DNA of 36,528 bases, from assembly GCA_021734075.1 (NCBI GenBank), contig JAIPJW010000020.1, forward strand, positions 1 through 36,528, in the 5' to 3' direction. This stretch comes from Cephaloticoccus sp. Its GTDB lineage: Bacteria; Verrucomicrobiota; Verrucomicrobiia; Opitutales; Opitutaceae. Under the pieces are notes generated by a model, which worked only from the letters and a program-made list of their open reading frames with translations, ran no database searches and was not told the DNA's origin. Positions 1 to 36,528 of this stretch are shown here, piece by piece. The position numbers were made by a program, and so were the translations under genes. The first letter of the stretch is position 1; every line of letters starts with the position of its first letter.

Positions 1-1
1 G

Positions 2-943
2 TGGTTACTGGAGAGCTTTGCCCATGCCAATGACGCCTTGAATCTGGGCATGCGGGCACTCGTGCTGACCCGTGATCCCGTCGTATTTACGTGCAAGGCT
101 CCACATCTGACGAGCCGGGCTGACTTGGAATTTATCGCGGGAGACGTGCGGAACTTCGCCTTTCCCCCGGCAAGATTCACCCATGTCATCCATGCAGCGA
201 CCGACACGCGCAGCCCGCCTCCCGGATCGGATCCGAAGCAGATCCGCGACGACATCGTCGCAGGGACTCGGCGGGTGCTGGAATTTGCTCGGCATACCGG
301 TGCGAAGAAATTCCTGTATGTGAGTTCGGGGGCGGTTTACGGGCCGCAACCGGCTGATCTGACCCATGTGCCCGAGGATTATTTCGGTCCGACCGGGCCC
401 TTGACCCTGGGCTCAGCCTATGGTGCGGGCAAGCGGCTAAGTGAGGAATTGTGCGGCAAATTTGCAGCCGCGTCAGACCTGCAGTGCAAAATCGCCCGGT
501 GTTTCGCCTTTGTGGGTCCGCACCTGCCCCTCGATGCGCATTTTGCCGTGGGCAACTTCATCCGTGATGCACTGGCTGGTGGTCCCATCAAAGTGAACGG
601 TGACGGGACCCCGATGCGCAGTTACCTTTACGCGGCCGACCTGGCCATTTGGCTGTGGACAATTTTGTTCCTCGGTCAGTCTGGGCGGGCTTACAATGTC
701 GGTTCGGACGCGGCGGAGCAGATATCTGCCCATGCTTATCTTGTGAACAATTTGGCCGATGGAAAAGCCTCTGTGTTGCTGGCGCAACCGACAGATCCAA
801 ACAAACCTGCTTCACGTTATGTTCCGGCCATTGATCTGGCGCGCAATGAACTGGACCTTGATGTTTGGATACAGGAGGAAGATGGAATCCGCCGCACTCT
901 GGCCTGGCACGGTCTCAATCGTGGCGCATTCTCCTCGCAATAA
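2..943 (+). CDS. NAD-dependent epimerase/dehydratase, 5'-truncated by window edge
   Basis: Extended short-chain dehydrogenase/reductase of the nucleotide-sugar epimerase/dehydratase type, probably acting on an NDP-sugar in the cytoplasm. The frame is open from base 2 with no stop, and the first visible residues already lie inside the Rossmann fold. The glycine-rich NAD motif must therefore be upstream of the window, and a TTG at 38 is not the true start. Visible family marks are VIHAAT, YVSSGAVYG with the catalytic Ser, the AYGAGK segment that supplies the Tyr-x-x-x-Lys pair, the FAFVGPH substrate loop, and GDGTPMRSYLYAADLA, typical of the C-terminal sugar-binding part. The stop at 941-943 lies 26 bases before the nucleotidyltransferase gene, so co-transcription is likely. 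Substrate specificity (4,6-dehydratase, 4-epimerase or reductase) cannot be decided from this fragment. Confidence 0.85.
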   Translation, partial: WLLESFAHANDALNLGMRALVLTRDPVVFTCKAPHLTSRADLEFIAGDVRNFAFPPARFTHVIHAATDTRSPPPGSDPKQIRDDIVAGTRRVLEFARHTGAKKFLYVSSGAVYGPQPADLTHVPEDYFGPTGPLTLGSAYGAGKRLSEELCGKFAAASDLQCKIARCFAFVGPHLPLDAHFAVGNFIRDALAGGPIKVNGDGTPMRSYLYAADLAIWLWTILFLGQSGRAYNVGSDAAEQISAHAYLVNNLADGKASVLLAQPTDPNKPASRYVPAIDLARNELDLDVWIQEEDGIRRTLAWHGLNRGAFSSQ

Positions 944-969
944 TCACCAGTCAAAGTTCCACTTTAACC

Positions 970-1758
970 ATGCAAGTTGTAATATTATGCGGCGGTCGTG
1001 GCGTGGTTGATCCCGAGACCAGGCAGCGTATTCCGAAGGCATTGATGCAGGTTGGTGGGCGACCGTTGATATGGCATGTGATGAAGATTTTTGCGACCGC
1101 CGGACATACGGATTTTGTGCTGGCATTGGGCGAAGGGGGCGAGGCGATCCGACGTTACTGCCGGTATATGCATATCGAGGGCCGGGACACGGTTTTCCAC
1201 AGCGGATCAGGCAACTTGGAATATCTTTCCACCAGCACGGACGAGGACTGGCGGATCAAGTGTATTGATACGGGACTCAATGCCCAGACGGGTTGTCGGA
1301 TCGCCCGTTGTCGGAGGTATCTTGAAAACGAGAGATTTTTTGTCACTTACAGCGATTGTCTCTGCAACGTGGACTTGACTGCACTCCTTCAGGCGCACGA
1401 AGCGAGTAGGAAGTTGGTTTCAGTGACTGGGGTCCAGCCCAGCAGTCGTTTTGGCACATTTTCTCTCAACGAGACTGAGGTGACCGGTTACACCATGGAC
1501 ACCAAATTATCCGGAGTGGGGGGGTATTTGAATGGCGGTTACATGGTGATGGAACCGGGAGTCTTTGAACACCTGGATATAGTCAATGAGTGCAATCTTG
1601 AACAGGAGGTGTTCTCCAAGTTGGTCGCGTTGTGTCAGGTCGGTGTGTTCCCCCACAAGGACTACTGGCAAGCAGTGGACACGGAGCGTGATCTTGAGAT
1701 CGTGACCCGACTTTACACGGAAAACCGACGGCCGTGGTTGTCCTTGCGCGGCAACTAA
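970..1758 (+). CDS. RfbF-like sugar-1-phosphate nucleotidyltransferase with altered nucleotide-binding signature
   Basis: Predicted to couple a sugar 1-phosphate to an NTP, giving an NDP-sugar in the cytoplasm. The 262-residue protein aligns by eye with glucose-1-phosphate cytidylyltransferases (RfbF/DdhA, about 257 aa): IPKALMQVGGRPLIWHVMKI near residues 21-40, then TYSDCLCNVD, GVQPSSRFGTF, GGYLNGGYMVM and YWQAVDTERDLE, the expected order for that family. The usual GG-x-GTRL signature is replaced by GGRGVVDPETRQRIPK, so the Thr-Arg that contacts the triphosphate is missing although Lys23 remains. I chose ATG 970; the longer open frame from 865 would run into the upstream gene. The next gene probably overlaps its 3' end. 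CDP-glucose formation is plausible, but nucleotide choice is unproven. Confidence 0.8.
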   Translation: MQVVILCGGRGVVDPETRQRIPKALMQVGGRPLIWHVMKIFATAGHTDFVLALGEGGEAIRRYCRYMHIEGRDTVFHSGSGNLEYLSTSTDEDWRIKCIDTGLNAQTGCRIARCRRYLENERFFVTYSDCLCNVDLTALLQAHEASRKLVSVTGVQPSSRFGTFSLNETEVTGYTMDTKLSGVGGYLNGGYMVMEPGVFEHLDIVNECNLEQEVFSKLVALCQVGVFPHKDYWQAVDTERDLEIVTRLYTENRRPWLSLRGN

Positions 1759-2534
1759 GGCTGTTCCCGAAAATCGTTCAGCCTGTGGTTAAACGCATCT
1801 ATCCCAATTCATCCGATTTCGAGAATCTTTCCCGATTGCGGACGGAGGTAGCCCCGGCGGCCAACAACTTTGACTACTCCCAGGTGGTGGTGCGCAAACC
1901 ATGGGGTTATGAATACCTGTGGCATCAAAGTGCCGCCGTCGCAGTTTGGATGCTGCACCTGACCGCGGGTGCCGGCACCTCCATGCATTGTCACGCCCGC
2001 AAACGAACCTCCCTGATTGTCATGGCCGGTGCGGTCGAATGTTCGACCTTTGACGATCGCCATCGCCTGGGACCGGGGCAGGCGGTCGTGTTGGAACCAT
2101 GCGTTTTCCATACCACTTTGGCAGTGGCTGATGGTGGTGCGGTTGTGATGGAAGTGGAGACGCCTCCACTCAAAGGCGATTTGATGCGGTTCCGTGACAA
2201 TTTCGGCCGGGCTGGGAAAGGCTATGAAGACGCCTCGCAATGCTCAACCGATCTGGCGGCTTTCGACTACGCCCCATTGCAGAATATCAGTCACGGTGGC
2301 GCTGGATTCAAATTCAAGCAGACGCGTTTGCAATATCGTTCATTTAGCTCCGGAGCAGAACTGACTGCCCACCTGAGGCCGGAAGGCTTGGTGGTGCCTT
2401 TTTTGGGACAGCTGGCCATGGGCCGAAAACTGGTGGCGGATATTGGCGAGGCAGTGTCAGTCCAGAAATTATCCGGCAATAAGTTGCCACCGGAGTTTCC
2501 CCCGGTGGAACTGCTGCAGGTGTCATGCGCTTGA
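1734..2534 (+). CDS. Cupin-domain protein (mannose-6-phosphate isomerase type II-like)
   Basis: Single-domain protein of up to 266 aa with a cupin barrel. The RKPWGYEYLW opening (about residues 54-63), SMHCHARKRTS with metal-binding histidines, a second histidine strand around PCVFHTTLAV, and VMEVETPPL followed by FRDNFGRAGKGYE resemble the cupin tail of type II phosphomannose isomerase/GDP-mannose pyrophosphorylase and related sugar-binding cupins. It may isomerise or epimerise a sugar phosphate or nucleotide sugar for this cluster; the reaction is not determined. The C-terminal third (about 190-266) has no recognised motif. The start is uncertain: GTG 1734 overlaps the nucleotidyltransferase by 25 bases, while GTG 1785 would lie just downstream of it. 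Neither has a strong ribosome-binding site, and the cupin core is unaffected. Confidence 0.72.
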   Translation: MVVLARQLRLFPKIVQPVVKRIYPNSSDFENLSRLRTEVAPAANNFDYSQVVVRKPWGYEYLWHQSAAVAVWMLHLTAGAGTSMHCHARKRTSLIVMAGAVECSTFDDRHRLGPGQAVVLEPCVFHTTLAVADGGAVVMEVETPPLKGDLMRFRDNFGRAGKGYEDASQCSTDLAAFDYAPLQNISHGGAGFKFKQTRLQYRSFSSGAELTAHLRPEGLVVPFLGQLAMGRKLVADIGEAVSVQKLSGNKLPPEFPPVELLQVSCA

Positions 2535-2631
2535 GTTTGCCTCGCCTTGGCCGCTCCCCTTTTACTATGCTGGAAATTCCTTGGTTCAGGTCTCACCTGA
2601 TTCTTCATTACGCACCTTTTCAGATAATTTC

Positions 2632-4455
2632 ATGAGCGAGATCAAAGTTTCCGATTACCTGGCGAAATATTTAGTGCAGCTGGGCGTGAAGCACGTTTTT
2701 GTGGTTTCCGGTGGCGGCAATTTGAATCTGTTGGACTCAATTGCCCACAACCCGGCGCTTACCTATGTTTGCAATCACCACGAACAGGCTGCGGCCATGG
2801 CGGCGGAGGCCTACAGTCGGGTGAGTGATAACATTGGGGTTTGCCTGGTGACATTCGGCCCGGCCGCGACCAACACCCTCACTGGCGTGGCAGGAGCCTG
2901 GCTTGATTCCATTCCCGTGCTCTACATGTCGGGACAGGTGAAGCGGGATAATTTAATGACCGGGACCAAGCTCAGACAACTGGGTGTGCAGGAAATCAAC
3001 ATCACCGAGATCGTCACACCCATGACGAAATACGCGGCGCTGGTGTCCGACCCGGCTGACATCCGCTTTCACTTGGAGAAGGCCGTGCATGCCGCAACCA
3101 GTGGTCGACCGGGCCCGGTCTTCTTGGACATACCGGCGGACGTGCAGGCAAGTTTGGTGGATGAAACCACACTCCGTTCGTTTCAACCGGATGAAACCGG
3201 CACTTCTTCCGCTCTGGCCGAGAATCTTTCCGCTCAGGTGACCGAAGTGCTGAGGATGCTGCAAGTCGCCCGGCGCCCCCTGATTTTTGCCGGACACGGC
3301 ATTACCTTGGCCAAGGCTCGGAACGACTTTCAGGTCTTGGCTGACCGTCTGCAGATCCCGGTCGTCACGAGCATGTCCTCCCATGACCTCATACCCACGG
3401 ATCATCCATTGGTCACGGGCCGTCCGGGAGTGTTCGGTGACCGTGCCGGAAATTTTGCGGTGCAAAATGCGGATGTCATTCTGAGCATTGGCGTCCGGCA
3501 CCACCTCTGGAACATTGGCTACAATTACGAAGCATTTGCGCCCACGGCCCGCAAGATAGTGGTCGATATAGATCCGGCGGAGCTCACCAAAAAAACGGTC
3601 ATTCCTGAGCTGGCGATTGAGGCGGATGCCAAAATGTTTCTTCAGGAATTGGCCCGGCAAGCGGGAAAATACTCAGGCGCACATTTGCAGGATTGGCAGC
3701 AGCAGTGTCAGACTTGGAAGCAAGCCTATCCGGTGGTTCTGCCCGAGCACGAACGGGAGGAGAGTTTTGTTAATTCCTACTACTTCACCGGGGTGCTTGC
3801 GCAATTGATGGAAGAGGGGGAAATCATTGTCACCGGAGTGGGAACTTCGTTTACCGGCACACGACAGTGCATCAATCTCAAAAAGGGGCAAAGACTGCAC
3901 AGCAATATTGGCTGCGCTTCCATGGGCTACGATTTACCGGCTGCAATCGGCGCGGCATTTGCGTCGGACCGTCGGCGCATTGTTTTGCTGACGGGTGAGG
4001 GCAGTTTGATGATGAATCTCCAGGAACTGCAGACCATACGGCATTATCGTCTCCCGATTAAGATTTTCCTTTTCAACAATGACGGATACCTCGCGATCAA
4101 GAATTCCCAAGGGGCTTTCTTTGATCGCCGATTTGCCGCCGTGGATGCCAACAGTGGGGTGAGTTTTCCTGACTTCCGTAAACTGGCCGATGCCTTTGGC
4201 TTGGATTATGTGCACATTGAGCACCATTGCGACAACCTTGAGCAGAAAATTCTCGGCGTGTTGGATAGCGCAGGTCCGGTGCTCTGCGATCTTCACATGT
4301 CACCAACCCAGACACTCTGGCCCAAGGTTTATTCGGAAAAACTCGCGGATGGGTCCATGCACAGTCGTCCGATCGAAGACATGTTTCCCTTCCTTGACCG
4401 GGAAGAGTTCAACCGCAACATGCTCAATCAGAAATCCGTCACGCCCTCCGCCTAA
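2632..4455 (+). CDS. Thiamine-diphosphate-dependent acetolactate-synthase-like enzyme
   Basis: A 607-aa enzyme with the three-domain architecture of the acetolactate synthase/pyruvate oxidase family. An N-terminal PYR domain contains NHHEQAAAMAAEAYSR, with Glu51 as the conserved cofactor-activating glutamate, and GPAATNTLTGVAGAW. A central domain covers roughly residues 190-340. The C-terminal PP domain carries the ThDP/Mg motif beginning GEGS at about residue 455 and ending in FNNDGY. Glu replaces the usual Asp of GDG, a tolerated variant in some members. Its place among sugar-nucleotide genes fits a carboligase that adds a two-carbon unit to a keto-sugar, as YerE does in yersiniose synthesis, rather than branched-chain amino acid synthesis; no ilvN or ilvC is nearby. 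I chose ATG 2632, since the longer frame to 2443 overlaps the cupin gene. FAD binding cannot be judged by eye. Confidence 0.85.
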   Translation: MSEIKVSDYLAKYLVQLGVKHVFVVSGGGNLNLLDSIAHNPALTYVCNHHEQAAAMAAEAYSRVSDNIGVCLVTFGPAATNTLTGVAGAWLDSIPVLYMSGQVKRDNLMTGTKLRQLGVQEINITEIVTPMTKYAALVSDPADIRFHLEKAVHAATSGRPGPVFLDIPADVQASLVDETTLRSFQPDETGTSSALAENLSAQVTEVLRMLQVARRPLIFAGHGITLAKARNDFQVLADRLQIPVVTSMSSHDLIPTDHPLVTGRPGVFGDRAGNFAVQNADVILSIGVRHHLWNIGYNYEAFAPTARKIVVDIDPAELTKKTVIPELAIEADAKMFLQELARQAGKYSGAHLQDWQQQCQTWKQAYPVVLPEHEREESFVNSYYFTGVLAQLMEEGEIIVTGVGTSFTGTRQCINLKKGQRLHSNIGCASMGYDLPAAIGAAFASDRRRIVLLTGEGSLMMNLQELQTIRHYRLPIKIFLFNNDGYLAIKNSQGAFFDRRFAAVDANSGVSFPDFRKLADAFGLDYVHIEHHCDNLEQKILGVLDSAGPVLCDLHMSPTQTLWPKVYSEKLADGSMHSRPIEDMFPFLDREEFNRNMLNQKSVTPSA

Positions 4456-4473
4456 TTTTAATCACCTTTTGTT

Positions 4474-5031
4474 ATGTCAAATCGTCCAAGCAAGCACCAA
4501 CCGCAAAGAGGAGTCATCATCACCGCCGAAGCCTTCGAAGATGAAGAGGTGATGTATCCCATCATGCGTCTCCGCGAGGCTGACATGATCATCGATATCG
4601 CGACCAAGGATGCCAAGTTGGTCAATGGTCGGATGGGTTTTCCCTTGGAATTGATGGTCAAGTATTACGGAGCACTGGTGGATGCAACGAAGCTGGATGC
4701 CGCTGACTACGATTTCGTCATTCTGCCCGGTGGATTTGAAGCCCCGGATCGGGTCCGGCAGATTCCGGAGGTCCTGAGTTTCGTCCGGACCATGCATGCC
4801 CAGAAAAAAATTGTGGGAGCCTTCTGTCATGGCCCGTGGATCTTGATATCAGCGGGGTTGACGAAAGGGATCAAAGCCACCGGCTATGTGGGGATCAAGG
4901 ATGACATCATCAATTCCGGCGCGGAGTATTTGGATGAAGCCGTGGTCATAGATGGCAATATTGTGACCTCGCGCCATCCCCGGGATATTGGGGTGTTCAT
5001 GAAAGCCTTTTTGGCTGAACTGGCGCGCTAG
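4474..5031 (+). CDS. PfpI/DJ-1 superfamily protein (type 1 glutamine amidotransferase-like)
   Basis: A 185-aa cytoplasmic protein of the PfpI branch of the DJ-1 superfamily, close to the usual 165-190 aa. It has the ITAEAFEDEEVMYP start with the conserved acidic residue near position 22-25, VILPGGFEAPDRVR, the nucleophile elbow AFCHGPW with Cys118 followed by His119, and the long C-terminal signature with IKDDIINSGAEYLDE, VIDGNIVTSRHPRDIGVFMKA. Family members are described as glyoxalase/deglycase-like or cysteine peptidase-like enzymes. In a sugar pathway a role in removing reactive dicarbonyls or glycated products is conceivable, but this is inference. It starts 18 bases after the ThDP gene and ends 2 bases before the HAD gene, so it is almost certainly in the same operon. 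Confidence 0.88.
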   Translation: MSNRPSKHQPQRGVIITAEAFEDEEVMYPIMRLREADMIIDIATKDAKLVNGRMGFPLELMVKYYGALVDATKLDAADYDFVILPGGFEAPDRVRQIPEVLSFVRTMHAQKKIVGAFCHGPWILISAGLTKGIKATGYVGIKDDIINSGAEYLDEAVVIDGNIVTSRHPRDIGVFMKAFLAELAR

Positions 5032-5033
5032 GT

Positions 5034-5675
5034 ATGGGGCTGACCATCATTTGTGATTTCGACGGGGTCTGGGTCGATTCTTTTGCCGCTCTCTTCCGGA
5101 TAAATGAGCAGGCAATTGAGCACATGGGCAAGCGACTATCGGCGGAGCAGTATCGGGCAGCCTTCAAGGGTCCCATCCATCATGAGCTGCGTCAGTTGCT
5201 TGGCTTGGATGATGCGCAGCAGGCGGAATTTTCCGACTACAAGCGGAAGATATTCCCAACCCTCTACAATGCTCAGACAGTCACGTTTTTCCCGTTTGCG
5301 CCGACCCTCATTGCTGAACTGTCACATTTGGGGCAGCTGCACATTGTGACGGCATCACCGCCGGAAGCGGTATGCGGGTTGTTGGAACAAGCAAACTTGC
5401 GGGATTATTTTGGAGAGGTGGCCGGATTCAGTCTGGTGGGCAAGAGAGCCACCTTGGACCGATTGTGCGCAGAAAAGCCCGGGAACGACACCGTATTCAT
5501 TACCGACACCGTCGGGGATGTCCGGGAGGCAACCGGATTGAAGCTTGGCCTCATTGGCGTAGCGTGGGGCTTCCACCAACGCGACGATTTGTTGGCTGCG
5601 GGAGCTCGTGTGGTGGTTTCCGATGGCCTCGAACTCAAGGTTTGCCTAGTCAACCCTGTCACTGTCAGGAATTAA
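5034..5675 (+). CDS. HAD-family hydrolase (phosphoglycolate phosphatase-like)
   Basis: A 213-aa cytoplasmic phosphohydrolase. It opens with IICDFDGVWVDS, giving the nucleophile Asp8 and acid/base Asp10. Motif II is IVTASPP (Thr106), Lys137 in GKRAT is the probable motif III lysine, and ITDTVGDVREA supplies the motif IV acids Asp158 and Asp162. A helical cap lies between about residues 17 and 85, as in subclass I HAD phosphatases. In this operon it could remove phosphate from a sugar phosphate intermediate before or after nucleotide activation, although HAD substrates cannot be predicted from motifs. ATG 5034 is 2 bases after the stop of the PfpI-like gene, consistent with translational coupling. 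Confidence 0.85.
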   Translation: MGLTIICDFDGVWVDSFAALFRINEQAIEHMGKRLSAEQYRAAFKGPIHHELRQLLGLDDAQQAEFSDYKRKIFPTLYNAQTVTFFPFAPTLIAELSHLGQLHIVTASPPEAVCGLLEQANLRDYFGEVAGFSLVGKRATLDRLCAEKPGNDTVFITDTVGDVREATGLKLGLIGVAWGFHQRDDLLAAGARVVVSDGLELKVCLVNPVTVRN

Positions 5676-5724
5676 TCGTAACCTCATTTGCGGGAGATCC
5701 GCCCGGCAACGATTTTCGCGGTCA

Positions 5725-6654
5725 ATGAAAACCATTTCCATCGTCACCCCCTGTTATAACGAGGCAGGCAACATCCCCGAGCTGATTCGTTGTGTGCGTG
5801 ACGTGATGGTGCAGCTGTCCAGCTACCAATTTGAACATATTTTCATCGACAATGCTTCGACCGACGAAACTTTGGCGGTGCTCCGGCAATACGCGGCGGA
5901 AGATCTTCGAATCAAGATCATCGTGAATGCCCGGAATTTCGGGCACATACGTTCGCCCTACCATGCTTTGCTGCAGGCGCAGGGCGACGCAGTCATTTCC
6001 ATTGTGGCGGATCTGCAGGATCCTCCCGGACTGATGCTCGACTTTGTGCGGGAGTGGGAAGCCGGGCACAAAGTGGTCGTCGGGATCAAAACCCGCAGCC
6101 GTGAAGCCTGGTGGATGTATCGGGCACGGGGGTTTTATTATAAACTGATCAAGCGCTTGGCTGATGTGGAGTTGCTCGAGCAATTCACGGGTTTTGGCCT
6201 TTATGACCGCCAGATCATGGAAGTGCTACGCGGGTTGCGGGAGCCCTACCCGTATTTTCGCGGACTCATTTCCGATGTGGGCTACAACATCAAGCGGATC
6301 GAATACACCCAGCCGGAACGCTTTCACGGCCGGACCAAGAATAATTTTTTCAGTCTGTTTGACATCGCGTTGCTCGGCTTGACCAGCTACTCCAAGGTGC
6401 CCCTGCGTCTGGCCACTCTGGTCGGTTTCTTCACGGCCGGTCTCTCTCTCCTGGCGGGGTTTGGTTACCTGATCGCCAAATTGCTTTTCTGGAACACGTT
6501 TACCGCAGGTGTCGCGCCGGTGATGCTCGGCATATTCTTTCTCGGCTCAGTGCAGCTGATCTTCATGGGCATCGTCGGCGAGTATGTCGGCGCAGTATTC
6601 ACTTATGTGCAAAACCGCCCACTCGTCATTGAAAAGGAACGGATAAATTTCTGA
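5725..6654 (+). CDS. GT2 polyprenyl-phosphate glycosyltransferase, GtrB/ArnC type, two C-terminal TM helices
   Basis: A 309-aa glycosyltransferase with an N-terminal GT-A domain facing the cytoplasm and two hydrophobic helices near residues 228-250 and 262-288. It has SIVTPCYNEAGNIPEL, IDNASTDET, the metal/nucleotide site ADLQDPP (Asp96, Asp99), FTGFGLYDR and a GRTKNNF segment matching the RxxG-x-(S/T)-K acceptor-loop region of DPM1/GtrB/ArnC proteins. Such enzymes transfer a sugar from an NDP-sugar to undecaprenyl phosphate, making a lipid donor for periplasmic GT-C transferases. It is the last gene of the plus-strand sugar cluster and may load the sugar made by the preceding genes. The 49-base gap before ATG 5725 has no strong ribosome-binding site. 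A convergent GT-C-like gene follows. Confidence 0.88.
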   Translation: MKTISIVTPCYNEAGNIPELIRCVRDVMVQLSSYQFEHIFIDNASTDETLAVLRQYAAEDLRIKIIVNARNFGHIRSPYHALLQAQGDAVISIVADLQDPPGLMLDFVREWEAGHKVVVGIKTRSREAWWMYRARGFYYKLIKRLADVELLEQFTGFGLYDRQIMEVLRGLREPYPYFRGLISDVGYNIKRIEYTQPERFHGRTKNNFFSLFDIALLGLTSYSKVPLRLATLVGFFTAGLSLLAGFGYLIAKLLFWNTFTAGVAPVMLGIFFLGSVQLIFMGIVGEYVGAVFTYVQNRPLVIEKERINF

Positions 6655-6662
6655 CCGAGTGT

Positions 6663-6685
6663 CTCCCGTTTAAACCGATTGGGAG
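6663..6685. terminator. Weak stem-loop between convergent genes
   Basis: In the 56-base gap between the GT2 stop and the stop of the minus-strand membrane gene, CTCCC (6663-6667) pairs with GGGAG (6681-6685) around an AT-rich loop. There is no clear T-tract on either side, so its action as a bidirectional terminator is only suggested by position. Confidence 0.25.
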
Positions 6686-6710
6686 TGGCCTCGGCGCACC
6701 CCCAGGGGTT

Positions 6711-8477
6711 TTATGGTGCTTTTGTTTCCAGGTTGGGAACCGCGTTGGGGGAGGCGCCATAAACATCGATACCAATGGTCTTAGCCAATTCTGCAGGGAT
6801 GGCGATTTCCAGTGCCAGCTCTGGAATATACAGAATCGGCGTATAGTGGGATCTTTGATAGAATTTGCCAACTTCCGCCCACAAGGCCATATGGAAAAAT
6901 AGGATCGGTCTTTGGCCATGGATGTAGTTCCACCGCTCCACTTCTTTTGGGCCATCGGTGAGTCCTCCCCAAGTGACGAAATAAGGAGAGGGATTTTCTA
7001 AATTGTCAGTGAAGCAAAGGAAGATGGCATCTTTGCCGATCAAAGCACTGGTAATATCGGGCTGCTGCTTGAGCACTGGTCGCAAGGCCGCGACGATTTG
7101 TTGATACATGGCGGCATTTGCAGGTGAGAGCCTCATCCCCCGGAGTGCCACGGGTTCCTGGAGCGTCACCAATGGCTGGTTCCGCATATTAGAGGCCGTG
7201 CGATACTTGGCCCAGGCAGCAGGCAAGAATGCCAAGCTGAGGCCAATGGCCACAGCCCAAGCCGGCCAGCGCAACCACCGCCAGATCGTATAAATGATCA
7301 GGCCAAATGCGGGTGCTAGTGACCAAATAATATGCCAGGGATCTGCGAGAGGATAGAATTGTAACAGGGACCCGAGGGAAAAACCCGCGAGGGTTGCGGT
7401 GAGGTAAAATTCCGAAGTTTTCCCGGCATCTCTTTTGTAGATGGTTGAGTAGATGCAGAACCCGGACTGCGCCAGGATGACCAATGGAAAGACAGCCGAC
7501 CATCCACCGGCGCGCAGGTTAATTACGTGGAGCAGCCAATCGTGTTGCCAGGCCAGCACGAGCGCGAGGCATAGAAAATAGGCTACCACCGTTCGGGTTG
7601 ACAGGGCCGGCCGGAATTTCCGAAGCAATGAGGGGAGGGCGCCTGCGATCAACAGGGCCAGCAAACCGGCCCCGGTTCCGACATGAATGAACATTTTGAT
7701 CACGTAGAACGAGCCAACACTGTCGCTCCAACGGCTGGGCCAGACTACATTTTGATACCACCAATCGGACCAAGCGCCGGTCATTAGCAGTTGAGCAACC
7801 ATCAGTAGGTTTAACGCCAAAAACCAGGCAAGAATCCTTAATCCGGCAGATCGGCGTGATTCGCCGGTTGGCTTCCAGCCGGACCACAGCAACATGGGCC
7901 AAATCACACAGAGACACCCGAACATGATGATACCAACAGGTTGGCGGGTCCACAGCACGCACGCACAAGCGAATCCCAATATGGAAGCCCATTTTCTTGA
8001 TTGTCCGCTTTGGATCATCTGAAAAAGGGCGTAGATTGCCATACTTTGAAACACCATGGCGTAGACCGATGACCAGGGCAGCAGCTTCCAATAATCGCCA
8101 TCCCAGAATTGCAGTTCGTAGGTGGGGATAAACAGAATAAAAAGTAGGCACGCTATGATCGTCAGGGAACGAGGAAGAATCATTCGCCAGACGGCGTAGA
8201 GTAGTATCAAGGTCACGGCGTAGGAAGCCACGGTCATTATCCGGATGGACAGGAGGCTGGGGGAAACCCACAGTGCCAGCGATTGCAGGTAGGTGCTCAG
8301 GGCCCCATATTGGGTAAAGCTATCCCGGAACAGCACCTGCCCGGACAATACATCCAATGCGGGTTTGAGCATGATCCCGTCATGGTGCTGGTCCACCCCG
8401 AGGCTCGCCAATGGCAACAGCACAAAGAATACGAGGGCGGAAAGTAATATCGCACTCAGCGTATCGCTTTTGGTCAT
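6711..8477 (-). CDS. Polytopic membrane protein, probable GT-C-type glycosyltransferase
   Basis: A 588-aa integral membrane protein with roughly ten or more hydrophobic segments over residues 8-420 and a hydrophilic C-terminal domain (about 425-588), probably periplasmic. The first extracytoplasmic loop carries VDQHHDGIML (Asp33) followed by FRDSFTQYGALSTYL. The acidic residue(s) after TM1 and the (Q/P)YGP-like stretch recur in GT-C-type membrane proteins, including the one at 22976-25171. I chose ATG 8477 because GGAG lies about 6 bases upstream; the open frame to 8528 adds a non-hydrophobic, proline-rich leader. Base composition looks more AT-rich than the genes to the right. It may use the lipid-linked sugar made by the convergent GT2. 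No family can be assigned with certainty, so the catalytic role is inferred. Confidence 0.7.
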   Translation of the reverse strand: MTKSDTLSAILLSALVFFVLLPLASLGVDQHHDGIMLKPALDVLSGQVLFRDSFTQYGALSTYLQSLALWVSPSLLSIRIMTVASYAVTLILLYAVWRMILPRSLTIIACLLFILFIPTYELQFWDGDYWKLLPWSSVYAMVFQSMAIYALFQMIQSGQSRKWASILGFACACVLWTRQPVGIIMFGCLCVIWPMLLWSGWKPTGESRRSAGLRILAWFLALNLLMVAQLLMTGAWSDWWYQNVVWPSRWSDSVGSFYVIKMFIHVGTGAGLLALLIAGALPSLLRKFRPALSTRTVVAYFLCLALVLAWQHDWLLHVINLRAGGWSAVFPLVILAQSGFCIYSTIYKRDAGKTSEFYLTATLAGFSLGSLLQFYPLADPWHIIWSLAPAFGLIIYTIWRWLRWPAWAVAIGLSLAFLPAAWAKYRTASNMRNQPLVTLQEPVALRGMRLSPANAAMYQQIVAALRPVLKQQPDITSALIGKDAIFLCFTDNLENPSPYFVTWGGLTDGPKEVERWNYIHGQRPILFFHMALWAEVGKFYQRSHYTPILYIPELALEIAIPAELAKTIGIDVYGASPNAVPNLETKAP

Positions 8478-8681
8478 GGATCTCCAGCCGGGTTGGGGAC
8501 TGCAGTGCGGGAAGGCATAATTTACCAATCTGGGTTTTGTATCCGGCCAGGGGAAGCGGGAAATTCCGCCGAGAAGGTTGCGCTGAGATTAGTCCGGGTG
8601 TTGCGGACGTAGTCCCGCTTTTTCACATCCCTACAATGGGGTGCGAGTGTCCCTGTCATCCTTGACTAAGGGAGCATAGAT
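8478..8681. other. Intergenic stretch between membrane protein gene and tRNA-Leu
   Basis: About 200 bases upstream of the minus-strand membrane protein gene and downstream of the minus-strand tRNA. I see no credible open frame. A near-palindrome GCGGGAAATTCCGCC lies at 8556-8570, and a TAAATT element near 8521-8526 (minus strand) could be a -10 box for the membrane gene, but no matching -35 is visible. No T-rich terminator follows the tRNA. Confidence 0.3.
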
Positions 8682-8767
<86 letters not shown>

Positions 8768-8782
8768 TTCGGGTGCAGGGAG

Positions 8783-8810
8783 TGTCTAAACCCCCTCCGG
8801 CCTTCGTCAA
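8783..8810 (-). promoter_or_regulatory. Probable sigma-70-type promoter of tRNA-Leu
   Basis: On the minus strand a TTGACG -35 box (8805-8810) is separated by 16 bases from TAGACA (8783-8788), 15 bases before the tRNA 5' end. The -35 matches consensus at five of six positions and the -10 at only three, but the placement is right for a stable RNA gene. Confidence 0.45.
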
Positions 8811-8869
8811 TCACTGCGGTATGAAATGAATCTTGCGGGACGCCCTGAGGCAGACCACGTTGCGCGGCA

Positions 8870-9460
8870 GTGAAAATAGGACTACTGGGCGGGAGCTTCG
8901 ACCCCGTGCACTTCGGACACCTGATGGCGGCGCAGGATGCCTACGAACAATATGGCCTCGACAAGGTTATCTTTGTGCCGGCAGCCCAGGCCCCCTTGAA
9001 ACCCCACGACGTCCAATCAGCGACCGGCGACCGTCTGGCCATGTTGCAAGCCGCCACGGAGTGGGACAGTCGCTTTGCCATTTCCGATTACGAGCTGAAA
9101 CGCGGCGGGGTAAACTATACGATTGATTCGGTGCGTCATTTTCTGGCGCTCTACCCGGACGACACGCTCTATTGGATCATCGGGGGTGACCAGTTGCCCA
9201 AGTTGCACCTTTGGAACGACATCGCCGAGTTGGCCCAGTTGATCGAATTCATCTTTCTGGAACGTCCCAATCATCCCGTGCGGGCCCATCCGGACATCCC
9301 GGGACTACGCCTCCATCGTTGCGATGGACATTTGTTGGCCATCAGTTCGACGGAATTGCGCGATCGGGTGCGCCGCAGCCTGTCGCTTGATTATTTTGTG
9401 CCACACAAGGCGATTGTATATATCAAGGAACACAGCCTTTATCGCGATAGTAACGCATGA
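8870..9460 (+). CDS. nadD: Nicotinate-nucleotide adenylyltransferase
   Basis: NadD joins nicotinate mononucleotide to ATP to give deamido-NAD in the cytoplasmic NAD synthesis pathway. The 196-aa length is normal. The N-terminus GLLGGSFDPVHFGHL carries the nucleotidyltransferase HxGH signature (His14, His17). IIGGDQLPKLHLWND is the characteristic GxD...W block, and AISSTELRDRVR near the C-terminus is the ISSTxIR motif. Translation probably starts at GTG 8870. The ATGA overlap with rsfS shows translational coupling, a pairing common in bacteria. About 100 bases separate it from the divergent tRNA. Confidence 0.97.
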   Translation: MKIGLLGGSFDPVHFGHLMAAQDAYEQYGLDKVIFVPAAQAPLKPHDVQSATGDRLAMLQAATEWDSRFAISDYELKRGGVNYTIDSVRHFLALYPDDTLYWIIGGDQLPKLHLWNDIAELAQLIEFIFLERPNHPVRAHPDIPGLRLHRCDGHLLAISSTELRDRVRRSLSLDYFVPHKAIVYIKEHSLYRDSNA

Positions 9461-9957
9461 AATCCAATCCTACTGACACCTTTGAACTGGTCAAAAAGTG
9501 CTGCCGCGCGCTCGACGACAAAAAAGCCGGCGAACTGCGGGTGCTGGATGTGCGTGAGCAATCCTCGATCACCGACTACCTTGTGGTGGCCACCGGGACC
9601 TCCGAACCCCATCTGCGCGCCATGCGCGTGGAAATCGAGAAAGTGCTCGATGCCGCCCATGCCCACATCGTGGGGATGGATGCGCAGCAGCACAGCGGGT
9701 GGATGGTGATCGATGCCTTTGACCTGATGGTGCATTTGTTCCTGGAGGATTCCCGCAAGAACTACCGTTTGGAAAACCTGTGGCGGGATGCCCCCGAAAT
9801 ATCAGTGAAGTCCATGCTGGCGGCAGTCGTGATACCTAGGAAAGCTGCCGTCAAAAAGAAGCCGGCCACACTGAAAAAGAAGGTTGCCACCTCCGCCAAG
9901 AAGAAGGGTTCACCAAAGAAGAAACCGGCGGTGACCAAGAAAACCAAGACAGGCTGA
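9457..9957 (+). CDS. rsfS: Ribosome silencing factor with lysine-rich C-terminal tail
   Basis: RsfS (RsfA/Iojap family) binds ribosomal protein uL14 of the 50S subunit and blocks subunit joining when nutrients are short. Residues 1-118 form the complete domain: VLDVREQSSITDYLVVATGTSEPHLRAM, QQHSGWMVIDAFDLMVHLF and the terminal YRLENLW. The 166-aa protein is longer than the usual 105-130 aa. After about residue 127 it continues into a low-complexity tail rich in Lys, Ala, Pro and Thr with repeated KKKPA/AKKK-like units, resembling histone H1-type tails. The tail may add rRNA binding. The start ATG 9457 overlaps the nadD stop as ATGA. Confidence 0.95.
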   Translation: MKSNPTDTFELVKKCCRALDDKKAGELRVLDVREQSSITDYLVVATGTSEPHLRAMRVEIEKVLDAAHAHIVGMDAQQHSGWMVIDAFDLMVHLFLEDSRKNYRLENLWRDAPEISVKSMLAAVVIPRKAAVKKKPATLKKKVATSAKKKGSPKKKPAVTKKTKTG

Positions 9958-9977
9958 CAACGGACGGGTTGAGGCTT

Positions 9978-10012
9978 TCAAGGGCAACCATGAGGCTGCT
10001 TCATGCCCTTGA
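9978..10012. terminator. Inverted repeat between convergent genes, possible bidirectional terminator
   Basis: TCAAGGGCA (9978-9986) and TGCCCTTGA (10004-10012) are perfect 9-base complements with a 17-base loop, in which TGA/TCA can extend the stem after a bulge. It fills the space between the rsfS stop (9957) and the stop of the convergent DUF481-like gene (10015). There is no T-tract on either strand, so rho-independent activity would be weak. Confidence 0.5.
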
Positions 10013-10014
10013 GG

Positions 10015-11040
10015 TCAAAATGCGTAGCCGACCGAGCTGGTGATACGCTGATCCGTGCGCCCATTTTTGTCCAAGATGGCGTTGTCGTATTCGTATTCGT
10101 AGCGCAGGTTCAGCGAGATTCTTTCGCTCATTTTACCCTGCAAGGCACTGTTGAATCGCACTTTGTAATTTTCAGCCTCGTCGGTTAACTTGTTGAGACT
10201 GGTGGCAGACGAGATCAATCGGACTCGGCTGTTGGGTGAATACAGGGCATTGATGGCTTGGGTCAGCGTGAGGCGGCCGTTGATTTTGTAAGAATAATCC
10301 TGAAAGACCTCGCCGAGATAATTGACGCCGGAATTGAAGCCTTCTGCTTCCCGGTATTGCATAGTGAGGCCGGCCCCGATGGTGGCCTTCTGCGCTTCGC
10401 TTTGCAGCACTTGATAGCCCATGCTCCCATTTTGCTCCAAATTGATATCAATTTGGGTGATTTGGTCGCGGGTGTAACTGGTCAGGCTTTGGGCAAAAAT
10501 CCGGCCCGAAATATCATGCCGCCACCGGAAACTTGCGTCCTGCCGGTCGCTCGCAACCTTGTTGTCATTCTCGCCATAAAAATAACGGCCAAGCGCCCGA
10601 AAATTGTCCGGGCCGGTTTTACGCTCGGCCTCGGCGCGCAAAGAAGCGTTCAACACTTCCCGGCGACCGGATTGATTGAGGAAACCGAATTCCATCTTTC
10701 CCTTCCACTTGGGCGGCATGGGCAGATCCGAATCCTCATGGGCAGGGGAGGCGTCGGTCGACTGGACCAGAATGGTTTTGGCCGGCTTGGATTTTTTTAT
10801 GGGTGGCAAACCCGCCAGACTTTCCACCGGGGTTTCCGGGGTTTCGACCAAGGCAGCCTCGGTCTCGTCCACAATGATTTGACCAAACAGCGTTGCGTTG
10901 AAGTAGATCTTCCCATCCACCCGCTGGACAACCTCGCCAGTAATCCGGTCCCCATTGGACAAATGCAGCTGGGCTGCCCGGATGGCCAATGAGGCAGATA
11001 ACCAACTGAATATAATAATGATAAGTTTAAAGTTGCGCAC
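10015..11040 (-). CDS. DUF481-family outer-membrane protein (YdiY-like), signal peptide
   Basis: A 341-aa exported protein. A signal peptide covers about residues 1-22 (charged RNFK, then LIIIIFSWLSASLAI and a cut near RA-AQ). An N-terminal module, LHLSNGDRITGEVVQ, resembles the small strand-rich domain often fused ahead of DUF481. A linker rich in Pro/Ser/Thr (about 75-105) leads into a beta-barrel-like region of alternating polar/hydrophobic strands, ending in YAF with a terminal Phe, the usual BAM signal. DUF481 proteins such as YdiY are described as salt-induced outer-membrane proteins of unknown function. I chose GTG 11040, which has GAGGG about 6 bases upstream and a promoter ending just beyond it, over the TTG at 11115. 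Confidence 0.82.
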   Translation of the reverse strand: MRNFKLIIIIFSWLSASLAIRAAQLHLSNGDRITGEVVQRVDGKIYFNATLFGQIIVDETEAALVETPETPVESLAGLPPIKKSKPAKTILVQSTDASPAHEDSDLPMPPKWKGKMEFGFLNQSGRREVLNASLRAEAERKTGPDNFRALGRYFYGENDNKVASDRQDASFRWRHDISGRIFAQSLTSYTRDQITQIDINLEQNGSMGYQVLQSEAQKATIGAGLTMQYREAEGFNSGVNYLGEVFQDYSYKINGRLTLTQAINALYSPNSRVRLISSATSLNKLTDEAENYKVRFNSALQGKMSERISLNLRYEYEYDNAILDKNGRTDQRITSSVGYAF

Positions 11041-11084
11041 AGAATACCCTCGCTTTTGTCCGATCGTTATTTTGATAAGTTGAA

Positions 11085-11115
11085 ATAATACCCGCGCTTT
11101 AGGCACCAAACTCAA
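11085..11115 (-). promoter_or_regulatory. Possible promoter of the DUF481-like gene
   Basis: On the minus strand TATTAT (11085-11090) is a good -10 element, with TTGAGT (11110-11115) as a -35 at a long 19-base spacing. It would place the transcript start about 38 bases before GTG 11040, supporting that start. The long spacer lowers confidence. Confidence 0.35.
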
Positions 11116-11145
11116 GCGGATGCCTGATGCGAGTGTAAATCATGG

Positions 11146-11159
11146 TTTTTCATGAAAAA
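11146..11159. promoter_or_regulatory. Perfect 14-bp palindrome in a divergent intergenic region
   Basis: TTTTTCATGAAAAA is self-complementary and lies in the 255-base space between the divergent DUF481-like and pilin genes, about 30 bases upstream of the suggested -35 of the former. It could be an operator for a dimeric regulator. No known consensus is matched with certainty. Confidence 0.35.
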
Positions 11160-11250
11160 ATGATCCGTCCAATGCACTGACGCATTCCGGGTTTTTTTGA
11201 CATTTATTTGACCTTGCCTCAGCCCCCTTATTGCCAGTAGCTTTCACCAC

Positions 11251-11266
11251 TGCCCATTTTTGGGCA
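11251..11266 (+). promoter_or_regulatory. Hairpin in the leader region of the pilin gene
   Basis: TGCCCA and TGGGCA form a perfect 6-base stem around TTTT, 30 bases upstream of the pilin ATG. It is followed by an AU-rich tract with four tandem TAA units (about 11273-11284) and no Shine-Dalgarno sequence. A stem next to an unstructured AU-rich leader can stabilise the mRNA and recruit ribosomes through S1, which would fit an abundant pilin; this role is inferred. Confidence 0.4.
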
Positions 11267-11295
11267 TATCGTTAATAATAATAATACATCATCAA

Positions 11296-11649
11296 ATGAA
11301 TCAGAACCAGTCCAAGAAGGGTTTTACCCTCGTTGAAATCATGATCGTCGTCGTTATCATCGGTCTTTTGGCCGCTATGGCGATTCCGGCATTCCAAAAA
11401 GTCCGCGCCAGTTCGCAGGACAAGGCCGTCTCGAACAATCTTCGTCAGCTGAGTGCTGCCGCTGATCAATATTTCCTCGAAAACGGTGTCAGTGCGGTTG
11501 GTTCCTCACTGTTGGTTGGCATGGCAAGCAGCCAATACATCAAGCAGGTTCAGACCGTAGCTGGCGAAGTTTACAGTGATTTGATGCAGGGCAATGCCGT
11601 TACTGCTACCGGTGTCGCTGGTGCTCGCACGATTACTTACAGCAACTAA
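11296..11649 (+). CDS. Type IV pilin-like protein (prepilin with N-terminal methylation motif)
   Basis: A 117-aa prepilin. The leader MNQNQSKKG ends in the PilD cleavage site G-FTLVE, with Glu at mature position 5, followed by IMIVVVIIGLLAAMAIPAF, the classic hydrophobic assembly helix. The rest (QKVRASSQDKAVSNNLRQLSA and onwards) is a short globular head of about 75 residues without cysteines, so the disulfide-bonded D-loop of long type IVa pilins is absent. The small size and lack of Cys are like the prepilins common in Verrucomicrobiota, often annotated as PulG-like. I chose ATG 11296, since an upstream open extension would be implausible before a class III signal. A strong terminator directly follows, then GT-C-type genes. 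No pilus assembly ATPase or PilD is in the window. The Ser/Thr-rich head could be a glycosylation target. Confidence 0.93.
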   Translation: MNQNQSKKGFTLVEIMIVVVIIGLLAAMAIPAFQKVRASSQDKAVSNNLRQLSAAADQYFLENGVSAVGSSLLVGMASSQYIKQVQTVAGEVYSDLMQGNAVTATGVAGARTITYSN

Positions 11650-11676
11650 GCCTGATTTCGCTTACATTCCTTTGCA

Positions 11677-11708
11677 AAGCCGTCCATGAAAATGGGCGGC
11701 TTTTTTTT
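11677..11708 (+). terminator. Strong rho-independent terminator after the pilin gene
   Basis: AAGCCGTCC (11677-11685) pairs with GGGCGGCTT (11694-11702) with one G-U, closing an 8-base loop and followed by a run of eight T (11701-11708). The next gene's ATG is only 5 bases after the run, so the element should give high pilin mRNA and lower read-through into the membrane protein genes. Confidence 0.93.
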
Positions 11709-11712
11709 ACCC

Positions 11713-13584
11713 ATGTTCCAGAGATTCATCAAAGATCGACGTCTGTGGCTTTTCGGGTTGACGGGCTTGTTGGCCTTTGCCGTGGCCCGTTGGGTTTTTC
11801 CACCCAACTCCGGGTTTCACCTCGTGGTCAAATGCGGCTATTGGCTGCTGTTGGTCAACGTCGCCCTGTTCGGTCGTGCCCTTTGGCGGATAGTGCGGGA
11901 CCACAATCAAGCCTGGCGCCCGGGTAAAGCGGACTTTTGGGCTCTGATTTTGGTTTTGGCCGCGGGAAGTTTATGGCAGGCCCATGAGGAAAGGGGATTC
12001 AAAATCCTGTCTGACGAAGTCCTCATGCTTGGCACCTCCATGGATCTGCACTATATCCGGGAGGCGACCTATCCAATCCGGGCCACAGATGTGCAAGGAC
12101 CCTTTCAAGTCTTGCAGGGAGTCCTCGACAAGCGCCCTTTGCTTTTTCCTTTCGTGGTTTCACTCATCCATGATGTGACGGGTTACCGCGCGACCAATCC
12201 CTTTTACGTCAATGTGGTCTTGGGGTATGTTTTTCTGGGTTTGATCTATTTGCTCGGCACCCAAACTGCCGGCACGCGTTGGGGCGGTGCCTTGGGGGTG
12301 ATTCTATTCACGGGTTTGCCCTTGATGGCCCAACAGGCGGCAGGTGGCGGGTTTGAACTACTCAATTTGGTGATGCTGCTGGTGGTGCTTTGGCTTGCAC
12401 TTCGTTATGCCGAACACCCAGAGGAAAAATCGGGCGAGGCTCTGGGTTTGGCGACTGTATTGCTGGCCCAGACCCGTTATGAGTCGGCCCTTTTCATCCT
12501 GCCGATCACTGCGTTGTTGATTTGGGGTTGGGCCAAAGCGGGCCGGGTCGTCCTGCCCTGGTCGTTTTGGTTGTTGCCGGTATTATTGATGCCCGTGGTG
12601 CTGCAGAACCGGCAATTCGCCAGTAACTCGAGTCTATGGGAAATGGCAGGACAAGGAGGCGGTGCCACCGAACCCTTTGGGTTAAGTTATCTGCCGGATA
12701 ATCTTGGTCATGCCCTGGCTTTCTTTTTTGACACTTCAGGTTTCCAACCCAATTCCATCTTTTTTGCGGTGCTGGGACTGTTGGCGCTACCCTTGCTTGG
12801 CATATGGATTGTCCGGACCTTGCGCGAACCGCACAAGGGTGCTGCCACCGATGTGGCTTTGGCCCTTGTCTGTCTGGGCTTATTCGGAGTGACCGCACTG
12901 TTCATGATTTATTTTTGGGGCCAATTTGATCATCCGGTCATTCGGAGGCTTAGTTTGCCTCTCCACCTGCTAATGTTTCTGGCCATCATGGTGGTCATGG
13001 CCCGGTGGCTTCGCAGGCGACTGGTCTGGCAGGTAACCTGCACCGCAGCTGTGGTGGCATTGTTGATCCAGGGGTTGCCGGCCATGGCCAAACGCGCTTA
13101 CGAAATGGAATACACGCCCGGTGTGGAAATGGCATGGCGGGCCGAATTTCTCAATCGATTTCCGGAACGCACTTATTTGTTCATCGACCAGGATTCGGTC
13201 TTTTGGGTTACCCAACACATTGCCGCGACCCCGATCAAGCAGGCCCAATTGCGCAAGGACGGGCTCGCCTACCATTTGCGCAACCACAGCTTTTCGGCCA
13301 TGTATGCGTTTCAGCGCTATCAAGTGGATGAGGAAACCGGTGGGTTGACGATTGATCCGACCGATGACCTGGGGTCCGGGTTTACCTTGGAACCGGTCTG
13401 GCAGAAACGCGTATCCACGCTCCGCATGGCCCGGATCAGTCGGATTACCGCGATTGAGGCGGAGGGTCAAATTTCCAAGGCAACAGAATACGTGGAACCC
13501 GGCCCCGAACCGCTCCGCTCGACCGAAGAATTACAGAAGGCGAAATCCTTGTATTTGGAAAACTGGATCAAGCAGTTACCTTGA
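11713..13584 (+). CDS. Polytopic membrane protein, probable GT-C glycosyltransferase (tandem paralogue A1)
   Basis: A 623-aa integral membrane protein with about eleven hydrophobic segments in residues 10-460 and a soluble C-terminal domain of about 160 aa. After the second or third helix comes KILSDEVLM (Asp101-Glu102), an acidic pair at the place where GT-C enzymes such as PMT/ArnT bind the lipid-sugar. Other marks are LDKRPLLFPF, ELLNLVMLLVVL, LLAQTRYESALF, FWGQFDHPVIRRLSLP and near the end FTLEPVWQKR. All recur in order in the next gene, so the two arose by duplication. ATG 11713 comes right after the pilin terminator; the only GG-rich candidate ribosome-binding site lies in the terminator stem. 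Donor and acceptor are unknown. Confidence 0.75.
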   Translation: MFQRFIKDRRLWLFGLTGLLAFAVARWVFPPNSGFHLVVKCGYWLLLVNVALFGRALWRIVRDHNQAWRPGKADFWALILVLAAGSLWQAHEERGFKILSDEVLMLGTSMDLHYIREATYPIRATDVQGPFQVLQGVLDKRPLLFPFVVSLIHDVTGYRATNPFYVNVVLGYVFLGLIYLLGTQTAGTRWGGALGVILFTGLPLMAQQAAGGGFELLNLVMLLVVLWLALRYAEHPEEKSGEALGLATVLLAQTRYESALFILPITALLIWGWAKAGRVVLPWSFWLLPVLLMPVVLQNRQFASNSSLWEMAGQGGGATEPFGLSYLPDNLGHALAFFFDTSGFQPNSIFFAVLGLLALPLLGIWIVRTLREPHKGAATDVALALVCLGLFGVTALFMIYFWGQFDHPVIRRLSLPLHLLMFLAIMVVMARWLRRRLVWQVTCTAAVVALLIQGLPAMAKRAYEMEYTPGVEMAWRAEFLNRFPERTYLFIDQDSVFWVTQHIAATPIKQAQLRKDGLAYHLRNHSFSAMYAFQRYQVDEETGGLTIDPTDDLGSGFTLEPVWQKRVSTLRMARISRITAIEAEGQISKATEYVEPGPEPLRSTEELQKAKSLYLENWIKQLP

Positions 13585-13586
13585 AT

Positions 13587-15419
13587 ATGGGCGGAGCCAA
13601 AGAGGACATAGATCCACCCGTTCGCGCCAATTCCCGGCTGCAGCTATTGTTGCGCCTGATCGGTTTTGGCTTTGTGGCGGTTGTCGCGGTCTATATCGGG
13701 TTTCTCGCATGCAGCGTTAATGAAGCCCGTCTTTTGGTCCAACGTTTCGGTTATTTCACCATAGCCGGCACTTTTGTCTGGTCCGTGGTTGCGGTGGTGC
13801 GAATTGGGCCCGGATGGTTGCGCAGCTGGTCGGGCATGACCCGACAGGAGGTGTGGGCGGCTGGCGGGGTTGCTTTGCTCCTGACCTTGGTGGCCGTGGT
13901 GACGGTGCCTTATACCTACAAGGTGCTTTATGATGAATTTGTCCTGCAGGCCACGGCATGGAGCCTGCATGAAGCCAGAATTGTCGGGGCGGTCGTGCGG
14001 GCTTATGACATCGGCGGGGTATTCACGACCCTGCAGACCTACCTGGACAAACGCCCCTTCTTCTTTGCCTTCCTGATCTCATTGCTGCACGATCTGACCG
14101 GGCCACGCACCGCCAATGCTTTTATATTCAACACGGTGCTGATGCCGGTTTCGATCGGACTGGTCTATTTGCTCGCCCGGCGTTTGGTCTCACATTGGCC
14201 GGCCATGGCGGCACTCTGTGCCTTCGGGGCATTTTCCCTTCTGGCCCAGAATGCGACAGGTTCGGGCATGGAGTTGTTGAATCTGGTCATGCTGCTCATT
14301 GTAATGCATCTGGGCATATGGTATCTTGAGGCGCCCGACGAAACTCGTCTGACCGCCTTGGTGCTTACTACCATCCTGCTGGCCCAGAGTCGTTATGAAT
14401 CGAGTTTGTATGTGGCCCCGGCTGCTCTCGTGGTATTGGAAGGCTGGCGACGTCGTGACCGGTTGATCCTGCCGATGGCCGCAATTCTGGCTCCGGCAAT
14501 GCTCATCCCTTATGCTTTGCATAACACCTATGTCTCCGGAATGCCTTTTTTGTGGGAATTGCGCGAAGGAGAGGCGACCCGATTCGGTGGGGTATACTTC
14601 ATGGGCAACCTGTCCCACGCCCTGAAGTTTTTCTTCGACTTCTCGGGACAGATACCAAACTCCACCTGGCTCGCCGTGGCGGGTCTGCCGGCAATGATCT
14701 GGACTGTTTGGGTGGTGGGACACCGAGTGGCCGGCTGGCGACAGGCTTCGCCCGTGGTGGTGCTGCACATTATTTTTGGGGTTGGGATTACCGCCAACCT
14801 CGGGTTGCTGATGTTTTATTATTGGGGTCAATTGGATGACCCGATCGTATCGCGCCTGAGTCTGCCGTTCTCGATGTTGCTGGCTTTGTGCATTGCGTGG
14901 ACCATCACCCAATTTCCCCGGTCCCGGCAAAAAGGGGTGGCACAACTTGCGATCACGGGCGCGATATTATCCTACCTGAGCACAGGATTGGTGGCGAATG
15001 GGGTCAATTGGGCGCTCAATCTGCAGGCCCGGGAAATCGCCTGGGAATTGAATGCAGTGCAAAACATGTCCCCGGAACCCCGGCTGATATTGACCAACAA
15101 GTCATCCCTGATCTGGCTGACGAATGAAATTTCCTCGATTCAGATTATCGGAGCCCGCCACCGGGTAGAAGCGATCCGATACCACCTAGCCCAACACACC
15201 TTTGCGGAAATTCTCGTGACCCAAAATTATCGTCCGGTCAATCGGGACGGAGGGTTCCAACTTGATCCGATTGATCGCCTGCCAAGTGAGTATGTGCTGG
15301 AGCCTGTGTTGGAACGACGTTTCGGGACCCATATCGCACGCATCAGTCGCGTGAAGGAACTCTTGCCGGTCAAGGCAGCCTCCACCGAGAATCCTGAGGA
15401 GGTATTGCCACCGTCATGA
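13587..15419 (+). CDS. Polytopic membrane protein, probable GT-C glycosyltransferase (tandem paralogue A2)
   Basis: A 610-aa full-length paralogue of the preceding protein. It has the acidic pair in LYDEFVLQA (Asp116-Glu117), then LDKRPFFFAFLISLLHD, GMELLNLVMLLIV, LLAQSRYESSLY, FFFDFSGQIPNS, YYWGQLDDPIVSRLSLP and VLEPVLERRF near the C-terminus, with about eleven hydrophobic segments before a soluble tail. ATG 13587 lies 2 bases after the previous stop; a TTG at 13581 overlapping that stop is an alternative. The retained acidic pair and end-to-end collinearity suggest both copies are active, perhaps with different sugars or acceptor positions. Function is inferred from topology and motif placement. 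Confidence 0.74.
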   Translation: MGGAKEDIDPPVRANSRLQLLLRLIGFGFVAVVAVYIGFLACSVNEARLLVQRFGYFTIAGTFVWSVVAVVRIGPGWLRSWSGMTRQEVWAAGGVALLLTLVAVVTVPYTYKVLYDEFVLQATAWSLHEARIVGAVVRAYDIGGVFTTLQTYLDKRPFFFAFLISLLHDLTGPRTANAFIFNTVLMPVSIGLVYLLARRLVSHWPAMAALCAFGAFSLLAQNATGSGMELLNLVMLLIVMHLGIWYLEAPDETRLTALVLTTILLAQSRYESSLYVAPAALVVLEGWRRRDRLILPMAAILAPAMLIPYALHNTYVSGMPFLWELREGEATRFGGVYFMGNLSHALKFFFDFSGQIPNSTWLAVAGLPAMIWTVWVVGHRVAGWRQASPVVVLHIIFGVGITANLGLLMFYYWGQLDDPIVSRLSLPFSMLLALCIAWTITQFPRSRQKGVAQLAITGAILSYLSTGLVANGVNWALNLQAREIAWELNAVQNMSPEPRLILTNKSSLIWLTNEISSIQIIGARHRVEAIRYHLAQHTFAEILVTQNYRPVNRDGGFQLDPIDRLPSEYVLEPVLERRFGTHIARISRVKELLPVKAASTENPEEVLPPS

Positions 15420-16666
15420 GTGAGATTGTCACTACCAGCTACAATCGTCCCCGGTTTTATCGCCTGCTGTTTATCGTGGTCGTGCTTACCTTGCATGTGC
15501 TTTTTGCGATGCTGCCTGATTTGTTGACGGTTTTTGGGGTGGGTAAACTTGGAATATGGTTCCGTGACAGCTACGCGATGCTGGCAGCGAGTGATGCAGC
15601 CCAAGCGGGTTACAATCCATTTGTGGAAAATCCCTATGACCTCAGTGGGGAACGGCACATCTATTCCGACTGGTGGTATTTTTTGGGGAAACTGGGTTTC
15701 GATCGCACGTCTTACCTAAAACTCGGTTTCGGTATCGTGCTGGCCTTTTGGCTGGCCGTGATGGCGGTAATTCCATTCCGAACCCGGCAGGATTTTTGGT
15801 GTGCCCTGGCCTTGGGCCTGTCCCCCCCCGTTTGGCTGGCGGTCAATCGGGCAAATCCCGACTTGTTGGTCTTCGCCATCATGACGCTGATCGTGCCGAT
15901 GCTTTTGAGTGAGCGCCGCGTGGTGCGCATCCTGGCGACGATGCCGCTGGCTCTGGCCACTGGCCTGAAGTTTTTCCCCATCTTGGGCGGGATTGTATTA
16001 CTTTGTCCGGCGATATCCCGGAGAGAAAACCTGGCCAAAATTGCAGTGACCCTGGTCTTGTTGGTTTTTCTTGCCTGGTCCCTGCAGGCTGGGGTCAAAA
16101 ACAATCTGGGCGTCTCGTGGTTGGCGATGGGACAGTTTACGTTTGGTGCAGCAGCCGTGCCACTGAAATTGGGCATGGATGATGTATTGGGCGTCACGAT
16201 GGGCCGGGTTCTGGGCTTGGGCCTGGTGGCCTATGCGTTCCTGCGCCCCTCTCACACCGCACAGGTTGAATCGAAGGCTGACCGGCGGGACCAGTTGTTC
16301 TCCTTGATGGGAGTGGCGGTGCTGGCCGGTAATTTTTTCCTTACGGTTGGTTTTCTCTACAAGGGGTTGTTTGCCCTCTGGGTTTTGCCCGATTGCTTGC
16401 GGCGCATCAGAGACAAGACGGCATTTGCTCCGCACGCCAAGCTTGCCGTCGGTTGTCTGATCGGACTCGTGTGGTTGATGCCCATCGCCTGCGTAACTTC
16501 CTATGAATGGTTGAAATGGTTGGCGCCGACAGCAGAGGCCCCGTTCCGTCGGGGCGTTTCAATCGCGGCTGACCTGCTGGCCTGGGGCGCGATGGTTCCC
16601 TTGGTCTTGATATTTGGCGCCAGTCTGCGCGCTTGTTGGATGCGAGGTGAAAAATGGGTGTCGTAA
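15416..16666 (+). CDS. GT87/DUF2029-like polytopic membrane protein (tandem paralogue B1)
   Basis: A 416-aa membrane protein with about ten hydrophobic segments. The first large loop, FRDSYAMLAASDAAQAGYNP (Asp51) followed by NPYDL and a WW pair, resembles the D-x-x...G-x-N/D-P-Y region of DUF2029/GT87 polyprenol-phosphate-mannose-dependent mannosyltransferases. LAVNRANPDLLVF and ATGLKFFP match the conserved N-x-D and K-x-x-P motifs of that family. It starts as ATGA overlapping the previous stop, and its last 13 bases overlap the next gene, so the run is one translationally coupled operon. It is recognisably related to the next protein. A mannosyl- or other hexosyltransferase role using polyprenyl-phosphate-sugar is likely but unproven. 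Confidence 0.72.
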   Translation: MSEIVTTSYNRPRFYRLLFIVVVLTLHVLFAMLPDLLTVFGVGKLGIWFRDSYAMLAASDAAQAGYNPFVENPYDLSGERHIYSDWWYFLGKLGFDRTSYLKLGFGIVLAFWLAVMAVIPFRTRQDFWCALALGLSPPVWLAVNRANPDLLVFAIMTLIVPMLLSERRVVRILATMPLALATGLKFFPILGGIVLLCPAISRRENLAKIAVTLVLLVFLAWSLQAGVKNNLGVSWLAMGQFTFGAAAVPLKLGMDDVLGVTMGRVLGLGLVAYAFLRPSHTAQVESKADRRDQLFSLMGVAVLAGNFFLTVGFLYKGLFALWVLPDCLRRIRDKTAFAPHAKLAVGCLIGLVWLMPIACVTSYEWLKWLAPTAEAPFRRGVSIAADLLAWGAMVPLVLIFGASLRACWMRGEKWVS

Positions 16667-17898
16667 AATCATGGTCGCACCACATGCGCCAACATCGTTG
16701 GTGTTGGCTACTGGGGGCGGCGACCGTGGTCGGGTTTCTTGCCGCAATCGTGCAGCCGAAACTGTTCTGGGAAATGGGCATCATTGTGATGTATCCGACA
16801 TTTTCGGATTTGATCGCGATCCTGGCGGCAGGAGAGGCTGATCAATTGGGTTGGGATGTTTATGCGAACAATCCCCTCGATCCGTATAATCGGCCCCACG
16901 TCTACGGGCCCTGGTGGTTGGTGGTGGGGAAGATGGGTCTGATGCGGGCGGATGCCTGGTGGGTGGGTCTGCTGATAATTGGAATTTTTATCGCGACCGC
17001 CGCCGCCGTGCTCCGGCCGCGCAATGGTCGCACCCTGGTGCTGGCCCTGGGTTTGATGATTTCCCCGCCGGTATTTCTGGCCTTGGAACGCTGCAACAAT
17101 GACCTGGTAATTTTTTTGCTCCTGGTGGCAGCGGTCTGGCTGGTTACTCGGCGGGTGCGCGCCGGCATGATCGCAGGCGGCGGGTTGATCGTGCTGGCGT
17201 CCGCACTTAAACTCTATCCCCTGGTGGCATTGCCAGCACTGGCCGTGCGGGCCGCTTCGCGGCGGTGTGTCTTTTGGCTAATGGTGGGCACGGGAGTGGT
17301 ATGCGCCCTGGTCGTGCTGGATTCGTTGTCGGTTTACCAAAAAGTGATGGAGATCGCGCCGGAGCCGATCACGATATTTGCCTATGGAGCCAAGTTGATT
17401 CTCCATGTCTTGCGGGTATTTCCGTTGGAGCGGATCAATATTTATTACGGTGGTGTGCCCATAATCCTGGTTTCCGTGTGGGTGAGTTGGCGCTGGCGGC
17501 GCGAATTCTGGCAGTTGGTTCCAACCACCGGTTTTACCGCCGGTTGTTTTGTTGCCGGGGCACTGGCCTGGTTCCTGTGCTATACGAGCACCACCAGTTT
17601 CCCTTACCGGCTGATATTGCTGTTGTTGCCGGCCCGCCTGTGGCTCGACCGAGAGGGTTCTGGCCAAGGAAATATGGCCGTGCGATTTCAACTTGGTGCC
17701 ACGTTGTGGTTTTTTTGGACGCTATGCAGTAAACATCATCTTTGGGTTCTGAGCAAAGATGAGCGTTTTTATGGCGGATCCCCTTTCGTCTGGATGACCT
17801 TCGGGTTCGAATTTGCGTTGGGCTTGGTTATATCGGGCACTCTGGCTTTTGCCTTGGTAGGGTGGGCATGGAGGCGTTTTGTAGAGGAAGACAAATGA
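16654..17898 (+). CDS. GT87/DUF2029-like polytopic membrane protein (tandem paralogue B2)
   Basis: A 414-aa protein with the same plan as its upstream neighbour: TM1, an acidic loop with YPTFSDLIAILAAGEADQLG (Asp52), VYANNPLDPYNRPHVYGPWW, SPPVFLALERCNNDLVIFLL and SALKLYPLVALPA. These correspond one-to-one to the marks in the preceding protein. About ten hydrophobic helices are visible and there is no large soluble tail. ATG 16654 overlaps the upstream gene by 13 bases, and its stop overlaps the next ATG as ATGA. The likely role is a GT-C transferase in the cytoplasmic membrane using a lipid-linked sugar; the acceptor is unknown. Confidence 0.72.
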   Translation: MGVVKSWSHHMRQHRWCWLLGAATVVGFLAAIVQPKLFWEMGIIVMYPTFSDLIAILAAGEADQLGWDVYANNPLDPYNRPHVYGPWWLVVGKMGLMRADAWWVGLLIIGIFIATAAAVLRPRNGRTLVLALGLMISPPVFLALERCNNDLVIFLLLVAAVWLVTRRVRAGMIAGGGLIVLASALKLYPLVALPALAVRAASRRCVFWLMVGTGVVCALVVLDSLSVYQKVMEIAPEPITIFAYGAKLILHVLRVFPLERINIYYGGVPIILVSVWVSWRWRREFWQLVPTTGFTAGCFVAGALAWFLCYTSTTSFPYRLILLLLPARLWLDREGSGQGNMAVRFQLGATLWFFWTLCSKHHLWVLSKDERFYGGSPFVWMTFGFEFALGLVISGTLAFALVGWAWRRFVEEDK

Positions 17899-20213
17899 GC
17901 TCCGAACTTTGGGCTTTGTTGCCACTCTTGGGCTTTGGCGGGATTGTCCTTTGGGAATTGTCGATCCGTGCTTCCTTGGTTGAAGCATTACTTCGTTCCA
18001 CGATTTGGTGGGTTGCCGGGGTATGGGTTTTGGCCAATGGACTCAGCCAGTTTTCCTGGTTGCACCCCGCGGTGCTCCGCGGGACTTGGCTGGTGGCGGG
18101 CAGCGCATTGGCAGGCACCGGTATCTGGCGCTTTATTCAGACGCGCAAGGAGTATTTCATCGCATGGCCGCGACTCCGAGGCTGGGAATTGGTCTTTGGT
18201 CTGGCGGGTGGAATCCTAGTGGGGTTGGCTTTGATCACCGCCATTTTCTCCCCGCCGGTGACGGTGGATGTGCTCAATTATCATTTGCCCCGACAATTGA
18301 TGTGGCTCCAGCAAGGTAGTTTGGCCCATTTCATCACCGTAAATGATCGGGCTTTGATGATGCCGCCGATGGCTGAAGTAATCAGCCTGCAGTTTCTGGG
18401 TCTGACCGGCAATGACACTTGGGTAAATTTGCCCCAGTTTTCAGCCTATGCCCTGCTTCCTTTGGTAGTGGGGAAGATAGCCCGTAGGCTCGGGGCATCA
18501 AGGACCGCGGCGGTATTTGGCGCCTGGCTGGTATTGTGTTTGCCGATGGCGTATCATGAAGCATCAAACGCCAAGAATGATCTGCAGGAAGCATTCTGGA
18601 TTGCGTTGCTGGCTTGGAGGGTGGTGGAAGCAGGTATAAAGCCAAGGGTCTGTCTGATCGATGCCGTGTTGGTTGGTTTGATTTTGGCCCTCGCTCTTCT
18701 GACCAAAAGCACGGCGTTTCTTTTCGTCCCGCCACTTTTGGTGCTTGGTTGGTGGGGCTGGCATCACGTTGCAGGGGCCAAGATGGCGTGGCGCCGAACC
18801 TTGGTGGCGGGTGTTATAAGTCTGCTCATGGTTGCTCCCTTTTTTGCCCGCAACCTTGCGTGGTATGGCAGCCCGCTTGGCGTCCATCAAGCCGAGGACG
18901 GTGGGCATCAAGCCAATGAAGCGTTCACGCCAAAATTGATTGCTTCGAATGCGATTCGCAACGCGGTGGTTCATCTTGCCGCTCCCTGGCCGGCCTGGAA
19001 CAGCCTGCTCCTGAGGGGAGTTTCCATACTTCATGGTTGGCTTGGGCTTTCGGTGGATGACCCCCGGAACACCCTATGGGTGTTGGGATTCTCCATCGAA
19101 TACATGCCCAAGGAGGAAACGAAAACCGCCGCTCCGTTTCATTTATTGGCCATCCTGATCGCGGTGATGATGGCGCTGGGCCTGCGCCGGGCCCGGGCTT
19201 GGCGTGGGCTGGCTGGATCGGTGTTGTGCATGGGGCTGCTGTTTTGCCTCGTTTTGAAATGGCAGCCCTGGGGAGCGAGGTTGGAGCTGCCGATTTTTGT
19301 GCTGGGCTCGGTGTTGGTGGCTGGGATCACGGATATTTGGAGCACAGGACGTTCAATGGCTTGGTTCGCCGGTTTGGGTTTGCTCGGCGCCCTGATCTGG
19401 TGGCCAGGGCGGGAAGAGGCCTCGCGTCCCCTTTGGACCACACCGACCATATTTTCAACGTCCCGCAATGTGAACATGTATCGCTATCTGCCACTCTTGC
19501 GTGAGCGTGACAGTCAGCTGGTGACATTGTTGAAAGCGGCAGAGATCAGGAATGTGGCTATTGTTTCGATTCATGACATACCCTACGCATTCATGCGCGA
19601 AATGCAGCGGGTGATTCCTGACGTGCATTTTTATGGAGCTCCGGCAAGTGACAGTGCCGGACCGGCCGAAGCCTATGTCTGTCTCGCACTTCTCAGACCC
19701 ATGGGTTTGAACTATGTGGTAAACGACGTGGGCACCTATCGTTTGGTGGGAGCCGGAGCTGGCGACGGTATCTATTTGCCGGTGGAGAAAGTAAAGGCAT
19801 TGGGTTGGGGACGAAAATTACCGGATTTCGCCGGTTGGTCCTGGTCCGAGGGCATTCAAATCGGAGTTGATATGCCTACGTTGACCGGGTCCGCGCAGTA
19901 TATGCGTTACCTGCCCACGGGGGAATGTGTGCTTGATTTTCAGGCTGAGGGTGAACGCGCCTATCTGTCTGCTCTGGTTATGAATTCTGCGGCGATTCCG
20001 ACCGAACTGGTATTTGAGATCAATAGTGTTGCGGTCGAGCCCGCACACTTGAGCGCACCCGATGGTTATGCTCGTTGGGAAGTTACCCTGCCTTGTCGGA
20101 AAGGGCCCAACCGGCTTGTCATTCATTGTGCTGACAACGGAAAGCGAGAAGTGACCTTCACCCGTTTGGTGATCAATGATTTCCCTCCGGCGGCTGAACA
20201 CACGGATCAGTAA
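17895..20213 (+). CDS. Large polytopic membrane protein, probable GT-C glycosyltransferase with C-terminal beta-rich domain
   Basis: A 772-aa protein with about eleven hydrophobic segments over residues 1-500 and a soluble tail of about 270 residues. The loop SPPVTVDVLNYHLPRQLMW (Asp125, His130) is the D-x-x-x-YHLPR motif seen in several GT-C/GT39-like families, and ASNAKNDLQEAFW and LTKSTAFLFVPPLL follow in the usual order. The last about 100 residues alternate strands (ERAYLSALVM, TELVFEINSVAV, PNRLVIHCAD), resembling a carbohydrate-binding-like sandwich. ATG 17895 has GAGGAAG upstream and overlaps the previous stop as ATGA. Its 3' end overlaps the convergent GT39-like gene by 7 bases. It closes the run that starts behind the pilin. 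Confidence 0.74.
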   Translation: MSSELWALLPLLGFGGIVLWELSIRASLVEALLRSTIWWVAGVWVLANGLSQFSWLHPAVLRGTWLVAGSALAGTGIWRFIQTRKEYFIAWPRLRGWELVFGLAGGILVGLALITAIFSPPVTVDVLNYHLPRQLMWLQQGSLAHFITVNDRALMMPPMAEVISLQFLGLTGNDTWVNLPQFSAYALLPLVVGKIARRLGASRTAAVFGAWLVLCLPMAYHEASNAKNDLQEAFWIALLAWRVVEAGIKPRVCLIDAVLVGLILALALLTKSTAFLFVPPLLVLGWWGWHHVAGAKMAWRRTLVAGVISLLMVAPFFARNLAWYGSPLGVHQAEDGGHQANEAFTPKLIASNAIRNAVVHLAAPWPAWNSLLLRGVSILHGWLGLSVDDPRNTLWVLGFSIEYMPKEETKTAAPFHLLAILIAVMMALGLRRARAWRGLAGSVLCMGLLFCLVLKWQPWGARLELPIFVLGSVLVAGITDIWSTGRSMAWFAGLGLLGALIWWPGREEASRPLWTTPTIFSTSRNVNMYRYLPLLRERDSQLVTLLKAAEIRNVAIVSIHDIPYAFMREMQRVIPDVHFYGAPASDSAGPAEAYVCLALLRPMGLNYVVNDVGTYRLVGAGAGDGIYLPVEKVKALGWGRKLPDFAGWSWSEGIQIGVDMPTLTGSAQYMRYLPTGECVLDFQAEGERAYLSALVMNSAAIPTELVFEINSVAVEPAHLSAPDGYARWEVTLPCRKGPNRLVIHCADNGKREVTFTRLVINDFPPAAEHTDQ

Positions 20214-22177
20214 GGGGGGATCCCTGACAAGGCCTGGGCAATATCGGTGGGACTCAGTCGATATATAAAGATCGAATTGGCGACGATCGCATCCGGCGGA
20301 CGATTCTCAAGGAAATGGCAGAGCCGCCCGAAGCGTAGTTGTTCCAGGGTCAGCAAGTTTTGCTGCCACATGTCCGGATCCATCCCTGCGAGGTGGTCAA
20401 GGTTTTCCGTCAACCGGCGCTGATAGTCGTTTTCGTATTCCGTCGACCAAGGACCCCTCACCTGGGTGTAAACGCGATGCAACATGGTGGCACTGATGCA
20501 GTAGATGCCTTCGGTCAGAGGCGGCAGCAAAGACCGTGGGGCAAAATCGAAATAAATGTCTCCAATGCGGGTCGTCTTGAGTCCGAAGCGCAAAGGATCA
20601 TCCGAACCAAAGTAGGAAAGAAACACCGGTTCGCCGTTTTGGTGGGTGGCAAGCCAAGCCTGAAGATCCGGCAGGCCCTGCCCCCAGTCCAGTGAGCTGT
20701 CGACGAGATATCGGTGCCCGCCGGCGGGACCTCCCGCGAATGTATTGAAATAGGTCAGATAGTGCGGCCGCACCCGCCAGGACTCCACGGCATGCCAGAA
20801 AAGGAGGAGACCTGCTCCCAGCATCCAGATGCGGGACCGGCGGTTCAACTGACTACTGCCGACATATCCGGCGATGATCAATAAAGCGGGATATATCGGC
20901 AACAGGTGGCGATGACCGATGTTGAGATGACTGGTGATGGCAAAAACCCAGTAGATCCCAACGAAAATGAGCAAAGGGGCCAGACGGTAGAGCCAGCGTG
21001 AGCGCAGGGCCGGTTTGGTGCGCGTGAAGGCCAGGAAGGTCAAGCCCAGCAACAGGAGCGTTGGCAGCGTGGTTTTAAGGACGAAGGCGACGGGAAAAAA
21101 CTCCCACCATCCGTTTTCCCGATATTCCCCGGCAAAATAGGCCAGCCGACCACGGGCGTGTAGATCGGTGAAGGCCAGACCATACAGGTAGGCCTCGGGC
21201 AGAACTTTGTTGTTCCGCCCCCAGCGAACGAATGCCTGCACCACGCCGGGTTTCAAGTCCACCGGATCGGCTGGTGCGGCCGCGGCGGCCATGATCGAGC
21301 CGGCGACATGCGGACGTTCGATGAGCACATCGGACCAAGGCTTGGTCATGTGCATCCCGGTTTCAGGCGAGGCAGCATAGCGAAATCCATAGGCCCCCCA
21401 GATCATCACAAAGGCGATTCCCCCGGCCATGATGGCTCCTACCAGCAATGCGCCCGTGCGCCGCGCGGAAGCAAAGCGTCCGCATTGGCGACCGATACGC
21501 CAGGGCAACGGGGCTGGCCGCAGCACACGCAGGATCAGAATGGCGATGGCGACCGGGGCAAAGATCGCCGCGGAATACTTGGACAGGGCCAGAAACCCCA
21601 TGGCCAGACCGGCCGACAGGATCCGGCCCGGTGTGAGGCGATGGCAAAGCCGCCACCATGTGGCCAGCGCGAGCAGGAAGCCCAGTGCCGCCGCCAGATC
21701 GGAGGTGATCAGGGCACTGTGCGCGAGCAAATGCGGATTGAATACGACGAAACCCAACGTGATGAGCCCGCCGACAGCACCGAACAGTTGGCGCGACCAG
21801 AGATAGGTGAGCGCCGCCAGAGCGATGCCGAATAACACGATCATGGCGCGCCCGGAAAACAAAAGTTTATCGGTATCATTGCCCGAACCGAAAAAGAATT
21901 CGTGGCCCAATAACCAGACGTCTGCCCTGGCCCAGGCCGCACCGGCCAAGGTCGGGAAATGGGCTTGGGCCAACACCAGGGGCAGCGCGGCCCAACGTTG
22001 GGGGAGGTTGCCATTTTCAGGCTGCAGTCGATAGTCACCGGTCGTCCAGTAGGTAAACCCTGCGGTGAGATGGGCGGTTTCATCCGCAGTAACGCCGACC
22101 CGTGAGGATACGCTCAAGGCCAACCACCCAAACAGGGCAAGGAGCAGCAGCGGGGCGATGCGTTGCTTGGTTAACAT
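20207..22177 (-). CDS. GT39/PMT-like glycosyltransferase, polytopic membrane protein
   Basis: A 656-aa GT-C enzyme candidate of the protein mannosyltransferase/ArnT class. After TM1 it has VTADETAHLTAGFTYWTTGD (Asp32-Glu33, the catalytic/donor-binding acidic pair) and LQPENGNLPQRWAALPL. SALITSDLAAALGFLLALAT and FLALSKYSAAIFAPVAI are the conserved third- and fifth-helix blocks of the PMT fold. NIGHRHLLPIYP and DSSLDWGQGLPDL with FLSYFGSDDPLRFG in the C-terminal part match a widespread bacterial GT39 subgroup. Such enzymes transfer a sugar from polyprenyl phosphate to protein or glycan outside the cytoplasmic membrane. I chose ATG 22177; a TTG at 22207 is possible. A methyltransferase gene starts divergently 53 bases away. 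Confidence 0.87.
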   Translation of the reverse strand: MLTKQRIAPLLLLALFGWLALSVSSRVGVTADETAHLTAGFTYWTTGDYRLQPENGNLPQRWAALPLVLAQAHFPTLAGAAWARADVWLLGHEFFFGSGNDTDKLLFSGRAMIVLFGIALAALTYLWSRQLFGAVGGLITLGFVVFNPHLLAHSALITSDLAAALGFLLALATWWRLCHRLTPGRILSAGLAMGFLALSKYSAAIFAPVAIAILILRVLRPAPLPWRIGRQCGRFASARRTGALLVGAIMAGGIAFVMIWGAYGFRYAASPETGMHMTKPWSDVLIERPHVAGSIMAAAAAPADPVDLKPGVVQAFVRWGRNNKVLPEAYLYGLAFTDLHARGRLAYFAGEYRENGWWEFFPVAFVLKTTLPTLLLLGLTFLAFTRTKPALRSRWLYRLAPLLIFVGIYWVFAITSHLNIGHRHLLPIYPALLIIAGYVGSSQLNRRSRIWMLGAGLLLFWHAVESWRVRPHYLTYFNTFAGGPAGGHRYLVDSSLDWGQGLPDLQAWLATHQNGEPVFLSYFGSDDPLRFGLKTTRIGDIYFDFAPRSLLPPLTEGIYCISATMLHRVYTQVRGPWSTEYENDYQRRLTENLDHLAGMDPDMWQQNLLTLEQLRFGRLCHFLENRPPDAIVANSIFIYRLSPTDIAQALSGIPPY

Positions 22178-22229
22178 TGGCGTGGACACAGCTTCATCGC
22201 GGCTCAAATTTCGTCAACACGCAGAACAC

Positions 22230-22964
22230 ATGGACGCCGCCGAATACACGAATTTGCAGCAGGTGGAGGAAAAGCATTGGTATTATGCGGGCAAACGTGA
22301 ACTCGTGCGGCGTTGGTTGCAGCGGGTGGGTCCACCCAAGCCGGCGGAGACTTTGCTGGATTGTGGGGCGGGCACGGGGCGTTTTGCCCGGGAAATGGTA
22401 GCGCATTGCCGGGTGCTGGTGCTGGACGATCATGAGGAATCCCTGCGTTTGTTGCGCGAGATTTTCGCGGCCGATCAGGTCATCGCCCTGACCGGAGGTG
22501 AGGTGCCCCTGCCGGATGCGTCAGTCGACTACATCACCGCCCTCGATGTGCTGGAGCATGTGGAACACGACAAGGAAGCGGTGCAGGGTTTCCACCGCTT
22601 GCTCAAACCCGGCGGCATTGCCCTGGTCACGGTGCCGGCGGGCATGGCTTTGTGGAGTGATTGGGACGTGTCCTTGCATCATTTTCGCCGCTATTCACGC
22701 CCGCAGTTGCGGGCAATATTTCCGGGCGAGCAGTGGGAAATCATTTACCTGAACTACACCAACATTCCGGCCTTTCCCATCGCCTGGGTGCTGCGTCGCC
22801 TGCGCAGCAAAAAGCCGGCCGAGGCGGGCAAGTCCAGAATGGAGGACCGCATTCCCGCGCCTTGGCTCAACCGTATTTTGCAGGGCATCTTTGTGCGCAT
22901 GGCGTTTTGGCGACTGCCTTTTCCCTTTGGCCTCAGCCTGCTGCTGGTGGCCCGCAAGCGCTAG
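22230..22964 (+). CDS. Class I SAM-dependent methyltransferase
   Basis: A 244-aa soluble methyltransferase with the SAM-binding motif LLDCGAGTG (residues 42-50), an acidic strand VLVLDDHEES, DYITALDVLEHVEHD (motif IV region) and LLKPGGIALVTVPAG (motif V/VI), the pattern of Methyltransf_11/UbiE-like enzymes. The N-terminal EKHWYYAGKRELVRRWL and the later LHHFRRYSRPQLR are typical of methyltransferases in glycan and lipid clusters. The C-terminus is basic and hydrophobic and may touch the membrane. Surrounded by glycosyltransferases on both sides, it may methylate a sugar or a lipid carrier product; the substrate is unknown. I chose ATG 22230, because the longer frame from 22065 runs through the divergent gene's start. 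It ends 11 bases before the convergent membrane gene. Confidence 0.87.
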   Translation: MDAAEYTNLQQVEEKHWYYAGKRELVRRWLQRVGPPKPAETLLDCGAGTGRFAREMVAHCRVLVLDDHEESLRLLREIFAADQVIALTGGEVPLPDASVDYITALDVLEHVEHDKEAVQGFHRLLKPGGIALVTVPAGMALWSDWDVSLHHFRRYSRPQLRAIFPGEQWEIIYLNYTNIPAFPIAWVLRRLRSKKPAEAGKSRMEDRIPAPWLNRILQGIFVRMAFWRLPFPFGLSLLLVARKR

Positions 22965-22975
22965 CTGCTTGGGCT

Positions 22976-25171
22976 TCAGTCTGCGAAACGCAGTGAATCG
23001 AGTATTTTACCGGACGGATCCTTGATGATGATCTCGAGTAAATTCAGTGCGGGCAACGGCGGGAGACCGCCCAGGGGCATGATGATTTGCGACAGGCCTT
23101 GAAGCGAAACCTGGGTGGTGGCGAGGGTCATGGGTCCGGCCGGGGAATTGTCGGGGTGAAGCGGGGTAACTTGCCACGGCCGGATCGGACTCACCGGCAA
23201 TGCGACGATGGTATTGTGCGGGTAGTAAAGACCACGGATTTCAATGCTGCCCGACTGCCCCTCGGCCGCGGTCACAAGTTCCATGGCGGCGAGCATATTG
23301 CCTTCAGCGGGATGCCAACGGGCGGTGGAAATCGAGGTAATTGGCCGGCCGTTCTTCGCCCAGAATTCAAATGAATCGATCCGGAATACGGGCCGAAAAT
23401 TCTGCATCAAGTAGCGTTCCAGAATGCCCTGTGGCGGATGGCCGTGTTCGATCAGGAGCTTGACCAGATAATTCTGCACCACGATCACGGCACGATCATC
23501 CGCTTGCAGTTTATCAATAATCGCCTGCTGTTGGGCCACGGAGAGCAGGGAAAACCAGTGGGTTACATTGGCGGGGGTGGGGGTGGGGTGTCCCGTCCAG
23601 AGATTGAAGCTGAACATGCCCGGATAACTGAAGAGACTTCCCCCGTGTAGACGGACATTTTTGTCTATGATCCGATATGCTCCCGCGAGTTTGTCTGAGA
23701 TGCGTAAATTTTTGCCTCCTGTCAGGCCCAGGGATTGACCCGTGAAATAGCGGTAGCCGCCCACATAGCCGAGGTGCAGCAGCAGCAGGATACTGGCCGT
23801 GGCAAATACACCGCCGCTGACATTCTGTCCGCCCCGTCCCCAAAGACCCATTTTTCCCGTCAAATAATTCAGGGCCTCATGGCATCCGACCATGGCCAAT
23901 GGCACCCATAGAAATGAGCCCCAGCTCATCTGGCTCCCGGCTACCGGATACGCGTGCAGCGTTTGCCAGATGAATACCCATGTGAGCCACAGCTTGGCCT
24001 GATGCAGGGTGGCGGATTTTACCGGACCAAGCGGGACCACCATCAACCACACAAAGGGCAACCCATAGAGAAAACTATACGGGGCGTAGCTGTTCTCTAT
24101 CCCGAGGTAAGTGCTGGCGAAAAATCCAATGACCAAGAGCAGGCGCAATATCGCGACCAAATGGATGATCCATGCTCGCTGGCGAGCTTGGTGCACGATG
24201 ACCAATGCGAACAGTCCCAGCGCCAGCCAGGGGACCAGCGCGGGCCAAAAGACTTGATGCTCAAAGATGTTCGGTTGGCCGAGGGGAGCCAAAACTATGC
24301 CGTGCCAGAGTGCGGCCAGACCGGTGCCGCGTAGCCAGGTTGCGCCCAACACAATGACCATGATGGCCAGAGCCGCACCGATGAATCCCATCCACGATTT
24401 TCCTCCAAACCAATGTCGCGGCGTGGCCTGGATCAACCAGAGCAAGGACAGGGCGGAAAGCGCGAAGGCCAGGGCAAAGATGGCCACCCAAGGGTCGGGC
24501 CAAAGTTTGTTCATCAACAGGAAGGGGACGAGCAGACTCCCTAGGGCAGCCAGCCAAAGGCAGACTCGGGCAAGCTTGGTGGAGGACAGACCCAGCGCCA
24601 TCCAACTTCCGGCGGAGACAAGAAAAAAGACCCCGACATTGATCTTGGTCAGGAGCATCGCGGCCCCGATCGCGCCGCAAAGAAGCGCGAATAACCGGGT
24701 CTGTCCGCGTCCCAAGGCGCAGGCTCCCCCCACGCCACCGAGGGCGGAAAGGAAGGTGAGTATGCCTCCCGGGTGAATCGGTTCGTTCGTCATGACAATC
24801 AGACCGGCAAATGTCAGGACCAAAGTCCCGCTGGTGGTGATGGCACTGCGGGTCTGCCGCCAGACGAAAAGACCGGCCAGGACCACAGCACCTAGCCAGT
24901 AAAACAAGGTGATCAGGCGGCCGGTTACGTGGTCGAAGGCGAGCCCGAACAGGGTGTGAATGCCATGGTAAAGCGTGTAGATGAACGGGCCGTATTGACT
25001 GTAAACCCTGGTGTAGAGTCCTCCCTCCTGGAAATAATTATGCAGGGACCAAAGGACATACCCTTCGTCGTCGTAAACCATGAACTGGGTGAAGAGCAAC
25101 CAGTAGCCACAAACCCCCAACGCGACCAGCACGAGGCCCAGGAGGAAAAGTTGGGGGGAAGATCTATTCAA
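22976..25171 (-). CDS. Large polytopic membrane protein, probable GT-C glycosyltransferase
   Basis: A 731-aa membrane protein. TM1 is followed by MVYDDEGYVLWSLHNYFQ (Asp34, Asp35, Glu36) and YSQYGPFIYTLYHG, a pattern also seen in the protein at 6711-8477. About twelve hydrophobic segments run to residue 480. The C-terminal 220 residues are soluble, with strand-rich sections ending in LEIIIKDPSGKILDSLRFAD. The start is TTG 25171, which overlaps the upstream GT2 stop by 8 bases; the next Met (residue 31) would remove TM1 and is less likely. It is last of four minus-strand genes, directly after a GtrB-like GT2, so it may consume that enzyme's lipid-linked product. The acidic loop supports GT-C chemistry, but no precise family can be named. 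Confidence 0.74.
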   Translation of the reverse strand: MNRSSPQLFLLGLVLVALGVCGYWLLFTQFMVYDDEGYVLWSLHNYFQEGGLYTRVYSQYGPFIYTLYHGIHTLFGLAFDHVTGRLITLFYWLGAVVLAGLFVWRQTRSAITTSGTLVLTFAGLIVMTNEPIHPGGILTFLSALGGVGGACALGRGQTRLFALLCGAIGAAMLLTKINVGVFFLVSAGSWMALGLSSTKLARVCLWLAALGSLLVPFLLMNKLWPDPWVAIFALAFALSALSLLWLIQATPRHWFGGKSWMGFIGAALAIMVIVLGATWLRGTGLAALWHGIVLAPLGQPNIFEHQVFWPALVPWLALGLFALVIVHQARQRAWIIHLVAILRLLLVIGFFASTYLGIENSYAPYSFLYGLPFVWLMVVPLGPVKSATLHQAKLWLTWVFIWQTLHAYPVAGSQMSWGSFLWVPLAMVGCHEALNYLTGKMGLWGRGGQNVSGGVFATASILLLLHLGYVGGYRYFTGQSLGLTGGKNLRISDKLAGAYRIIDKNVRLHGGSLFSYPGMFSFNLWTGHPTPTPANVTHWFSLLSVAQQQAIIDKLQADDRAVIVVQNYLVKLLIEHGHPPQGILERYLMQNFRPVFRIDSFEFWAKNGRPITSISTARWHPAEGNMLAAMELVTAAEGQSGSIEIRGLYYPHNTIVALPVSPIRPWQVTPLHPDNSPAGPMTLATTQVSLQGLSQIIMPLGGLPPLPALNLLEIIIKDPSGKILDSLRFAD

Positions 25172-26105
25172 AGCCCACGCGTCTTTTGACGATGTAGTTG
25201 GGGCGCCGTTTCACTTCATCGTAAACCCGCCCCAGATATTCGCCGAGCACGCCGATGCCGATGAGTTGCACTCCGCCCAAAAACAGCACCAGGGTGACCA
25301 AGGTTGTGAAACCGACCTGCGCGATTTCAATGCCCATCAACCGGCGCACGATGAAAAAGACCCCGATCGCAAATCCCATGCTCGCGATGAAAACACCACA
25401 CAGGGTGAGGAAACGCAGGGGCAGGCGGGAAAAACTGAAGATGCCATCAAACGCGTAGCGGATCAGGCGGTAGAAGTTCTGGGCGGGTTCACCGGCAGCA
25501 CGCTCCTTGCGGTCGTAGAGCACCTCGACCCGAGTAAAGCCTACCCAGGCCCGGAGCCCCGGGAAAAACCGGTGGGCCTCCGGCAGTTGGCGAAAGGCGG
25601 AGATGGCCGCCTGATTCAGCAGGCAGAACGTGCCGGTATTGCGCTCAATGGGCAGATCCACCAACCGGCCGAACCAGGCGTGAAACAAATTGAAGCCCAT
25701 GCGTCGCAAGCCTGTTTCCTCCCGGGAACGGCGCACCGCCAGCACCACTTCGGCCCCTTGCTGCCAGGCCCCGACCAACTGGGGAATGATTTCCGGGGGA
25801 TCCTGCAGGTCCGCGTCCATGGTAACCACGGCATCCACCCCGGTGCATTGTTCAAGGCCGGCCATTAGGGCCGCCTGAAAACCGAAATTGCGGGATAGAC
25901 CCAGCATGCGAAACCGCCCATCGCGCTGGCATTGCGCCACCAAAAGGTCACCCGTGCCATCCTTGCTGCCATCGTCGATCAATATGGCGGACCAGGCCAC
26001 GTGGGGTTGGGCATCAAAGATCGCGGTGAGGCGCCGAAACAACTCGGGCAGCACGGCGGTTTCATTGTAGGCGGGGATGACGAGTGCGACCTTGGGTGAA
26101 CTCAC
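25164..26105 (-). CDS. GT2 polyprenyl-phosphate glycosyltransferase, GtrB type, two C-terminal TM helices
   Basis: A 313-aa enzyme with a cytoplasmic GT-A domain: LVIPAYNETAVLPELFRRL, LIDDGSKDGT, LSRNFGFQAALMAGLE and the metal/nucleotide site TMDADLQDPPE (Asp97, Asp99, Asp102). Two hydrophobic segments follow near residues 232-255 and 265-288, then a LGEYLGRVYDEVKRRPNY tail characteristic of GtrB/YfdH-like bactoprenol glucosyltransferases and relatives. It transfers a sugar from an NDP-sugar to undecaprenyl phosphate. The start is GTG 26105, 45 bases after the upstream GT-C stop. Its 3' end overlaps the next gene, so the two are coupled. A second, shorter GT2 heads the same gene run. Confidence 0.93.
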   Translation of the reverse strand: MSSPKVALVIPAYNETAVLPELFRRLTAIFDAQPHVAWSAILIDDGSKDGTGDLLVAQCQRDGRFRMLGLSRNFGFQAALMAGLEQCTGVDAVVTMDADLQDPPEIIPQLVGAWQQGAEVVLAVRRSREETGLRRMGFNLFHAWFGRLVDLPIERNTGTFCLLNQAAISAFRQLPEAHRFFPGLRAWVGFTRVEVLYDRKERAAGEPAQNFYRLIRYAFDGIFSFSRLPLRFLTLCGVFIASMGFAIGVFFIVRRLMGIEIAQVGFTTLVTLVLFLGGVQLIGIGVLGEYLGRVYDEVKRRPNYIVKRRVGFE

Positions 26106-26150
26106 GGAATCATCAGGATGGTTAAATGCGGCCGGGATGAAAGACTGTTC

Positions 26151-27575
26151 TTATTGGCTGGCAGGGTCCCACAACAGGATTTCCCAACCCCCAATATGGC
26201 GGGTGACATGGTCGACCGGGGACAACTTGGCGGCGATACCCCATTGCATGAGTGGAGACGGGAAAGCCATGGCATGGAAGTGCTCCGGCAGATGAGCCCG
26301 GGCTTGGGTGACGGTGATGCTGTGACCGGTGATAAAGCGCACATACATGCCATCTTCCGCATGATAGAATTTCCGGTCGGCGAACCAGGAAACCAGCGGG
26401 TTCCAAGGGAGCCACACCTGCCGGGGCAGGGAAGCTTGGATGGCCACGGCCTGTTGGACAATTCCGGTGTCCGGGCGGATGGGGGCGTGGTCGGCCCACA
26501 CTATGCGCAGACAGATGACGCCGATAACGGCCGCGCTTGGCCATACCCTGAAAATGGTCGACCGATAATTTTCATGCCAACCCTTCAGTAGGCACAGGAG
26601 CACAGGTGCAGCGAGCATCTGCCAGCCATAGAGATTGTTCGTGCTACCCCCGGTGGTAAGCAGCCCGAAAATACTGAGCGGCAGACTGCACAACCAGGCG
26701 AGGAGCGGGAGGCGCAATATATGATCACGTGCCAGCAGTTTTTTGCCCAGCATGATCAGTGCTCCCACCGGCACGCCCCATTGCACACTGAGAATGGGAG
26801 CCAGTGCGCCAAGGCGTTCCCCATAGTCCTCCACCATGGGCAATGCGGCGGCGGTCTTGACGATCCCAAACCACAGGGGAGCGAGACCGAATTGTGCAAT
26901 GGCGATTCCCGCCATGATCAAGCCGCAGAGGGCGGTGCGCCCAAGATAGGTCAGCGTGGTTCTCCAATCATGGGTCAGTCGCAACCAGATCAGCTGGGCC
27001 AGCAGCACTCCCAACATGGTCTGTTTGCTGCCCAGAGCCAGAACCGTGGCGAGAGCGGCCAGCCAAACTTTCCAACTCCGCGAAGATCCATGATTTGTGA
27101 CCAGCAATAGATTACCCAAGAGAGCGAATACGACCGCGACATTGTCCGCCTGCAGATAGCCAAAGGCGTGATCGGGCCACACCGCGATTGTGGCGATTAA
27201 GGCAGTCCAGCGCAGTGTTCGCGTTGCCTCGGGACAGGGCCAGTAGGCACACGTGAGGGCTATGGCCCCAAGTGTGAGCCCGAGGTTGACCCCGTCGGCA
27301 ATCAGCAGCGCCGCGCTCGGCGTCGTGCCCAGCAAGGCCGGACTCCACAACCAGAGTGGAACGGGACCATACATCCACGTGGTGATGACCCCGCTGCCCG
27401 GCAGATTGTAGACCGCTTCGCCCATCGCCGCCATGAACACCGGGACCAAGCGAATGTCGTTCCAACTGGAATTGGGAAACCGGCAAAAATTGATCCACAG
27501 CCAGACCAGCACCGTGATACCCGCCAGTGCGCTGCACCCGAAATATATGCCACGCATCCGGTGCGATGCGTCCAT
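26151..27575 (-). CDS. Polytopic membrane protein, probable GT-C-type glycosyltransferase
   Basis: A 474-aa membrane protein with about ten hydrophobic segments and a short soluble tail (about 395-474). The loop after TM1 has NSSWNDIRLVPVFMAAMGEA (Asp40) and then TTWMYGPVPLWLW, the YGP-type stretch also found in the proteins at 6711 and 22976. FGYLQADNVAVVFALLGNLL and LALGSKQTMLGVL correspond to the helix-3 N/D and lysine motifs of GT-C enzymes. I chose ATG 27575, 4 bases after the preceding GT2 stop; the open frame to 27740 overlaps that gene and has no membrane character. Placement between two GT2 genes suggests it uses lipid-linked sugar from the shorter one. No exact family is recognised. 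Confidence 0.7.
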   Translation of the reverse strand: MDASHRMRGIYFGCSALAGITVLVWLWINFCRFPNSSWNDIRLVPVFMAAMGEAVYNLPGSGVITTWMYGPVPLWLWSPALLGTTPSAALLIADGVNLGLTLGAIALTCAYWPCPEATRTLRWTALIATIAVWPDHAFGYLQADNVAVVFALLGNLLLVTNHGSSRSWKVWLAALATVLALGSKQTMLGVLLAQLIWLRLTHDWRTTLTYLGRTALCGLIMAGIAIAQFGLAPLWFGIVKTAAALPMVEDYGERLGALAPILSVQWGVPVGALIMLGKKLLARDHILRLPLLAWLCSLPLSIFGLLTTGGSTNNLYGWQMLAAPVLLCLLKGWHENYRSTIFRVWPSAAVIGVICLRIVWADHAPIRPDTGIVQQAVAIQASLPRQVWLPWNPLVSWFADRKFYHAEDGMYVRFITGHSITVTQARAHLPEHFHAMAFPSPLMQWGIAAKLSPVDHVTRHIGGWEILLWDPASQ

Positions 27576-27579
27576 GGCG

Positions 27580-28269
27580 TCAGTTGAACAGGTTGTATTT
27601 GAAGATCGCGTAAAGGGCCCGGAAACCGTCGCGCCAACCGATTTTTTTGCCCTCTTCATAAGTGCGGCCGTAGTAACTGATGCCGACTTCGTAAATGGGC
27701 ACGCGCAAGCGGGCAACCTTGGCCGTGATCTCCGGTTCAAAACCGAACCGATTTTCCTCGATGGTGATTTTCTCCAGAACCTCGCGGCGGAACACCTTGT
27801 AGCAGGTTTCCATGTCCGTGAGATTCAGATTGGTCAGCATGTTGGAGGTGAGGGTGAGAAACTTGTTGCCGATCATGTGCCAGAAATAAACCACCCGGTG
27901 GGCATCACCTCCCGTGAAACGTGAACCGAAGACCACATCGGCCTTACCCTCGAGGATCGGTTTGAGCAGTTTGGGATACTCGCCGGGGTCGTATTCCAGA
28001 TCCGCGTCCTGCACGATGATCGCATCCCCGGTCGCCGCGGCAAAGCCGGTGCGGAGGGCGGCGCCTTTGCCCTGGTTGGTCTCATGGTAGATGATCTTGT
28101 GCACCAGTGGCGTGATCTGGGTGCGCAGCACGTCGCGGGTGCCATCCCGCGAGCAGTCATCCACGATGATAATTTCCATGCTCGCCACGGGAGCTGCTCG
28201 CACGCGATCCACCAAGGTGCGGATGGTATGGGCCTCGTTGTAACAGGGAATCACAATGGATAGCTTCAT
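27580..28269 (-). CDS. GT2 glycosyltransferase, DPM1-like (no TM helices)
   Basis: A 229-aa single-domain GT-A enzyme like eukaryotic and archaeal dolichyl-phosphate mannose synthase. It has [60 protein letters not shown] (Asp88, Asp90, Asp94), [23 protein letters not shown] and [13 protein letters not shown]. The last two blocks are typical of bacterial polyprenyl-phosphate hexosyltransferases in cell-surface loci. It ends before any C-terminal membrane helices, so it is peripheral. ATG 28269 is chosen from the conserved [12 protein letters not shown] start; the longer frame to 28674 lies over the divergent gene. It is the first of four minus-strand genes (GT2, GT-C, GT2, GT-C) with tiny gaps or overlaps. 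Confidence 0.92.
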
Positions 28270-28381
28270 GCGAGTCGGGGCACGATAGATTTCAACGGGA
28301 TTAACGGAAGACTTTTCCGTCCGTCCGCAATTCGGCAGTGCAGGATTGACGCTGACGCGAGCTGCCACGCAGGCTGGCGGG

Positions 28382-29062
28382 ATGAGTGAAGGTGCGAAAA
28401 ATCGGGGCATGAAACTGGGCCTGCTGGCCGCGGTGGGGCTGGTATTTTTGTTGGGGACCTGGTGGTGGTTGCGCACGGCCAATGTCGATTTGAAGTCATG
28501 CATCGAACTGGGCGTGGTCAAAGTGCGGGAACTGGGCCCAGTGGTGTTTTTTCTGGCGATGGCGGGATTGCCTGCCGTGGGCGTTCCCCTCTCGTTCTTC
28601 ACCGTGCCGGCCGGTTCGGTTTTCGCCCCGGTGCTGGGCATGCCGCTCGTGTTGCTGCTGGTTTGGCTGAGCATCGCGTTGAACCTTGCCCTGACCTATT
28701 GGCTGTCGCGCCATGTGCTGCGACCATGGCTGCTGAAGCTTTGTGGTTGGTTGGGTTACAAATTGCCGGAGGTGGCGGCGGCGAACCAACGCGGGCTGGT
28801 GATTCTGGTGCGCGTGACGCCCGGACCCCCCTATGTGCTGCAAAGCTATATCCTCGGACTGGCCGGCATCCCCTTCACCACTTATTTTTTCATCTCCTGG
28901 GTGATCTCATCCTCGTATGCCTGCGCATTTGTCATGTTTGGTGATGCGCTGATGCAGGGCCGGGGGAAAATGGTCCTGGTTTCAATCGGACTCTTCGCGT
29001 TGTTGACGGTGGGCGTGCAACTGTTGCGCCGGCACTACGCCCGCAAGCAACCCAAGGCATGA
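28382..29062 (+). CDS. TVP38/TMEM64 family (VTT/DedA-like) membrane protein
   Basis: A 226-aa integral membrane protein with about five to six hydrophobic segments. The VTT-domain signature is visible as [20 protein letters not shown], with the re-entrant glycine/proline loop, and later [20 protein letters not shown] and [13 protein letters not shown]/DedA relatives include lipid scramblases and the undecaprenyl-phosphate translocases UptA/PopT. In a locus full of polyprenyl-phosphate glycosyltransferases, recycling or flipping the carrier lipid is an appealing but unproven role. ATG 28382 was chosen over an upstream TTG; ATG 28445 inside TM1 is unlikely. It is divergent from the GT2 gene (112 bases between) and overlaps xseA as ATGA. 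Confidence 0.88.
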
Positions 29063-30345
29063 AGCGAACCCGTGAAATCAACTTGGAGGGCGGTGACGAC
29101 CGGGTGGCCACCGTCGGCGAATTCACGCGCCGGATCAAGGCGCTCCTGGAAACCGGCATCCGCCCCTGCTGGGTGCGGGGCGAGGTCTCCAACCTTCGGC
29201 AGCAGGCCAGTGGACACGTCTATTTTTCCCTCAAGGACAGTGAGGCGCAGCTATCAGCCGTGATGTTTCGCGGTGATGCCTCGCGCCAGAGTCTGCGTCT
29301 GCGCGACGGGCAGCAGGTTTTGGTTTACGGCGAAATCAGTGTCTATGAAGTGCGCGGCCAATATCAGCTCATTGTGCGGGCGGTGGTGGAGGACGGGGTG
29401 GGCCGGTTGCAACAGGCCTTCGAGGCCCTCAAGCAGCGTTTGACGGTCGAAGGACTCTTTGATCCGGCCAACAAACAGGCGCTGCCGACCATGCCCGCCA
29501 CCGTGGCCTTCATCACCTCGCCGACCGGGGCGGCGGTGCAGGATTTTCTACGCATCCTGATCCGGCGCGAATGGCGGGGCCGGGTCGTGGTGATCCCGGT
29601 GAAAGTGCAGGGTGAAGGCGCCGCGGAGGAAATTGCCGCCATGCTGCAACTGGCCGAGGCACAGGGCAGCTATGATCTGATTGTGATCGGCCGGGGCGGC
29701 GGCAGTCTGGAGGACCTCTGGGCATTCAACGAGGAACCGCTGGTGCGCGCCGTGGCAGCATGCCGGGTTCCGATCATTTCGGCGGTGGGACATGAAATTG
29801 ATTTCACGCTGACTGATTTCGCCGCGGATGTGCGGGCGGAAACCCCGAGTGCGGCCGCCGAATTGATCTCGAGCCATTTTGTGGCGGCGCTGGACCGAAT
29901 GGAGCTGGCGGGTGAAGGTTTGAACCGCCACATGGATGACAGACTGGAGACCGCCCGAGCCCGCGTGGATCATGCCGCCAGTCGTCTGCGCCTGCTCAGC
30001 CCAGGCGGCCAGATCGAACAGGGTTTTTTGCGACTGGATGATTACGCCAACCGGTTGACCGCGGTCCTGCGGGCCGGATTGCAGGATCGGCGGCATCAGC
30101 TGGCGGCGGGCCGGGCGGAATTGCTCCGATTATCGCCCGAACTCAGGGTGCAAAGCGAATCGCAACGGCTTTTGGCCCTCTGGAAACGATTGCAATCGGT
30201 CAGTCCCACCTCCGTTTTGCAGAGAGGATTTATTATTATGAAGGACAGCACGGGGTTGCCGATTACCCGGGCTGCCGGGGTGCTCTCCGGCGCGGATCTA
30301 GACGTGGAATTCTACGACGGACATCGGCGGGTCAAGGCGGAATAA
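29059..30345 (+). CDS. xseA: Exodeoxyribonuclease VII large subunit
   Basis: XseA is the catalytic subunit of exonuclease VII, which degrades single-stranded DNA to oligonucleotides in both directions. The 428-aa length is normal. An N-terminal OB-fold (about 15-115) has TVGEFTRRIKALLE, WVRGEVSNLRQQASGHVYFS and LKDSEAQLSAVMFR. The catalytic domain follows with FITSPTGAAVQDFLRILIRR, LIVIGRGGGSLEDLWAFNEE and PIISAVGHEIDFTLTDFAAD. The C-terminal part is a long basic helical/coiled-coil region (about 285-385) and a final strand domain with LQRGFIIM. ATG 29059 overlaps the VTT gene stop as ATGA. The small subunit xseB is not in the window. Confidence 0.97.
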   Translation: MKRTREINLEGGDDRVATVGEFTRRIKALLETGIRPCWVRGEVSNLRQQASGHVYFSLKDSEAQLSAVMFRGDASRQSLRLRDGQQVLVYGEISVYEVRGQYQLIVRAVVEDGVGRLQQAFEALKQRLTVEGLFDPANKQALPTMPATVAFITSPTGAAVQDFLRILIRREWRGRVVVIPVKVQGEGAAEEIAAMLQLAEAQGSYDLIVIGRGGGSLEDLWAFNEEPLVRAVAACRVPIISAVGHEIDFTLTDFAADVRAETPSAAAELISSHFVAALDRMELAGEGLNRHMDDRLETARARVDHAASRLRLLSPGGQIEQGFLRLDDYANRLTAVLRAGLQDRRHQLAAGRAELLRLSPELRVQSESQRLLALWKRLQSVSPTSVLQRGFIIMKDSTGLPITRAAGVLSGADLDVEFYDGHRRVKAE

Positions 30346-30358
30346 CCGAATTAGTTCA

Positions 30359-30384
30359 TATTTGAAGCTTGCTAGCTTCAAATA
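30359..30384. repeat. Perfect 11-bp inverted repeat between xseA and the TonB receptor gene
   Basis: TATTTGAAGCT (30359-30369) and its exact complement AGCTTCAAATA (30374-30384) enclose TGCT. It starts 14 bases after the xseA stop and lies 60 bases before the receptor ATG. The following bases are AT-rich but not a T-run, so it may be a weak terminator for xseA or an operator/leader hairpin for the receptor. It does not match a Fur box. Confidence 0.6.
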
Positions 30385-30443
30385 ATTAATAGTTATGAAT
30401 CTGATTCGGGTGACCGCTCGAATCCCAGATACCTCCCAAACCC

Positions 30444-32993
30444 ATGTATTCCCCAAGCAAGTCATTGTGTGAACGCTCCGCCGTTCGCGCTGTCAGATTC
30501 ACCTTGTTCGCGAGCCTGCTCGTGACCTCGGTTTTTGCCCAGACATCACCCGCACCCACAGATACCAAGGATGAGGTGATCACGCTCGACGAATTCCAAG
30601 TCAGCACGACTTCGGACAAGGGCTACCGCGCCGGAAATTCCGTTTCGGCCACGCGCATCGACACGGCGATCAAGGATCTGCCGTTTTCCGTTAGTGCATT
30701 CACGGAACAGTTCATCGAAGACATTGGCGCCAATGAGCTGCTCGATGTGGTGAAGTTCGCCCCCGGTGTCACCAGTGGCGCGAAGGAATTCACCCAGGGT
30801 AACAACCGCTATTCCATTCGCGGCTTTGACGGTGATGTGACACCCCAGCGGAACGGCTTTGTCGGTTCCCGCTACGTGGATTCGGGCAACATAGAACGTG
30901 TCGAGGTTGTCAAGGGACCCGCTTCACTCCTTTACGGACAGATCACTCCCGGCGGCACGGTCAACTACATCACCAAACGCCCCAAGGACAAATCCTACGT
31001 CAAAGTAAAGGCCCAGGTAGGAACGGACAATTACCGCCGGGTTGACGTTGATATCAACGAAGCTGTGAGCGACGGTCGATTCAAAGCCCGTTTGGTGGGT
31101 GCCTATGAAAAATCCCCGGCTTGGGCGGATCCCAGCGGTGGTGACTCCCGTCTGGTAGCGGGTAGCTTTGAAGCCAAGGTGGGTAAAAACTCTTCCCTGA
31201 TCCTGGACTTCGAAAGCTTCCGTAAAAATCAGGAGCCCATGATCAACATGTCGCCCAACATGTCGGTGAGTGTTTCGGCATCCTCCGGAAACTTTGCCCG
31301 CGTGGCTGATCGCGCCCGCGCCCAGGCCTATATCGATGTGGGCAATCTCAATCTCGGCTTCATCGGATTTGCTCCGCTCCCGGATGATTTCAATTATCCC
31401 TCGAGCAATGATTACCGGCGTTCGCGTTTTGATTCCCTCTACCTGCAATTCAACCAGAAAATCGGGGAAAACTGGCGCGCACGTCTCAATTTTGGTTACG
31501 ATGAATTCAAGATCAGCAACAAGCTGACCGGCTTGGCAGAGTTCACGACCACCCCCTCCGCCGCTTATTTGGCAACCAAGAATCGTTTCGATTATGTCGC
31601 CGAACTCCAGGCCAACCCGGCGGCCGTGCTGGCGGATGCGAGCAAGACCGCTTCGTCCCTGCTGACCCGTCGCAAACGCCTGGAGGAGTCCTCCGGGGAC
31701 ACGCTGTCCTGGCAGGCGGAATTGACCGGCTTGGTGGAGCTGGGTGAGGTGAAACTGCGTCCCTTGTTTGGAGCCTTCTTGAGCAAGATTGGGACCGGCA
31801 GTTTCCGCCGTGAAAGCACGGCGACGCCTTCGGCCAGCACGCCCAATGAAGCCACGACTCCGATCCAGCATTTTCAACCCTGGAATTACAACGATCCAAC
31901 CACGTGGGTGCACAACACGAATTTCAATCCGGATGACATACCGAACGTGAACTCGTTCAACGATGCCAGTGGCGAGGAAAGTGCGGTTTATGCCTTGGTG
32001 AATGCCAGCCTATTGAACGAGCGTTTGATCCTGATCGGTGGAGCCCGCTATAACAAAACCTGGACCATCAACACAGACTTCCGGCCCACCGTCACGGGCG
32101 GGTCTCCGTCGGTGGGGTCGAAATTTGAAGCGACCAAGACCACGCCACAGGTGGGCGCCGGATTCAAGCTTCGGCCCGACCTGCTTCTCTTCGCCAGTTA
32201 CTCCGAATCGTTCTTCATTGAGGACCGCAGTCTGACCGACTGGAATCCGAGTTATAACCCCTTGCTGCCGACCAGTTCCTCCAATCCGGTGACCCGGTCG
32301 ACCCCGGCGAAGCCGACGACTGGCAGCGGCTATGAAGTGGGGGTAAAGACCGATTTCCTCGATGGCCGCGTGTCCTCCACGGTGTCGTTGTTCCACTTGG
32401 AACGGGAAAACCGGGTGCTGCGTTTCCGCGAATCCGCTCCGGATGGTTCTTTCCCCACACTGACCCGCCAGGGCACGGTTGACCAAAGTGAAGGAGTCGA
32501 GGTCGAGTTGACCTGGTCACCCACGGACAACTGGCAGGTTTATGCCACGGTCAGCAAGATGGACATCAAGACGGTCAAGGCGATTTTCCCGGCGCTGCCG
32601 ACCAATGCCGATCCGGTTTATCAGGCAGCCTACGTCGCGGCATTTGAGGAGGCAAAGGCCCTGATTCTCAACGCCGTGCCGGAAGGCTCGGCGGAGCAAT
32701 TGGCCACGCTTTGGACCCGTTACAATTTCGAGCACGAGTCACTCCAAGGTTGGTGGGTGGGTGGTGGTTTTGTTTACACCGGGGACAAGGCCCAACGCAC
32801 GGCCAATCCAACGCTGTTCCTTGAAGCCAGCACCATCTATGACCTGACGGTTGGTCGCGATTGGAAAATGGACGGTCGTGGTTGGTCCGCGACCCTCGCG
32901 GTGAAGAACCTGGCTGATACCGTTTACTACAATGCGAACCAATCCCGCGGGATGCCGCGCCGGGTCGTATTGGGTGTTTCCACCAAATTCTAA
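30444..32993 (+). CDS. TonB-dependent outer-membrane receptor (siderophore-receptor type)
   Basis: An 849-aa receptor that takes up a ligand across the outer membrane using TonB energy. A long signal peptide (about 1-33) has a basic stretch, then FTLFASLLVTSVFAQ. The mature N-terminus EVITLDEFQVST is the likely TonB-box region and is typical of verrucomicrobial receptors. The plug domain (about 60-170) has DLPFSVSAFTEQFIEDIGA, FAPGV, NRYSIRGFD, RVEVVKGPASLLYGQITPGG and VNYITKRP, the FhuA/FpvA-like signature. A 22-strand barrel ends in LGVSTKF with the C-terminal Phe needed for assembly. The ligand is unknown; a ferric siderophore is the family default, but Opitutales have many such receptors for plant or algal carbohydrates and other ligands. 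No TonB/ExbB or regulator adjoins it, and no clear ribosome-binding site precedes ATG 30444. Confidence 0.95.
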   Translation: MYSPSKSLCERSAVRAVRFTLFASLLVTSVFAQTSPAPTDTKDEVITLDEFQVSTTSDKGYRAGNSVSATRIDTAIKDLPFSVSAFTEQFIEDIGANELLDVVKFAPGVTSGAKEFTQGNNRYSIRGFDGDVTPQRNGFVGSRYVDSGNIERVEVVKGPASLLYGQITPGGTVNYITKRPKDKSYVKVKAQVGTDNYRRVDVDINEAVSDGRFKARLVGAYEKSPAWADPSGGDSRLVAGSFEAKVGKNSSLILDFESFRKNQEPMINMSPNMSVSVSASSGNFARVADRARAQAYIDVGNLNLGFIGFAPLPDDFNYPSSNDYRRSRFDSLYLQFNQKIGENWRARLNFGYDEFKISNKLTGLAEFTTTPSAAYLATKNRFDYVAELQANPAAVLADASKTASSLLTRRKRLEESSGDTLSWQAELTGLVELGEVKLRPLFGAFLSKIGTGSFRRESTATPSASTPNEATTPIQHFQPWNYNDPTTWVHNTNFNPDDIPNVNSFNDASGEESAVYALVNASLLNERLILIGGARYNKTWTINTDFRPTVTGGSPSVGSKFEATKTTPQVGAGFKLRPDLLLFASYSESFFIEDRSLTDWNPSYNPLLPTSSSNPVTRSTPAKPTTGSGYEVGVKTDFLDGRVSSTVSLFHLERENRVLRFRESAPDGSFPTLTRQGTVDQSEGVEVELTWSPTDNWQVYATVSKMDIKTVKAIFPALPTNADPVYQAAYVAAFEEAKALILNAVPEGSAEQLATLWTRYNFEHESLQGWWVGGGFVYTGDKAQRTANPTLFLEASTIYDLTVGRDWKMDGRGWSATLAVKNLADTVYYNANQSRGMPRRVVLGVSTKF

Positions 32994-33017
32994 ACCGTTT
33001 TCAGGTGATTTTGATAT

Positions 33018-33044
33018 GAGCCCACTCCGGTGGGCTCTTTTTTT
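33018..33044 (+). terminator. Rho-independent terminator after the TonB receptor gene
   Basis: GAGCCCAC (33018-33025) and GTGGGCTC (33030-33037) form a perfect 8-base stem with a TCCG tetraloop, followed by seven T (33038-33044). It lies 24 bases after the receptor stop and isolates it from msrB. Confidence 0.95.
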
Positions 33045-33103
33045 GTGCCCAAATGGGACTCAGGGTTGGAATAAACGTTCGTTATGGTTACTCTCAGAAA
33101 GGT

Positions 33104-33718
33104 ATGCCCAACCGATTTACGATGCTTGCCCTTGCCCTGGCGGTTGCCGCCGGAACCCTTTTTGCCGCTGATATGAAAACCACCAAACCGACTGCCGCCA
33201 AGGATGCCCTCGAATGCGCCCCCGGCGAAAAATCCGCCTGCGGTCTGCCCTCCAATGTCGTGATCGACATGAGCAAGGCGAAGATCCAGCGCACCGATGC
33301 CGAGTGGCAGGAACGCCTGACCCCGTTGCAATACCAAGTGGCCCGTCTTCAACGCACCGAGCCGCCCTTTCGCAACGCCTTTTGGGACAAGCATGACGAC
33401 GGGGTGTATTTTTGTGTGGGTTGTGACACCCCTCTTTTTGACAGCAGCACCAAGTTCGAGAGCGGCACGGGATGGCCGAGTTTTTACCGCCCGCTTGAAA
33501 AATCGTTCGTGGGCGTGGAGCGCGACGTCAGCCTGGGTATGATCCGCGACGAGGTGCACTGCACCGTTTGCGGGAGCCACCTCGGCCATGTCTTTGACGA
33601 TGTGCCGCGCGCCAAGGGCAAACGCTACTGCATCAACTCCGCTTCGCTGCGGTTCATGCCGCGCAAGAATTACGACGCCTGGGTGGCGCAGAGCACCGTC
33701 GTTTCCACCGGCAAGTAA
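33104..33718 (+). CDS. msrB: Exported peptide-methionine (R)-S-oxide reductase
   Basis: MsrB reduces methionine-R-sulfoxide in oxidised proteins. The 204-aa precursor has a signal peptide (MPNRFTMLALALAVAAGTLFA, cut near residue 21), so the enzyme should act in the periplasm; a lipoprotein Cys is absent. The domain spans about 64-190: WDKHDDGVYFCVGC with Zn ligands Cys104/Cys107, STKFESGTGWPSFY, VHCTVCGSHLGHVF with Cys153/Cys156, and RYCINSASLRF with catalytic Cys176. Two extra cysteines (38 and 46) in the linker could serve as resolving or redox-partner residues. ATG 33104 has AGAAAGG just upstream, one of the better ribosome-binding sites in the window. It follows the receptor terminator, so it needs its own promoter, which I could not locate. 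Confidence 0.95.
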   Translation: MPNRFTMLALALAVAAGTLFAADMKTTKPTAAKDALECAPGEKSACGLPSNVVIDMSKAKIQRTDAEWQERLTPLQYQVARLQRTEPPFRNAFWDKHDDGVYFCVGCDTPLFDSSTKFESGTGWPSFYRPLEKSFVGVERDVSLGMIRDEVHCTVCGSHLGHVFDDVPRAKGKRYCINSASLRFMPRKNYDAWVAQSTVVSTGK

Positions 33719-33806
33719 CCCACCCGCCGGGTGCTCATTCTGGCTTTGGGTGTGGCCTTAAACAGCTAAAACCTGCCCTCTTTTGGGCTCTTGAGACTGC
33801 TCAACT

Positions 33807-33835
33807 CTTAGCGCCTTCGCGACTTGGCGTTTAAC
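33807..33835. repeat. Short GC-rich repeat-like element near the convergent gene end
   Basis: GCGCCTTCGCGACTTGGCGT (33811-33830), flanked by CTTA and TTAAC, abuts the stop of the Gfo/Idh/MocA gene in the 117-base space after msrB. The wording of alternating CTTCGCG/CTTGGCG units is like short dispersed repeats common between genes in Verrucomicrobiota and related phyla. AGCGCC and GGCGTT can pair with one wobble. A weak stem, CACCC-GCC-GGGTG, at 33721-33733 directly follows the msrB stop. Confidence 0.4.
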
Positions 33836-34993
33836 TTAGGCTTTTGGAAACTTCACCCATTTGGCGCCGAGCTTGGACGACTTCACGACCGTCTCGATGA
33901 AGGCCATGCCGTAGACGCCGTCCTCGATCGTGGGAAAGTCGAGGTCCTTGGGCTGCTTCTTGCCCGTGACCTCGGCCTCGATGGCCCGAAAGGCCTCGAG
34001 GTAGATGTTGGCGAATGCCTCAAGGTAACCCTCGGGATGGCCAAACGGGATGCGGGTGAACTTCTTGCCGTGATCGGAGATGTAGCCGTTGCCCCGGCGC
34101 CAGATTTCGCGCGGTCGGTCGGCGTATTTCACCACGAGTTCGTTGGGGAATTCCTGCCGCCACTCGATACCCGCCTCGGTGCCATAGACCCGGATGTTGA
34201 GCATGTTCTCATCGCCGATGCAGATCTGTGACGAGTGCAGTATGCCCTTCGCGCCGCCCTTGTAGCGCACGAGGACGTTGCCGTCGTCGTCGAGCTTGCG
34301 GCCCTTGACGAAGGTTGTGAGGTCGGCGCAGAGCGAATCGATTTCCAAGCCCGTGATGTAGCGGGCGAGGTTCTCGGCGTGGGTGCCGATGTCGCCCATG
34401 CAACCGGCGGCACCGCTGCGTTTCGGGTCGGTGCGCCATGCGGCCTGCTTCTGGTCTGAGGCCTCGAGGAAAGTGGAGAGCCAGCCCTGTGGGTATTCGA
34501 CGACGACTTTGCGGAGCTTGCCCAGTTTGCCGGTTTGGACGAACTCGCGGGCCTGCTTTACCATCACGTTGCCGGTGTAGTTGTGGGTGAGGACCAGAAC
34601 CTTTTTCGACTTCTTGACGATGGTCCGCAGCTGCTTGGCCTCGGCGAGGTTGAACGTGGCGGGCTTGTCGAGCACGACATTGAAGCCCGCCTCAAGGAAT
34701 AGTTTGGCAGGCGGGAAGTGCTGGTGGTTCGGTGTGACGATCACAACGAAGTCCAGCCGCTGGTCAGCCGGCATCTTCGCCTCGGCCTTGGCCATTTCGG
34801 CATAGGAGCCGTAGGCCCGGTCGGGCTTGACGAAGAGGTCCTCGGCCGAGGCCTTGGAGCGCTCGGGGTCGGAGGAAAAGGCACCGGCGACGAGGCGGGC
34901 TTTGCCGTCCATAATGGCGGCGATGCGATGCACCGCGCCAATGAAGGCGCCGCGTCCGCCGCCGATCATGCCAAATCGTAGTTTGCGATTCAT
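33836..34993 (-). CDS. Gfo/Idh/MocA family NAD(P)-dependent oxidoreductase
   Basis: A 385-aa cytoplasmic sugar or cyclitol dehydrogenase. The Rossmann domain opens with RFGMIGGGRGAFIGAVHR (Gly11-13, Gly15), then VIVTPNHQHFP and the family's E/D-K-P element as LDKPATF (Asp109-Lys110-Pro111, Lys being catalytic). The alpha/beta substrate domain includes AAGCMGDIGTHAENLARY, with Asp201 and His205 in the catalytic positions, and later NIRVYGTEAGIEW. Members oxidise sugars, inositols or their derivatives. The neighbouring xylose-isomerase-like TIM barrel is a frequent partner in catabolic pathways such as inositol, sugar-amine or 3-keto-sugar degradation, which argues for a joint role. ATG 34993 is well supported by the N-terminal motif. 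Confidence 0.95.
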   Translation of the reverse strand: MNRKLRFGMIGGGRGAFIGAVHRIAAIMDGKARLVAGAFSSDPERSKASAEDLFVKPDRAYGSYAEMAKAEAKMPADQRLDFVVIVTPNHQHFPPAKLFLEAGFNVVLDKPATFNLAEAKQLRTIVKKSKKVLVLTHNYTGNVMVKQAREFVQTGKLGKLRKVVVEYPQGWLSTFLEASDQKQAAWRTDPKRSGAAGCMGDIGTHAENLARYITGLEIDSLCADLTTFVKGRKLDDDGNVLVRYKGGAKGILHSSQICIGDENMLNIRVYGTEAGIEWRQEFPNELVVKYADRPREIWRRGNGYISDHGKKFTRIPFGHPEGYLEAFANIYLEAFRAIEAEVTGKKQPKDLDFPTIEDGVYGMAFIETVVKSSKLGAKWVKFPKA

Positions 34994-35008
34994 AGGGATT
35001 TGAGGAGT

Positions 35009-35072
35009 TGGCCGCGGAGACGCGGAGTCACGAAGAATAGATTAAACTCCGTGTCTTGGTGTCTCCGTGGCA
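35009..35072. repeat. Imperfect inverted repeat of a dispersed intergenic type
   Basis: In the 86 bases between the oxidoreductase start and the TIM-barrel stop, a CCGCGGAGACGCGGAG arm (from about 35012) is mirrored by CTCCGTGTCTTGGTGTCTCC plus GTGGCA (to 35072); roughly three quarters of positions pair, several mismatches being G-U in RNA. The GGAGAC/GTCTCC wording resembles dispersed intergenic repeats found in many environmental genomes. Function is unknown; an mRNA hairpin or processing site between two cotranscribed genes is possible. Confidence 0.55.
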
Positions 35073-35079
35073 GTGATCG

Positions 35080-36123
35080 TTACTGATTCTTTTTATCGAA
35101 GGCGGCGTCGAAGGCGAGGGCACTGGAGGGGAAGTCAACTTGGCGCACAAAGGCGGCGGCCTCCGTGCCCCCGTGCACGCGATCCATGCGAATGTCTTCC
35201 CACTCCACGGACAGGGGGCCGGCGTAACCGACATCATTCAAAGCGACAATGATGTCCTCGAATTTGATGTCGCCATGACCCAGCGAGCGAAAATCCCAAT
35301 AGCGGCGGGCATCACCAAAGTTCACATGGCCGCCGAACACGCCGACGGTGCCGTCACCGTGGCCCCACCAGACGTCCTTCATGTGCACGTGGTAGAGGCG
35401 GCTGCCAAACTCGCGGATGAACCGGACGTAATCGACCCCCTGATAGCCGAGATGTGAGGGGTCGTAGTTAAAGCCGAAGCGTTTGTGGCCCTTGACAGCG
35501 GCGATGGCGCGTTGGGACGAAGCAATGTCGAAGGCGATTTCCGTCGGATGCACCTCGAGACCGAAGTTGACGTTGGCCGCTTCGAATTGTTCGAGGATCG
35601 GACCAAAGCGCCGGCCGAAGTCGGCGAAACCCGCATCCCAGTATTCCTGCGAGGTGGGAGGAAAGGCGTAGAGGGAGTGCCAGATGGAGGAGCCGGTGAA
35701 GCCGTTGACCACGGCGGGAAAATCATCGCGATTCCGACGGCCGGGTTTGGCGTCGAAGAACCGGCGGGCGGCGCGGGCGGTGAGCCCCATCTTGCGGGCG
35801 GCGCGCTTGCGCACACCCTCGGGGTCACCCTTGCCCCACACGTCGGGGGGCAGGATCGCCTGGTGCCGGGCGTCGATGTTGTCACAGATGGCCTGGCCGA
35901 CCAGATGGCTGGAAATGGCGTAGCAAGTCAGGCCGTGATCCTTGAGCAGGGCCCACTTGTCATTGACGTATTTTTTGGAACGCGCGGCGAGATCGACATC
36001 GAAGTGATCGCCCCAGCAGGCGAGTTCGACACCATCGTAGCCCATTTGTTTGACGAGCGGCGCGAGTTTTTCGAGCGGCAGATCGGCCCATTGGCCGGTG
36101 AACAAGGTGACGGGTCTTGGCAT
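35080..36123 (-). CDS. Sugar phosphate isomerase/epimerase-like TIM-barrel protein
   Basis: A 347-aa protein of the xylose isomerase-like TIM-barrel superfamily (AP_endonuc_2 fold). It has [20 protein letters not shown] at the first strands, [14 protein letters not shown], then [14 protein letters not shown] (Glu190, metal ligand), [14 protein letters not shown] (Asp221), [10 protein letters not shown] (His247) and LSVEWED (Glu307), the expected set of metal-binding residues. Family members isomerise or epimerise sugars, inosose or hydroxypyruvate. It lies upstream of the Gfo/Idh/MocA gene on the same strand, a pairing common in carbohydrate catabolic operons. I chose ATG 36123 because the fold begins directly with [10 protein letters not shown]; the extension to 36282 overlaps the divergent gene's start region. 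Confidence 0.92.
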
Positions 36124-36183
36124 ATGCGATCGGGGTTGAATATGCGCTGTCGCTACAGCGCAACCACGGTTCTTGAGAAAACT

Positions 36184-36206
36184 CGCAAAGCGGCAAGAGC
36201 TTTGTG
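36184..36206. promoter_or_regulatory. Small inverted repeat in the divergent promoter region
   Basis: CGCAAAGC (36184-36191) and GCTTTGTG (36199-36206) can pair with one G-U across a 7-base loop, in the 139-base space between the divergent TIM-barrel genes. It could be an operator for a shared regulator; no clear -35/-10 boxes were found. Confidence 0.3.
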
Positions 36207-36262
36207 ACCCATGACGCGATTCTGCACTTCTCAGCAGAGAGGGGTCCTGCCATGATTTCCGG

Positions 36263-36528
36263 ATGAAGCGCTGTTTTTCCACTTTGGGTTGTGCCGAGTT
36301 GGAACTCGATGAGGTGCTCGAACTCGCGAAGCGTCACCAAGTGGATGCGGTTGAGTTGCGCGCCCTGGGGGGCACCATCGATCTGCCGGTGTATTTCGGG
36401 GATCGTTGGGGCACGCCTGAGGTGTTGGCGGCGCACCTGAAGGAGCAAGGGGTGCCGGTGGCGGCGCTGGACACTTCACTCAAGTTGCACGGATCCACCG
36501 AGGCGGACTGGGAGGCCGCCACCACGGC
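36263..36528 (+). CDS. Sugar phosphate isomerase/epimerase family protein, 3'-truncated by window edge
   Basis: The frame is open from ATG 36263 to the end of the window (88 codons). It begins [20 protein letters not shown], followed by [35 protein letters not shown] and TSLKLHGS. The early strand-turn-helix pattern (a first-strand short motif, VELR around the second strand, then a helix and a third strand VAALDTS) is that of xylose isomerase-like TIM barrels. It is divergent from a protein of the same superfamily, but the two sequences are only distantly alike. The metal-binding residues are beyond the window, so activity cannot be judged. Confidence 0.75.

Follow-up and report, generated by a model that had tools for sequence, protein, structure and literature searches.

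What connects a type IV pilin gene with a run of genes for polytopic membrane proteins that follows directly behind it? This question is raised by contig JAIPJW010000020.1 of Cephaloticoccus sp. (Opitutaceae, Verrucomicrobiota), of which we analysed a stretch of 36,528 nucleotides (the window). An initial annotation of its letters had described a Cys-free prepilin that heads, behind one terminator, five tightly packed GT-C-type proteins, and had proposed that these decorate the pilin or a surface fibre with sugars. The described layout was confirmed: the prepilin contains no cysteine, a single hairpin separates its gene from the run, and the five polytopic genes (11713-20213, here GT1 to GT5) overlap by short stretches, all on the plus strand and 3' of the pilin terminator (Table 1). 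The convergent gene for a PMT_2 protein at the end of the run was absent from the gene list of that annotation.

Table 1 Features of the pilin locus and of its surroundings in the window
Feature	Position	Strand	Basis
Type IV prepilin, 117 aa, Cys-free	11296..11649	+	N_methyl PF07963, E 6.5e-9
Predicted intrinsic terminator/attenuator between pilin and GT1	11676..11703	+	Fold prediction; terminator-like hairpins in relatives
GT1, GT-C glycosyltransferase by model, cassette core	11713..13584	+	PMT_2; AlphaFold model; pilin adjacency
GT2, GT1 paralogue	13581..15419	+	PMT_2; alignment
GT3, GT87-related by homology	15416..16666	+	hhalign against GT4 profile
GT4, GT87 family	16654..17898	+	PF09594 over cut-off
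GT5, probable GT-C with C-terminal carbohydrate-module-like beta-sandwich	17895..20213	+	PMT below cut-off; hhalign; weak model
Convergent PMT_2 GT-C-like protein, system membership uncertain	20207..22207	-	PF13231, E 2.5e-6
GtrB-like polyprenyl-phosphate-glycosyl synthase, possible donor enzyme	25164..26105	-	2.6e-77 to 5ekp chain (sll0501)
Dolichol-phosphate-mannose-synthase-like glycosyltransferase, possible donor enzyme	27580..28674	-	6.6e-20 to 5mlz
Second GtrB-like glycosyltransferase, possible donor enzyme	5725..6654	+	2.5e-51 to 5ekp chain

The first protein has the features of a type IV pilin, namely a prepilin leader with the G-F-T-L-x-E motif and a hydrophobic helix (PF07963, TIGR02532), and among solved structures its family profile matched geopilin and other type IV pilins. 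It differs from the P. aeruginosa pilins, for which a C-terminal disulfide-bonded loop is described (PMC11841053), in being Cys-free. As had been noted earlier, the window genes that were scanned include no pilus assembly gene; other contigs of the same genome encode T2SSE ATPases and a prepilin peptidase. The genome has 19 other matches to the prepilin motif, and all listed ORFs around them have at most three predicted transmembrane segments according to a simple hydropathy count (three of these regions stop at contig ends). A sigma-54 promoter of the pilin gene was considered and rejected, as TGGCN7TGC occurred upstream of 1 of 88 pilins, compared to 1.4 in shuffles, and was missing in the window.

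The hairpin behind the pilin gene had a folding energy of -19.5 kcal/mol (z = -4.2), and none of 200 shuffled sequences was equally stable. Terminator-like hairpins were found between pilin and GT1 in 61 of 68 relatives, compared to 6.1 in shuffles (the 68 originate from the best 80 of 119 loci). A wider set of 27 loci, some genomes of which may overlap with the 68, contained 22 with both genes, and 18 of these had such a hairpin (1.5 in shuffles). From sequence and fold, we predict a Rho-independent terminator between the pilin and the glycosyltransferase gene, as in the pilA-tfpO and pilA-tfpW cassettes of P. aeruginosa, where the second gene is reported to glycosylate the pilin (PMC11841053, PMC12369383). 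The prepilin would be transcribed from its own promoter with most transcripts ending at the terminator, and read-through would provide low levels of the downstream enzymes. We infer this pilin-high, enzyme-low expression from the conservation of the hairpin and the Pseudomonas precedent.

Since the ATG at 11686, where the longest GT1 frame starts, sits within the terminator, the start codon of GT1 is most likely the ATG at 11713. Both GT1 and GT2 matched PMT_2 over the Pfam cut-off (E = 1.4e-7 and 3.7e-7, respectively). When the AlphaFold model of GT1 (pLDDT 85.3) was used for structure searches in Foldseek and VIA-align, the top PDB matches were GT-C enzymes: STT3 (Z = 20.4), ALG12 (19.9), AftB (19.7), Pmt1-Pmt2 (19.5) and ArnT (18.2). 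What is common to GT1 and these enzymes is the fold, with identities of 9-11%, the first ~64 GT1 residues outside most alignments, and no match of the GT1 profile to PDB sequences up to E = 1. According to its model, GT1 has a GT-C fold, which agrees with the initial proposal; a fold lacking a GT-C core would have contradicted it. GT2 is a GT1 paralogue (34% identity), and its assignment to GT-C is based on this homology and on PMT_2. It stands behind GT1 in 79 of the 80 closest loci (best 80 of 119), and the sequence of the remaining one, L197, stops just past GT1; some genomes of the same family have GT1 without GT2 behind it. The pair D110-E111 of GT1 (numbered from 11686) is invariant across 33 GT1/GT2 proteins, as are other residues. 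These properties bear on the idea that GT1 is a non-catalytic accessory that aids pilus assembly, like TfpY of Pseudomonas and its homologues, the genes of which are likewise located behind a pilin gene and a terminator (PMC11841053). In the same source, TfpY-like models combine three helices at the N-terminus with a sheet of three strands, whereas GT1, 623 residues long, is modelled as a GT-C fold and has an Asp-Glu pair that is invariant along with other residues, and we regard an accessory role as very improbable.

The count of five GT-C-type proteins was sustained for four of them, GT1 by fold, GT2 by homology and PMT_2, GT4 as a GT87 protein and GT3 by homology to GT4, and for GT5 in part. 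GT4 matched PF09594 (GT87) with 34.4 bits (E = 2.5e-8; cut-off 25). GT3 had no Pfam match of its own and is assigned as GT87-related only via its homology to GT4 (hhalign E = 1.3e-54). For GT5, whose start is most likely the ATG at 17895, PMT remained below the Pfam cut-off, and hhalign against the GT1 profile gave E = 1.2e-5 with a probability of 81%. The GT5 model was weak overall (pLDDT 53.7) and had no Foldseek match below 1e-3. Its residues ~92-297 aligned with GT-C structures with Z up to 12.3, about the tool's warning level for helical bundles, and residues ~650-757 with beta-sandwich structures with Z up to 8.8, the CBM35 ones at 5.0-5.4. GT5 is probably a GT-C protein, with a GT-C-like part over residues ~92-297 of this weak model. 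The acidic residue or pair in the first large loop, ascribed to all five proteins in the initial annotation, is present and conserved: besides D110-E111 in GT1/GT2, we found D51 in 7 GT3, D52 in 8 GT4 and D125 in 7 GT5 sequences, six of the latter being partial. All are placed in the predicted first extracytoplasmic loop, as is characteristic of GT-C enzymes. The presence of GT3, GT4 and GT5 varies between genomes, and they are not conserved parts of the cassette.

Adjacency in a single genome carries little weight, and the pilin gene could simply precede an unrelated sugar operon by chance. Comparison of the neighbourhood across relatives had been set beforehand as a check, and its outcome was in favour of the proposed link. 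Named loci were retrieved by GT1 alone (best 80 of 119). The gene immediately upstream of GT1 encodes a pilin in 68 of these 80; in 10 more, GT1 lies at most 330 bp from the contig start, and two are without pilin, which leaves the pair in 68 of 70 judgeable loci. An order sample of 113 genomes contained 41 with GT1, and 29 of these, from 10 families, had the pilin no more than 700 bp upstream on the strand of GT1; in the whole sample, 39 genomes had both genes, 2 GT1 only, 11 pilin only and 61 neither (Fisher 7e-18, not corrected for phylogeny). The glycosyltransferase gene is thus directly behind the pilin gene, as in the Pseudomonas cassettes, and these 68 of 70 loci and ten families lead us to reject chance adjacency, to which we assign a negligible probability. 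The genes nadD-rsfS lie upstream in most loci of family f1, but the roughly 2-3.6 kb of upstream sequence covered at eight linked loci from families f4, f11, f20 and f22 did not contain them; the outer flanks differ across families while the pilin-GT1 adjacency persists. Specific co-evolution of pilin and GT1 was not supported: in the 47 loci where nadD, rsfS, pilin and GT1 are all near-complete, the partial correlation of pilin and GT1 distances given nadD (r = 0.31) was not above that of rsfS and GT1 (0.37), and the pilin is therefore not singled out as a co-evolving partner. In a comparison of pilins scoring at least 100 bits, positions 112 and 114 were Ser/Thr in every one of the 90 pilins from GT1 loci; among 33 pilins of GT1-less loci the shares were 36% and 42%, respectively. 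We claim no glycosylation site, because the GT1-linked pilins cover a narrower range of taxa and one GT1-linked pilin, that of L093, has Ser/Thr at neither position.

A more serious alternative is that the target of the GT-C enzymes is a different glycan of the cell surface (LPS O-chain, capsule or exopolysaccharide), as in Gtr-type systems, with the pilin a neighbour only through co-expression of surface components. O-antigen systems of GtrB, GtrA and a GT-C transferase are established (PMC11127046), and the operon here has additional genes for GT-C-like proteins and glycosyltransferases on its flanks. Relatives of polyprenyl-phosphate-sugar synthases of the GtrB and dolichol-phosphate-mannose-synthase types, which also flank the cluster, are donor-type enzymes that we count in favour of a pilin-glycosylation cassette; the latter was below the NCBIfam cut-offs, and its true start is probably inside the called frame. 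A homologue of the convergent PMT_2 protein, again encoded on the opposite strand, was seen in 37 of 80 loci (best 80 of 119), where the ends of the loci limit the view. In line with the alternative, GT1 was without a pilin found beside it in G044, G048, G179, G300 and G314 of the order sample (the GT1 surroundings of G300 and two of the three GT1 contigs of G044 were outside the neighbour search) and in G185 and G113 of the phylum sample. Against this reading, the pilin-GT1 adjacency is kept in 10 families despite differing outer flanks, and in G305, G316 and G341, which carry the usual pilin on a separate contig, a different prepilin-like gene precedes GT1 (Pfam N_methyl was checked for G305). 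We consider decoration of another glycan unlikely, and conclude that the region is probably a pilin-glycosylation cassette of Opitutaceae and their relatives. The link between pilin and glycosylation put forward initially is supported in part: the genomic linkage is tight for GT1, extends to GT2 in closer relatives only, and is loosened by the variable GT3-GT5 and by the GT1 genes with no pilin found beside them.

Extra pilin copies without GT1 exist, for example two in G168, and other proteins can follow an orthologous pilin. In G056 the only one behind the pilin is a WDE-motif protein, whose homologue in G055 (35% identity) follows GT1; in G015, G024 and G188 they are unclassified or TPR-bearing polytopic proteins. 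Behind GT1-less pilins, the L104 protein had only TPRs in Pfam and NCBIfam and matched only TPR proteins among PDB sequences; it may resemble TMTC-type proteins. The proteins of L105, L108 and L153 had no Pfam or NCBIfam family over the cut-off; that of L108 had no match to PDB sequences up to E = 1, and those of L105 and L153 had no significant BLASTP match.

For the glycosylation cassette we propose that GT1, here together with its paralogue GT2, would take single sugars from polyprenyl-monophosphate carriers at the outer face of the inner membrane and place them on Ser/Thr residues of the pilin before assembly. GT3-GT5 would be variable enzymes that extend or vary this glycan, and the nearby GtrB- and DPMS-like enzymes may charge the carrier. 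More tentatively, up to five GT-C enzymes may act in relay on the pilin, adding the sugars of the glycan one at a time from polyprenyl-monophosphate donors and without any en-bloc oligosaccharyltransferase. In such a modular system, different GT-C families would take each other's place behind the orthologous pilin, the usual occupant being GT1, alone or together with GT2.

The closest parallel is the group IV pilA-tfpW(-tfpX) arrangement of P. aeruginosa and P. paraeruginosa, which likewise consists of pilin, Rho-independent terminator and glycosyltransferase (PMC11841053, PMC12369383); the likeness described here is one of architecture. TfpW is a GT-C family arabinosyltransferase according to the title of Kus et al. 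2008, cited in both papers. In contrast to pilA-tfpW, up to five GT-C genes are present here, with the GT1-GT2 paralogue pair first, and the phylum is a different one. Group I pilA-tfpO and the PglL/PilO system of Neisseria are alike in pilin glycosylation, which is predicted here, and TfpO is also a dedicated enzyme encoded behind the pilin. However, TfpO is described as adding O-antigen units (PMC11841053), unlike the single sugars proposed here, and no PglL/Wzy-type Pfam domain was detected in the six locus proteins at E up to 1. With Gtr-type systems the locus shares a polyprenyl-monophosphate-sugar synthase and a GT-C transferase (PMC11127046); it differs in being linked to a pilin instead of an O-antigen locus, and no GtrA-type flippase was found among the window proteins scanned. 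Among the papers listed by our literature searches for pilin glycosylation in Verrucomicrobia or Opitutus (in one search 12 of 77 matches), with most subscription journals outside their coverage, none dealt with this subject.

In Pseudomonas, the pilin glycan is reported to block pilus-specific phages (PMC11841053, PMC12369383). Dedicated pilin-glycosylation cassettes have been described from this genus, and we find this architecture, including a similar predicted attenuator, across an order of another phylum, which points to the coating of pili with sugars as a common strategy put together from different enzyme families. The pilin-enzyme pairs identified here provide a clear list of candidates for tests.

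The window is one of the 212 contigs (C193) of a 3.5 Mb genome assembly and contains the arrangement described in the initial annotation, a short Cys-free prepilin followed by one terminator and five tightly packed genes for polytopic proteins (GT1-GT5), at positions 11296-20213. Neighbouring frames of GT1-GT5 overlap by a few bases. Because the longer frame of GT1 starts within the terminator, its start codon is probably ATG 11713. nadD and rsfS, both with confirmed names, lie upstream of the pilin together with a divergent DUF481 gene; on the opposite strand, a gene ends at 20207, tail-to-tail with GT5. Three further large membrane proteins flank the operon; one of them matched PMT_2, and no Pfam family was matched by the other two.

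Features of the pilin-GT locus and its surroundings in the window
Feature	Position	Strand	Remarks
Prepilin	11296-11649	+	117 residues, Cys-free; type IV pilin family
Terminator	11676-11703		between pilin and GT1; 12-pair stem, -19.5 kcal/mol, z -4.2
GT1	probable start ATG 11713	+	first of five genes
GT2	13581-15419	+	
GT3	15416-16666	+	
GT4	16654-17898	+	
GT5	probable start ATG 17895, end 20213	+	
Large membrane protein	20207-22207	-	PMT_2
Large membrane protein	22976-25171	-	no Pfam family matched
Large membrane protein	6711-8528	-	no Pfam family matched
GtrB-like enzyme	25164-26105		2.6e-77 to sll0501 chain
GtrB-like enzyme	5725-6654		2.5e-51 to sll0501 chain
Dolichol-phosphate-mannose-synthase-like enzyme	27580-28674		6.6e-20 to 5mlz

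All five proteins had been proposed to be of the GT-C type, the membrane glycosyltransferase fold class, and this was borne out for GT1-GT4 and in part for GT5. In Pfam, GT1 and GT2 matched PMT_2 and GT4 matched GT87 above the cut-offs; GT3 had no match, and its profile aligned with that of GT4 over 345 columns (E 1.3e-54). The AlphaFold model of GT1, built from 34 sequences, had a mean pLDDT of 85.3 and a pTM of 0.86, and all 16 Foldseek matches below 1e-3 were GT-C enzymes or chains of the oligosaccharyltransferase complex. The leading rows of a second structural comparison included yeast STT3 (Z 20.4, rmsd 6.1, 439 aligned), ALG12 (Z 19.9, rmsd 4.7, 408 aligned), AftB (Z 19.7, rmsd 5.6, 403 aligned), Pmt1-Pmt2 (Z 19.5, rmsd 4.2, 360 aligned) and ArnT (Z 18.2, rmsd 4.9, 431 aligned), the matched core of GT1 starting near residue 64-76. 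Invariant columns in 33 GT1/GT2 proteins include D110-E111, R150, H162, N171, N176, R264-Y265-E266 and R421 (GT1 residues counted from position 11686). The GT5 model was weak (pLDDT 53.7); in it, residues ~92-297 resemble GT-C enzymes and a carbohydrate-module-like beta-sandwich lies near the C-terminus. The PMT match of GT5 was below the Pfam cut-off, and its profile comparison with GT1 gave E 1.2e-5 and a probability of 81%.

A comparison of pilin-GT neighbourhoods, set beforehand as a test, showed that the pilin and GT1 genes are linked. When named genomes were scanned with the GT1 alignment alone and the best 80 of 119 loci were kept, 68 showed a same-strand pilin directly upstream of GT1; in 10 others less than 330 bp of contig precede GT1, and two (L203 and L229) have no pilin upstream. 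Each of these 68 linked loci also holds one or more same-strand GT1 paralogues; 35 of them have one pilin copy, 30 have two and 3 have three. The titles of named records with a close GT1 are mostly Opitutaceae or Opitutae, and G002, of the same genus as the window's genome, also carries the cassette. In L203 (3397-4001) GT1 directly follows rsfS, a possible pilin loss. L179, titled Akkermansia muciniphila, holds an Opitutaceae-type cassette, and its title looks doubtful.

Of 240 genomes sampled across the phylum, 25 had GT1 and 110 a member of the pilin family at the thresholds used. The two genes were adjacent in 21 of the 25 (two match lists compared by eye); in the remaining four they are apart (G185, G179 and G113) or a contig end truncates the locus (G023). 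Among 113 genomes of the order, 41 had GT1; in 29 of these, from ten families, a same-strand pilin precedes it by 68-297 bp. Both genes occurred in 39, only GT1 in 2, only the pilin in 11 and neither in 61 (Fisher 7e-18, kinship not corrected for). The 12 order-sample genomes lacking this adjacency (GT1 surroundings of G351, of G341's genus, left out) include G023, whose contig ends in a weak pilin-like fragment; G038, where the pilin is just behind GT1; G309, where GT1 is 384 bases from the contig start; and G305, G316 and G341, where the gene immediately ahead of GT1 is a different prepilin-like one (Pfam N_methyl checked for G305 only). No pilin was found beside GT1 in G044, G048, G179, G300 and G314, the neighbourhoods covered being one of three in G044 and none in G300. 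Because GT1 lies away from a pilin in some genomes, and the pilin glycan is itself inferred, the main alternative, namely that the GT-C enzymes decorate another surface glycan, keeps a lesser probability.

In family f1, the pilin mostly lies behind nadD-rsfS, seen in 50 and 51 of the best 80 of 119 loci, many of which end early. At eight linked loci from families f4, f11, f20 and f22 (L084, L085, L156-L158, L160-L162), tblastn found neither gene in the ~2-3.6 kb upstream; the pilin-GT1 pair therefore keeps together despite a differing outer flank. Around the other 19 prepilin-motif matches of the host genome (three regions end at contig ends), no listed ORF had more than three predicted TM segments.

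The part behind the pilin is variable. Same-strand homologues of GT3, GT4 and GT5 follow GT1-GT2 in at least 27, 13 and 6 of the best 80 of 119 loci, lower bounds because the loci reach no more than about 4 kb past GT1. GT2 is not universal: one GT1-type gene stands alone in other f1 genomes (e.g. G011, G025, G036, G099, G266) and, outside f1, in L160-L162. A fusion of a methyltransferase with a family 2 glycosyltransferase (about 470-520 residues) occurs in or near the run in L074, L075, L086, L087 and L090 (Pfam checked for L075). In GT1-less loci, differing large polytopic proteins directly follow the orthologous pilin (L104:5667-7487, L105:3645-5303, L153:9027-10655, L108:305-2044), as if this slot could be refilled by other such proteins. 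Where GT1 is missing, G056 has a WDE-motif protein behind the pilin that shares 35% identity with a G055 protein, which is encoded behind GT1 and just attains the PMT_2 cut-off, G015 a polytopic protein with C-terminal TPRs, and G024 and G188 polytopic proteins without family assignment; no such large gene directly follows the pilin in e.g. G005, G007, G012, G016, G026 and G156. Additional pilin copies lie distant from GT1 in G168, L265 and L266. Many genomes contain pilin-profile matches that start after the leader motif and lie in open frames some 430-690 residues long (G014:C21:266438, G072:C1:4101372, G099:C1:1767129, G207:C56:216426, G055:C1:1305644 and others). The relative G013 has at least 80 prepilin-type matches (80 scored out of 281 candidates).

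The terminator is conserved as well. Of the 68 linked loci among the best 80 of 119, 61 have a hairpin resembling a terminator in the 180 nt that follow the pilin, against 6.1 expected from mononucleotide shuffles; in a wider set of 22 loci the count is 18, against 1.5 expected. As described in two reports (PMC11841053, PMC12369383), P. aeruginosa groups with accessory genes have a Rho-independent terminator after the pilin gene, proposed to be an attenuator of the accessory gene; TfpO and TfpW put O-antigen units or D-arabinofuranose on their pilins, and this glycosylation guards against pilus-specific phages. The present locus has the same gene order and the same kind of attenuator, here with a GT-C enzyme. 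Because these features match the P. aeruginosa accessory cassettes, we read the locus as a putative pilin-glycosylation cassette.

Candidate donor enzymes are encoded in the same window. According to PMC11127046, such enzymes load single sugars onto polyprenyl phosphate, and Gtr-type GT-C enzymes use the products as donors. All three score below the NCBIfam equivalog cut-offs listed, and therefore no sugar was assigned to them.

The architecture is already known, but none of the papers listed in literature searches reported it with this enzyme family, with a tandem pair, with as many as five GT-C genes in a row or from this taxon. In the proposed glycosylation cassette, once expressed, GT1, in the window together with GT2, would be the pilin transferase, presumably catalyzing the transfer of a donor sugar to an acceptor site on the pilin, and GT3-GT5 may be variable extension or modification enzymes.
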